Below, piece by piece: positions 1 to 46,922 of a stretch of DNA of 46,922 nucleotides. Below the pieces are notes generated by a model. That model saw only the letters and a program-made list of their open reading frames with translations. It ran no database searches and was not told the DNA's origin. Location of the stretch: assembly GCA_024709105.1 (NCBI GenBank), contig JANJXJ010000220.1, positions 1 to 46,922 of the forward strand. Direction: 5' to 3'. Position numbers and translations under genes: made by a program. Origin of the DNA: Lentimicrobium sp. (lineage in GTDB: Bacteria; Bacteroidota; Bacteroidia; Bacteroidales; Lentimicrobiaceae). Position 1 is the stretch's first letter; every line of letters begins with the position of its first letter.

Positions 1-168
1 GTGGAAGCCGGTGCAGGAATAATTGCCGATGCTTCGGAGGAGCGTATTTTGCAGGCGCTTGATTATTTTACCGGGAATCAGTCCATAGCTTATCCCCAGG
101 TATTTGGGGATGGAAAAGCTGCAGAATTTATATGCGGTGAATTACTCAGGGCAGTATTACCGGGCTGA
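1..168 (+). CDS. UDP-N-acetylglucosamine 2-epimerase-like protein, C-terminal fragment
   Basis: The reading frame is open from the first base and ends at TGA 166-168, leaving the last 55 residues of a protein that starts outside the window. The tail FGDGKAAEFICGEL and the preceding VEAGAGIIADASEERIL resemble the C-terminus of non-hydrolysing UDP-GlcNAc 2-epimerases (WecB/WbpI type), where a GDGKAAE-like motif precedes the last helix. Such enzymes interconvert UDP-GlcNAc and UDP-ManNAc for surface polysaccharides. The assignment rests on a short tail only; another GT-B-fold nucleotide-sugar enzyme is possible. A WbpA/WbpB-like pair lies at 37013-39268, but it is too far away to count as the same operon. 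Confidence 0.6.
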   Translation: MEAGAGIIADASEERILQALDYFTGNQSIAYPQVFGDGKAAEFICGELLRAVLPG

Positions 169-483
169 TAGAGAAAACTCTTAATGACGATTTACACTGA
201 TTTAAAAATTATAAAGACCTTTTTGGAAACGATTTAAGAATATATTACCATACTGATTTGCAAAATACAACTGCCAAGCTGATTAAAATTTGTTCAGGAA
301 GGTTTATAAATGCTTAAAAAACAGTATTTTGTAAGATTGTTGAAAGGATTTAGAGATAATTTCTGAATTTGCACTGCATTAGTGATTTAAAATGAATGGA
401 TTATTGCTTTTTAAAAGATATTTTTTTGTACTTTTGCAGTCCGTTTAAAAAACACGATTAATTAAAAATTAAACCAAACGCAG
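169..483. other. AT-rich intergenic stretch upstream of rpsF
   Basis: This 315-base stretch has no credible coding frame. Its right end carries the probable promoter and leader of the ribosomal protein operon. I see no strong hairpin followed by a T run after the upstream gene, and no structured RNA that I recognise. Confidence 0.6.
404..436 (+). promoter_or_regulatory. Bacteroidota-type promoter of the rpsF-rpsR-rplI operon
   Basis: TACTTTTG at 429-436 matches the Bacteroidota -7 consensus TAnnTTTG exactly. A TTG at 404-406 lies 22 bases upstream and can serve as the -33 element. Transcription would start near 443, giving a leader of about 40 bases before the rpsF ATG. Confidence 0.6.
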
Positions 484-846
484 ATGTTGAAAAACTATGA
501 AACCGTTTTCATTATGACTCCCGTTTTGTCTGATGAACAGATGAAGGAAGCGGTTGCGAAATTTCAGAAATTGCTGAAAGACAAGGGGGCTGAGATAGTC
601 CATGAAGATCATTGGGGTTTGCGTAAGCTTGCTTATGCCATTCAGAAAAAAACTTCGGGATTTTATCATCTAATTGAATTTAAAGCCGAAGGTCCTGTAA
701 TTAATGATCTTGAGATTGCTTTCAAACGCGACGAGCGTATTCTACGATTCTTAACCGTTGCCTTAGACAAACATGCTGTTGCCTACAACGAAAAGAAAAG
801 AGTAAACAAAGCCGCCGCAGCAGCTGAAGCTAAAGCAGAAGCTTAA
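484..846 (+). CDS. rpsF: 30S ribosomal protein S6
   Basis: S6 binds the central domain of 16S rRNA as a heterodimer with S18. The 120-residue protein starts [19 protein letters not shown], the usual S6 opening, and contains the typical [20 protein letters not shown] block. The lysine/alanine-rich C-terminal tail (about residues 100-120) is a common extension. It is the first gene of a compact rpsF-rpsR-rplI operon, a widespread bacterial order, which supports the call. The start ATG sits about 40 bases after the predicted transcription start and has no obvious Shine-Dalgarno sequence, as is usual in this phylum. Confidence 0.97.
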
Positions 847-872
847 GGATTAATTTTTAAATTCATTGTACG

Positions 873-1145
873 ATGGCAAATCAAGCAAACAACGAAATAA
901 AATATCTAACCCCGATTGCGGTAGATGTTAAAAAGAAAAAGTACTGCCGTTTTAAAAAGAGCGGTATTAAGTATATTGACTACAAAGATGCCGACTTTTT
1001 GATGAAGTTTGTGAATGAGCAGGGTAAGATTTTGCCCCGCCGTATCACCGGTACATCAACAAAATATCAGCGTAAAGTTGCTCAGGCTGTTAAAAGAGCC
1101 CGTCACATTGCTCTTATGCCTTACGTAGCAGATTTGTTAAAATAA
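873..1145 (+). CDS. rpsR: 30S ribosomal protein S18
   Basis: S18 partners S6 on the small subunit platform. The 90-residue product has the conserved core: [21 protein letters not shown], then [27 protein letters not shown] single Cys (KYCRFKKSG) lies near the N-terminus, so a four-Cys zinc-binding form is not indicated. The gene begins 26 bases after rpsF. Its stop codon overlaps the Shine-Dalgarno sequence of rplI, so translation of the two is probably linked. Confidence 0.97.
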
Positions 1146-1150
1146 GGAGG
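1143..1150 (+). promoter_or_regulatory. Strong Shine-Dalgarno sequence for rplI
   Basis: TAAGGAGG ends 8 bases before the rplI ATG and includes the rpsR stop codon. Such a full anti-16S match is unusual here: almost all other genes in the window have only A/T-rich leaders. Confidence 0.8.
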
Positions 1151-1158
1151 AACACACA

Positions 1159-1608
1159 ATGGAAGTAATTCTTAAAAAAGATATCCCCAACCTGGGTTAC
1201 GCCACAGAAGTTGTTAAAGTGCGCGATGGTTATGGCCGTAATTATCTGATTCCTCAGGGTTTTGCAATTCTTGCTACTGAAGCAAATAAAAAAATCAATG
1301 CTGAGAATCTGAAACAAAAAGCTTTCAAAGAAGAAAAAGTGCGCAAAGAAGCTGAAGCTCTTGCAAAACTTCTTGAAACTGTAACTGTAAAAATCGGTGC
1401 TAAAGTTGCTTCAACAGGCAAAATCTTTGGTTCGGTTAACTCACTTCAGATTGCAGAAGCACTGAAAGAACAGTTCAACTACGACGTTGACCGCAAAAAA
1501 ATTCACCTTGATGGTGATTCAGTAAAAGAGGTAGGCGAATACAAAGCCAAAGTTATGCTGCATAAAGGTGTAAGCGTGATGATTAATTTTGAAGTTTTTG
1601 CTGAATAA
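1159..1608 (+). CDS. rplI: 50S ribosomal protein L9
   Basis: L9 is an elongated protein that binds 23S rRNA near the L1 stalk. The 149-residue sequence opens MEVILKKDIPNLGYATEVV followed by KVRDGYGRNYLIPQGFAILAT, the classic N-terminal L9 domain. A long charged helix (about residues 45-75) and a C-terminal domain with GKIFGSVNS and KVMLHKGVSV follow. Length and domain order are normal. It is the last gene of the operon and is followed directly by an intrinsic terminator. Confidence 0.97.
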   Translation: MEVILKKDIPNLGYATEVVKVRDGYGRNYLIPQGFAILATEANKKINAENLKQKAFKEEKVRKEAEALAKLLETVTVKIGAKVASTGKIFGSVNSLQIAEALKEQFNYDVDRKKIHLDGDSVKEVGEYKAKVMLHKGVSVMINFEVFAE

Positions 1609-1631
1609 TCTCTCAGAAATTTTGTAATTTT

Positions 1632-1660
1632 AATCCCGGTCATTCACCGGGATTTTTTTT
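1632..1660 (+). terminator. Intrinsic terminator after rplI
   Basis: A 9-base stem (AATCCCGGT with ACCGGGATT), a 5-base loop and a run of T through 1660 form a clear rho-independent terminator 23 bases after the rplI stop. Confidence 0.85.
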
Positions 1661-1666
1661 GTTGAT

Positions 1667-2437
1667 ATGTTGAGCAAGAGCCACTTAAAACTGATTACTT
1701 CTCTTCGCCTGGGCAAGTTCAGGCACGAAGAGGGTTTGTTTACAGTTGAAGGTGTAAAAATGGTTAATGAATTGCTTTATAGCAACTTTGAGATTAAAGC
1801 CATATTTGCCACTGATGAATGGATAAGCGCCGGACATCTCCCTCCTAAAAGGTACACGGTTGAAATATTTGAGATTTCGCAGACTGAGTTGGAAAAAATT
1901 AGCAATCTTTCTACTCCTAATCAGGTTCTTGCCCTTGCTTTCATCAAGCCCAATGAATCTTTAAAATGTTTTAAAAATGAATGGGTACTCGCTCTTGACC
2001 AGATCAGAGATCCGGGAAATATGGGCACTATCGTAAGAACAGCTGACTGGTTTGGGTTTAAAAGGATTGTTGCAGCGCATGGAACGGTTGATCTATGGAA
2101 TCCCAAGGTCGTGCAGGCCAGTATGGGTTCTGTTTTCAGAATTCCGGTACATTATACCGATTTGGCCGAATTTCTTGCAAAGGTTTGTAATACAGCCAGA
2201 ATCTATGGAGCTTTTATGGAAGGAGACCCTGTTTCTGAAACCATTTTCTCTGACTCAGGAGTTATGGTGATTGGGAATGAATCTCATGGAATATCACCCA
2301 CAATTGCTGGACTCGTCCACAAAAAGGTTACCATAATGCCGGCAACTCCTGATTTTAATGGCAGAGCTGAATCTCTGAATGCATCTCTTGCTACAGCAAT
2401 ATTGTGTTATGAGATTCAAAAGCAGAGTAAAACATGA
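1667..2437 (+). CDS. TrmH/SpoU-family RNA 2'-O-methyltransferase
   Basis: This 256-residue protein has the SPOUT methyltransferase signature. An N-terminal substrate-binding domain (about residues 1-95, FTVEGVKMVNELL) precedes the catalytic knot. Motif 1 is LDQIRDPGNMGTIVRTADWF (about 108-127), motif 2 is VIGNESHGIS (about 203-212) and motif 3 is GRAESLNASLATAILCYE (about 228-245). The family transfers a methyl group from S-adenosylmethionine to a ribose 2'-OH in tRNA or rRNA. Which RNA position is modified cannot be read from the sequence. The ATG lies just downstream of the rplI terminator. Confidence 0.92.
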   Translation: MLSKSHLKLITSLRLGKFRHEEGLFTVEGVKMVNELLYSNFEIKAIFATDEWISAGHLPPKRYTVEIFEISQTELEKISNLSTPNQVLALAFIKPNESLKCFKNEWVLALDQIRDPGNMGTIVRTADWFGFKRIVAAHGTVDLWNPKVVQASMGSVFRIPVHYTDLAEFLAKVCNTARIYGAFMEGDPVSETIFSDSGVMVIGNESHGISPTIAGLVHKKVTIMPATPDFNGRAESLNASLATAILCYEIQKQSKT

Positions 2438-2532
2438 ATTATTCTGATGACTGCCTCAACAATAAGTGTTTTTGGAGTGTTTAACTAACCTGCCTTAAAG
2501 AATTTTTGATCTTTAACTTAATAGAAACTAAA

Positions 2533-2724
2533 ATGATTCTGAAAATTGTGTTGCTTGCCGTTGTTATTATCGGTTTGTCTATCGCCGGAATAGCCATCAA
2601 AATGTTTTTGAAAAAAGACGGTGAGTTTAAGAAGTCGTGCAGCAGTGTTGACCCTAATACTGGTCAGCGATTGGGTTGCACATGTGGTAACGCTGAGGGA
2701 AGCACTTGCGACAATAATCAGTAG
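2533..2724 (+). CDS. Small membrane-anchored four-Cys protein, NqrM-like
   Basis: From ATG 2533 the product is 63 residues: one N-terminal transmembrane helix (about residues 3-26) and a soluble tail with four Cys at 36, 49, 51 and 59 (C-x12-C-x-C-x7-C). This resembles NqrM (DUF539), a small membrane protein with four conserved Cys that sits beside apbE and is needed for iron-dependent maturation of Na+-NQR in Vibrio. Here it converges on apbE, the gene downstream of nqrA-F. Inference: it supplies or inserts the Fe centre of NQR. An upstream in-frame ATG at 2506 would add nine residues before the helix; 2533 gives a cleaner membrane anchor. Confidence 0.65.
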   Translation: MILKIVLLAVVIIGLSIAGIAIKMFLKKDGEFKKSCSSVDPNTGQRLGCTCGNAEGSTCDNNQ

Positions 2725-2754
2725 TACTCCTGAAATTTCATGTCAATATTTTAT

Positions 2755-2784
2755 CCGGCTGGCACAATTCTGGCCGGTTTTTTT
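2755..2784 (+). terminator. Intrinsic terminator after the NqrM-like gene
   Basis: CCGGC (2755-2759) pairs with GCCGG (2773-2777), followed by seven T. The stem is short, but position and T run fit. The end overlaps the last codon of the convergent apbE. Confidence 0.6.
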
Positions 2785-3799
2785 ATTGCTTTGAAATGAG
2801 TTTTTCAAGCCCTTCGCTGGTCCAGGTTTCGTATTTCCCTTCCTGATTGGTGTAAATGAAATGAGCCTCAAGGTCGGGATTGCTTGCGAGAAATGCTTTG
2901 CTTTTCTCAACGCCCATTACCATAAAAGCAGTAGCAAAGGCATCGGCTGTCATACAATCAGCAGCAAGAACAGATGCACTTAGCAGTGTATGACTAACCG
3001 GAAATCCGGTAGATGGATCAATGGTGTGAGAATATTTGATACCATCCTTTAGGAAAAAACGTCTGTAATTACCTGAAGTTGCCAATGCCTTGTTTTCAAG
3101 GTTGATGATAACATCAATATTCCGGGTTTCATCTCCATCCTGTGCAGGTTTTTCAATGCCAACTTTCCAACTGCTCTTGTCAGTCTTCCTCCCTTTAGCA
3201 ATAACTTCCCCGCCAACGTCTACAAGGTAATTTTCAATCCCTTTTTTTTCGAGGATTTTTCCAATTAAATCGGCTGAATAACCTTGTGCAATAGCATTAA
3301 AGTCAACCTTGATAGCAGGGTTACTTTTATTAACCCGGTCATCAGTGATGCTTACATTGCGGTAATTGACGTATTGCAGCAAACTATCAACAGTGGCAGA
3401 ATCCAGCTTCATAGGATCGGTAAAGCCAAATCCCCAGGCATTGGTCAGTGGCAGAGTTGTAATGTCGAAAGCTCCGGCTGTTCTTTCTGAAACCTTCTGT
3501 GCAGCATCAAATATTGTTATAAAAGTGTCGTCGAGTTCAACTTCCGGGTCATTGTTGTTTACTTTTGAAATGATGGAAGATGCCAGATATACTGAAGCCG
3601 ACCGATCGAATGCTTTGAAAAAGCTGTCAATTTCGGGTTGCAGATTTCTCTCCTGGTCATCGAAGTAGGTAATTGCATAATAGGTACCCTGAGCCATCCC
3701 ATTGATCTTAACCTCTTTGAGGTCAGCGTTTGATCCGCATTTAACAAAAAGTAATATTGACAGAAGACCGATAACTGAAATAACCCAAAGCTTTTTCAT
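2783..3799 (-). CDS. apbE: FAD:protein FMN transferase ApbE (lipoprotein)
   Basis: ApbE attaches FMN to a Thr of target proteins; in NQR systems the targets are NqrB and NqrC. The 338-residue protein has a lipoprotein signal (MKKLWVISVIGLLSILLFVKC, Cys at 21-22 as lipidation site), so it should act outside the inner membrane. Family motifs include INGMAQGTYYAITYF, NAIAQGYSADLIG, LVDVGGEVIAKG, ALATSGNYRRFF and YSHTIDPSTGFPV, with late DCMTADAFATAFMVMG. It is downstream of nqrF on the same strand but beyond the operon terminator, so it may have its own weak promoter (TAATTTCG, complement of 3819-3826). Both Nqr flavinylation sites are in this window. Confidence 0.93.
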   Translation of the reverse strand: MKKLWVISVIGLLSILLFVKCGSNADLKEVKINGMAQGTYYAITYFDDQERNLQPEIDSFFKAFDRSASVYLASSIISKVNNNDPEVELDDTFITIFDAAQKVSERTAGAFDITTLPLTNAWGFGFTDPMKLDSATVDSLLQYVNYRNVSITDDRVNKSNPAIKVDFNAIAQGYSADLIGKILEKKGIENYLVDVGGEVIAKGRKTDKSSWKVGIEKPAQDGDETRNIDVIINLENKALATSGNYRRFFLKDGIKYSHTIDPSTGFPVSHTLLSASVLAADCMTADAFATAFMVMGVEKSKAFLASNPDLEAHFIYTNQEGKYETWTSEGLEKLISKQ

Positions 3800-3845
3800 T
3801 GTGAAGAGTTTAGTTGTGCGAAATTAGTTATAAATACAGTTGTAC

Positions 3846-3873
3846 AAAAAAAAAGCGCCTTGAAAAAGGCGCT
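3846..3873 (-). terminator. Intrinsic terminator of the nqr operon
   Basis: On the minus strand AGCGCCTT and AAGGCGCT form an 8-base stem with a 4-base loop, followed by nine T. It lies 24 bases after the nqrF stop and before apbE. Confidence 0.85.
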
Positions 3874-3896
3874 GAAACTAAAAATTTAATATTGCA

Positions 3897-5141
3897 TTAT
3901 CCTCCAAAATCATCAAATGCAATGTTTTCTTTAGGTACACCAAGATTGTCAAGCATTTTGAATACAGCTGAATTCATCATGGGTGGCCCGCAGAGGTAAA
4001 ATTCAATCTCTTCTGGTTCAGGATGTTTGCTCAGGTAATTGTCAAGAACAACCTGGTGTATAAATCCTGTATATCCAGTCCAGTTATCTTCAGGCATCGG
4101 CTCTGAAAGGGCGATATTGAATTTAAAGTTGGGGAAATCTTTTTCAATTGCCCTGAATTCATCGTCATAGAATACCTCTCTCAAAGACCTGGCTCCATAC
4201 CAGTAGGTAACTTTTTTGTGAGTTTTTTCGGTATGGAACATGTGGAAAATCTGTGATCTGAGCGGAGCCATTCCTGCACCACCGCCGATATATAGTTTTT
4301 CCTTATCGGTATCTTTGATGTGAAATTCGCCGTAAGGGCCGGAAACCATTACCTTATCGCCGGGTTTACGCGAGAAGATATACGAAGAACAAATACCGGG
4401 GTTCACATTCATAAACTGGTTTTTGGCACGATCCCAGGGCGGGGTAGCAATACGGATGTTAAGCATCACAATATTGCCTTCTGCCGGGTGATTGGCCATA
4501 GAATAAGCCCTGAAGATTGGTTCAGGGTTTTTCATTTTTAAATCCCAGATTTTGAGTTTGTCCCAGTCTTCTCTGAATTTATCTTCAACAATAATGTCCT
4601 TAAAGTCAACATCTATCTTGGGTACATCAATCTGAATATAACCTCCCGACTGAAAGTCAAGTGTTTCGCCTTCAGGCAGTCTGACTACAAACTCCTTAAT
4701 GAAAGTAGCCACATTCCGGTTGCTTACCACTTCACACTCCCATTTTTTAATTCCAAATATTTCTTTTGGAATTCCGATTTTGAGGTCGCCTCTGACTTTA
4801 ACCTGGCATCCGAGCCTCCAGTTATTTTGTTGCTCTTTTCTGGTAAAGTAACCCTTTTCGGTTGGAAGAATATCGCCGGCGCCTTCAAAAACCTGACATT
4901 TACACATAGCACAAGTGCCACCACCTCCGCAAGCTGAAGGCAGAAATATCTTTTCTGCAGCAAGGGTGCTTAAAAGAGATGAGCCAGGGTCAGCCTCAAC
5001 TACTTTTTCTTCGTTGATGGTAATTTTAACCTTGCCCGGAGGGGTTAGCTTGGCTCTTACGTAGAGCAATAACCCAACCAGCATGAGTATAATGGTAAGA
5101 AACACCACAATACTTATCAATACAATTGTTCCGGTTCCCAT
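3897..5141 (-). CDS. nqrF: Na+-translocating NADH:quinone reductase subunit F
   Basis: NqrF oxidises NADH and passes electrons through FAD and a [2Fe-2S] cluster into the complex. The 414-residue protein has an N-terminal membrane helix (about residues 5-28). A plant-type ferredoxin domain follows, with cluster Cys in [14 protein letters not shown] (about 69-82) and a later Cys in RLGCQV. The FAD domain has RAYSMANHP and the NAD(H) domain [11 protein letters not shown]. The C-terminus carries the usual [12 protein letters not shown] and DDFGG. Length and order are normal. It is the last gene of nqrABCDEF; the gap to nqrE is 34 bases. Confidence 0.97.
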
Positions 5142-5175
5142 AATAAAAGTTTTCTTTAATGGTATTAAAATCGGG

Positions 5176-5793
5176 TTAGAGTTTTATGCCCATGAAACTC
5201 ATAAAAGCAATGCCCATTAACCCGGTAATGATAAAAGTAATTCCCAGGCCACGAAGAGGTGCAGGAACATTTGAGTAGCGGATTTTTTCGCGAATAGCTG
5301 CAATGGCAACAATGGCAAGAAACCAGCCGATACCGCTGCCAAGACCGAATACGGTAGCTTCGGCAATTGAACCGTAATCGCGTTCCTGCATAAACAATGA
5401 GCCACCGAGGATGGCGCAGTTCACAGCGATAAGCGGAAGAAAAATTCCCAGAGAAGCATAAAGGGTAGGTGAGAATTTTTCAATAACCATTTCAACCAGC
5501 TGAACCATTGAAGCAATAACAGCGATGAACATAATGAAACTCAGGAAGCTGAGATCAACACTGGCGAAATCTGCTCCAAGCCATGACAATGCCCCTTTTC
5601 GCAGCAGGTAATTGTTAATAAGGTAGTCAACCGGAACTGTAATTCCGAGTACGAAAACTACAGCAATCCCCAGCCCAACCGATGTTTTTACAGTTTTTGA
5701 TACTGCCAGGTAAGAACACATACCCAGAAAGTATGCAAAAATCATATTGTCAATGAAGATTGACTTGACAAAAATGTTTAAAAGATTTTCCAT
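5176..5793 (-). CDS. nqrE: Na+-translocating NADH:quinone reductase subunit E
   Basis: NqrE is a six-helix membrane subunit that, with NqrD, binds an iron centre between the two half-channels. From ATG 5793 the product is 205 residues and starts [19 protein letters not shown], the standard NqrE opening. A frame extends 24 codons further upstream into nqrD but lacks family similarity, so I chose 5793. The conserved Cys in [12 protein letters not shown] (about residue 25) and in [10 protein letters not shown] are iron-ligand candidates. It follows nqrD with a 26-base gap. Confidence 0.95.
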
Positions 5794-5819
5794 AATCATT
5801 CTTTGTGTTGGGTGATTTA

Positions 5820-6476
5820 CTATTTTTCTTCCTGAAGTTCGGGATTTCTTGAGCGTTGCACCCAAATAATAATTCCAACAACTATCAATGCCATTGGAGG
5901 CAGAATCATCAACCCGTTGTTAACATAACCCAATTCGTAAAATGCTTTGGGCATAACATGGAATCCCCAGATGGTGCCGGAGCCCAGCAGTTCACGGAAA
6001 AAGGCAACAATAATCAGTATGATTCCATAGCCAAGTCCGTTACCAATACCGTCAACAAACGATGGCCAGGGCTTATTCGCCATGGCAAAAGCTTCGAGGC
6101 GGCCCATAATGATACAGTTGGTAATAATCAGACCTACAAAAACTGACAATTGTTTACTAACATCGTAAACAAAAGCTTTAAGCACCTGGTCAACCAGAAT
6201 TACCAATGCAGCAATAACTACAAGCTGAACGATAATCCTTATGCGTGGGGGTATGGTATTGCGGAGAAGTGAAATTAAAAGATTAGACATTGCTGTTACA
6301 ACAATTACCGAAATTGACATAACAACTGCCGGTTCAAGTTTTACAGTAACGGCAAGAGCAGAACAAATGCCCAGAACCTGAACAGTAATGGGATTATCTT
6401 TATTCAGCGGCCCAAGAAGAAGTTTTTTGGTTTTAGCGGAGAACAATGGTTCTCTTTCAGTTGTGCCTGTACTCAT
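5820..6476 (-). CDS. nqrD: Na+-translocating NADH:quinone reductase subunit D
   Basis: NqrD is the membrane homologue of NqrE. The 218-residue protein has [20 protein letters not shown] near the N-terminus and [20 protein letters not shown] in the middle. The two Cys-containing helices match the positions that hold the shared Fe site in known NQR structures. At least six hydrophobic segments are visible. Its ATG overlaps the nqrC stop (ATGA), suggesting coupled translation. Confidence 0.95.
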
Positions 6477-7234
6477 AAAGCTTTCTGATTTTTAAAGTAA
6501 GTGACATAATTTTCCAGGCAATCCTTAATCATTGCCGATACTCCGTTGCTGGTGATGGTGCCACCTGAAATGGCATCCACTCCATGCGCCGGATCAATGT
6601 TTGAATTGCCCACGCCGCCTTTAACTACTGAAATAGAAGCAAAATTACCATTTGCATCGAACAGGGTTTTAGCAGGGAACTGAGAAGTGAAAATCTCGGT
6701 AGAAATTTCTGCACCAAGTCCCGGTGTTTCTCCTTTGTGGCCAAAGGTAACTCCTTCAACAGTATTCATGTCTGATTTCAGTGCAATGTTGCCCCAAACC
6801 GGACCCCAAAGTCCAACTCCGTGCATAGGGATGATGTAAATCAGTTCCCCGTCTTTTTCGCAAACAAACAACGGGAAGACAGGTTCCTGTGCTGTTTTTC
6901 CGGCGGCAATTTGTTGTTTGGCCTTGAGTTCTGCTTTAAGATCAATCAAAAACGCTCTGCGGTCACCTTTCTCGAATTTTCCATTGGTGTATATGGCAAG
7001 CTCTTCACCGGCAGCATTAATTACAATTTCTTTTACGATATGTTTGTCGTAAAGCTGCTCGGCATTTGCTGTAGTAGATTCAATGTGAGCCGACCTGAGG
7101 ATGTCCTGGATTTTTTCAATCTTGACATTCCTTTCCTGTGCAGGTTGCAGCAGGATGGCGGCGGCTGAAAGTAGGGCTGCTACCACGATTACCATGATAG
7201 AAGCGTATCTGAAAATATAGCCGTTGCTGTACAT
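6473..7234 (-). CDS. nqrC: Na+-translocating NADH:quinone reductase subunit C (FMN-binding)
   Basis: NqrC carries a covalent FMN on a Thr attached by ApbE. The 253-residue protein has one N-terminal membrane helix (about residues 8-30) and a periplasmic FMN-binding domain with [26 protein letters not shown] and the attachment motif [13 protein letters not shown] (about 221-233). The acceptor is the Thr after SGG. The motif has Gly where proteobacterial NqrC usually has Ala (SGAT), which still leaves a plausible ApbE substrate. It lies 39 bases after nqrB. Confidence 0.95.
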
Positions 7235-7273
7235 AAGTTCTTTTTTTTCTGTTCTTGTTTGAAATATTCAGCG

Positions 7274-8431
7274 TTATGCCTTTGCAGGTTTCAGCCTTTT
7301 CAACCTGCGTTTGATGTTTGCTTCCACTACATAGTGATCAATAAGCGGAGCAAAAACATTCATAAGCAGAATTGCAAGCATCATTCCTTCGGGATAAGCA
7401 GGATTGAGCACCCTGATCAGCACTGCCATTAGGCCAATGAAGAAACCATAAATCAGTTTTCCGGTGTTGGTTTGGGCAGCTGTTACAGGGTCAGTTGCCA
7501 TGTAAACTGCTCCGAAAGCAAATCCACCCATTACCAAATGATAGTAGAAAGGAACATTCATATAAGCATTGGCTCCGGCCAGGTTTAACACACCACCCAT
7601 AAAAATTCCGCCAATAACTACCGACAACATAATTCTCAGGCTTCCAACTCCTGTGAAAACCAGAATTGCGGCACCTATAAGGATTGCAAGAGTAGAAGTT
7701 TCTCCAATTGAGCCAGGAATCGTGCCCAGGAACATGTCCATAAATGAATGTGAAAAGTTTACTACACCCGATTCAATACCTGCGGTTGCTTCAGCAAGGG
7801 GAGTTGCTCCTGAATAAGCATCGGCTTTTTCAGCAATCCATACTTTATCGCCCGACATTTGGGCAGGATATGCAAAAAACAAAAATGCACGGGCTGTAAG
7901 TGCCGGATTCAGAATGTTCATTCCTGTGCCTCCAAACACTTCTTTACCAATTATAACTGCAAAAGCTGTGGCAACAGCAACCATCCATAATGGAATATCA
8001 GGAGGCAACACCAATGGAATCAACATCCCCGAAACCAGAAAGCCTTCGTTAACCTCGTGATGCCTTATTTGGGCAAAAGCAAACTCAATGCCTAATCCTG
8101 TAACATATGATACAACAACGATTGGCAATACTTTCCATAATCCGAAAAGGACTTTATCCCAGAAAGCAGCAGCTTCACCAATTGAAAGGTAGTGCTGGTT
8201 TCCTGCATTCCAGATTCCGAATAGCAGGGTGGGAATCATTGCGATAACCACAATGCTCATGGTGCGTTTCATATCTATGCTGTCGCGGATATGGCTGCCC
8301 AGGCTTGTAGTTTTGTCGGGGACAAACAGGAAGGTTTCAAAAGCATCAAAGGTTGAGTGAAGCTTTTCGAACTTTCCGCCCTTTTGAAACTGGGGCTTTA
8401 TTTTGTCCAGTTGTTTTCTAAGCGCTTTCAT
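7274..8431 (-). CDS. nqrB: Na+-translocating NADH:quinone reductase subunit B
   Basis: NqrB is the main membrane subunit, carrying covalent FMN and riboflavin and forming the Na+ path. The 385-residue protein has about ten hydrophobic segments, the conserved NEGFLVSGMLIPLVLPPDIP and GKEVFGGTGMNILNPALTAR blocks, and the FMN attachment motif AYSGATPLAEA (about residues 205-215). GGFAFGAVYMATDPVTAAQT is also typical. It follows nqrA with a 55-base gap and is the second gene of the operon. Confidence 0.96.
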   Translation of the reverse strand: MKALRKQLDKIKPQFQKGGKFEKLHSTFDAFETFLFVPDKTTSLGSHIRDSIDMKRTMSIVVIAMIPTLLFGIWNAGNQHYLSIGEAAAFWDKVLFGLWKVLPIVVVSYVTGLGIEFAFAQIRHHEVNEGFLVSGMLIPLVLPPDIPLWMVAVATAFAVIIGKEVFGGTGMNILNPALTARAFLFFAYPAQMSGDKVWIAEKADAYSGATPLAEATAGIESGVVNFSHSFMDMFLGTIPGSIGETSTLAILIGAAILVFTGVGSLRIMLSVVIGGIFMGGVLNLAGANAYMNVPFYYHLVMGGFAFGAVYMATDPVTAAQTNTGKLIYGFFIGLMAVLIRVLNPAYPEGMMLAILLMNVFAPLIDHYVVEANIKRRLKRLKPAKA

Positions 8432-8486
8432 TCGTATTGTGTTGATTTTTAATTTTTTTCGACTTATTGAGGTTCATCTGAAATGA

Positions 8487-9833
8487 CTAGCTCATTTCCT
8501 TGCGCATGGTTTCCAGACCTTTGCGCACAATTGACTGAATTTCAGTTTTTGAAGTGTCAATGAACTCACATAATGCAAGGTCTTCAGGTTCGACCTCGTA
8601 AATGCCGAGGTTTTCCATCAGGTCAATGTCCTCGGTCAGGATGGCCTTTACAAGTTGCATGGGATAAATATCCATTGGCAAAACTCTCTCGTATTGTCCG
8701 GTCATTACATAAGCCCTTTCGCCTCCGTGCATATTGGTATCAATAACATATTCTTTCTTTGGAGTGAGCCATGAAAAGAATGTCCTGGAAAAACTGAATT
8801 TTCCGAAACCAGGCAGCGCCCAGCCAAGGAACTCGTGGTAGTTTCCTTCAGGAATAACGGATACTACAGAATCGTAGAAATTTGTGAAACTGTCGTGGCG
8901 GATTTGTGTGCCTGTCAAAACATTGCCACTAATGTAGCGGGGATTCTCTCCTTTGATGTTGTTTTTGATGATGGGCGCAATTTCAGCACAGCGGCGGGTT
9001 TTAAAATATGCGGGTCTTTCCACTTCTGAGCCTGCCAGAGCCACCATCAATGATGAATCGTAAGTGCCTGTAAGAAATAGTTTTCCTATGGTAATTACTT
9101 CCTGAACTCCGGCAAACCAAACAACTTCACCTTTATTGATTGGGCTGATGTGATGAATCTGAATCCCAACATTTCCGGCGGGGTGGGGGCCTTTAAAGGT
9201 TGTAATTTCTGCATTCCGGCAGTTAAGGAACTCCTTAGCCGATGTTTTTGCCCCAACATTCAGATGAACCTTGCCCGAAGTTAATTTCGCAAGAACATCA
9301 ATGCCTGCCTGAAAAGCCTCACCTTGTCCATTGACGATGAAATCAAAATCGGGAGCAAGAGGTGCAGTGTCGAACGCTGAAACAAAAATACTTTTGGGAT
9401 TGTGCTCCGGATTGGCAATGGTGCCGTAAGGGCGCTGGCGAATCATTGCCCAAAGGCCGCTCTGGAGTAATTTTTCGATAATCTGCTCCCTGCTGAGCGA
9501 TGCCGGAGAAGCGCTGCCGAAATCAATTTTGGTGTCAGTTCCATCGGCTTCAATCCTTACTTCAAGTAACAGGCGTTTGTCACCCCTTTTTATTTCGGTG
9601 ATGGTTCCGCTTACCGGCGAAGTAAAGGAGATATTGTCGCGATACTTGTCAATAAACACCGGTGTTCCGGCTTTTACTGTATCACCTTCCTTTACCAGCA
9701 ACCGGGGAAAAACCCCGATAAAATCAGTGGGTTTTATCGCAAAATACCTGGGCGATACCTCCCTGACGTTTTTTTCTGCAGTGCCCTTTAAATTGATGTT
9801 CAGGCCCTTGCTTAACTTAATGGTGTTCGGCAT
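8487..9833 (-). CDS. nqrA: Na+-translocating NADH:quinone reductase subunit A
   Basis: NqrA is the cytoplasmic subunit that contacts the quinone-binding region. From ATG 9833 the protein is 448 residues, starting MPNTIKLSKGLNINLKG as family members do. A further in-frame ATG at 9860 lies at the predicted transcription start, so 9833 is preferred. Conserved segments include FPRLLVKEGDTVKAGTPVF (a biotinyl-lipoyl-like fold), RQRPYGTIANPEHNPKSIFV, GPHPAGNVGIQIHHISPI and GNVLTGTQIRHDSF. It is the first gene of nqrABCDEF. Regulatory palindromes upstream are listed separately. Confidence 0.95.
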   Translation of the reverse strand: MPNTIKLSKGLNINLKGTAEKNVREVSPRYFAIKPTDFIGVFPRLLVKEGDTVKAGTPVFIDKYRDNISFTSPVSGTITEIKRGDKRLLLEVRIEADGTDTKIDFGSASPASLSREQIIEKLLQSGLWAMIRQRPYGTIANPEHNPKSIFVSAFDTAPLAPDFDFIVNGQGEAFQAGIDVLAKLTSGKVHLNVGAKTSAKEFLNCRNAEITTFKGPHPAGNVGIQIHHISPINKGEVVWFAGVQEVITIGKLFLTGTYDSSLMVALAGSEVERPAYFKTRRCAEIAPIIKNNIKGENPRYISGNVLTGTQIRHDSFTNFYDSVVSVIPEGNYHEFLGWALPGFGKFSFSRTFFSWLTPKKEYVIDTNMHGGERAYVMTGQYERVLPMDIYPMQLVKAILTEDIDLMENLGIYEVEPEDLALCEFIDTSKTEIQSIVRKGLETMRKEMS

Positions 9834-9869
9834 AGTTGTTGTTGTTTCAAACTGTCGCAATTAAAGCGG

Positions 9870-9877
9870 CAAAGGTA
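9870..9877 (-). promoter_or_regulatory. -7 promoter element of the nqr operon
   Basis: The minus strand reads TACCTTTG here, an exact TAnnTTTG. Predicted transcription starts near 9863, about 30 bases before the nqrA ATG. No convincing -33 element is seen. Confidence 0.55.
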
Positions 9878-9900
9878 TTGATAAACTTAATTATTTAGTT

Positions 9901-9925
9901 TTGTGCATTGATTATTTTTGCACAA
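9901..9925. repeat. Inverted repeat TTGTGCA-N11-TGCACAA in the nqrA/plug spacer
   Basis: Perfect 7-base arms at 9901-9907 and 9919-9925 lie about 25-50 bases upstream of the nqr -7 element. There is no T run and no gene end nearby, so a protein-binding operator is more likely than a terminator. The cognate regulator is unknown. Confidence 0.5.
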
Positions 9926-9926
9926 T

Positions 9927-9948
9927 CTTTGTTTTTTAATTAACAAAG
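9927..9948. promoter_or_regulatory. Rex-like palindrome upstream of nqrA
   Basis: CTTTGTT and AACAAAG form a 22-base palindrome with an A/T-only centre. The inner 18 bases (9929-9946) have the TTGT...ACAA spacing of Rex operators, with one weak position. Rex is encoded in this window and commonly controls NADH dehydrogenases. The site lies well upstream of the -7 element, so repression by direct occlusion is not obvious. Confidence 0.35.
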
Positions 9949-10072
9949 CTACTAAATTTAACTTTCTTTGCAATAAACAGAAACAATAAAAGTTAAACTT
10001 TTGCAACCCGACATCAATCGCTGATTTAATGCGCTTGTTGTTATTTGATTAACAGTAATCCACAAACAAGAT

Positions 10073-11470
10073 ATGAGAGGCATTGTTCATACTCTGGCCC
10101 TGTTTTTTATGGGTTTTTTATTTTTTGTTCTGCCTTGCAGAAGCTCTGCACAGGAGAATCAGCAGGAAAGCCGGAAAAACAAGGCACGCCAGAACAGCAA
10201 AGTTTCTGCTGAAAAGCAGGCAGATTCGTATTTTGATGTTAGTGCCCCCAAATTTGAAGATTTTGTTTACAAACCTTCAATAAAAACGGTATTATTTCAC
10301 AGAGAAGGCTGGGAGTTGAGCCCGCCACTTATCAAATTCAACACCGACGAACGCCTGATGCTATCGTTCGACGATCTGGATGCAGACTATAAGGTATGGC
10401 AGTATACTGTAATTCATTGTGATGCAACCTGGAATCCCACCGATTTGTGGCCCAATGAGTATATTGATGGCTTTACAGATGGCTTTATCCGCGATTATAA
10501 ATTTTCTTTTAACACCCTGCAGCCATTTACACACTACAGTTTGCAGCTTCCGAATGATGATTTCCGTTTTACTTTGCCCGGAAATTATATTCTTAAAATC
10601 TATCCTGAAAATGAGCCTGAAAAACCTGTGATTACCAGGCGGTTTATGGTTGTTGATGCTAAAGTAACCATTAAGGGGAGAGTAAAAAGATCGGGCAATC
10701 CGGATCTGTACTTTTCCCACCAGGAAGTGCCTTTTTCGATATTTAACCCCACCTACAACATTGCCGAGCCCATGCGCAACCTCAATGTGATTATCTTGCA
10801 AAACAACCGGTGGGATAATGCCATCTGGGGCTTAAAGCCCATGATGCTTCGTAGCGATGAGCTTGATTTTCAATATACTGATGGCGCAAATACATTTGAA
10901 GCCGGAAATGAGTTCAGATATTTCGACATCAAAAGCCTGAGATATAACTCTGAGCGTATACGAGCCATTGAAAACAGAAACGACGGCTATCATGTTGCCC
11001 TGCTGCCCGATGTGCGCCGTACTTTCAAGCCTTATGTTACCTATTCGGATATTAATGGCAGGATGCTGATTAAAACTGAAGATGCCCGCGAAACAACAAC
11101 GGAAGCCGAATATGTTTGGGTTGATTTTTTTCTGCCGGTAGAGGCTCCTTTCGCTGATGGTTCGGTTTACATACTCGGAGCGCTTACCGATTGGAGCTTT
11201 AAAGTTGCCCAGGGAGACAAAGAAGGCAACCCTGACGGAAAAATGAAATATAATTTCGCACGGCAGGGCTATGAAGCACGGCTTTATCTGAAACAGGGTT
11301 ATTATAATTATCTGTATGCTTTTGTTCCGAACGGTGAAAGCAAGGCCGAAATGCAGCGGTTGGAGGGCAGCCTATTTGAAACCCGCAATGCATACACCGT
11401 ACTAGTTTATTACCGCGAGCCTGGCGCACGTTTCGACAGATTGATTGCTGCTGAAGTAATCGAAAATTAG
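10073..11470 (+). CDS. DUF5103-type protein, probable T9SS plug protein
   Basis: The 465-residue protein has a Sec signal peptide (about residues 1-27, ending SSAQ). Its mature part starts at the region YFDVSAPKFEDFVYKPSIKT. The blocks VLFHREGWELSPPLI, VIHCDATWNPTDLWPNEYIDG and FTHYSLQLPNDDFRFTLPGNY match DUF5103. That family includes the plug protein that closes the SprA translocon of the type IX secretion system in Flavobacterium. Here three encoded proteins carry T9SS sorting domains, so a secretion role fits. It stands alone between the divergent nqr operon and dnaX. The family call is from remembered motifs. Confidence 0.8.
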   Translation: MRGIVHTLALFFMGFLFFVLPCRSSAQENQQESRKNKARQNSKVSAEKQADSYFDVSAPKFEDFVYKPSIKTVLFHREGWELSPPLIKFNTDERLMLSFDDLDADYKVWQYTVIHCDATWNPTDLWPNEYIDGFTDGFIRDYKFSFNTLQPFTHYSLQLPNDDFRFTLPGNYILKIYPENEPEKPVITRRFMVVDAKVTIKGRVKRSGNPDLYFSHQEVPFSIFNPTYNIAEPMRNLNVIILQNNRWDNAIWGLKPMMLRSDELDFQYTDGANTFEAGNEFRYFDIKSLRYNSERIRAIENRNDGYHVALLPDVRRTFKPYVTYSDINGRMLIKTEDARETTTEAEYVWVDFFLPVEAPFADGSVYILGALTDWSFKVAQGDKEGNPDGKMKYNFARQGYEARLYLKQGYYNYLYAFVPNGESKAEMQRLEGSLFETRNAYTVLVYYREPGARFDRLIAAEVIEN

Positions 11471-11563
11471 TTTTTTTCAGCTGGCAGTGAGAAAATACCA
11501 AAGTTTCAGATATTGAAATACATGCTGCATTGTTTGATTAAAGTTGCTGCATAAGTTATTGAC

Positions 11564-11598
11564 ATTGGTCAATAATTCAGAAAAAACATGTAGGTTTG
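11564..11598 (+). promoter_or_regulatory. Promoter of dnaX
   Basis: TAGGTTTG at 11591-11598 is an exact TAnnTTTG. ATTG at 11564-11567 lies 23 bases upstream as a possible -33 element. Transcription would start near 11605, about 22 bases before the ATG. Confidence 0.6.
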
Positions 11599-11626
11599 AC
11601 ATCCCAAAAACAAACACGCTTATCTG

Positions 11627-13420
11627 ATGGATAATTTTATTGTTTCGGCCAGAAAATACCGCCCGGCGAAGTTTGCCACGGTTGTCGGACAGTCTTCTAT
11701 AACCAATACACTAAAGAATGCTATTGTTAATCAGCAGATTGCCCAGGCATTTCTTTTTACAGGGCCCAGAGGGGTTGGAAAGACCACCTGTGCCAGAATT
11801 ATGGCCAAAACCATCAACTGCCGCAATCTTGGCGCCGATGGAGAAGCCTGCGATGTTTGCGAATCGTGCCAGTCATTCAACAAGTCGGCTTCGTTTAATA
11901 TTTATGAGCTGGATGCAGCTTCCAATAATTCGGTTGATGACATCAGGGTATTGGTTGATCAGGTGAGGATTCCGCCTCAGGATGGTAAATACAAGGTATA
12001 TATCATCGACGAGGTTCATATGTTGTCGCAGGCTGCATTTAATGCTTTTCTTAAAACTCTTGAAGAGCCGCCCCCATATGCTAAATTTATTTTAGCCACT
12101 ACCGAAAAGCATAAGATTCTGCCAACCATTTTGTCGCGTTGCCAGATTTTTGACTTCCGCCGCATCAGTACCGAAGATATTGCCCATCACCTGGCCTGGG
12201 TTGCCAGCGAAGAGCATGTTGAAGCGGAGCCCGATGCCCTGCATATTATTGCCCAGAAAGCCGATGGAGGGCTGAGAGATGCCTTGTCAATGTTTGATCA
12301 GTTGGTAAGTTATGCGGGTAATGTGCTTACATACAAGCAGGTAATTGAAAACCTGAATGTACTGGATCATGATTATTATTTCAAGGTTACACATCACATT
12401 CTCAGGGGCGACATCAGCCAAACTTTGCTTTTGTTGAATGAAGTGATTGACAATGGTTTCGACGGGCAGCATTTTGTAACGGGACATGGACAGCATTTGC
12501 GCAATTTGCTGGTAAGTCAGGACAAAGAGACACTCCGGCTGATGGAAACCAGTGCCAATATACGCAACCAGTATCTTGAGCAGGCCGGTATGTGTAATGC
12601 AGCATTTTTGCTTAAGGCGCTTGAGATAAACAATCAGTGCGATATCAATTATAAAATTTCGACCAATAAGCGGCTGCACCTTGAAATAGCCCTGATGCAG
12701 ATGTGCCGGCTGGCTAATCCCGACGGATATTCGCCTGTAGTTTCTGCTCCGCCAGTAGCACAGGAGCCTCCGGTAAAACCTATTGCACCTAAGCCCGTTG
12801 CCACTGAGCCGGCCCCCCCCCCGGTTACTGCTGAGCCATCCGCCGCCCCCGAAAAACCTATGGCTGCCGAACCAAAGGCAAACTACCAGGCCCAAAATCA
12901 GCCAAATGTTGCAGCAGCTCCTGCGCCTCCCGTAAAAACATCTTATTCAGGGATAAACATCGGCGGATTAATTAATCCATCTTCAGCTCCGGCTGCAGCG
13001 GGCGTTAGCGAGGGAAATGCGCAGGACGAAGAAGTGCTTCCAGCTGACAGACAGGATTTTACACAAGCTGATCTGGAGCGGGTATGGGAACCAATGGCTG
13101 CAAAGATCGGGAAAGACCTGCCCAATCTTTACCATTCATTGGTTTGCCGAAAGCCAATCCTGGATGAAGGTTATAAAATAATTGTAACCGTCGACAACAA
13201 GATTCAAAGCGATGAGATTTTTACCCGCAGGCCCGAAATACTTAATATTCTGCGCACCGGCTTCAGAAACTGGGGAATTACTCTGGAAACCATCATCAGC
13301 GACCGGCCGGTAGAATCGCGAAAGCCTTATACCGATCAGGATAAATTTGATTCTATGGCAGCTGAAAACCCCAGCCTTACCACCTTAAAAAACCAGTTAA
13401 ATCTGGATATTGAAATGTGA
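11627..13420 (+). CDS. dnaX: DNA polymerase III subunits gamma and tau
   Basis: DnaX is the ATPase of the clamp loader; the long form, tau, also links polymerase cores. The 597-residue protein has the Walker A motif GPRGVGKTTCARIMAK (about residues 45-60), a zinc module with Cys in NCRNLGADGEACDVCESC, Walker B DEVHMLS, and sensor region ILSRCQIFDFRR. A Pro/Ala-rich linker spans about 375-450, followed by a less conserved C-terminal tau domain. The linker contains a run of ten C at codons 396-399. Slippage there would stop translation at TGA 12832-12834, giving a 402-residue gamma-like protein. A terminator follows the stop. Confidence 0.95.
   Translation: MDNFIVSARKYRPAKFATVVGQSSITNTLKNAIVNQQIAQAFLFTGPRGVGKTTCARIMAKTINCRNLGADGEACDVCESCQSFNKSASFNIYELDAASNNSVDDIRVLVDQVRIPPQDGKYKVYIIDEVHMLSQAAFNAFLKTLEEPPPYAKFILATTEKHKILPTILSRCQIFDFRRISTEDIAHHLAWVASEEHVEAEPDALHIIAQKADGGLRDALSMFDQLVSYAGNVLTYKQVIENLNVLDHDYYFKVTHHILRGDISQTLLLLNEVIDNGFDGQHFVTGHGQHLRNLLVSQDKETLRLMETSANIRNQYLEQAGMCNAAFLLKALEINNQCDINYKISTNKRLHLEIALMQMCRLANPDGYSPVVSAPPVAQEPPVKPIAPKPVATEPAPPPVTAEPSAAPEKPMAAEPKANYQAQNQPNVAAAPAPPVKTSYSGINIGGLINPSSAPAAAGVSEGNAQDEEVLPADRQDFTQADLERVWEPMAAKIGKDLPNLYHSLVCRKPILDEGYKIIVTVDNKIQSDEIFTRRPEILNILRTGFRNWGITLETIISDRPVESRKPYTDQDKFDSMAAENPSLTTLKNQLNLDIEM
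12813..12834 (+). other. C10 slippery tract in dnaX with immediate -1-frame stop
   Basis: Bases 12813-12822 are ten consecutive C, read in frame 0 as part of Ala-Pro-Pro-Pro codons 396-399. One backward ribosomal slip, or one extra C in the mRNA, puts translation into GGT TAC TGC TGA, ending at 12832-12834. AGCCAT (12834-12839) can pair with ATGGCT (12860-12865) just downstream. Escherichia coli makes gamma by -1 frameshifting and Thermus by transcriptional slippage at a homopolymer; this tract sits at the corresponding domain boundary. Confidence 0.5.
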
Positions 13421-13441
13421 TTCACTGATATCAAGAATCAT

Positions 13442-13465
13442 AAGCCGGATTTTCCGGCTTTTTTT
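13442..13465 (+). terminator. Intrinsic terminator after dnaX
   Basis: AAGCCGGA (13442-13449) pairs with TCCGGCTT (13453-13460) and is followed by a T run. It serves only the plus strand; the convergent transporter gene ends at 13469. Confidence 0.85.
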
Positions 13466-13468
13466 ATA

Positions 13469-15067
13469 TCAGAAAAAAGGCAGACGGAACAGAATGTTCG
13501 AAAATACAATCATCAACACCAGGGCCAGAGGATAAACTGCGGCATAAGCAACCTGTGAAATGCCACTGTCGGATTGTGTGTTGATGGCAGCAAGGCCTGG
13601 TGTAGAAGTCATTCCGCCGGTAATTACGCCCATAAGCGTAAGAAAGTTCATTTTTAGCAAAAACCTGCCAACCAGTGTGGCAATAATCAGCGGGAAAAGG
13701 GTAATGGCTGCCCCTGCTGCAATAAGTCCGAACCCGTAATTGGTAAATGTTTCGCCCAAATGGCCGCCTGCTTCGCAGCCAACAGTAGCCAGAAACATAA
13801 GTAACCCAAGTTCCCTGAAAAGCTGATTGGCATTGCTCGACATTGACCAGATGATGGGCCCGGTTTTGCCTATGCCGCTCAGCACCAGGGCAGCAGCCAG
13901 CACACCTCCGGTAATTCCAAGACTAAAATCGAAAAATCCAAAAACCGGAATTTTAACCATTCCAACCAGTATTCCGATAACAATTCCCAGCGTAATAGGC
14001 AGAAAATCGGTTTCCGAAAGTCTTTTGTCGTCGTTGCCGAGCAGTGTAACTACTTGTTTCATGCTGTCGCGGCTGGCAGCTATCATTACTCTGTCGCCAA
14101 ACCTGAGCATGGTATAGTGCATGGGGCGGAGTTCAATACCGCTGCGGCGTATTCTTACTACCGTTGCATCGTAATTGGCGCCAAGGTTAAGTTTTTGCAA
14201 TGGCTTATTAATTACCTGCTTACTGGTAACTAGAACCCACTGCACATCGTGTCCTTTGTCGAGCGGCAATTCTTCCGTTGTTTCGGGGCCTATGAGCAGT
14301 TTAACTTTTTCGAGGTCTTCCTGTGTGCCCAATGCCCTGATGATGTCTCCCTGGTATAAGATGGTGTCTTTTGAAGGGGTAGTTGTGTGCCCGTCGTGTT
14401 TAACTCTTGAAATTACACAATTGGTAACAGTTCTGAATTTCAGGCCTGTGATTGATTTTCCGTGAATATTTGGATTTTCAACCCTGAAGTTTCCCGGTAT
14501 AAACTCGGGATAAGAATGTTTAAGGTTCTGGTTAAAATCGTCTTCGGCTTTTTTGAAATTGATTTTCAGCAATCGGGGGGTAATACTGGCAAAAAGTACC
14601 ACTCCCACCACACCAAAAGGATAAGCAATACCATATCCTATGGATGCAAGGGGCGATTTGCTGACTTCAACTGCTGCTGCCAGCCCCGGCGTACTGGTCA
14701 TTGCTCCGTTAAAAAGGCCTGTGGCCAATGCTTTGTCAATGTGCATAAAATTGGCCAGCAACCAGGATATCAAAGCGCCGCTGAAAATGATGAGTGAGGC
14801 TATAATAAACAATTGCTTGCCATACTGTTTAAAGCTTCTGAAGAAGCCCGGCCCCGACTGAATTCCAATTGTAAAAATAAAAAGCAAAAGCCCAATATGC
14901 TGATATTCAGATGGTAATCTAAAGCCAAAATGCCCAAGGAGCATGGCTATAAAAATTACTGCCGATATATCAAGCGAAAAACCTTTGATGCGGGCTCTTC
15001 CTGCAACAAGCCCCAGACTTATGATAAGAAAGAGGGCCAGATAGCTGATGGAAATAAGGTTGTCCAT
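13469..15067 (-). CDS. AspT/YidE-family putative antiporter with two RCK_C (TrkA-C) domains
   Basis: The 532-residue protein has two membrane halves (about residues 1-165 and 365-532), each with the family repeat seen as TGLFNGAMTSTPGLAAAVEVS and GVITGGMTSTPGLAAINTQS. Between them lie two TrkA-C domains (about 205-350; HTTTPSKDTILYQGDIIRALG and LRPMHYTMLRFGDRVMIAA). This is the AspT (aspartate:alanine exchanger) superfamily layout, also found in E. coli YidE and YbjL. Many homologues are uncharacterised, so the substrate is unknown. It is a single gene with its own predicted promoter, convergent with dnaX. Confidence 0.88.
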   Translation of the reverse strand: MDNLISISYLALFLIISLGLVAGRARIKGFSLDISAVIFIAMLLGHFGFRLPSEYQHIGLLLFIFTIGIQSGPGFFRSFKQYGKQLFIIASLIIFSGALISWLLANFMHIDKALATGLFNGAMTSTPGLAAAVEVSKSPLASIGYGIAYPFGVVGVVLFASITPRLLKINFKKAEDDFNQNLKHSYPEFIPGNFRVENPNIHGKSITGLKFRTVTNCVISRVKHDGHTTTPSKDTILYQGDIIRALGTQEDLEKVKLLIGPETTEELPLDKGHDVQWVLVTSKQVINKPLQKLNLGANYDATVVRIRRSGIELRPMHYTMLRFGDRVMIAASRDSMKQVVTLLGNDDKRLSETDFLPITLGIVIGILVGMVKIPVFGFFDFSLGITGGVLAAALVLSGIGKTGPIIWSMSSNANQLFRELGLLMFLATVGCEAGGHLGETFTNYGFGLIAAGAAITLFPLIIATLVGRFLLKMNFLTLMGVITGGMTSTPGLAAINTQSDSGISQVAYAAVYPLALVLMIVFSNILFRLPFF

Positions 15068-15086
15068 TGAGTGATTGATTATCCGG

Positions 15087-15094
15087 CAAAGGTA
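15087..15094 (-). promoter_or_regulatory. -7 promoter element of the AspT-family gene
   Basis: The minus strand reads TACCTTTG, an exact TAnnTTTG, 20 bases upstream of the start codon. Predicted transcription begins near 15080. Confidence 0.5.
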
Positions 15095-15200
15095 GTCAAG
15101 TTGCGGGCATAGCTGGATTGATGTTTCAGAATGTTTTGTTTTTTCTCAGATTTTGATTTGTGAGGTGAAGTTTTAATGGAATAAAAGAATAATCTCCATT

Positions 15201-15251
15201 AAAAAGACAGAATGAAATGTTTTGAAATTATTCCTCAAACATTTCATTCTG
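15201..15251 (-). terminator. Long hairpin, probable clpB terminator
   Basis: Arms 15208-15225 and 15235-15251 pair over 17 bases with a single bulged T and a 9-base loop. On the minus strand the stem is followed by TCTTTTT (complement of 15201-15207). It lies about 54 bases past the clpB stop. The arms are A/T-rich and longer than the other terminators here, so a different role cannot be excluded. Confidence 0.6.
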
Positions 15252-15304
15252 CCTGCGTGTAGCCTGCCTTTTTTAGTGGATTAAACCCAATATCTGTAAG
15301 TTAT

Positions 15305-17902
15305 TTATTGTACTGAGTTTAGAAAGGTTAGTTCCCCATTATTTGCGTCTGCAATTATCCGGGAATCTTTTGTTATTGAACCGTCTAAAATTTTTCTTGA
15401 TAATTCATTCAAGACTTTACGTTGTATCACCCGCTTTACCGGCCTTGCCCCATACTGAGGGTCGAAACCGGCATCAGAAATCAGATTTACGGCTGCAGGG
15501 GTGTAGCTGAGCTGAATTCCCGATTTGCCAAGCATGGCCACCACCTGATCGAGCTGAAGTTTTACTACACTTTCAATTTCTTCCTTGCTCAGGGGGCTGA
15601 ACATAATTACTTCGTCTATTCTGTTGAGAAACTCGGGCCTGATGGTTTTTCGCAGCAATGTCATAACTTCTTCGCGTGTTTGCTCAAAAAGACTTTCGTT
15701 GTCACGGTCTCCGGCATTTTCCATGTTTTCTGCAATGATGTGGGAGCCGAGGTTCGATGTCATAATAATTATGGTATTTCTGAAATCGGCTGTTCTTCCT
15801 TTGTTGTCGGTAAGTCTGCCTTCGTCGAGTACCTGAAGCAGGATATTGAAAACGTCGGGATGGGCTTTTTCAATTTCGTCGAGCAGCACCACCGAATAGG
15901 GTTTTCTTCTTACCTTCTCGGTGAGTTGTCCGCCTTCATCGTATCCCACATAGCCAGGAGGTGCGCCTATCAGTCTGGAAACGGTGTGCCTTTCCTGATA
16001 CTCCGACATGTCAATCCGAACCATTGCATTTTCATCATTAAACAGGAACGAGGCCAGTGCTTTGGCGAGTTCAGTCTTACCTACTCCGGTGGTTCCCAGA
16101 AAGATGAATGATCCTACGGGTCTGCGCATGTCCTGTAATCCTGCTCTGCTTCGCCTTATGGCATCCGAAATGGCTTCAATGGCTTCGTTTTGGCCGACTA
16201 CCCGTTTGTGCAGTTCATCTTCAAGATGCAGAAGTTTTTCTCTTTCGCTTTGCAACATCCGGCTAACAGGAATGCCTGTCCAGCGCGATACTATCTCTGC
16301 AATTTCCTCAGCGCCAACCTCTTCTTTAATTAGTGCTGAGCCCGATTGCATGGTGGCGAGTTTGGCCTTCAGGTTCTCGAGGTTTTGTTCGGTAGTTTTT
16401 ATCAGCCCGTACCTGATTTCTGCAACTCTTCCGTAGTCTCCGTCTCGTTCGGCTTTTTCAGCCTCAAAGCGATATTGTTCCATTGATTTTTTGGTTCGCT
16501 GAATTCCTTCTACCACCTCTTTTTCGGCTTTCCATCGTCCGGCAATGGTGTTGCGTTCCTCGCTCAGGTTGGCCAATTCCATGGTAATAGATTTCATCCT
16601 GTTGTCATCTCCTTCGCGTTTGATGGCCTCCCTTTCTATTTCAAGCTGCTTGATTTTTCTTTCTACTTCATCAAGTACTTCGGGTACTGAATTGATCTGA
16701 AGTCTGAGTCTGGCAGCTGCTTCGTCAATCAGGTCAATGGCCTTGTCGGGAAGAAAACGGTCGCTGATGTATCGTTGCGACAACTCAACTGCGCTGATAA
16801 TGGCTTCGTCTTTAATCCTAACCTGATGATGAGACTCATACCGTTCCTTTAGTCCCCTGAGAATGGAAATTGCACTCAAGGTGTCGGGTTCGTCAATCAT
16901 AACTATCTGAAACCTGCGCTCCAATGCCTTATCTTTTTCAAAATATTTTTGATACTCTTTAAGCGTGGTTGCGCCAATGGCGCGCAGTTCGCCACGGGCC
17001 AGGGCTGGTTTCAGTATATTGGCTGCATCCATAGCGCCTTCTCCTCCTCCTGCTCCAACCAAGGTGTGAATTTCGTCAATAAAAAGTATTACTTCCCCGT
17101 TTGACTCAATTACTTCTCTTACTACACTTTTGAGTCGTTCTTCAAACTCGCCTTTATATTTTGCACCTGCGATTAAGGCGCCCATGTCTAATGAAAAAAT
17201 TTGTCTGGATTTCAGATTTTCCGGCACATCGCCATTGATAATTCTGTGTGCAAGTCCTTCGGCAATGGCAGTTTTTCCAACGCCGGGTTCGCCGATGAGT
17301 ATGGGGTTGTTTTTGGTTCTGCGCGACAAAATTTGTAGAACACGGCGTATCTCTTCATCGCGGCCTATTACCGGATCGAGTTTGCCGTTGCCTGCCAGTT
17401 GATTCAGGTTTCTGGCATAGCGATTCAGGGCATTGAACGAATCGTCGGCGGAGGCGGAGTTTACTTTTGCCCCTTTGCGAAGTTCAGCAATAGCTGCTTT
17501 CAGATCTTTTTGATTAAGCCCCGAACGCGATAACATATCCGCAACCTGATCTCCGGCACTGAGTAGCCCCAGCAGCAGATGTTCAACGGAAATATATTCA
17601 TCATTCATTTCTTTGGCTGCTGAGCCTGACTTTTGAATGGCTTTTGAAAGGGTGTTGCTGAGGTATTGCTCACCACCGCTTACCCTGGGAAAAGATTGTA
17701 GTACGGCGTCTATAGTCTTGCTGAGGTTATCGGGGTTTATGCCGGTTTTGCCGAAAAGAAATGAAATAACATGGTCGCCTGCATTCAGCATTGCCTTGAG
17801 CAGGTGGGCTGTATCAACAGACTGATGATTATTTGCAGCAGCCAGTTCGCTTGCATTTTGCAGGGCTTGCTGCGATTTTATGGTGAGGTTGTTGAGGTTC
17901 AT
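15305..17902 (-). CDS. clpB: ATP-dependent disaggregase ClpB
   Basis: ClpB is a hexameric AAA+ chaperone that extracts proteins from aggregates together with DnaK. The 865-residue protein has a double Clp_N domain (about residues 1-145), a first AAA+ module with Walker [16 protein letters not shown] (about 205-219) and [18 protein letters not shown], and a coiled-coil middle domain (about 410-525). The second AAA+ module has Walker [18 protein letters not shown] (about 605) and [15 protein letters not shown]. Length and order are typical of ClpB rather than ClpA or ClpC. I found no exact TAnnTTTG upstream and no CIRCE element, so heat-shock control is not visible. It stands alone, divergent from ppa. 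Confidence 0.96.
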
Positions 17903-18057
17903 AAAACTTAATTTTTAATCAGTAGGATAACATCAAAACCTCTGCCAGATGCGGATTTGCAGAAATATATGACAAAACGACATGTTTTCATTTTTAAAAT
18001 TGCCAAATTGACACAATATTTTTTTATTAAACCTAAACAAAAGCGGGTAAAGCCTGT

Positions 18058-18065
18058 TACCTTTG
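18058..18065 (+). promoter_or_regulatory. -7 promoter element of the pyrophosphatase gene
   Basis: TACCTTTG is an exact TAnnTTTG. Predicted transcription starts near 18072, which favours the ATG at 18100 over the in-frame upstream start at 18070. Confidence 0.6.
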
Positions 18066-18099
18066 TGCTTTGGCAAACATAAAGTTAAAAATATTTTTT

Positions 18100-18771
18100 A
18101 TGGCAAACAGATTGATGGATCCCATCGGCAGACTGATGGGGTTAAGGTACAAATCGCATCCCTGGCATGGCGTTGAAATAGGCCCTGATGCACCTGAATT
18201 ACTTACCTGCTTTGTGGAGATGGTAACCACCGATACAGTGAAATATGAGGTGGATAAAATTTCAGGTTACCTGAAAATAGACCGGCCGCAGAAATATTCC
18301 AATGTTTTGCCGGCTCTGTATGGGTTTATTCCACAAACACTTTGTGCCAAAAAGGTTGCCGAGTATGCTTCAAAAAAGTCGGGCAGAGCTGAAATTGTTG
18401 GGGATGGCGACCCGCTTGATATCTGTATTCTGGCCGAAAAAAGCATTACCCACGGAGATATTCTGGTAAGGGCGATTCCCATTGGTGGATTCAGAATGCT
18501 TGATGGAAACCAGGCCGACGATAAGATTATTGCTGTGCTTAAAAATGATGCTGTTTATGGAGAATACACCGATGTGGAACAACTTCCAAAACTAATCGTA
18601 AACAGGCTGAAACACTATTTTCTTACCTATAAAGATTTGCCTGGTGAACCCCGCGACTGTGAAATTACACATACTTACAATGCTGCAGAAGCGCGTGAAA
18701 TTATTGAAGCATCCATGGAGGATTACAGGCAGAAGTTCGAAAATCTGGATACACTCCTGTCGGAAGTTTAA
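18100..18771 (+). CDS. ppa: Inorganic pyrophosphatase, soluble family I
   Basis: The enzyme hydrolyses pyrophosphate to two phosphates in the cytoplasm, pulling biosynthetic reactions forward. From ATG 18100 it is 223 residues. The family I metal-site signature DGDPLDICIL (about residues 104-113) is intact, as are IDRPQKYSNVLPALYGFIP upstream and DDKIIAVLKND downstream. The protein is longer than the about 175-residue E. coli enzyme, with extra N-terminal and C-terminal segments (ITHTYNAAEAREIIEASMEDY). An upstream start at 18070 lies before the predicted transcription start. A terminator follows the stop. Confidence 0.93.
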   Translation: MANRLMDPIGRLMGLRYKSHPWHGVEIGPDAPELLTCFVEMVTTDTVKYEVDKISGYLKIDRPQKYSNVLPALYGFIPQTLCAKKVAEYASKKSGRAEIVGDGDPLDICILAEKSITHGDILVRAIPIGGFRMLDGNQADDKIIAVLKNDAVYGEYTDVEQLPKLIVNRLKHYFLTYKDLPGEPRDCEITHTYNAAEAREIIEASMEDYRQKFENLDTLLSEV

Positions 18772-18810
18772 TTTTCGATAAAACAATAATTTTAACCTTT
18801 TTCAAACTTT

Positions 18811-18843
18811 TTGGCCCGGATTACTCCGGGCTTTTTAACTTTG
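18811..18843 (+). promoter_or_regulatory. Promoter of the CoA-binding protein gene, overlapping the ppa terminator
   Basis: TAACTTTG at 18836-18843 is an exact TAnnTTTG, with TTG at 18811-18813 as possible -33 element, 22 bases upstream. The ppa terminator hairpin fills the spacer between the two elements. Transcription would start near 18850. Confidence 0.55.
18814..18836 (+). terminator. Intrinsic terminator after ppa
   Basis: GCCCGGA (18814-18820) pairs with TCCGGGC (18825-18831), followed by five T. It overlaps the promoter of the next gene. Confidence 0.85.
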
Positions 18844-18870
18844 CAAAAAATTACATTAACTGCTGCTTTT

Positions 18871-19230
18871 GTGAAACATACATTGGTGCTGGGGGCCAGC
18901 CTTAATTCTTCGCGCTATTCAAACATGTGTATCCATGACCTGGTCGAAGCAGGTTTTACAGTTTCAGCTGTGGGCCTTCGCGAGGGGGTAGTAAGTGGTG
19001 TAAAAATTGAAAAGGGAATGCCTCAATATGATGATATTCATACCATTACATTGTATCTTGGCCCGGGAAACCAACCGCAGTACTATGAGTACATCATCAG
19101 TTTGAACCCTAAAAGACTAATATTTAATCCCGGAACGTGGAACGAAGATCTGGCCGACCTTGCGGCAAAAGCTGGCATACGTGTTGAAAGCCGTTGTACC
19201 CTGATGATGATTTCTGCCGGGAACTATTAA
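18871..19230 (+). CDS. CoA-binding domain protein (YccU-like)
   Basis: The 119-residue protein has a Rossmann-like CoA-binding fold: VLGASLNSSRYSNMCIHDLV near the N-terminus, VSAVGLREGVVSGVKIEKG in the middle, and FNPGTWNEDLADLAAKAGI with CTLMMI at the end. Small proteins of this family (CoA_binding_2) are widespread and have no settled role. I chose GTG 18871 because the upstream in-frame TTG at 18811 lies inside the ppa terminator and before the predicted transcription start. It is probably monocistronic. Confidence 0.85.
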   Translation: MKHTLVLGASLNSSRYSNMCIHDLVEAGFTVSAVGLREGVVSGVKIEKGMPQYDDIHTITLYLGPGNQPQYYEYIISLNPKRLIFNPGTWNEDLADLAAKAGIRVESRCTLMMISAGNY

Positions 19231-19355
19231 GTAAATGTAATTGATGGTGTACGAAATGCTTCATTTTTGCGTTATCAGGCAAAGGAAACGAATAATTAAG
19301 TACCTTAGCCCCTTGTTTCATCCACAAGTTCAGCACTTTGCCGGATCATAGAATT

Positions 19356-20651
19356 ATGATAAAAATTAACTTTTCTCTCTGCTTCAGACTGTTGATAGGT
19401 TTTGTGTTAACCGCCTGTTTGCCAGCGATATCGAAGTCACAGGAAAACATTACCAGTGTTACCGGAGACTCCATTTGCCCGTCATCGCAGTACATAGTTC
19501 CTGTAATGGTTACCAATCTGAATAATCTTGATTCAATTGCTTTGCAGCTGAAAGTACCTGTGCAAACCATGCAATATTTAAGTTTCAGGCAGGTAAATGC
19601 AGCGTTTCCGGCCAACTCGTTTAAAGTATCTCTGGCAGGAGATACTATCAGAATGACATGGGGAGGAACTTTGCCGGTAAGCCTGGGAAACGAAAAGTTG
19701 CTCGACCTTATTTTTAAGATTAAGCCGGATGCCATTCCAGGTTCACTTACATGGCTTGAGAACCTTTGCCTGTATCGTGAGCAGGGCGGTGCTTTGGTTC
19801 CTTCATCATACATTAACGGCAACATCAGACTCTTTCCATCGCTGTTTGTTGCCATTGAAGAGATTGACGCAACTTGTCCGGGAGAATGTAATGCCAATGT
19901 AGGGGCACATGCCACCGGAGGTAAGAAGCCGTACTCTTTTTTATGGAACGGTGAAAACAGTCCGCTTGATAGTATTCTAACCAAAGCCTGTGGAACAGTT
20001 AATAATCTTCAGGTGATTGATGCAAATGGCTGCATCCTTGATACAAGTTTTAAAGTTTCAGAGCTGCTTTCGGCCAAAGTTGAACTTGAAACAGAACCAG
20101 ATACGGTTTACATTCAGAATCCGGGTATAAAATTCTCATTTTCAGGTGATCAGAATGTTGTGGAATGGCTCTGGGATTTTGGAGACGGAAGTCCCCGTTC
20201 ACGGGAACGCACTCCGCAGCATGTTTATTCCACAGCCTCGGCCCCCGACCTTGAAGCCTACACAGTTTCACTTACAGTGCGCAGTACTCAGGGATGTGAC
20301 ACTACCATTCTGTTCAATCTTCCGGTAAGCGAAGCCAAACTGTTTATTCCCAATGTGTTCACGCCAAACGGAGATAACATCAACGATAAGTTTGTAATTG
20401 CCAAACAAAACGACGGAGGAAGCAGCAGTGGCAGTAATTATATTCCTATCAATCAGGAATATCTGCGGGTAGAACTGGTTGTACTCGACCGCTGGGGGCG
20501 GAAAGTTTTTGAGGACGACGATTATAAAAACAACTGGGATGGAGGCAATGTTCCAGATGGTACATATTATTACCGCCTGAATACCTTTGGTTACTTTAAA
20601 GATGAAAGTTACAAAGGTGCGGTTACCATACTCAGGGGCAACCGGAATTAG
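19356..20651 (+). CDS. Secreted protein with cohesin-like, SprB-like and PKD domains and type B T9SS sorting domain
   Basis: The 431-residue protein has a signal peptide (about residues 1-28, ending ISKSQ). A cohesin-like beta domain follows (about 35-145; VTNLNNLDSIALQLKVP, DTIRMTWGG). Next come a SprB-type segment (CPGECNANVGAHATGGKKPYS, about 170-215) and a PKD domain (WLWDFGDGSPRSRERTPQHVY, about 268-288). The gliding-motility-associated C-terminal domain covers about 330-425 (FIPNVFTPNGDNINDKFVI, LDRWGRKVFEDDDYKNNWDG, PDGTYYYRLNTFG). That last domain marks type B cargo of the type IX secretion system. The ligand is unknown. ATG 19356 is chosen over an upstream TTG at 19338 because it opens a clean signal peptide. 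Confidence 0.88.
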   Translation: MIKINFSLCFRLLIGFVLTACLPAISKSQENITSVTGDSICPSSQYIVPVMVTNLNNLDSIALQLKVPVQTMQYLSFRQVNAAFPANSFKVSLAGDTIRMTWGGTLPVSLGNEKLLDLIFKIKPDAIPGSLTWLENLCLYREQGGALVPSSYINGNIRLFPSLFVAIEEIDATCPGECNANVGAHATGGKKPYSFLWNGENSPLDSILTKACGTVNNLQVIDANGCILDTSFKVSELLSAKVELETEPDTVYIQNPGIKFSFSGDQNVVEWLWDFGDGSPRSRERTPQHVYSTASAPDLEAYTVSLTVRSTQGCDTTILFNLPVSEAKLFIPNVFTPNGDNINDKFVIAKQNDGGSSSGSNYIPINQEYLRVELVVLDRWGRKVFEDDDYKNNWDGGNVPDGTYYYRLNTFGYFKDESYKGAVTILRGNRN

Positions 20652-20672
20652 AATCTGCTGCTTTTAAATTCT

Positions 20673-20936
20673 TTAAACTGATCTGTTGAAGTCCATATGG
20701 TTGACTTCAATTCCTTCAATTCCTTTAAGGTCTTTCAGAAGTTTTTCCCATTCTCCGGTGTCGCCGGTGAGTTCAAGAATGATCAATCCGCCGGATCCAA
20801 AATGAACATCATCGGCTTCGTTTAACCCCAGACGGGTTCTAATTGAGCACCCGTAGTTGGTAAGTACTTTCTGAACAAGATCGGCAACACTGCCGCGATT
20901 GCTGACATTGATGCCCAGTATCCTAACTTTTCCCAT
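20673..20936 (-). CDS. TM1266-family [FeFe]-hydrogenase-associated regulator, copy 2
   Basis: This 87-residue ACT-like protein reads MGKVRILGINVSNRGSVAD, then IRTRLGLNEADDV, GGLIILELTGDTGEWEKLL and a closing GIEVNHMDF. Small proteins of this type are found next to hydrogenase maturation genes in many anaerobes and are predicted to be regulators, with no proven mechanism. It follows a paralogue by 7 bases, and both follow hydG. Its gene ends 21 bases from the convergent T9SS gene, with no terminator between them. Confidence 0.8.
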   Translation of the reverse strand: MGKVRILGINVSNRGSVADLVQKVLTNYGCSIRTRLGLNEADDVHFGSGGLIILELTGDTGEWEKLLKDLKGIEGIEVNHMDFNRSV

Positions 20937-20943
20937 AATCTGA

Positions 20944-21201
20944 TTAATAAACGAACGACATATTCTGAATTTCTACACCTCCAACTTCAGATAGTTCCTG
21001 TTCAAAAGCTTTCCATTCTTTTTCATTGCCGGTAAGGTGCAGAATTATTACACCGGCCCTGCTGCAGGTATTCTCATTGAGTTCATGAAAGCCCAGCCTG
21101 GTTTTGATGAGGTGGGAGTTCTTTGTCATAAGTACCTGCAACCTTCCGGCTTCTTTAATGCGGTCTCTGATGAGCAAGCCTAAAATCCTCGTTTCTTTCA
21201 T
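20944..21201 (-). CDS. TM1266-family [FeFe]-hydrogenase-associated regulator, copy 1
   Basis: The 85-residue paralogue reads MKETRILGLLIRDRIKEAG, IKTRLGFHELNEN, AGVIILHLTGNEKEWKAFE and GGVEIQNMSF. It shares the (R)ILG start, the KTRLG segment and the LTG-x-x-x-EW motif with the next gene, but overall identity is low. Two tandem, diverged copies suggest separate partners or a heterodimer. It starts 16 bases after the hydG stop and is very likely cotranscribed with it. Confidence 0.8.
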   Translation of the reverse strand: MKETRILGLLIRDRIKEAGRLQVLMTKNSHLIKTRLGFHELNENTCSRAGVIILHLTGNEKEWKAFEQELSEVGGVEIQNMSFVY

Positions 21202-21217
21202 TTTGATTGGTGTTTGG

Positions 21218-22654
21218 TTAGAAATAGAGGTCTCTTTCTCCAGATTGAACTCTCAGTAACCTGATTCGAAGTTCGTTCATGTTTTTGGGGTCAACACTTT
21301 TCTCCAGGTCGTCAAGGTTTTTTTCAATTACTTCCCAGCCTTTCTTTTTGGTGTCGGCCGGAGCGTAGTCTTCGAGGTATTCGGCCAATGTGAGCATGGC
21401 GTTGGGCGAGCAGAAACGCTTGATAAATCCGGGGACCGAAAACTCCATGAAGTGCTCTCCGGTTCTTCCCCTGCGGTAACAAGCGGTGCAAAACGAAGGA
21501 AGGTAATCATTCTCAAAGAGTTCTTCAATAATTTCGTTCAGGGAGCGGTTGTCGTTAATCTGAAACTGTTCCTTATTCAGATCTTGTTCTTCGTTGAGTG
21601 AATTGGAATAAGAGCCAAGTTCAAGTTTGGTTCCTCCGTCAATCTGTGATACTCCAAATTGAATCACTTCATGCCTTAGCGCCGGATTTTCGCGGGCGGT
21701 AAGAATCATACCTGTGTAAGGCACTGCCAGTCTGAGAATGGCTACTAATCTGGCAAAATCGGCATCGCTTACTGTGTAATCTGTGCCCAGGTCAAGCTTG
21801 GAGGCGTTTTGAATTCGCGGAAATGAAATGGTATGCGGGCCAACATGGTAACAGGCTTCCAGATGATTGGTGTGGCGAACCAGCCCAAGTACCTCAAATC
21901 TCCAGTCGTACAACCCAAAAAGTGCTCCGATTCCTACATCGTCAATTCCTGCTTCCTGTGCTCTGTCGAGAGAAGTAAGCCTATAATTGAAGACTCGTTT
22001 TTTGCCTCCCAGGTGATAATTTTTATATGCTTCGGGATGATAGGTTTCCTGAAAAACCTGGTAAGTGCCGATGCCGGCTTCTTTTACTGTTCTGAAGCCT
22101 TCGATTTCAAGAGGCGCCGCGTTGATATTTACCCTGCGGATCTCGCCCGGCCCTTTCTTTACGCCATAAACAGTTTTAACGGTGTGAGCAATATATTCTG
22201 CTGAATACTCAGGATGTTCTCCATACACTAAAATCAGGCGCTTTTGTCCGTTGTCTTCAAGTGCTTCAACCTCGTGAATGAGTTCGGCATCGCTGAGTGT
22301 TTTCCTGATGGCTTCTTTGTTTGAAGCCCTGAAACCGCAGTATTTGCAGTTGTTGGTGCATTTATTGCCAACATACAGAGGAGCAAAAAGAACAATGCGG
22401 TTCCCGTAAACACGTTTTTTTAATTCACGGGCGCCTTCCTTAATTTCTTCAATGAGTTCAGGGTCGCTGGCATTAATTAAAATGGCTGTCTCCCTGAGAG
22501 TTAGTCTTTTTTTATCGAGCGATTTTGCAATGACCGCTCTAACCGATTCTTTGTCAGATTTGGTTTCATTGATGATTTCCCAAATCTCATCCGGATCAAT
22601 AAACGGTTGCATCCGTTGATCAGGTATCCGGCACTTTTCTGGTGTAAAAATCAT
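21218..22654 (-). CDS. hydG: [FeFe]-hydrogenase H-cluster maturase HydG (radical SAM)
   Basis: HydG cleaves tyrosine to make the CO and CN- ligands of the H-cluster. The 478-residue protein carries the radical SAM motif CTNNCKYC (Cys 99, 103, 106) and HydG-typical blocks ILVYGEHPEYSAEYIAHTV, YQVFQETYHPEAYKNYH and DDVGIGALFGLYDWRFE. The C-terminal second cluster site is FCTACYRRGRTGEHFME with a later Cys in KRFCSPNAML (about residues 383-410), which separates HydG from ThiH. It leads a short unit with the two TM1266-type genes and has its own predicted promoter. hydE and hydF are not in this window. Confidence 0.95.
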   Translation of the reverse strand: MIFTPEKCRIPDQRMQPFIDPDEIWEIINETKSDKESVRAVIAKSLDKKRLTLRETAILINASDPELIEEIKEGARELKKRVYGNRIVLFAPLYVGNKCTNNCKYCGFRASNKEAIRKTLSDAELIHEVEALEDNGQKRLILVYGEHPEYSAEYIAHTVKTVYGVKKGPGEIRRVNINAAPLEIEGFRTVKEAGIGTYQVFQETYHPEAYKNYHLGGKKRVFNYRLTSLDRAQEAGIDDVGIGALFGLYDWRFEVLGLVRHTNHLEACYHVGPHTISFPRIQNASKLDLGTDYTVSDADFARLVAILRLAVPYTGMILTARENPALRHEVIQFGVSQIDGGTKLELGSYSNSLNEEQDLNKEQFQINDNRSLNEIIEELFENDYLPSFCTACYRRGRTGEHFMEFSVPGFIKRFCSPNAMLTLAEYLEDYAPADTKKKGWEVIEKNLDDLEKSVDPKNMNELRIRLLRVQSGERDLYF

Positions 22655-22698
22655 TATATTCTGATATTCAGATTGTTAAAAAAAGGTGAACTCTACTA

Positions 22699-22706
22699 CA
22701 AAAGTA
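22699..22706 (-). promoter_or_regulatory. -7 promoter element of hydG
   Basis: The minus strand reads TACTTTTG, an exact TAnnTTTG. Predicted transcription starts near 22692, about 38 bases before the hydG ATG. Confidence 0.55.
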
Positions 22707-22742
22707 CTTAATTTTAGCCTGAAATGCCATTTAAAAGTACTT
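22700..22742. repeat. Direct repeat AAAAGTACTT around the hydG promoter
   Basis: AAAAGTACTT occurs at 22700-22709 and again at 22733-22742, 33 bases apart (three helical turns). Each copy contains the palindrome AAGTACTT; the first overlaps the -7 element. The arrangement looks like a pair of operator half-sets, but no regulator can be named. Confidence 0.35.
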
Positions 22743-22758
22743 TATTACTACAATTTAA

Positions 22759-23538
22759 TCAAACTTCAATTACAAGGTTATCATAAGCCAGTCTTACATT
22801 TTCGGGAAGTTTTTTTTCAACCTCTTCATGCAATCCTAAAAAGTGACTGATGTGTGTGAGATAGGCTCTTTCGGGTTTCAATTCTTCAATCAATGACAAT
22901 GCTTCACTCAGCGAAAAGTGTGAAATATGTTTCGAATTTCTTAGTGCATTGATTACCAAAACCTTGGAATTGAATATCTTGTGTTTTTCTTCGTCGGGTA
23001 TAAAACTGGCATCGGTTATATAGGTGAGACCATCGAACCGGTATCCGAAAACCGGAAGTTTGTTGTGCATAACAAGAACGGGCATGATGCTTGTTTCACC
23101 AATGCTGAAACGGTTATTATCAATTTCATTTATGGTTACCTGTGGTGCTCCGAAGAATCGTGTTTCGGTAAAAATGTAAGGGAATTCGGTTTTGATGGCT
23201 TCCATTACATTGTGTGTGCCATAAATGGGGATGTTTTTGTTGAGGATATAATTGAACGCCCTTACATCGTCGAGTCCGGCGATATGGTCGCGGTGTTCAT
23301 GTGTAAATATCACAGCATCAATATCTTCAACCTGCTGTTTAAGCATCTGAAACCTGAAATCCGGCCCGCAGTCAATTACAATATTCTGGTTGTTGATGCT
23401 AACCATGGCCGAAGTTCTGAACCTTTTGTCGCGCGCGTCGGGAGATTTGCAGATCGGGCAGTTACAGGCAATTACAGGCACTCCTATGGAAGTTCCGGTT
23501 CCCAGAAATGTAAGTTTAATTTTGCCTTGTGTTTCCAT
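22759..23538 (-). CDS. MBL-fold metallohydrolase, PhnP-like
   Basis: The 259-residue protein has the metallo-beta-lactamase metal motif FTHEHRDHIAGLDD (about residues 78-91), early NCPICKSPDARDKRFRTSAMV, IVIDCGPDFRFQML, and late AYLTHISHFLG. The Cys-rich insert near residue 25 and the layout resemble PhnP-type phosphoribosyl cyclic phosphodiesterases, but no phosphonate genes are nearby. It is probably the last gene of the hyd operon, 9 bases after ribF. The in vivo substrate is unknown. Confidence 0.85.
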   Translation of the reverse strand: METQGKIKLTFLGTGTSIGVPVIACNCPICKSPDARDKRFRTSAMVSINNQNIVIDCGPDFRFQMLKQQVEDIDAVIFTHEHRDHIAGLDDVRAFNYILNKNIPIYGTHNVMEAIKTEFPYIFTETRFFGAPQVTINEIDNNRFSIGETSIMPVLVMHNKLPVFGYRFDGLTYITDASFIPDEEKHKIFNSKVLVINALRNSKHISHFSLSEALSLIEELKPERAYLTHISHFLGLHEEVEKKLPENVRLAYDNLVIEV

Positions 23539-23547
23539 GTTTGATGT

Positions 23548-24489
23548 TTAGTAAATCAATTCTTCAACTTCCCTGAGGTCGGATTTGAGCTGCTGCTGCA
23601 TTTCTTCGTCGCATGAAAATGCCAGTTCGTCCCTGATTCGCTTTGCAAAGAAAACGGTCGCGGTTTTGCCCGCCAGATCAACATCTGCATCAAAAAGATG
23701 AATATCAATGGTAATTTCATCAATCTTTCTGAATTCCAGCGGGAGAGAATTTTTAATATTGAGAATACCTTTATAATATTCGTCTTCAACCAAAACGCTG
23801 ACTGCATAAACGCCATCGCAGGGGACAAGCTTGTTTTCCTCTTCAATTTTGACTCTTAAAGTCTTGAAGTTGATTTTTTTACAGGTTTCGCTTCCCGGGT
23901 ATAACTGGCTGATGATTATATAATGATGATCAAGATAGGCGTTGGCTCTTTGGATTTTTCCCTCAAGCAATGCTTTTCTGATCAGGGTTGAGCTTACGGT
24001 TTCATTGTGAATGTCCTGCTCAGGAATTTCTTCAACTCCAAAATTGTAGTATTGCCCCAGTTCGTAAAGATATTCGAAGTCACCTTCGCGGTTGTGTCCG
24101 AAATGGTGGTTAAATCCGATTACTACTTTCTTGGCTCTGAGCTTGCCAACCAGAATGTTTCTGATAAAATCAATGGAGGGAATTTGAGAGAACTCGCGCG
24201 TAAAATTCAGGATGATCAGATTGTCGAGGCCTGTTTTTCTGAGCAGTTCAATTTTTTCTTTCTGTGAGTTGATCAGCAGCAAGGTTTTTCCGGCAGATTC
24301 AGGGAAAAGCACTTTGCGCGGATGCGGGTGGAATGTTATCAGCACCGATTCACCGCCAATGTTGGCAGCAATTTCATTAAGCCTGTTCAGAATGGTTTTG
24401 TGACCAATATGCACCCCGTCAAAAGACCCGGTGGTAACTACCGGATTTTTTATAACATCCAGATGATCAAGGTCATATAATATTCTCAT
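23548..24489 (-). CDS. ribF: Bifunctional riboflavin kinase/FAD synthetase
   Basis: RibF makes FMN from riboflavin and then FAD. The 313-residue protein has the nucleotidyltransferase motif TTGSFDGVHIGHKTILNRL (about residues 20-38), GFNHHFGHNREGD (about 123-135) and SSTLIRKALLEG, then the flavokinase domain from about 175. That second domain is more diverged than usual: the region before GVYAVSVL reads NFKTLRVKIEEENKLVPCDG. The gene lies between rex and the MBL gene with gaps of 20 and 9 bases, in line with the hydrogenase genes. That placement suggests flavin supply for HydB, and indirectly for NQR. Confidence 0.93.
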   Translation of the reverse strand: MRILYDLDHLDVIKNPVVTTGSFDGVHIGHKTILNRLNEIAANIGGESVLITFHPHPRKVLFPESAGKTLLLINSQKEKIELLRKTGLDNLIILNFTREFSQIPSIDFIRNILVGKLRAKKVVIGFNHHFGHNREGDFEYLYELGQYYNFGVEEIPEQDIHNETVSSTLIRKALLEGKIQRANAYLDHHYIIISQLYPGSETCKKINFKTLRVKIEEENKLVPCDGVYAVSVLVEDEYYKGILNIKNSLPLEFRKIDEITIDIHLFDADVDLAGKTATVFFAKRIRDELAFSCDEEMQQQLKSDLREVEELIY

Positions 24490-24509
24490 ATTTTTTAAAG
24501 AGTTACTGT

Positions 24510-25133
24510 TCAGGCTTTTTTTACAAAATATGCCACTTTTTCAAGCATGGTTACTATGTCGAACTCCTGCAGGTAAACATGCGATGGCACATTAAGCGGC
24601 TTGGGGGAAAAGTTGATAATCCCTTTTATTCCAGCAAGTATCAGATCTTCTGCTACTTTTTCGGCGTATTCGCCCGGAACTGAAATTACAGCTATCGAAA
24701 TGCCTTCGTTTTTGATAATATCCTTTAACATCTCATTGTGGTAACAAGGAATGCCAGCATAAATCTTGTTCACTTTTTCGGGATTGGTGTCAAAAGCGGC
24801 AACAATATTTAGTTTGGTTCTTTTTCCGCTGAAATATCCCATGATGGCACGGCCGAGATTACCAATCCCCACAACAGCTACCTTTTGTCCATCGCGCGAA
24901 TCAATGATTTTGCCAATAATGTCAATCAGCTCTTTTACATCATAACCCTGGCGCAGGGTTCCGGTGTAACCAATTAACATTATGTCGCGCCTTACCTGTA
25001 CCGCGGTGATATGCAGTAAATTGGCAATTTCATGCGAAAATATATGGTGTTTGCCACTGGCCAGATAATTGAGCAAGGCTCTGCGATACTGGCTTAACCG
25101 TTCAACGGTTTTGTCCGGAAGTTTTTTTGTCAT
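24510..25133 (-). CDS. rex: Redox-sensing transcriptional repressor Rex
   Basis: Rex represses fermentation and respiration genes when NADH/NAD+ is low and leaves DNA when it binds NADH. The 207-residue protein has an N-terminal winged helix (about residues 8-75; FSHEIANLLHITAVQVRRDIM and GYTGTLRQGYDV) and a Rossmann domain with VGIGNLGRAIMGY (about 92-104). A C-terminal helix for domain swapping ends MLEKVAYFVKKA. It is embedded in the hyd operon, 11 bases after a receiver-kinase gene. Two Rex-box-like palindromes precede hydC, so autoregulation through the operon promoter is likely. Confidence 0.95.
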   Translation of the reverse strand: MTKKLPDKTVERLSQYRRALLNYLASGKHHIFSHEIANLLHITAVQVRRDIMLIGYTGTLRQGYDVKELIDIIGKIIDSRDGQKVAVVGIGNLGRAIMGYFSGKRTKLNIVAAFDTNPEKVNKIYAGIPCYHNEMLKDIIKNEGISIAVISVPGEYAEKVAEDLILAGIKGIINFSPKPLNVPSHVYLQEFDIVTMLEKVAYFVKKA

Positions 25134-25144
25134 CTTTCGTTTAT

Positions 25145-26266
25145 TTAATCCTGAGGAAAAATCACAGTGAAGGTTGAACCCTGATCGGGTTTACTTTGTA
25201 CTTCAATATCACCATGATACATCTCAACAATCTTTTTCAGGATAGAGAGGCCGAGCCCCGATCCTGTAATGTTTTTCGTTTTCTGATTTTTGATTCTCAC
25301 AAAATCCTGGAATAAACGGGTAGTTTCTTCTTCAGTCATTCCTATACCGGAATCACTTACGCTGATTTTTATAGCATTGTCTTCCTTTTTTATGAAGATA
25401 TCAACCCTGCCGCCCTGTTTGTTGTACTTTACAGCGTTTGAAATTAGATTATTAAGTATGATCTCAATTTCCTTTGGGTCAGCATCCATTACCACCGCTT
25501 CTTTTGTGTTCAGGTAGATGTCAACATCTTTCTGAATCGCATACGGACGCAAGGTATCAACCGAAATTTTAGCAATACTGGTAAGATCAACCTTCTGAAG
25601 ATTCTGGACAGGTGTTCCTGATTCAATTTTGGTGAGGTCGAGCAGATCCATAATCAGACTTCGCATTCCGGTTACTCTTTCCATGGAGCGATTAATCATT
25701 TCCTGGTATGCCTGTATGTTGTCGCCAAATTGCCGGTCATCCATAATTTTAAGGTAACCCTCTATCGCATTCAGTGGAGCCTTAAGTTCATGTGATAAAA
25801 CTGACAGGAACTGAAATCGGATTTGTTTCCCTTCCTTGTTCATTTTTTGGGTCATCCTCTTCAGGAAAAGTTGTTTGGTGATATTTTCCAGCGAGCTTCT
25901 TAGTTCCTGAGGGGTAAAAGGCTTAGGGATAAAGTCATAGGCGCCATCTCGTGTTGCTTTAACGGCAAGTTCAAGTGAAGCATAGGAGGTAATCATCACT
26001 ACCACAATATCATAAAGTTTCTTTTTTACATACTCCAGCACCTCTATGCCTTGTATGCCTGGTAGTTTGTTGTCGAGCAGTATGATGTCGGGCATCTCCC
26101 GGTCAATAATTTCTATAGCCTCCTCGCCGGTGGGTGCTTCCAGTACTATGTACTCAATGTGCTCATCCATAAAAGGATAATCCACTCTGAAGTTCTGAAG
26201 TATTCTTCGGGTACCCATTCTGATACCGAGTTCATCATCAACCACCAGTACTTTGTATTCTGCCAT
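25145..26266 (-). CDS. Receiver-histidine kinase hybrid protein
   Basis: This 373-residue cytoplasmic protein starts with a receiver domain (about residues 4-130), with phospho-acceptor Asp in IILLDNKLPGIQGIEV and the conserved Lys in FIPKPFTPQEL. A histidine kinase follows: HisKA with FLSVLSHELKAPLNAIEGYL (His about 160), then HATPase_c with NLISNAVKYNKQGG, DSGIGMTEEE and GSGLGLSILKKIVEMY. It has no membrane helix. It follows a single-domain response regulator by 3 bases and lies downstream of the HydS-like sensor kinase, so it is a good candidate for a relay element. Its output partner is not in the window. Confidence 0.9.
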   Translation of the reverse strand: MAEYKVLVVDDELGIRMGTRRILQNFRVDYPFMDEHIEYIVLEAPTGEEAIEIIDREMPDIILLDNKLPGIQGIEVLEYVKKKLYDIVVVMITSYASLELAVKATRDGAYDFIPKPFTPQELRSSLENITKQLFLKRMTQKMNKEGKQIRFQFLSVLSHELKAPLNAIEGYLKIMDDRQFGDNIQAYQEMINRSMERVTGMRSLIMDLLDLTKIESGTPVQNLQKVDLTSIAKISVDTLRPYAIQKDVDIYLNTKEAVVMDADPKEIEIILNNLISNAVKYNKQGGRVDIFIKKEDNAIKISVSDSGIGMTEEETTRLFQDFVRIKNQKTKNITGSGLGLSILKKIVEMYHGDIEVQSKPDQGSTFTVIFPQD

Positions 26267-26269
26267 GAC

Positions 26270-26656
26270 TTATATTTTTAGCAGTTTATTAATCTCCCTT
26301 TGCAACTGATCTGCCCTGATCCCTTTGTCAAGGAATAAATCGGCTTTGATCCATTGCTGGCTTTCGTCAGAATTGATGTTGAACGACATTCCTGTTTCTG
26401 CGGTTACAGCAGTGGCAATGATTATAGGTACATCGGGATATTTCCGTTTAATCCGGTATGCGAGAATAAAGCCGCTGTCATCACTTTCCATCATCAAATC
26501 GAGTATGGCAAGGTCGGGTTTTACGCTTTCGATAATCAGCTCAGCTTCTTTCTGCCCGTCGGCCGTAATTGTTTCAAACCCGAATTGTTCCACTTTCAGT
26601 TTCATCTGAAACAGATAATCCATGTCGTCGTCAACAATCAAAACAGTTTTTTTCAT
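26270..26656 (-). CDS. Single-domain response regulator
   Basis: The 128-residue protein is a stand-alone receiver: acidic pair in VLIVDDDMDYLFQMK, phospho-acceptor Asp in LAILDLMMESDDSGF (about residue 53), Thr/Ser switch in IIATAVTAETG, and Lys in LFLDKGIRAD. It has no DNA-binding output domain. It lies 36 bases after the sensory hydrogenase-kinase gene and 3 bases before the receiver-kinase gene. It is probably the direct phosphate acceptor of the H2/redox sensor kinase. Confidence 0.9.
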   Translation of the reverse strand: MKKTVLIVDDDMDYLFQMKLKVEQFGFETITADGQKEAELIIESVKPDLAILDLMMESDDSGFILAYRIKRKYPDVPIIIATAVTAETGMSFNINSDESQQWIKADLFLDKGIRADQLQREINKLLKI

Positions 26657-26692
26657 TTTATTTTATGGTTAGGTCTTTTTTTTGTTTTATTA

Positions 26693-28714
26693 TCAGGTCA
26701 TTGCCTTGCGGGGCAGTGTGATTGAGAAAGTAGTGCCAGTTGCACCTTTGCCCGGGTCGGCATTTGATTTTACTGCAATACTTCCCTTGTGCATTTTTAC
26801 TATACCATAAATAATAGGTAATCCCAAACCAGTTCCTTTGCCTATTGGTTTGGTAGTAAAAAAGGGAGTAAACAATTTGCTGATGTTTTCGGGCGCAATT
26901 CCAGTTCCAGAGTCAATGATGTGTACAGTAACCTCGTCGGTGTTTTCTGTGAGTCTGACCTGAATCAGTCCTCCGGTTTCGGGCATGGCTTCCACCGAAT
27001 TTTTAAGCAGATTGGTAAAAACCTGTGTCATCTGATCGAAATCGAGTTTTACCATTGGATCACTGATTCTGGAATCCATTGAAATCTTGACTTCGGGAGG
27101 AGATATTACTGTGCTAATGGCATGTTCAAGCAGGTTGTTGATGTTTGTTTCGGTAAAGTTGACCTGATTTTTGCGGGCAAAATTCAAAAGTCCTCCAACA
27201 ATTTTCTTGCAACGTTCTGCTTGTTCGGCAATCAACTCAAGATCGGCTCTTACTGGGTCATCAGGTTTGGCTTCGTCCTTAAGAATATTGCTGTACATGG
27301 TGATGATACCCAGGGGGTTATTCAGTTCATGTGCAATGCCTGCAGAAAGCTGACCCATACCTGCCAGTTTTTCGGAATGCCGGAGCGCTTCCTGTGTATT
27401 GGCAAGCTTTTCGTTAGAAACATTAAGCTCTCTGATGTAGTTGTGAAGTTTTTCAATGGTAAATGGCAGACACATTTCGTGCTCGGCAAGGCCTCTGATG
27501 ATTGCAACAGCATGATCTTCGCATGAATCGTAACCGCAGGCACCGCAATCCAGGAAATCCTGAGGGCCGGTTTTGCCCATTTTTACCAAAACCTTGTCTA
27601 TTTCTTCACGGTCAGGTTTCTGGTAACGGATGTCGCGGTTTGTAAATTCCCTTGACATATCAATATTACTGAAGCTCTCTATGTCATTTTCCCAGGCTTT
27701 CAGATCCATGGTTTCAAGCTTGTGAAGCACGTAATCGCTAACACTTGCCCGTTTGCGGTATCTTCGGCTCAATGAAGAGAAAAAGGGGTAAGGAGACATG
27801 CCCGGGCCCATGATGCAACCTTCGCAACACAACAATTCCAGGTGCTCCTGTGCAATCTGTCCGCTTTCAAATTCCTTGATGGCTTCCTGAAAAGCACTGC
27901 GGCCTTCTGCAACAATTACATTGCGTTCAAAAATGTCTTCCTTTATTCCAACAGTATTCAGCAAACCTCTGCTCACCGGGAAAATGCCACCTTTGCCACC
28001 AAGCGGAGGGTCAAATTCGGTTGGGCTGACATCTGCTGGTTTTAAACCTTTATGGTTGATCATTTCGCGCAATTCCCTGAAGGTAAGTGCAGCATCCACT
28101 TCGTCAGATTCGTCTTTCTTGGCGATACAGGGTCCAATAAAAACTATTTTGAGGTCTTTGCCGTACTTTTTTCGCATTACTCTTGTCATGGCGACCATAG
28201 GAGAAACAATGCGGGCCAATGAGTCAATCAATCCGGGATGGTAGTGCTCAATATAGCTCACTATTGCCGGGCAATCGGATGAAATAAGCGGTGGATAGGT
28301 TTGTGATTTAAGAATTTTTCCATATTCGGCAGCAACCAGATCGGCGCCAAAAGATACTTCAGCAACATACTTAAAACCCTGAGCCCTTATGAGAGAAACC
28401 AATAGCCTATGGTTTCTGATTTCAGAAAACTCGGCAGGGAAACTTGGTGCAACAATGGCAGCAACAGGCTGATCTGATTTGAGTAATGACCTGGTTTTTA
28501 TTATTTCATTTCGGAATACTTTAGCATTCTGGCTGCAAACTTTAATGCAGTTTCCGCACCCGATGCAGCGTTCAGGAATTACCTCTGCCTGTCCGTTGCT
28601 TATTTTAATGGCTTTTGCCGGACATTCACGAACACAGGTATAGCAAACTCTGCACCGCTCCTTTATGGTGGTGACCAGGTTTTTGCCTTTTAGACTTTCA
28701 TCTGTTTGCGTCAT
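26693..28714 (-). CDS. Sensory [FeFe]-hydrogenase-like protein fused to histidine kinase (HydS-like)
   Basis: The 673-residue protein combines two [4Fe-4S] ferredoxin motifs (Cys 21-31 and 50-60), a hydrogenase H-domain (about residues 80-345), a four-Cys Fe-S domain (Cys 390, 393, 398, 415) and a histidine kinase with HELNNPLG (His about 462) and GTGLGLPIIYGIV. H-cluster ligands are present: Cys148 in SSDCPAI, Cys196 in GPCIAKK, and Cys296/Cys300 in CCEGC. The catalytic-site surroundings differ from true hydrogenases: Asp147 replaces the proton-transfer Cys, Gly replaces Met of MPC, and the GGGQP loop is lost. That is typical of sensory hydrogenases. It starts 11 bases after hydA. Inference: it senses H2 or redox state and signals to the following response regulators. 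Confidence 0.88.
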   Translation of the reverse strand: MTQTDESLKGKNLVTTIKERCRVCYTCVRECPAKAIKISNGQAEVIPERCIGCGNCIKVCSQNAKVFRNEIIKTRSLLKSDQPVAAIVAPSFPAEFSEIRNHRLLVSLIRAQGFKYVAEVSFGADLVAAEYGKILKSQTYPPLISSDCPAIVSYIEHYHPGLIDSLARIVSPMVAMTRVMRKKYGKDLKIVFIGPCIAKKDESDEVDAALTFRELREMINHKGLKPADVSPTEFDPPLGGKGGIFPVSRGLLNTVGIKEDIFERNVIVAEGRSAFQEAIKEFESGQIAQEHLELLCCEGCIMGPGMSPYPFFSSLSRRYRKRASVSDYVLHKLETMDLKAWENDIESFSNIDMSREFTNRDIRYQKPDREEIDKVLVKMGKTGPQDFLDCGACGYDSCEDHAVAIIRGLAEHEMCLPFTIEKLHNYIRELNVSNEKLANTQEALRHSEKLAGMGQLSAGIAHELNNPLGIITMYSNILKDEAKPDDPVRADLELIAEQAERCKKIVGGLLNFARKNQVNFTETNINNLLEHAISTVISPPEVKISMDSRISDPMVKLDFDQMTQVFTNLLKNSVEAMPETGGLIQVRLTENTDEVTVHIIDSGTGIAPENISKLFTPFFTTKPIGKGTGLGLPIIYGIVKMHKGSIAVKSNADPGKGATGTTFSITLPRKAMT

Positions 28715-28725
28715 GGCGAATGGGT

Positions 28726-30450
28726 TTAAAGAGGTACTTCCCGTTTTTTGTATGACGTATGAAGCAGTTTTGCTGAGTTTTCGCCAAATGGCTCGCCCAG
28801 GAAATCGCGATACAGTTCTACAATTGCAGGGTTTTTATGTGAAGCGCGTATAGGGTCTTTTTCATCGGTATCATAGATGGCTTTAGCTCTTGCTTTTATA
28901 GCTCCGATGTCTTTTACAATTGGTTGCCCGCCACCGCCAACACAGCCGCCTTCACAAGCCATAACTTCAATGAAGTGTAAATCATTCCGTCCGGATTTAA
29001 TTTCTTCTATCAGCTGGCCCGCCTGCTTAACGGTTGTAACCGCTGCAAAACCGAGTTTAAACTCACCAATTTTTACTTTGTACTCTTTAACTTCCTTGTT
29101 TACTCTCAGTTCATTTATTTTGTAGCTGCCAATCTCTTTTCCTGTTATTCTGTAATGAAGGGTTCTGATCAAAGCCTCAGTAAGACCACCGGAAACAGCC
29201 ATTAATTTTCCTGCTGAACTCCTTACATGAAACGGGAAATCAGCATGTTCTGATTCGTTCTGATGCAAGTCAATGCCATTTAGCTTGATAAATTGTGCAA
29301 GTTCGCGAGTGGTAAGTACCGAATCTACATCGCTGATGCCTTTGTGGGTCATTTGCTCGCGCTGTGCTTCAAACTTTTTGGCTGTACAAGGCATGGCGCT
29401 TACCGTGTACAGATTGTCGGGGTTTATGTGGTAAGTTTTTGTATAGTAATTAGTTATTACTGCGCCCAGCATCTGCTGCGGAGATTTACAAACAGAAACA
29501 TGGGGAATAATATCAGGGTGCCATTGTTCCATGAATTTGATCCATGCCGGGCAATCGCTGCTGAAAACCGGCAGTACCCCGTTGTTGCGGAGCCGGTGTT
29601 CAATCTCGGCAGCCAGTTCGCAGATGTAAAGATCGGCGCCGAAAGATGCATCAAACACCTTGTCAAATCCGGTTTTACGCAATGCAGCATTCATCAGCCC
29701 GCTGATGTCTTTTCCGGCTTTTAATCCGAATTCTTCGGCCAGGCTTACAGTAACAGTAGGAGAGTACTGCATTACTACGTGGGTTTCCTTGTGATGCAGG
29801 GCGTTCTGAAGATCGGAGGAATGTCTTTTTTCGTGCAGAGCTCCCGTGGGGCAAGCCATTATGCATTGTCCGCAGGTAATGCAACTCGACAAATTGAGCT
29901 GTTTGTTAAACGATGGCCCGATGATAGTTTTGTTCCCTCTTCCTATGAAGCCCAGTGTACATGCCCCGATTATCTCGTCGCAGGTTCTTACACATCGCCC
30001 GCATAAAATACACTTGGCGGGGTCGCGGACTATACTTGATCCTGATGGATCGGACTTGTATTTATTCTTTTTACCAATAAACCGTCTTTCTCTAACATTT
30101 AATTGTTCTGCAAAAGTCTGAAGTTCACAATTTCCGTTTCTTTCACAATACAGGCAATCGTCCGGGTGATTGCTCAGCAAAAGCTCAACATTGGTTTTCC
30201 GGGCATTTACCACTCTGGGTGAATGGGTTTTGATTTTCATCCATTCTTCAACCGGATAGGAACAAGCAGTGATAAGATTCGGTTTTCCTTCAACTTCAAC
30301 CACACACATTCTGCACGAGCCGGTTGGGTAAAGGTCGGGCATGTGACAAAGTGTAGGAACTTTTATCCCGTTGCGATCAAGTGCTTCCAGAATGGTTTCG
30401 CCCCTGCGCGCCTGAATGGTTTTGTTGTTGACCTCTATCGGAAAGTTCAT
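28726..30450 (-). CDS. hydA: [FeFe]-hydrogenase catalytic subunit HydA (NADH/ferredoxin-linked)
   Basis: HydA reduces protons or oxidises H2 at an H-cluster. The 574-residue protein has an N-terminal [2Fe-2S] domain (Cys 35, 46, 49, 63), a His-Cys [4Fe-4S] site (HPDDCLYCERNGNC, 95-108), two [4Fe-4S] motifs (Cys 147-157 and 190-200) and the H-domain. The H-cluster Cys are 300 (SSDCPAW), 355 (MPCTAKK), 499 and 503 (MACEGGC). By eye the numbering matches clostridial CpI. Asp299 replaces the proton-transfer Cys and Leu279 a pathway Glu, while Glu282, Arg286 and Ser319 remain. Unlike some bifurcating HydA it has no C-terminal extra cluster domain. It follows hydB by 26 bases. Confidence 0.93.
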   Translation of the reverse strand: MNFPIEVNNKTIQARRGETILEALDRNGIKVPTLCHMPDLYPTGSCRMCVVEVEGKPNLITACSYPVEEWMKIKTHSPRVVNARKTNVELLLSNHPDDCLYCERNGNCELQTFAEQLNVRERRFIGKKNKYKSDPSGSSIVRDPAKCILCGRCVRTCDEIIGACTLGFIGRGNKTIIGPSFNKQLNLSSCITCGQCIMACPTGALHEKRHSSDLQNALHHKETHVVMQYSPTVTVSLAEEFGLKAGKDISGLMNAALRKTGFDKVFDASFGADLYICELAAEIEHRLRNNGVLPVFSSDCPAWIKFMEQWHPDIIPHVSVCKSPQQMLGAVITNYYTKTYHINPDNLYTVSAMPCTAKKFEAQREQMTHKGISDVDSVLTTRELAQFIKLNGIDLHQNESEHADFPFHVRSSAGKLMAVSGGLTEALIRTLHYRITGKEIGSYKINELRVNKEVKEYKVKIGEFKLGFAAVTTVKQAGQLIEEIKSGRNDLHFIEVMACEGGCVGGGGQPIVKDIGAIKARAKAIYDTDEKDPIRASHKNPAIVELYRDFLGEPFGENSAKLLHTSYKKREVPL

Positions 30451-30476
30451 AAAGTTATCGGGTTACTTCAAAAACA

Positions 30477-32423
30477 TCATTTTACAAAAACAGCAACAAA
30501 CTTGCACACGTCGAAACAAATACCGCAGCCAATACATTTATCCTCAATGATAAAGTGCGGGGTGCGCGGTGAACCAATAATGGCATTAGTAGGGCATTTT
30601 TTAGCACAGGCTGTGCAGCCGGTACATTTTTCTACATCTATGTAGTACACTTTGAGGTCTTTGCATACCCCGGCACGACATTTACGATCGAAAATATGCT
30701 CTTCAAATTCTTCCCTGAAGTATTTCAGTGCACTCAGCAATGGATTGGGTGCTGTTTGCCCCAGGCCGCAAAGCGAAGTGTCTTTTATAACGTCTGCAAG
30801 ATTTTCGAGTTGCATAACTCCTTTAAACCTTTCCAGAGTTTCGTGCCCGCTTTCATTTACAGGCCTTCGGGTGATATTTTCGAGGATCTCATGCATTCTT
30901 CTGGAGCCTTCTCTGCAGGGGATACATTTACCGCAGCTTTCGCGTTGAAGGAAATCGGTAAAAAACTTGGCAATGTCTACCATGCAGGTATCTTCGTCCA
31001 TTACAACAAGTCCTCCTGAACCCATAATGGTGCCAGCCTCAACCAGAGCTTCGTAGTCAATTACAACATCCAGGCTTTTTTCGGGCAGGCAACTACCTGA
31101 AGGCCCTCCCAGTTGAATGGCTTTTATTCGTTTGCCATTGCGAATGCCGCCGCCAATGTAATACACCAGATCTTTGAGCGATGTACCCATACTTACTTCG
31201 GCAAGGCCTGTAATGGCAACCTTTCCGGCGAGGGCAAAAACCTTTGTTCCCTTGCTTTTTTCGGTTCCAATGGCTGAGAACCAGGCAGGCCCGTTTTCAA
31301 TGATTGCAGGTACATTCGCCAGAGTTTCGACATTATTAACCACTGTAGGTTTGCCAAAAAGTCCTTTGATAGCGGGGAAGGGTGGTTTAGGCCTGGGTGT
31401 GCCGCGTTTGCCTTCGATGCTTGAGATCAAAGCTGTTTCTTCGCCGCAGACAAAAGCACCTGCTCCCTCTCTAACCTGTATCAGCAGATTGTAGCCACTT
31501 CCCATAATATTTTGCCCCAGCAAACCAGCTTCGGTTGCTTGTTCTATGGCCAGGCGCAGGCGTTCCACAGCAAGTGAATATTCAGCCCTGACGTAAATAT
31601 ACGCTTTGCTGGCATTGATGGCATAAGCAGAAATGGCGACTCCTTCGATAAGTTTGTGGGGGTCGCCCTCAAAAATAGCACGATCCATAAATGCACCGGG
31701 GTCGCTTTCATCGCCATTGCAAATAAGGTAACGCTGATCGTCCTGTGTGTTAAGTGCTGTTTTCCATTTTCTTCCGGTTGGGAAGCCTCCGCCACCCCGG
31801 CCGCGAAGCCCTGATTCCTCAATTATTCCGCAAACTTTGTCGGGTGAATAACTTTTGAGTACACGGGTTAAAGCTTTATAACCGCCCCGCGCAATATATT
31901 CCTCAATAGAAAACGGGTCAATGATTCCACAGTTTTTTAATACAATCCTGTTTTGTAATCTGAAGAATGCCAGCTCATTCAGCTGTTTAACATGTTCCCA
32001 TGGCTCATGAACGGCATGGGAGTATTGTCCGATTGCCGGATGGTCGGGCAAAGAAGAATGCAGTACATCATCCAGAAGTGCTTCCACTTTATCTTCGGTG
32101 ACTTTTGAGAATGAGATTCTTCTTTTGCCAGGTATCTGCACATCCATCATGGGTTCATGAATGCACAATCCTATGCATCCAACTTCCACAATATCGGCGG
32201 CTATATTTTTTTCGCTCAGGTAATTTCTGGTTGCTTGTAAAGTTCTTCCGGCACCGGCTACCATTCCGCATGTACCAGTACCGATATAAATTACAGGTTT
32301 GTCAATTTTATCGCGCCTGAGTCTGCCCATGTGTTCCTCAAGAGTTGAAGTTTCATCCTGAAACTCTCCGTTGAGGCTGAAAGCGGCCAGTTTTTTCAGG
32401 TCTATTTTCAGGGCTGACTTCAT
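30477..32423 (-). CDS. hydB: HydB, NuoF-like flavoprotein subunit of bifurcating hydrogenase
   Basis: HydB binds FMN and NAD(H) and carries several Fe-S clusters; in trimeric hydrogenases it is where NADH and ferredoxin electrons meet. From ATG 32423 it is 648 residues. A thioredoxin-like [2Fe-2S] domain (about 30-115; VGCIGLCIHEP) is followed by the NuoF core with GRGGGGFPTGRKWKTAL, CNGDESDPGAFMDR and GAFVCGEETALISSIEG. The [4Fe-4S] site is ESCGKCIPCREGSRRM, and a C-terminal two-cluster ferredoxin domain has CTGCTACAKKCP and CIGCGICFDVC. The ATG overlaps the hydC stop (ATGA), which decides the start; upstream in-frame 32447 is less likely. Confidence 0.93.
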   Translation of the reverse strand: MKSALKIDLKKLAAFSLNGEFQDETSTLEEHMGRLRRDKIDKPVIYIGTGTCGMVAGAGRTLQATRNYLSEKNIAADIVEVGCIGLCIHEPMMDVQIPGKRRISFSKVTEDKVEALLDDVLHSSLPDHPAIGQYSHAVHEPWEHVKQLNELAFFRLQNRIVLKNCGIIDPFSIEEYIARGGYKALTRVLKSYSPDKVCGIIEESGLRGRGGGGFPTGRKWKTALNTQDDQRYLICNGDESDPGAFMDRAIFEGDPHKLIEGVAISAYAINASKAYIYVRAEYSLAVERLRLAIEQATEAGLLGQNIMGSGYNLLIQVREGAGAFVCGEETALISSIEGKRGTPRPKPPFPAIKGLFGKPTVVNNVETLANVPAIIENGPAWFSAIGTEKSKGTKVFALAGKVAITGLAEVSMGTSLKDLVYYIGGGIRNGKRIKAIQLGGPSGSCLPEKSLDVVIDYEALVEAGTIMGSGGLVVMDEDTCMVDIAKFFTDFLQRESCGKCIPCREGSRRMHEILENITRRPVNESGHETLERFKGVMQLENLADVIKDTSLCGLGQTAPNPLLSALKYFREEFEEHIFDRKCRAGVCKDLKVYYIDVEKCTGCTACAKKCPTNAIIGSPRTPHFIIEDKCIGCGICFDVCKFVAVFVK

Positions 32424-32890
32424 AGCTTGTTGTCTTTTTCTTTGCAACTTTCGAGAATATCTTTTAATTCTCTGGGGTCAATTCCGTGGAAATACTTGTC
32501 GTTGACAGCAATAACCGGAGAAAGCCCGCAGGCACCCATACAATTAACTACTTCTATGCTGTACATCCCATCGCGGGTAGTTTGACCATCCCTTATTTTT
32601 AGCAGGCGTTCGGCTTCCTGTATAATGCGGCTGCCGTTGTTGATGTGGCAAGCAGTTCCATGACATATTTGAATATGAAATCTCCCCCGGGGTTCAAACC
32701 TGAACTGGTCGTAGAAAGTTGCTACACCATAAATTTTACTTGTGGGCAAATTCAGCGAAACTGAGATGCGGTTGATGGCTTGTTCCGACAAATACCCGAA
32801 TTCATTCTGAATGTCCTGCAAAAGCGGTAATAATGAATCCCGCTGAACATTCATGTGCCTTTTGATAATTTCATCAATTCTGTCGGCCAT
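32420..32890 (-). CDS. hydC: HydC, NuoE-like [2Fe-2S] subunit
   Basis: HydC carries a thioredoxin-fold [2Fe-2S] cluster and completes the HydABC complex. The 156-residue protein has an N-terminal helical segment (LLPLLQDIQNEFGYLSEQAI) and cluster Cys in CHGTACHINNG and VNCMGACGLSP, the C-x4-C and C-x3-C pattern of NuoE. It is the first gene of the long hyd operon, followed by hydB with a 4-base overlap. Two Rex-box-like palindromes begin about 95 bases upstream. No exact TAnnTTTG was found for it on the minus strand. Confidence 0.93.
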   Translation of the reverse strand: MADRIDEIIKRHMNVQRDSLLPLLQDIQNEFGYLSEQAINRISVSLNLPTSKIYGVATFYDQFRFEPRGRFHIQICHGTACHINNGSRIIQEAERLLKIRDGQTTRDGMYSIEVVNCMGACGLSPVIAVNDKYFHGIDPRELKDILESCKEKDNKL

Positions 32891-32985
32891 TTTATATTGA
32901 TTTACAGATTTTTACAATAGTTAAGGAGGCGTTGAAGGCTGCCCCCGAAGCCTGAATCTGTCATTCATTTCTGCCTATAAAAATA

Positions 32986-33003
32986 CTGTTAATTCTTTAA
33001 CAC
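32986..33003. promoter_or_regulatory. Rex operator candidate 1 (hydC/[2Fe-2S] divergent spacer)
   Basis: The 18 bases have TGTTA and TAACA arms at the spacing of the Rex consensus TTGTGAAATATTTCACAA (TGTnA-N6-TnACA). The arms are perfectly complementary over TGTTAA/TTAACA-type pairing, except the central bases. It shares one base with the next palindrome. Confidence 0.6.
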
Positions 33004-33020
33004 TGTTATTTTTTTCACAG
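33003..33020. promoter_or_regulatory. Rex operator candidate 2, abutting the first
   Basis: CTGTTA and TCACAG are the ends of a second 18-base element with the same TGTnA-N6-TnACA layout. Its centre is 17 bases from that of candidate 1. Both lie upstream of the plus-strand -7 elements at 33040 and 33079 and of hydC on the minus strand. Confidence 0.55.
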
Positions 33021-33039
33021 ATATTTTAAAAAAAATCCT

Positions 33040-33047
33040 TATTTTTG
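33040..33047 (+). promoter_or_regulatory. Possible -7 element of the plus-strand sensor operon, distal
   Basis: TATTTTTG matches TAnnTTTG exactly and lies 20 bases after the second Rex-like palindrome. No clear -33 element is seen. It would give a leader of about 100 bases. Confidence 0.35.
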
Positions 33048-33078
33048 TTCTTTCTGAATAAGCGAACCTGTGGAGTAT

Positions 33079-33086
33079 TATATTTG
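33079..33086 (+). promoter_or_regulatory. Possible -7 element of the plus-strand sensor operon, proximal
   Basis: TATATTTG matches TAnnTTTG exactly. It would give a leader of about 63 bases before the ATG at 33156. The usual -33 position is not clear. Confidence 0.4.
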
Positions 33087-33155
33087 TCAGGTTATTTTTT
33101 GGCCGGGAATTACGAGAAAAACAAGATTCTGTGTTCTTAACAACATCTTTGGGTA

Positions 33156-33425
33156 ATGGAGACCGATCACCGCATTGATATACAGATTTGCCTCGGGAGT
33201 TCATGTTTCTCACGTGGCAACAAGCATTTGGTAAAGGTAGTTGAATCCTACCTGAACGAGAACAACCTGAGGCATTTGGTTTATTTTCATGGTGCTCACT
33301 GTTTTAGTAGCTGCGACCGCGGACCTCTCATTCACATTGACGGAAAAGAATATACCGGCTTAAATGAAGAAAAAATTATTTCTGTACTTGATGGAATTTT
33401 TGGAAAAAGAATTTCAGGTGTATAG
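33156..33425 (+). CDS. Thioredoxin-like [2Fe-2S] ferredoxin domain protein
   Basis: The 89-residue protein is essentially a lone NuoE-type cluster domain: IQICLGSSCFSRGN gives C-x4-C and AHCFSSCDRGPLIHIDG gives C-x3-C. It lacks the N-terminal helical region of HydC. It begins a plus-strand unit diverging from hydC, followed after 62 bases by the second sensory hydrogenase. A role as electron carrier or redox input to that sensor is an inference from position. Similar small ferredoxins lie beside hyd genes in other anaerobes, as in the Thermotoga hyd region. Confidence 0.85.
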   Translation: METDHRIDIQICLGSSCFSRGNKHLVKVVESYLNENNLRHLVYFHGAHCFSSCDRGPLIHIDGKEYTGLNEEKIISVLDGIFGKRISGV

Positions 33426-33487
33426 AAAAATTACATGTTAATTTCCAGTGAATTGTGTTGGAATTCATCGCCCCTTCAATCTTAATT

Positions 33488-35353
33488 ATGAAACCACCGC
33501 TGATTACCATAGATTCAGAACAATGCAAGGTATGTTATGCCTGTGTGAGAGCCTGTCCTGTAAATGCCATACAGGTAAGAGGCAATCAGGAAGTACCTGT
33601 GGTTGTTGATGAACGTTGCATCGGATGCGGCAGTTGCCTTCAGGTTTGTGCACCTTTGGCTATTGCTTACCGTGATTCTAAGGCAGTTGTCAGGCAACTG
33701 ATCGAATCAGGAGAAACTGTTGTAGCTATTGTTGCGCCCAGCATTTCAGGGGAATTCGACGATATTACCGATTACCGGAAATTTGTAAAAATGATTCGTG
33801 AGCTGGGCTTTGCCCGCGTTAATGAAGTATCATTTGGTGTTGATCTGGTAGCATCAGAATACCGTGAACTTTTTACTAATTTTCTTGGAAGATACTATAT
33901 TACAGCCAATTGTCCTCCCATAGTTGCACTTGTTGAAAAGTATCACCCCGGATTGATTGATAACCTTGCACCAATTGTTTCACCGATGATAGCTTCCACT
34001 CAACTCGTTCGCCAGTTATATGGAAGTGATGTAAAAGTGGTTTACATCGGGCCATGTATTGGTGCCAAGGATGAAGCACTGAGATTTGAGGGCGATGCAC
34101 GTGTAGATGCTGTGCTGACTTTTGTTGAGTTGCGACAGATGTTTGAAGAGCGAAATATCAAAGAAAGCACTGTTGAATATTCTGATTTTGATCCCCCGCT
34201 CGGATACAAAGGCTCTTTATACGCTGTAAGCAATGGTATTCTGCAGGCAGCAGGTTTGAGCGAAAATCTGCTGGAAGGCAGCATAATTACTTCCGAAGGG
34301 AAAGCCAATATACTGGAGGCCATAAAAGAGTTTGAGTCATCGGTTGACTTTATCAGGAAACATTTTAATATGTTTTACTGCGAAGGTTGTTTGATGGGCC
34401 CCGGCACTTCGAAGGGCGGAAAAAAGTATCTGCGAAAAACGCTAGTGTCTGATTATGCCAATAAAAAGTTGAAAGACTTTAATGTAGACGACTGGGAGAA
34501 GAATTGCTCAAAATATGCTTCTGGAATAAACTTCAAGGCTTCATTTGTTAATGATGACCAGCGGCTGCCACCGCCTCCTGAGGAAAAAGTGCAGGAAATT
34601 CTAAAAGTAATCGGGAAACTTGAAGATGAAGACAAACTTGGTTGCGGAGCCTGTGGTTTTGAAACCTGCCAGGATTTTGCTGTTGCAGTCGCCAAAGGAC
34701 TTACCAAAACAGATATGTGCATTACATATTCTTTAAAAAGTAAGCACGACTTCATCAAAACCCTGAAACTTACCAACGATAAGCTGGCAAAAACCCGCGA
34801 GGCTCTGGTTGACTCCGAAAAGAAAGCACGTCAGGAGCAACAAATGGCTCAGGAAGCGCTGGAACGAACATCGGCAATGTTGCAAAAGCTTCCCAGTGCA
34901 ATAGTTATAGTTGACGAAAACCTTAAAGTTATAGAATCGAACCAGAGTTTTATCAACACACTGGGCGAAGATGCTGCCGAAATTAATGAGATCATTCCCG
35001 GGCTGGTGGGGGCCGATATAAAAACTCTTTTGCCTTTTCAGATCTACAAATTGTTTTCTGCCGTTATTACCAGCAACGAGAATGTAGTGAACAGAGATGT
35101 GTACATTGGTGAAAGGTTGATGAATATTTCTGTTTTTCCCATTAAAAAAGGAAAAATTGCCGGGGCTGTCCTTCGCGATATGTATCTGCCCGAAGTTCGG
35201 AAGGAAGAAGTTATCAGCAGGGTAACTGAGGTGATTGACGAAAACCTTGATCTGGTTCAGAAAATTGCATTTCTATTGGGCGAAGGAGCTGCAAAGACCG
35301 AAAAGATGCTGAATTCAATCATTGAATCGCACAAAGCCACCAAAAAGCCTTGA
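33488..35353 (+). CDS. Sensory [FeFe]-hydrogenase-like protein with PAS domain
   Basis: From ATG 33488 it has 621 residues: two [4Fe-4S] motifs (Cys 13-23 and 44-54), an H-domain (about 65-340), a four-Cys Fe-S domain (Cys 386, 389, 394, 411), a coiled coil (about 418-462) and a PAS domain (about 463-570; VIVDENLKVIESNQSFINTLG). It has no kinase. H-cluster loops are TANCPPI (Cys142, with Asn141 at the proton-transfer position), GPCIGAK (Cys190) and FYCEGC (Cys298, Cys301). In the last loop the first usual cluster Cys is Tyr297. An upstream GTG at 33455 is possible but lacks support. Its stop overlaps the start of the SpoIIE-type phosphatase, so the two probably form a sensor-output pair. Confidence 0.87.
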   Translation: MKPPLITIDSEQCKVCYACVRACPVNAIQVRGNQEVPVVVDERCIGCGSCLQVCAPLAIAYRDSKAVVRQLIESGETVVAIVAPSISGEFDDITDYRKFVKMIRELGFARVNEVSFGVDLVASEYRELFTNFLGRYYITANCPPIVALVEKYHPGLIDNLAPIVSPMIASTQLVRQLYGSDVKVVYIGPCIGAKDEALRFEGDARVDAVLTFVELRQMFEERNIKESTVEYSDFDPPLGYKGSLYAVSNGILQAAGLSENLLEGSIITSEGKANILEAIKEFESSVDFIRKHFNMFYCEGCLMGPGTSKGGKKYLRKTLVSDYANKKLKDFNVDDWEKNCSKYASGINFKASFVNDDQRLPPPPEEKVQEILKVIGKLEDEDKLGCGACGFETCQDFAVAVAKGLTKTDMCITYSLKSKHDFIKTLKLTNDKLAKTREALVDSEKKARQEQQMAQEALERTSAMLQKLPSAIVIVDENLKVIESNQSFINTLGEDAAEINEIIPGLVGADIKTLLPFQIYKLFSAVITSNENVVNRDVYIGERLMNISVFPIKKGKIAGAVLRDMYLPEVRKEEVISRVTEVIDENLDLVQKIAFLLGEGAAKTEKMLNSIIESHKATKKP

Positions 35354-36540
35354 TGATGGACAACAGGTTTTATATAGAGGTAAACGCCGAATTAAAAAAT
35401 CATTATGAGTCAAGGATTTGCGGTGATGTTTTTTTGTCGCGCAAAATCAGCGAAGAGAACCGGATTGTAGTTGTATTGTCAGATGGGATGGGTCATGGCG
35501 TAAAAGCCAATATGCTGGCTACGCTTACTGCAACCATGGCGCTCAATTTTACAGCAGAACACAAAGAAGTTCACAGAATTGCTGAAATTATTATGAATAC
35601 CCTGCCAGAGTGCAGCGAACGAAAAATGAGCTATTCCACTTTTACCATCATAGATATTGAGTATGATGGCATGGTAAGAATATTGGAGTATGATAATCCA
35701 CAGGCAGTTATTATGCGTGGCAAAAAAATATTTGAGCCCGAATGGACCTGTGTAATGCTCAGCGGTGGTAAAAGCAGTGGTAAAGAACTGAAAAGTTGTG
35801 AGTTTTTTCCTGAAAAGGAAGACAGGATTATTTTCTTCAGCGATGGGGTAGCGCAATCTGGTTTGGGTGGCGGTAAGTATTTGTTTGGATGGGGGCGCGA
35901 TAGTGTTCAGGATTATGTATTTGATCTGGTGAATCACGAACCCGATATATCAGCTCTGCAACTGGCTCACAAGGTGGTAAATATGGCTCATGTTAACGAT
36001 GGTTATATGAGCAAGGACGATACCAGTTGCGGGGTGATTTATTTCAGGGAGCCTCGCAAAATGCTTGTTTGTACAGGGCCTCCTTTTGAAGATCACAAAG
36101 ATGCCGAGCTAGCCAGGATGGTAGATGCTTTTACCGGCCGAAAGATACTTTGCGGAGCTACAACAGCCGATATCATATCCCGGGAGCTGGGTCGCAAAGT
36201 TGAAGATAGCTTCGATTTTGACGATCCTGACCTTCCTCCCATCTCCATGATGGATGGGGTTGACCTGATCACGGAAGGCATTCTTACTTTAGGGAAAGTT
36301 ACTGAAATGCTGAAAAACTATTCAAACAGCACCAGATTGGGCAAAGGCCCTGCCGACAGGATTGTGAAAATGCTGATCGAAAGCGATGAAATTCATTTTA
36401 TCATCGGAACCCGAATTAATATTGCGCATCAGGATCCCAGCCTTCCCGTGGAACTTGAAATCAGAAGAACAGTTGTAAAACGCATCGCCCGCTTGCTGGA
36501 AGATAAATTTCTGAAAGAAGTATCTTTAACTTTCATCTGA
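35353..36540 (+). CDS. SpoIIE-family PP2C serine/threonine phosphatase
   Basis: From ATG 35353 the protein has 395 residues. The PP2C domain (about residues 10-230) keeps the metal-binding Asp residues: CGDVFLS, VVLSDGMGHGVKAN, IIFFSDGVAQSG and KDDTSCGVIYF. SpoIIE phosphatases usually act on phosphorylated anti-sigma-factor antagonists. No STAS-domain or anti-sigma gene is in the window, so the target is unknown. The C-terminal 160 residues (from about LVCTGPPFEDHKD) form a separate region with CGATTADIISRELGRKV that I do not recognise. The start overlaps the sensor stop (TGATG), implying coupled translation and likely complex formation. Confidence 0.87.
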   Translation: MMDNRFYIEVNAELKNHYESRICGDVFLSRKISEENRIVVVLSDGMGHGVKANMLATLTATMALNFTAEHKEVHRIAEIIMNTLPECSERKMSYSTFTIIDIEYDGMVRILEYDNPQAVIMRGKKIFEPEWTCVMLSGGKSSGKELKSCEFFPEKEDRIIFFSDGVAQSGLGGGKYLFGWGRDSVQDYVFDLVNHEPDISALQLAHKVVNMAHVNDGYMSKDDTSCGVIYFREPRKMLVCTGPPFEDHKDAELARMVDAFTGRKILCGATTADIISRELGRKVEDSFDFDDPDLPPISMMDGVDLITEGILTLGKVTEMLKNYSNSTRLGKGPADRIVKMLIESDEIHFIIGTRINIAHQDPSLPVELEIRRTVVKRIARLLEDKFLKEVSLTFI

Positions 36541-36591
36541 TTCTCACTTATACTGTCACGCTTTAAAGGATAAAACCAAAAATCGTTTCTT

Positions 36592-36981
36592 ATGAAAATC
36601 ACTTTTGAAGGAAAAAAGAAAATCATTGCCGAATTTAACGGACACCGAATTGTAACCGACCAGCCTGTAAGGGGAGGAGGAGAGGGGTCTGCTCCTGCGC
36701 CCTTCGATTTGTTTCTGGCCTCTATTGGAACTTGTGCTGGTATTTATGTCAAATCTTTCTGCGATCAGAGAGGCATTTCAACCGAAGGCATCAGTCTGGA
36801 GCAGGAAATGAAGTTTAATCCGCAAACACACCTGATTTCTGATCTTGAAATCAGGATTCTTCTCCCTGCTGATTTTCCGGAGAAATATAAGGAAGCAGTA
36901 GTAAATTCGGCCAACTTATGTGCTGTAAAACGGCACCTGCATAATCCACCGAATATGTCGGTGATAGCTGTTACAGTTTAA
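36592..36981 (+). CDS. OsmC/Ohr-family protein
   Basis: The 129-residue protein has the OsmC layout: RGGGEGSAPAPFDLFLASIG, a first Cys in GTCAGIYVKSFCDQRG, and a second conserved Cys in NSANLCAVKRHL. In peroxidatic family members two Cys reduce organic hydroperoxides using dithiols. Here the first candidate position is in TCAGIYV, as in YhfA/OsmC-like proteins, and the function of that branch is unsettled. It follows the phosphatase by 51 bases and ends at a bidirectional terminator. Confidence 0.87.
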   Translation: MKITFEGKKKIIAEFNGHRIVTDQPVRGGGEGSAPAPFDLFLASIGTCAGIYVKSFCDQRGISTEGISLEQEMKFNPQTHLISDLEIRILLPADFPEKYKEAVVNSANLCAVKRHLHNPPNMSVIAVTV

Positions 36982-37014
36982 AAAAAATGCCGGAAAATTT
37001 CCGGCATTTTTTTT
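36981..37014. terminator. Bidirectional terminator between osmC-like gene and nucleotide-sugar dehydrogenase
   Basis: A near-perfect palindrome with a GCCGG/CCGGC core, flanked by an A run on the left and a T run on the right, can terminate transcription on both strands. Both convergent genes end next to it. Confidence 0.85.
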
Positions 37015-38272
37015 ATAGTCTTTCATCAACAATTGACTTGTCAAGCAAGCCTTTGATGTCGTAGATAATGGCATTTTTACTCCCTAATGCCTTAATGTCT
37101 AGCTCCTTGAACTCATTGTGTGCAACAGCAAGTACAACTGCATCGTAATCACTTCCGGGTTTTGGAGCGAGATTCAGGCCATATTCATGTTTTACTTCCG
37201 CAGGATCGGCCCAGGGGTCAAAAACATCCACATTGCATGAATATTCTTTAAATTCATTTACTACATCTATGGCTCTGGAGTTTCTGATGTCAGGACAATT
37301 TTCCTTAAAGGTAATTCCTAGTACCAACACTCTGCTGCCTGCAATGGTATGGCCTTTCTGAATCATGTTTTTAATTACCCTGTTGGCGACATAAAAGCCC
37401 ATGTTGTCATTCAGGCGGCGGCCGGCAAGAATTATCTCAGGATTGTAGCCCAGTTCCTGAGCCTTATGGGTAAGGTAATAAGGATCAACTCCTATACAGT
37501 GCCCGCCAACCAGTCCAGGGGTGAATTTCAGGAAGTTCCACTTTGTGCCGGCTGCGGCTAAAACTTCATGTGTATCAATTCCTATTTTATTAAAAATCAA
37601 TGCCAGTTCATTCACAAAGGCAATGTTGATGTCGCGCTGTGAGTTTTCAATAACTTTTGCGGCTTCTGCTACTTTTATGCTTGAGGCCATGTAAGTTCCG
37701 GCAACGATGATGCTTTTGTACAGGTCGTCTACTTTTTTAGCCACTTCTGGAGTTGAGCCAGAGGTAACTTTAAGTATTTTGGTTACTGTATGAACCTTGT
37801 CTCCCGGATTAATACGCTCAGGAGAATAACCGCAGTAGAAGTCCTGATTAAATTTGAGCCCGCTGAACTTTTCAAGTATGGGGACACAATCTTCTTCGGT
37901 AGCTCCGGGGTAAACTGTTGATTCATAAATTACTATATCACCTTTTTTCAGCACTTTACCAACCGATTCTGAAGCTTTGATCAATGGAGTAAGATCCGGG
38001 CGTTTGTGCTGATCAATGGGAGTAGGGACAGTAACTATATAATAATTACAATCTTTAATGTCTTCAAGTTTTGTGGTGTACTTCAGAAAAGTGGCAGCAG
38101 CCAGTTCTTCATCAGATGTTTCCAGGGTGCGGTCGTGACCAGCCATAAGTTCATCAACTCTGAGCTGGTGGATATCAAAACCAGTTACGGGATATTTTTT
38201 TCCGAACTCTACAGCCAGGGGAAGTCCTACATAACCCAGACCAATTACGCCAATGTGAATTGAATTTTCCAT
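37013..38272 (-). CDS. UDP-N-acetylhexosamine 6-dehydrogenase (WbpA/TviB-like)
   Basis: The 419-residue enzyme belongs to the UDP-glucose/GDP-mannose dehydrogenase family, which oxidises the sugar C6 hydroxyl to a carboxylate with two NAD+. It has the Rossmann motif [17 protein letters not shown] (about residues 8-24), [32 protein letters not shown], the catalytic Cys in [17 protein letters not shown] (about 258) and [29 protein letters not shown] and the AQELGY stretch favour the N-acetylhexosamine branch (WbpA/TviB) over UDP-glucose dehydrogenase. It lies 21 bases after a WbpB-like gene, which fits the start of a diacetylated mannuronic-acid sugar pathway. Confidence 0.9.
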
Positions 38273-38293
38273 AAAAGTGTATTTCAGTAGTTT

Positions 38294-39268
38294 TTAATAA
38301 ATGTTGATTTGTTTAAGGCAGGGGTGGTATTCTCCGGTAAGGCCCACAGATTCTTTGTTTCTGATTTCGAAAACAGTTTGAATACTGTTACGTGCATCAT
38401 TTAGCCCGTAACCATTGCCACTGAGGATTTGTTCGTAAGAAAGTGTGTGCAAATCTGTAAACCCTTCGCTGAATTCAAATTCGTTGCCACCAATTGAAAG
38501 TGACCTGAAAGTTCTTTTTCCGCTTTCCTTAACGTTTTTGGGCAAATGTTGTTCATTTATACTCAGAAACCATCGTACTCTGGCTTGTTTAAGTTGCAAA
38601 AAGCCAGCCGCCATATCCGCAGTTATCACATTAACCGTATTGGATACGGGTTCGCCAAAAATCCATGAAAGCATGTCAAAGAAATGTACCCCAATGTTGG
38701 TGGCGATTCCACCTGATTTGGCAATGTCACCTTTCCAGGAAATAAAATACCATTTTCCACGGCTGGTAATGTAAGTGAGGTCAATATCGTAAATTTTGTC
38801 AGTGCCGGCCTCTTCAATTTGTTTTTTCAGTGCAAGAATTGCCGGATGCAGTCTTAGCTGAAGTATGGTAAAGATTTTTTTTCCTGTTTCTGCTTCAATA
38901 TCCTGCAAAGCATCAACATTCCAGGGATTTAGTACCAGGGGTTTTTCACAAATGGCAAATGCATCGTTGCGGAGTGCCAGTCTGATGTGGGCATCATGTA
39001 GATAATTTGGTGAACAAATACTTACATAATCAATTTTGTTTTCTTTGCCCCGTCTGAGTTTATCCAGGTGACGGTCAAAACGTTCGGGCTCGGTGAAAAA
39101 GTCAGCCATTGGGAAATAGCTGTCAATAATGCCAACACCATCATATTTGTCTAATGCGGTAATGAGTTGGTTGCCAGTATCTTTAATGGCTTTCATGTGC
39201 CGGGGGGCAATATATCCTGCAGCTCCGATAAGAGCAAAATTTTTGCGAAATTCTTTATTTTCAGGCAT
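38294..39268 (-). CDS. Gfo/Idh/MocA oxidoreductase (WbpB-like)
   Basis: The 324-residue protein starts with an NAD-binding domain: NFALIGAAGYIAPRHMKAI (about residues 10-28), DYVSICSPNYLHDAHIR and the family EKP motif in FAICEKPLVLNPWNVDAL (about 113). The C-terminal half holds the sugar site (NIGVHFFDMLSWIFGEP). The AAGYIAPRHMKAIK opening and the length match WbpB-type enzymes, which oxidise C3 of UDP-GlcNAcA before amination. With the downstream dehydrogenase it makes two successive steps. The later aminotransferase and acetyltransferase (WbpE, WbpD types) are not in this window. Confidence 0.88.
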   Translation of the reverse strand: MPENKEFRKNFALIGAAGYIAPRHMKAIKDTGNQLITALDKYDGVGIIDSYFPMADFFTEPERFDRHLDKLRRGKENKIDYVSICSPNYLHDAHIRLALRNDAFAICEKPLVLNPWNVDALQDIEAETGKKIFTILQLRLHPAILALKKQIEEAGTDKIYDIDLTYITSRGKWYFISWKGDIAKSGGIATNIGVHFFDMLSWIFGEPVSNTVNVITADMAAGFLQLKQARVRWFLSINEQHLPKNVKESGKRTFRSLSIGGNEFEFSEGFTDLHTLSYEQILSGNGYGLNDARNSIQTVFEIRNKESVGLTGEYHPCLKQINIY

Positions 39269-39334
39269 TTCAGACTTTTTATTGTACAGACAATAAGTGA
39301 GCCACGACTAAGAAAGACTGTCGGTTCAGACCTA

Positions 39335-39342
39335 CAAAGGTA
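39335..39342 (-). promoter_or_regulatory. -7 promoter element of the wbpB/wbpA-like pair
   Basis: The minus strand reads TACCTTTG, an exact TAnnTTTG, about 67 bases upstream of the ATG at 39268. Confidence 0.5.
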
Positions 39343-39455
39343 ATAAACATTGTACGATCTGTTTTCATTATATTTGTATTAATTACACAGCCTGACGGAT
39401 TAACAAAAAAAACGTTAAAAAGCCTGTTGATACTATAACAGATGTAAATGGTTTT

Positions 39456-39463
39456 TATATTTG
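39456..39463 (+). promoter_or_regulatory. -7 promoter element of the PiT-family gene
   Basis: TATATTTG is an exact TAnnTTTG. Transcription would start near 39470, about 42 bases before the ATG. Confidence 0.5.
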
Positions 39464-39511
39464 CACCTGTTAAGGTGGTTTAAGCCGGGTTTGGAAATAA
39501 ATTTTTAATCA

Positions 39512-40555
39512 ATGATACCAGCATCGCTTATCGGATATTTCATAATTCCACTCATTATCGGATTGTTCCTGGCTATTACTATGGGAGGCAGTGGTACGGG
39601 CCCGTCGTTTTCAGCTGCATATGGAGCCAGTGTAATCAGAAAGAGCGCGATTCCGGGCTTGTTTGGTATTATGGTGTTTCTGGGGGCATTGATTGCCGGA
39701 AAACAAACAGCAACCACCATAGGTAAAGGATTGCTCGATCCCGAGCTGATGAATCTGACACTGGTTTCAATCATTCTGTTTTCAGTATCCATATCTCTGC
39801 TTATTGCCAATATTGCCGGCATTCCGCAATCAACCAGCCAGTCAACTGTGCTGGCCGTTATGGCTGCCGCTACCTATTTTGGTAGTGGTAACCCTCAGAA
39901 ATTATTTACAGAAATTATCCCGGCCTGGTTTATACTTCCTGTTCTGGCTTACGTTATTAGCTACCTTATGGGGAAATATATATACCGGCCTATGCGACGG
40001 CGAGGCCTGACTATTTCGCGGTCAAGTAATTTAAACAGGAAGCCTGTTTTGAATACATTGATAATGATAATGTCTTTGTATGTGGCATTTTCAATTGGCA
40101 GCAACAATGTAGCCAATGCTGCGGGACCTATTGCTTCGATGACCGCCAATGAACTTGATGTAACTACCGACCGCGGTTTTTACTTAATACTTACCCTATC
40201 TGTATTTATGATAGCCCCGGCTTTTGGAATAGGCAGTTCAGTGTTTGGAAACAAGATTTTGCAGAATACAGGTAAGGAAATTGTGCTATTCGGCAAGTTT
40301 GAAGCCATAATTATTTCATTTGTTTCTGCCAGCCTTTTATTGCTGGCTTCTGTTACCAAAGGGATTCCTTCATCATTGGTTCAGCTAAATGTAGCTGCCA
40401 TACTCGGAATTGGCGTGGCTAAACTGGGGCCGAGGAATATTTTCAAAAAGACAGAAGTTCGTAAGTTTTTTCTGATGTGGCTTATTGCTCCCATTATTTC
40501 TTTTGTTCTGTGTCTCTCTTTTATCGCCATAGCTGATTATTATAACCTGTTGTAA
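39512..40555 (+). CDS. PiT-family inorganic anion transporter
   Basis: The 347-residue integral membrane protein has about ten hydrophobic segments in two halves. The second half has the PiT signature as IGSNNVANAAGPIASM (about residues 196-211). The first-half copy is replaced by MGGSGTGPSFSAAYGASV (about 24-41), without the Asn-Asp pair. AGKQTATTIGKGLLDP and NIAGIPQSTSQSTVLAV are also family-like. PiT proteins import phosphate with H+ or Na+; a short branch (CysP) imports sulfate. At this length and with one altered motif, the substrate is uncertain. It is a single gene with its own promoter and a hairpin after it. Confidence 0.85.
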   Translation: MIPASLIGYFIIPLIIGLFLAITMGGSGTGPSFSAAYGASVIRKSAIPGLFGIMVFLGALIAGKQTATTIGKGLLDPELMNLTLVSIILFSVSISLLIANIAGIPQSTSQSTVLAVMAAATYFGSGNPQKLFTEIIPAWFILPVLAYVISYLMGKYIYRPMRRRGLTISRSSNLNRKPVLNTLIMIMSLYVAFSIGSNNVANAAGPIASMTANELDVTTDRGFYLILTLSVFMIAPAFGIGSSVFGNKILQNTGKEIVLFGKFEAIIISFVSASLLLLASVTKGIPSSLVQLNVAAILGIGVAKLGPRNIFKKTEVRKFFLMWLIAPIISFVLCLSFIAIADYYNLL

Positions 40556-40566
40556 GTTAATGATAT

Positions 40567-40602
40567 AAAAAAAACAGCCGCAAGTTCAGCGACTGTTTTT
40601 TA
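40567..40602. terminator. Hairpin between PiT-family gene and aminotransferase, probably bidirectional
   Basis: AAAACAGCCGC pairs with GCGACTGTTTT with one mismatch and a 7-base loop. A run of A on the left and T on the right allow termination on both strands. Confidence 0.7.
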
Positions 40603-40617
40603 ATAAGTTTTTGACTA

Positions 40618-41820
40618 TTATTTTAGTCTTGAAAGTACTTCCTTAATCCTTCTGGCTGATTCAATCAGGTCTTTTTCTGAAGTGGCATAGGAAAGCCTGA
40701 TGCAATTGTTGCTGCCAAATGCTTCGCCCGATACCAGTGCAACATGTGCGTTATCGAGGATGTAGTTGCAAAGATCGGTTCCGTTGTTAATTATTGTTTG
40801 CCCGTCGGTTTTTCCAAAATACCAGGTAATTTCAGGGAAAAAGTAGAAGGCTCCGTCTGGTAAATTGGTTTTGAAACCTGGAATTTCATTGATCAGATTA
40901 TAGAAAAGGTCTCTTCTTTGTTTAAAAATGGTGACCATTTCCTTTAGTTCTTCTGATTTGGCAGGATCGGTATTCAATGCGGCAATAGCTGCTCTTTGCG
41001 AAATACTGCTTGCTCCGCTGGTAACCTGCCCCTGTATTTTATCACAGGCTTTGGCAATCTGCAGGTTTGAAACGCTGTAGCCAAGCCTCCATCCTGTCAT
41101 TGCAAAACCTTTTGAAACTCCGTTGATAATGATTACCCGGTCGCGTATGCTCTCAAACTGGGCAATAGACTCGTGAGAACCCTTGAAGTTGATGAGTTCG
41201 TAAATTTCGTCAGAGATGATGAAAATGCCGGGGTGTTTTTCAAAGACATCTGCCAGCAATTTTAATTCTTCTTTTGAGTAAACTGAACCGGTCGGATTAC
41301 ATGGGCTGCTGAAAATGAATACTTTGGTTTTGGGAGTAATTGCATTTTCGAGTTGCTGAGCTGTAATTTTAAAATCATTTTCAACCCCGGCTTCGATAAC
41401 AACAGAGGTGCCTTCGGCCATTTTTATAATCTCACGATAAGAAACCCAGTAGGGAGCCGGAACAATCACCTCATCGCCGGGATTAACCAGGCTCAGCATG
41501 GTGTTAGCCAGCGCTTGCTTGGCGCCGGTCGAAACAACGATTTGCTCGGGAGTGTAATCGAGATTATTGTCGCGTTTCAGTTTCAGGCTGATGGCTTTCC
41601 TGAGCTCGGGATAGCCATTTACGGGCGGATAAAATGTAAAATTCTGATCCAGCGCCTCCTTGGCAGCATTTTTTATGTGCTCAGGCGTGTTGAAGTCGGG
41701 TTGCCCGATGCTAAGGTTGATAACATCAAAGCCTTGTTCCTTAAGCTCCCTGCTTCTTCGGGTCATGGCCAGAGTCTCCGATTCGGCCAGCCGGTTGATT
41801 CTGTCTGAAAGTATATACAT
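40618..41820 (-). CDS. Class I PLP-dependent aminotransferase, aspartate aminotransferase type
   Basis: The 400-residue enzyme is of the AspB/AAT class Ib type, which moves an amino group between amino acids and 2-oxo acids. Motifs: INLSIGQPDFNTPEHI near the N-terminus, TGAKQALANTMLSLVNPGDEV, PYWVSYREI, FIFSSPCNPTGSVYSKEE, ISDEIYELINF, and the PLP Lys in NGVSKGFAMTGWRLGY (about residue 237). The C-terminal Arg region reads NNCIRLSYATSEKDLIE. Aspartate is the likely substrate by family; prephenate or other specificity cannot be excluded. It is a single gene with its own promoter. Confidence 0.92.
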   Translation of the reverse strand: MYILSDRINRLAESETLAMTRRSRELKEQGFDVINLSIGQPDFNTPEHIKNAAKEALDQNFTFYPPVNGYPELRKAISLKLKRDNNLDYTPEQIVVSTGAKQALANTMLSLVNPGDEVIVPAPYWVSYREIIKMAEGTSVVIEAGVENDFKITAQQLENAITPKTKVFIFSSPCNPTGSVYSKEELKLLADVFEKHPGIFIISDEIYELINFKGSHESIAQFESIRDRVIIINGVSKGFAMTGWRLGYSVSNLQIAKACDKIQGQVTSGASSISQRAAIAALNTDPAKSEELKEMVTIFKQRRDLFYNLINEIPGFKTNLPDGAFYFFPEITWYFGKTDGQTIINNGTDLCNYILDNAHVALVSGEAFGSNNCIRLSYATSEKDLIESARRIKEVLSRLK

Positions 41821-41861
41821 ATCAATAAGTTTGAGTGTCAGTTGGTTTGCTGGAAAGGGGA

Positions 41862-41869
41862 CAAATTTA
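41862..41869 (-). promoter_or_regulatory. -7 promoter element of the aminotransferase gene
   Basis: The minus strand reads TAAATTTG, an exact TAnnTTTG, about 42 bases upstream of the ATG. Confidence 0.5.
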
Positions 41870-41959
41870 AAGAAATAAACTCTGCTTAAGCAAGCATTTT
41901 TCGCATGATTGGATTTAATTTTTCCGACCTTTGTGTTTTAATTGTAAAATGTAACGAAT

Positions 41960-42484
41960 ATGGAAATTCTTCGCGATCTGATTTTGGTTCTTGTTCCGGC
42001 TCTTTTGGTGGGTGCAGTGGTGTATTATCTTATTAACGTATTCAGAAAGAGAGAGATGGAACAAAATGAGCAGATTCATAAAGCTGAGAAACTTCGTTTG
42101 GTTACCCCGATTCGCCTTCAGGCATATGAAAGAATGATACTGCTTCTTGAACGCATTGCTCCATCTCAGCTAATTATGAGAAATGTAGCTCCCGGTCAAT
42201 CAGCTGCAGAATTGCAGAATATTCTGGTCGCCAACATCAGGCAGGAGTTTGAGCACAACCTTTCTCAGCAGGTTTACATTTCGTCAAATGCATGGGAACT
42301 TATAAAGAATGCCCGTGAAGCCGTGGTGTCAGGAATAAACTCAGCTGCTGAATCATTAAATAGCGATGCCTCTGCCACCGACCTTGCACAGTTGATCTTT
42401 GAGCACGAAATTACCAGTCAGGGATCTACTTTGTACAAAGCCATTGAGTTTTTAAAGAAGGAAGTGAGAGAGAATTTCTTTTAA
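41960..42484 (+). CDS. Conserved Bacteroidota membrane-anchored protein of unknown function
   Basis: The 174-residue protein has one N-terminal transmembrane helix (about residues 6-28; LILVLVPALLVGAVVYYLIN), then a charged helical region (REMEQNEQIHKAEKLR). A soluble helical domain follows, with TPIRLQAYERMILLLERI, RQEFEHNLSQQVYIS and LIFEHEITSQGS. No catalytic motif is visible. I recall small proteins of this kind across Bacteroidota (DUF7935-like), but have no function for them. It is a single gene ended by a terminator. GACCTTTG at 41926-41933 is a near-match promoter element. Confidence 0.8.
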   Translation: MEILRDLILVLVPALLVGAVVYYLINVFRKREMEQNEQIHKAEKLRLVTPIRLQAYERMILLLERIAPSQLIMRNVAPGQSAAELQNILVANIRQEFEHNLSQQVYISSNAWELIKNAREAVVSGINSAAESLNSDASATDLAQLIFEHEITSQGSTLYKAIEFLKKEVRENFF

Positions 42485-42491
42485 CGGAAAT

Positions 42492-42513
42492 ACTGAAAAT
42501 TTCAGTTTTTTTT
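42492..42513 (+). terminator. Intrinsic terminator after the small membrane protein gene
   Basis: ACTGA (42492-42496) pairs with TCAGT (42502-42506) with a short A/T loop extension, followed by seven T. It lies 8 bases after the stop. Confidence 0.65.
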
Positions 42514-42682
42514 AAACCTCATCACCCTGGTTTATGCTGAATCATACAACCATGCTTTTTATTGGTATAGGCTTTGTTGAATACCAGTGCCATTCTTAAG
42601 CTCAGGAATATTGCTAAGACTATCCTGTGGCCAAAAGGTCGGTTAAATAAATATTGATGATTTTTTGTACTCTGCCCTCGAT

Positions 42683-44209
42683 TTAATTGACCACAATTTT
42701 CCCTGATTTAATTCCTTGTCTGGTTAAAGCCAAAATTATATAAATCCCCTGAGAAAAGTTGTCAGCTCTCAGGGAGAAGATATCGCTATCAGGATATGCA
42801 ATGTTGAGTCTTCTGCCATTTACGTCAAATATGCTCAACTCTGTAATTTTTTCAGTTGATGAAACAGTAATGTTTCCATGATGTTGTTTTATACTAAGCT
42901 GATTTTCTTCAGGTACTTGTATGTCGGGCGTTGATAACGATTGTACCTGAATAAGATTCGGGTAATAGGTGGTTAAATATTGATTTTGAGAGTTTCGTAC
43001 TGTTAAAATTACTGTGTACAAACCTGGAGTAGTGTAATAATGATCCGGATTTTGAAGTACAGAACTGTTGCCATCACCAAAATCCCATGCTCGTGATATA
43101 ATCGCATTGACCCCTTTGGAATTATGGTTGTTATTGCCGGGCGTAGTATTATTGGTTAATGAGGCAGTTACTGGTGTCAACTGAATATTATGTTCTATAA
43201 ATCCTGAAGGAGGTAATGAAACGTTTTGGCTCACATAAGCTTCATAACCTTCTTTTACACATGATATCTGAGCCGGGTTGTCAACGGAAATGTCGGAAAA
43301 TGAAACTTTTAACGGAGTGTAGCCCCAGGTGGGCTCGGCCTGAATTGAAGAGGTAATCAGCATTGATGGAGCAACTGACAAAAAGTAGTTTCCGTTTGAA
43401 TCGGTTGTATCAGAGCGTCCCGAAACCGAAACTACCGCTCCTTCAACAGGTAATCCGGTTGAGGCATCTGATACCAGACCGCTAACTAAATATGTGTCAG
43501 GCAGTGTAGTGGAAAAATCAAAATCATCAAGCATGAATAAAAATGAATTTTCCGAAACGCAGTTTATTGCAATATAAATGGTTTGTCCATTAAATGCGCT
43601 CAGATTAAACTCCATGAGTTTCCATTGGTCAGCGGGAGCAGTAAGATAGTTTGGCCCCGAGATGATTTCAAAGTTCTGCGGGTCAGGGGTTGTTGTGGAA
43701 ATGCCTACTCTGAATCTTTCCAGGCCGAATTGCGAAGAGTATGATTTAACGTAAAAACTCACTTTTGAATTTTGCCCTGCTTCCATAGCAGGTGAAATGA
43801 GCCAATCGTTGTTAGCTCCGTTGGTGGAAGCAAAGCAGGCTGCAAAACTTCTGCCCGATTTGGGTTGGATTGCCGGACTATTTATCGGAGGTATGGTTTC
43901 AGATGGCGAGAAAACAATGAAACCCATCGGTGAGTACTGAAAAGGAAATGATACATTTCCAATGCCCCACGTAGTGCTTTCGTCGCCATCTATATTTGTC
44001 CAGGGAGATAAATTGGTGGCAAAGCTTGTGTAGCTGTCAAAATCTTCGTGGAAACCTGCACTATAAAGTGAATTTGTATTTTGAGAAGCATCAGGAGTTA
44101 CATGGTGCCCGGGTAGTGATGAAAAAATATTATCATAATACGAATACTGGGCAGGCAAAATGTTGCCTGTTAAAATCATAAATAATAGGAAAGCCAGTTT
44201 CTTTTTCAA
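42683..44209 (-). CDS. T9SS-secreted adhesin-like protein: choice-of-anchor, carboxypeptidase-regulatory and PKD domains
   Basis: Starting at TTG 44209 the protein has 508 residues. It opens with a signal peptide (KKKLAFLLFMILTGNILPAQ). Next is a cleaved-adhesin/choice-of-anchor J domain (about residues 40-235; FDSYTSFATNLSPWTNIDGD, NDWLISPAM, FLFMLDDFDFS). A carboxypeptidase-regulatory-like domain (about 240-290; GLVSDASTGLPVEGAVVSV) and a PKD domain (about 365-410; RAWDFGDGNSSVLQNPDHYY) follow, then a type A T9SS sorting domain to the end (ELSIFDVNGRRLN, FSQGIYIILA, GKIVVN). A longer frame opens at 44359 but would run through the upstream gene's terminator and before the predicted promoter, so it is rejected. 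Confidence 0.85.
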   Translation of the reverse strand: MKKKLAFLLFMILTGNILPAQYSYYDNIFSSLPGHHVTPDASQNTNSLYSAGFHEDFDSYTSFATNLSPWTNIDGDESTTWGIGNVSFPFQYSPMGFIVFSPSETIPPINSPAIQPKSGRSFAACFASTNGANNDWLISPAMEAGQNSKVSFYVKSYSSQFGLERFRVGISTTTPDPQNFEIISGPNYLTAPADQWKLMEFNLSAFNGQTIYIAINCVSENSFLFMLDDFDFSTTLPDTYLVSGLVSDASTGLPVEGAVVSVSGRSDTTDSNGNYFLSVAPSMLITSSIQAEPTWGYTPLKVSFSDISVDNPAQISCVKEGYEAYVSQNVSLPPSGFIEHNIQLTPVTASLTNNTTPGNNNHNSKGVNAIISRAWDFGDGNSSVLQNPDHYYTTPGLYTVILTVRNSQNQYLTTYYPNLIQVQSLSTPDIQVPEENQLSIKQHHGNITVSSTEKITELSIFDVNGRRLNIAYPDSDIFSLRADNFSQGIYIILALTRQGIKSGKIVVN

Positions 44210-44226
44210 TGGTGAAAATTTATAGC

Positions 44227-44234
44227 CAAACTTA
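44227..44234 (-). promoter_or_regulatory. -7 promoter element of the adhesin-like gene
   Basis: The minus strand reads TAAGTTTG, an exact TAnnTTTG. Transcription would start near 44220, about 11 bases before TTG 44209. This supports the short start. Confidence 0.5.
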
Positions 44235-44280
44235 CAAATTATTTGCGATCCAGTGGATGTAAAACGCAATAGGGTATTAA

Positions 44281-44320
44281 TAAAAAATGAAGATGGGGCT
44301 ACCCAAAGCGGATAGCCCCA
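44281..44320 (-). terminator. Terminator of the DUF4397 repeat gene
   Basis: On the minus strand TGGGGCTA and TAGCCCCA form an 8-base stem with an 11-base loop, followed by TCTTCATTTTTTA. It lies 29 bases past the stop of the repeat protein gene. Confidence 0.8.
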
Positions 44321-44348
44321 AACAAGTTGGCCAATCTTAACTAAACCA

Positions 44349-46922
44349 TTAATTGACAACCTGTATCTTCATGGTGGCAATGGTATTTCCGGCGTTCATT
44401 TTTACGAGATAGAAACCGGCAGGAAGGGTGGCAGTGTTTATAGTTTTCAGGTGTGATCCCGAATTAAGAGTACCCAGACTTTCGCTCATTACCATGCGTC
44501 CGCTGGTGTTGTAGATTTCAAAACCTGTTTCAGCGCTGTTTTTAAGCTCAAAAGCAAGGTTTATCATTTGTGAGGCAGGATTTGGAAATGCAGACATGCT
44601 TTGAGCAAATTCCCTGTCTTCAAATCCTGTGGTATTTCCAAGTGGTACAAGCGCTCCCCCCGAAGCCAATACCGCAAATAGCCCGAATGCTGCACCGTTA
44701 CTATTGTCCGAAGGATTGAGGAACCCCGAAGCGATAACGCTGATGGCTTGTCCCTGAAGGTTTAATGCTGCCAAAGGTGCATTAAACACTGCAACGGACA
44801 CAGTGCCGGTTTCGTCTCTGATTTCCAGCTGATAATTGGCAGTAGGCAATTCGAGATAGCCATCGAAATTACCATAAGCCAGATTGTCAACAATAGTTCC
44901 GGCTCCGGCATAAATTTCAAGTACATCAACTACAGGAGCATCGGTTGAGCCGTGAAATACAAGTACGTCAGTATTTGAAGCAGATGTTGCCTCTTCGCGT
45001 GCATTGGCATATACATAGATGTCGAATGGTTGTACCGGTGAATATCCCGAACCACTTACAATTCCATTGGCAACCAGGATGTATGTGCCGTTTTCTTCGA
45101 GATTGTATGTGAATCTCGCCAGGGCATTGGTAGTATCTGTTGAATTTGCAGGTTGAATTACAACATCAAAATCAACACCTGCAGGAGCATCAATAAAGGG
45201 AGAGGCTGTGCGGAAAGCAAAGTCATCCAGCAACAATTGATTGTTAAGCCAAACATCTACCTCTGCAGCTGCGGCGTCGGCCGAATTGTGAATCACCTGA
45301 ACTCTGGCAGTGGGCGCAACATAAACCGGAAGTGGAATGAGTTCTCCACCTGAAGCAAGGGCAACATACAAACCGAATGCAGGCCCGTTGTTATTGGCCG
45401 ATGGGTTGAGGAATCCGCTTGCAATAACAGAGATTGCCTGTCCGCCAAGGCTTAAAGAAGCCAAAGGAGCTATGTAGGTAGCTACGGTTACTGATCCGGT
45501 TTCATCACGCACCTCGAGAATGTAGTCAAGTGTTTGAAGTTCAAGGTATCCGGCGAAGTTACCGTAAGCCAGATTGTCAATGATGGTTCCGGCGCCAACG
45601 TTGGTTTCAACTATATCAACGGTAGGTGCATCGGTTGCTCCGTGGAAGGCAACTACATCGGTATTTAATGCATTGGTTGAAACTTCGCGCGCACTTCCCA
45701 GCGGATAGAGATTAAATGGAGTAGCAGGATTATATCCGGTAGGAACCACAATTCCGTTGGCAACCAGAATATATTTTTCACCTCCGGCAAGATTGTAAGT
45801 GAACCTCGCCAATGCATTGGTAGTATCGGTTGAGTTTGCTGGCTGAATTACAACGTCAAAGTCAACGCCTGCTGGAGCATCTATAAACGGAGTAGCAGTG
45901 CGGAAAGCAAAGTCGTTGATAAGCAGGGTTTCGTTCAGCCATACATCAACAGTCTCAGCGGCGGCATCAGCAGCATTGTGAATCACCTGAAGTCTGGCAG
46001 TTGATATCGGAGCCGCCGGCAATTCAACCAAAGCACCACCTGAAGGCAAAGCAACAAATATACCAAAAGCAGGGCCATCATTATTTGTTGCAGGGTTTAG
46101 GAATCCAGAAGCTACTGCAACTGCAGCTGCTCCATCTAATCCTAATGTTGCAACAGGAGCAAGATATTCTGCAACAACATTGCTGCCGCTTTCATCGCGG
46201 ATCTGAATACGATAATCGGCTGTTGGCAGCTCAAGATATCCGGCAAACTCTCCATAGGAAATATTGTCAACCAAAGTACCCGCGCCAGCACCAACTTCAA
46301 CAATATCAACAGTTGGAGCATCGGTTGATCCATGGAATACCAGCAGATCGGTATTGTCTGAGGATGTGGCTGCTTCACGGCCCAATGCATTAACATAAAT
46401 GTCAAACGGAGTAGCAGGGTTGTATCCTGTAGGAACAACTATTCCATTGGCAACCAGTACATAAGTTTCGCCATCCATCAGGTTATAGGTGAATCTCGCC
46501 AGAGCATTGGTAGTATCGGTAGAGTTGGCGGGTTGAATTACAACATCAAAATCAACACCTGCAGGAGCATCAATAAAAGGAGAGGCTGTTCGGAAGGCGA
46601 AGTTGTCTATCAATAGCTGATCGTTTAACCAAACATCAACTTCGGCAGCAGCTGCATCGGCTGAGTTGTGGATAACCTGAACACGGGCAGTGGGGGTATA
46701 TACCGGAAGTTCAACAAGCGAGTCACCTGTAGGAAGTGCAACAAATAATCCGAAAGCAGGGCCATCGTTGTTGGCAGAAGGATTGAGGAATCCGGAAGCC
46801 ACTACGGTCATTGCAGCGCCATTGAGTCCGAGGGTTTCAAGCGGAGCCTGATACATGGCAACAGTAACGGTGCCGGTTTCATCGCGTACGGCAAGTACGT
46901 AGTCATCAGTGGGGAGTTCAAG
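44349..46922 (-). CDS. DUF4397-repeat surface protein with type A T9SS sorting domain (5' end missing)
   Basis: The frame is open to the right edge; codons continue upstream of the first internal ATG (46856) with repeat sequence, so the gene starts outside the window. The visible 857 residues hold the end of one DUF4397 repeat, three further repeats of about 230 residues, and a C-terminal sorting domain (SAFPNPASQMINLAF, FEIYNTSGRMVM, LPAGFYLVKM, MKIQVVN). Each repeat has (A)RVQVIHNSADAAAAEVDVW, FRTASPFIDAPAGVDFDVVI and VFHGSTDAP. DUF4397 is a beta-rich extracellular domain of unknown role. The protein is probably exported by T9SS and anchored at or released from the cell surface. Confidence 0.9.
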   Translation of the reverse strand, partial: LELPTDDYVLAVRDETGTVTVAMYQAPLETLGLNGAAMTVVASGFLNPSANNDGPAFGLFVALPTGDSLVELPVYTPTARVQVIHNSADAAAAEVDVWLNDQLLIDNFAFRTASPFIDAPAGVDFDVVIQPANSTDTTNALARFTYNLMDGETYVLVANGIVVPTGYNPATPFDIYVNALGREAATSSDNTDLLVFHGSTDAPTVDIVEVGAGAGTLVDNISYGEFAGYLELPTADYRIQIRDESGSNVVAEYLAPVATLGLDGAAAVAVASGFLNPATNNDGPAFGIFVALPSGGALVELPAAPISTARLQVIHNAADAAAETVDVWLNETLLINDFAFRTATPFIDAPAGVDFDVVIQPANSTDTTNALARFTYNLAGGEKYILVANGIVVPTGYNPATPFNLYPLGSAREVSTNALNTDVVAFHGATDAPTVDIVETNVGAGTIIDNLAYGNFAGYLELQTLDYILEVRDETGSVTVATYIAPLASLSLGGQAISVIASGFLNPSANNNGPAFGLYVALASGGELIPLPVYVAPTARVQVIHNSADAAAAEVDVWLNNQLLLDDFAFRTASPFIDAPAGVDFDVVIQPANSTDTTNALARFTYNLEENGTYILVANGIVSGSGYSPVQPFDIYVYANAREEATSASNTDVLVFHGSTDAPVVDVLEIYAGAGTIVDNLAYGNFDGYLELPTANYQLEIRDETGTVSVAVFNAPLAALNLQGQAISVIASGFLNPSDNSNGAAFGLFAVLASGGALVPLGNTTGFEDREFAQSMSAFPNPASQMINLAFELKNSAETGFEIYNTSGRMVMSESLGTLNSGSHLKTINTATLPAGFYLVKMNAGNTIATMKIQVVN
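44640..46922 (-). repeat. Tandem 690-bp coding repeats (DUF4397)
   Basis: Units run 45999-46688, 45309-45998 and 44640-45308, with a partial unit at 46689-46922. The first two have exactly 230 codons between equivalent points; the last is shortened where it joins the sorting domain. A stretch of about 35 residues from PFIDAPAG to NALARFTYNL is identical in all three full copies, which suggests recent duplication or gene conversion. Confidence 0.9.

Follow-up and report, generated by a model that had tools for sequence, protein, structure and literature searches.

The hydrogenase island of this Lentimicrobium sp. occupies positions 20673-36540 of the window (the whole stretch of 46,922 nucleotides that was analysed) and consists of two divergent gene runs. 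We lean towards interpreting it as a Rex-governed hub for sensing H2 and redox state, in which the resident HydABC would have a specialised and perhaps sensor-like role and would not be the main producer of H2.

Gene content and conservation of the island

All island genes named in the original prediction are intact ORFs at the places and in the families claimed for them (Table 1). Of the two proteins described there as receivers, the one at 26270-26656 is a plain receiver; its neighbour at 25145-26266 is a receiver joined to HisKA and HATPase domains. The minus-strand run, which had been thought to end at 23548, continues through a metallo-beta-lactamase-fold gene to HydG and two TM1266-like genes, with intergenic gaps of -28 to 104 bp from hydC onwards. 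The ribF gene is frequently next after rex in the loci of relatives.

Table 1. Positions of the island genes and of the Rex-type sites in the window.
Feature	Positions	Strand	Evidence or remarks
HydC, [2Fe-2S] NuoE-like subunit	32420-32890	-	PF01257 E 1.1e-47
HydB, NuoF-like NADH/FMN subunit	30477-32447	-	PF01512, PF10589
HydA, group A [FeFe]-hydrogenase	28726-30450	-	ligands C300/C355/C499/C503; L279, D299
HydS1, [FeFe]-hydrogenase + HisKA (H462) + HATPase fusion	26693-28714	-	Pfam
Stand-alone receiver, D53	26270-26656	-	PF00072
Receiver + histidine kinase, D65, H159	25145-26266	-	PF00072, PF00512, PF02518
Rex redox repressor	24510-25133	-	NF003995 193.7 bits, cut-off 126
RibF-like FAD synthetase / riboflavin kinase	23548-24489	-	PF06574, PF01687
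Metallo-beta-lactamase-fold protein	22759-23538	-	PF12706
HydG, H-cluster maturase	21218-22654	-	TIGR03955 502.8 bits, cut-off 312.15
Two TM1266/CPF_0552-family small proteins	20673-20936, 20944-21201	-	NF052672 85.2 and 83.4 bits, cut-off 85
Tandem Rex-type operator (predicted)	32987-33002 + 33004-33019	.	divergent promoter; sites 17 bp apart
Small [2Fe-2S] thioredoxin-like protein, CX4C...CX3C	33156-33425	+	PF01257 E 2.6e-9
HydS3, PAS-bearing sensory hydrogenase	33455-35353	+	two [4Fe-4S], H-domain, Cx2Cx4Cx16C, PAS
SpoIIE-type PP2C phosphatase + C-terminal domain	35350-36540	+	PF07228
Second window place with a perfect Rex-type site	10039-10054	.	upstream of nqrA (8487-9860, -)

The divergent arrangement appears to be conserved across Bacteroidales, which is new here. 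Both sensors lie on one contig in 15 order-sample loci besides the window, 12 of which carry all nine gene types, and, of the 47 named loci whose sequence extends 8.9 kb or more upstream of HydS3, 29 contain the full island. This is the conserved co-occurrence that had been proposed as a check. Gene set and order are kept despite protein identities of mostly 45-65%. The order of the sampled genomes was taken as Bacteroidales by inference, and the order sample and named loci partly overlap (72/75 HydA and 101/106 HydS3 distinct). One locus, L142, was scored as lacking hydB only since its hydC and hydB were read as a single ORF.

The two modules also occur separately. The kinase module was found in 16 order-sample genomes with no hit to the C3 (phosphatase-linked) module, a status set by a PP2C search at E 1e-30 plus one further check, and in 4 of the 47 named loci with enough flank the phosphatase module neighbours Rex and neither HydA nor HydS1 is present. 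The kinase genes are gone and rex retained in L058, L061, L130, L161 and L170; in several other loci, such as L167, L171 and L182, HydABC and the kinase genes are gone and rex and the phosphatase genes remain. Thus, neither module needs the other as a neighbour.

Rex-type operators

The divergent promoter contains a predicted tandem Rex-type operator, which is new here and agrees with the earlier proposal that Rex acts together with both arms. A perfect TGTTAN6TAACA, the motif given in the available text of PMC5886521, was detected in 53 of 75 divergent regions, against 0.12 expected from shuffles, and 51 of the 75 regions have a second site (at most 2 mismatches) at a distance of 17 bp, against 0 in shuffles; regions outside 60-600 bp (6/81) were excluded. 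Rex-type sites number 74 in 16,404 bp versus 11 in the other parts of these loci (1,189,473 bp). Of the loci in which hydC and HydS1 but no C3 gene are in view, a perfect site lies within 300 bp of hydC in 3/4 with rex and 0/12 without it, L091 and L112 stopping close to where rex would be expected. Six regions between rex and the [2Fe-2S] gene that lack hydC were readable: the site is clear in three (L167 with one mismatch, L178 and L185) and absent in three (L068, L069 and L182).

In the organism's own genome (4.47 Mb) we found 9 perfect sites, fewer than the 20 of a reversed control pattern, so that only their placement is telling. They lie upstream of the island, of nqr, of the Fe-ADH/HydS3'/PP2C'/group B genes of the C22 locus (two sites), of the DRTGG-RsbW-HydD-HydBAC genes of the C187 locus, of a ptb-like gene with buk, and of genes for glutamate dehydrogenase, a multihaem cytochrome and a sensor kinase.

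Sensors and the resident HydA

ORFs entered the alignments if they exceeded a minimum length (HydA 540, HydS1 640, HydS3 600, HydB 600 and PP2C 380 aa), and for some proteins an identity cut applied as well. HydS1 has two N-terminal [4Fe-4S] clusters, an H-domain and a C-terminal Cx2Cx4Cx16C motif. Its C148, C196, C297 and C300, the eight N-terminal cysteines, C390/393/398/415 and the kinase residue H462 are all kept in 69/69 homologues. The H-cluster ligands, FeS clusters and fused histidine kinase of HydDB group C1 are present; a PAS match was not found with Pfam, and just about 36 residues separate the FeS domain from HisKA. The C1 entry in Table 1 of PMC5037454 mentions a kinase and not PAS, and group C sensors are described in the sections available of the literature as PAS-containing; HydS1, having no PAS match, is therefore treated as C1-like in its working and not counted as a member. 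The phosphoacceptor positions of its partners are nearly invariant (D53 of the stand-alone receiver in 71/71; D65 and H159 of the receiver-kinase in 65/66 and 66/66). No DNA-binding domain was found in the receiver-kinase.

On the plus strand, the cysteine pattern of the [2Fe-2S] protein is kept in 102/102 fetched homologues. The window HydS3 has the complete set of H-cluster cysteines (C153, C201, C309 and C312), with N152 at the place of C299. It shows the C3 traits, namely H-cluster ligands, accessory FeS clusters, a phosphatase neighbour and a PAS domain, the last as a weak PAS_9 match (E 4.5e-4) under Pfam's cut-off. The PP2C gene overlaps HydS3 by 4 bp, and its product has the fold and metal-binding aspartates of the SpoIIE type (D45, D165, D223 and D224 in 110, 109, 110 and 110 of 110 homologues); the PP2C domain (about 1-235) is followed by a conserved Rossmann-like domain (236-396).

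In line with the original prediction, each of the two window sensors retains all four H-cluster ligand cysteines. Among homologues, these are kept by 69/69 HydS1 but by only 72/106 aligned HydS3, a difference new here. Since some HydS3 homologues (34/106 with ligands lost, those of L171 and L177 among them) could hardly bind an H-cluster, not every phosphatase arm would sense H2, and the proposal that both arms read the same H2 signal becomes doubtful. A histidine kinase fusion such as HydS1 is expected to work by His-Asp phosphotransfer, and PP2C enzymes of the SpoIIE type dephosphorylate Ser/Thr. The "opposite outputs" of the original prediction are not supported, because these chemistries are not opposed and no shared substrate was seen.

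Residue numbers of the window HydA coincide with those of CpI. The canonical proton path E282-S319-E279-C299 is incomplete in it: L279 and D299 replace the canonical residues, and E282 and S319 are retained. Residues E279/E282/R286/C299/S319/M353/M497 are all canonical in 14/14 islands of C3-less genomes (G017 and G095 being 70% and 79% complete and the other 12/12 at least 92%) versus 0/61 C3-bearing islands. The canonical proton path of the resident HydA is thus altered in all C3-bearing islands (61/61), which is new here. E279 is lost in 53/61 and C299 in 38/61, against 0/14 otherwise; in some C3 islands E279 is the sole change. On the tree one change each suffices, so the association may be a single historical event; the trees are quick LG+G4 reconstructions, that of HydS3 carrying long-branch warnings. 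In the HydAb comparison, 1/13 rows was odd and non-canonical.

The available text of PMC6226526 gives less than 1% activity for CpI E279A/Q and C299A/S and 30-80% for C299D; E279L is absent among the variants described there. As D299 works in CpI, the window HydA may be quite active. It scores 423.2 for TIGR02512 (group A [FeFe] hydrogenase; cut-off 405.95) and 716.1 bits for NF040763 (NADH-dependent HydA, group A6), below the cut-off of 765, which both C187 copies exceed (901.2 and 916.5 bits). All 19 cofactor cysteines of HydA, H-cluster ligands included, are kept in 75/75 homologues, as are the four of HydC in 87-88/88 and C488 to C648 of HydB in 79/79. The N-terminal C60, C91 and C95 of HydB are kept in 44, 56 and 50 of 79, the [2Fe-2S] set being complete in 30/66 versus 13/13 of the groups compared. 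A further group A HydA (at least 300 bits) is encoded in 19/19 searched C3-bearing genomes and absent in 7/14 C3-less ones. The altered proton path, together with two canonical HydA genes elsewhere in its own genome, makes the island HydABC likelier to be slow, biased or sensor-like than a bulk H2 producer. The earlier proposal that the locus tunes H2 production is accordingly uncertain.

Known systems and alternative explanations

Parts of the island resemble known kinds: HydDB C1 (with no PAS match in HydS1), C3 and the hfs/HydS clusters. Thermoanaerobacterium hfsABCD is a single operon, preceded by a predicted Rex site, that likewise encodes a PAS sensory hydrogenase (hfsB), a serine-phosphatase-like protein (hfsC) and an [FeFe] hydrogenase (hfsD); the available sections of PMC11837493 and PMC5886521 describe neither a histidine-kinase arm nor HydABC between, and its nearer counterpart in the Lentimicrobium genome is the C22 locus. 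In the accessible part of PMC6776011, a Ruminococcus albus cluster, strongly down in low-H2 co-culture, includes a group C sensor with PAS, a putative Ser/Thr phosphatase and an alcohol dehydrogenase, but its partner is a ferredoxin-only hydrogenase, and a kinase-fused sensor and divergent HydABC are not described. The short descriptions of C1 (histidine-kinase-linked) and C3 in PMC5037454 Table 1 fit the two window sensors; there they are separate putative types, whereas the window joins both in one conserved island. A sensory hydrogenase lying upstream of a bifurcating HydABC, and frequently separated from it by a His/Ser kinase, is a known pattern (PMC3561251, as far as its available text goes) common to the window and the C187 locus; a second, phosphatase-linked sensor and a Rex operator pair are not described in that text.

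In the sensing hub that we favour, Rex-type operators sit between the run of HydABC, kinase module and rex and the run of the phosphatase module. At low NADH/NAD+ Rex would shut both, together with nqr, the hfs-like operon and the RsbW/HydD/HydBAC genes elsewhere, and at high NADH the Rex-controlled runs would open. The HydS1 H-cluster would read H2 and pass the signal through the C-terminal [4Fe-4S] domain to H462 and on to D53 and D65 of the receivers; since no DNA-binding domain was found in these, the relay would have to finish at a protein target or at a regulator whose gene lies elsewhere. HydS3 would read H2 or the redox state of ferredoxin and switch the overlapping PP2C through PAS, and the phosphatase would then dephosphorylate some Ser/Thr target. 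The arms would be parallel, not chemically opposed. A more elaborate and rather doubtful form has three hydrogenases in the hub, with HydABC as a slow NADH-/ferredoxin-coupled H2 reader beside a kinase sensor that uses its H-cluster and a phosphatase-linked one turned pure FeS redox sensor, without the H-cluster, in several lineages, all reset by Rex.

HydABC could instead be a normal bifurcating hydrogenase under Rex, with two H2 sensors for feedback and a proton path rerouted by D299, waters or another channel. The complete H-cluster ligands and FeS cysteines of HydA, the activity of CpI C299D, the dN of 0.12-0.21 (dS saturated) of HydA, HydB and HydC against three near relatives, and the known placing of sensors beside HydABC are consistent with this, but the loss of E279 and C299 confined to C3-bearing islands, the near inactivity of the CpI A/S and A/Q variants and the NF040763 shortfall argue against it, and we regard a normal enzyme as rather unlikely. 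More improbable is a redundant, decaying HydABC carried beside useful sensors. Other HydA genes in every searched C3-bearing genome, the incomplete HydB N-terminal cysteines and the loci that have dispensed with HydABC point that way, yet 0/19 HydA cofactor cysteines and 0/79 HydB C488-C648 sets are lost, the ORFs are intact across 41-84% identity, and the dN of HydA is within the range of its neighbours.

As to the arms, divergence, co-conservation and a common operator might suggest that they read one signal and counteract each other at a single target, as in the earlier model; their differing phospho-chemistry, the occurrence of each module alone and ligand loss in HydS3 only make this very unlikely. 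Two independent sensory modules, brought together only through a shared Rex regulon, would account for their separate losses with rex staying, but gene set and order retained over such deep divergence make this rather unlikely.

The island bears on how [FeFe]-hydrogenase sensors relay H2 to the cell; a proven target is described for no group C sensor in the sections available of the papers cited. Compact and conserved, it unites the two kinds of output with a Rex-type operator, and its relatives supply natural variants of the proton path and the H-cluster. Nature thus provides matched comparisons: islands with the kinase arm alone and a canonical HydA can be set against those with both arms and an altered HydA, and HydS3 proteins that keep their H-cluster ligands against those that have lost them. 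This makes the island a concrete gene set to test how such microbes decide the amount of H2 made. If the altered HydABC is slow, HydABC gene counts in metagenomes may overstate H2-producing capacity.

Gene layout and conservation of the island

The island lies on contig C190 (the window) of a source genome of 4.47 Mb in 239 contigs (96.8% complete), and ORF calls together with domain searches revealed two divergent gene runs. The minus strand carries hydC-hydB-hydA-hydS1-rec-rechk-rex-ribF; this run continues past ribF with an MBL-fold gene, hydG and two TM1266-like genes, and its intergenic distances range from -28 to 104 bp. On the plus strand a gene for a small [2Fe-2S] protein is followed by hydS3 and then by a SpoIIE-type phosphatase gene that overlaps hydS3 by 4 bp. 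ORF and family searches confirmed the gene calls of the original prediction; the minus-strand run, which had been ended at 23548, extends to 20673, and of the two proteins called receivers one is a receiver and the other a receiver-histidine kinase, not a plain receiver. Since HydE and HydF are encoded elsewhere in the genome (contigs C5 and C4, respectively, both outside the window contig), H-cluster synthesis is possible in the cell.

Positions of the features discussed
Feature	Location	Strand	Remark
rechk	25145-26266, window	minus	receiver-histidine kinase
rec	26270-26656, window	minus	stand-alone receiver
hydB	30477-32447, window	minus
Candidate Rex-type site	32987-33002, window		TGTTAATTCTTTAACA; between hydC and [2Fe-2S] gene
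Candidate Rex-type site	33004-33019, window		TGTTATTTTTTTCACA; between hydC and [2Fe-2S] gene
Perfect Rex-type site	10039-10054, window		between nqrA (minus) and T9SS plug gene (plus)
C22 run	L010 (G000:C22:28000-45539), 3385-11214		resembles hfs/R. albus; two perfect Rex-type sites upstream
C187 locus	L009 (G000:C187:4000-23900), 4561-16788		DRTGG, RsbW-like kinase, HydD-like sensor and PHP genes flanked by two canonical HydABC sets; one Rex-type site precedes first DRTGG gene

Among 119 genomes of the order, the phosphatase gene was found in 41 and HydS1, the kinase-bearing sensor, in 39 (matches of at least 50% identity, including G061, where it is split over contig ends). Both occur in 22 genomes, or 23 if G040 is counted, where a contig end truncates HydS3 (Fisher p 8.5e-4, uncorrected for kinship). 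Besides the window, 15 fetched loci of the order sample carry both sensors on one contig, 12 of them with all nine gene types. The named loci are the best 80 of 542 candidates; 33 have less than 8.9 kb upstream of HydS3, and among the 47 with enough flank the full island is present in 29. The others show Rex without HydA (4), an adjoining C187-type HydABC (4), absence of at least one member of the set (5) or another arrangement (5). HydS1 is absent from L058 and L130, which retain REC and RECHK, and is missing together with further genes from L061, L161 and L170.

Sixteen order-sample genomes have HydS1 and no match to C3, the phosphatase-linked sensor arm. In all 14 of these with a complete HydA the fetched stretch contains hydCBA-hydS1-rec(-rechk), and in 12 of the 14 rex is absent from that stretch. 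Eleven of the 12 rex-less islands (L090, L095-L099, L103, L105, L107, L111 and L112) carry an extra receiver gene of about 166 aa, or within a longer ORF, directly upstream of hydC; in L105 and L112 a receiver-HTH-like regulator was recognised by eye nearby. At L110 (G036:C141) the kinase sensor has no recognised HydABC or receiver neighbours within the fetched 16.8 kb.

Rex-type sites

NADH releases Rex from its operators. The perfect pattern TGTTAN6TAACA is present in 53 of 75 divergent regions, with 0.12 expected from dinucleotide shuffles, and a pair of sites exactly 17 bp apart (at most two mismatches each) occurs in 51 of the 75 and in none of the shuffles. The same loci hold 74 sites in 16,404 bp of divergent regions versus 11 in the remaining 1,189,473 bp. 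Where hydC and HydS1 are present with no C3 gene in view, a perfect site lies within 300 bp of hydC in three of the four assessable loci with rex and in none of the 12 rex-less loci. Counting against the operator reading, six rex/[2Fe-2S] regions that lack hydC could be read, and three of them (L068, L069, L182) show no clear site. For Thermoanaerobacterium, the accessible text of PMC5886521 gives TTGTTANNNNNNTAACNN as the Rex consensus and a predicted site preceding hfsABCD.

The source genome has nine perfect sites, each between ORFs by our own assignment and upstream of at least one ORF: the island, nqrA, the C22 run (two), the C187 sensor-HydBAC genes, a ptb-like gene with buk, glutamate dehydrogenase, a cytochrome gene with a Crp-type neighbour and a kinase gene beside mscS. 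Because a reversed control pattern gave 20 matches versus these nine, position is informative and the site count is not. The site beside nqrA suggests Rex control of the Na+-NQR genes.

Hydrogenase subunits of the island and other loci

The residue numbering of the island HydA matches that of CpI, and all 75 island HydA sequences share 15 accessory FeS cysteines as well as the four H-cluster cysteines. E279, E282, R286, C299, S319, M353 and M497 are all canonical in 14 of 14 C3-less islands (12 of 12 when G017 and G095, 70% and 79% complete, are excluded) and in none of 61 islands of C3-bearing genomes, where E279 is retained in 8, C299 in 23 and M353 in 26; the window HydA has L279 and D299. 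In CpI, E279A/Q and C299A/S leave less than 1% activity and C299D 30-80%, as far as PMC6226526 was available. All 19 searched C3-bearing genomes with an island HydA have at least one further PF02906 match of at least 300 bits, matched by score and not by residues, and the island HydA is the sole HydA in 7 of 14 C3-less genomes (extra HydA, Fisher p 8e-4, uncorrected for kinship). Because a single change on the tree accounts for the full residue pattern and another for C3 (C299 needs at least 11), the group contrast may reflect one event, then repeated change at 299. With dS saturated, a dN of 0.12-0.15 argues against decay. Judging from the sequences, the island HydABC can be read as specialised. 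In HydB all three N-terminal [2Fe-2S] cysteines are retained in 13 of 13 C3-less islands and in 30 of 66 with C3.

A PF02906 search detected eight H-domains in the source genome, three of them in the window. The hfs-like run on C22 contains an Fe-alcohol dehydrogenase, a flavoprotein-like gene, a Rex-like protein, a [2Fe-2S] protein, HydS3', PP2C', a second [2Fe-2S] protein and a group B hydrogenase (TIGR04105, 500.4 bits; cut-off 450). On C187 the HydD-like sensor and RsbW-like kinase genes lie between two canonical HydA genes; the RsbW, DRTGG, PHP, Rex-like and flavoprotein names at both loci were assigned by eye. In C187-type enzymes of the fetched loci the seven positions are canonical in 11 of 11 HydAa and 12 of 13 HydAb. 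All 11 HydAa carry the motif TSCSPGW, in which Ser occupies the position of CpI C300, as does the aligned solved HydA1 chain 7q4v of Acetobacterium woodii. Very large hydrogenase-domain fusions, with PF02906 matches within open frames of 948-1269 aa, were seen at G070:C228, G070:C886, G036:C9 and G090:C122:74255-74941.

Plausible signal relay and the two sensors

As H462 of HydS1, D53 of REC and D65 and H159 of RECHK are conserved, a His-Asp relay through these proteins is plausible; a Pfam search found no DNA-binding domain in any island receiver. The phosphatase combines a SpoIIE-like catalytic domain with a conserved Rossmann-like tail. Histidine kinases work by His-Asp phosphotransfer and SpoIIE-type PP2C phosphatases dephosphorylate Ser/Thr. 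The idea that the arms have opposite outputs is not supported: their chemistry is not opposed, and each module is found without the other adjoining.

HydDB (PMC5037454) already names both group C1 and group C3, and sensors beside HydABC are a known pattern (PMC3561251), both according to the portions accessible. Partial sources likewise already describe variable C299 in sensory hydrogenases and a phosphatase-linked sensor, as in the plus-strand arm, in hfs and R. albus. Within the open literature searched, and as far as those searches show, the conserved two-arm island with its tandem Rex-type operator, the link of the C3 arm to a HydA whose proton path is altered, and HydS3 forms that lack H-cluster ligands appear to be new.

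The four H-cluster cysteines are intact in every one of 69 HydS1 sequences, 61 of which have Asp where CpI has C299. HydS3 retains all four in 72 of 106; C309 (CpI C499) alone is replaced by N, H or D in 20, and 14 show larger losses, 13 of them lacking three or all four (L052, L068, L161, L163, L164, L170, L171, L174, L176, L177, L182, L185, L196). At least eight changes are needed on the HydS3 tree to explain ligand loss, and at least three to explain the absence of two or more ligands. Of the eight N-terminal ligand cysteines, seven are present in 106 of 106 HydS3 and C27 in 67, and the four C-terminal cysteines are present in 105; the 13 ligand-poor homologues keep their accessory FeS cysteines and still match in the PAS region. 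The four phosphatase Asp residues are found in 110, 109, 110 and 110 of 110 sequences, and the metal-binding Asp residues are retained beside ligand-poor HydS3 wherever the gene falls in the fetched stretch (L196 ends before it); the output gene therefore persists without H-cluster ligands. The most fitting view of the phosphatase arm is therefore that of a putative redox sensor which may, as in the window, still carry an H-cluster, whereas the kinase arm has the appearance of a genuine H2 sensor.
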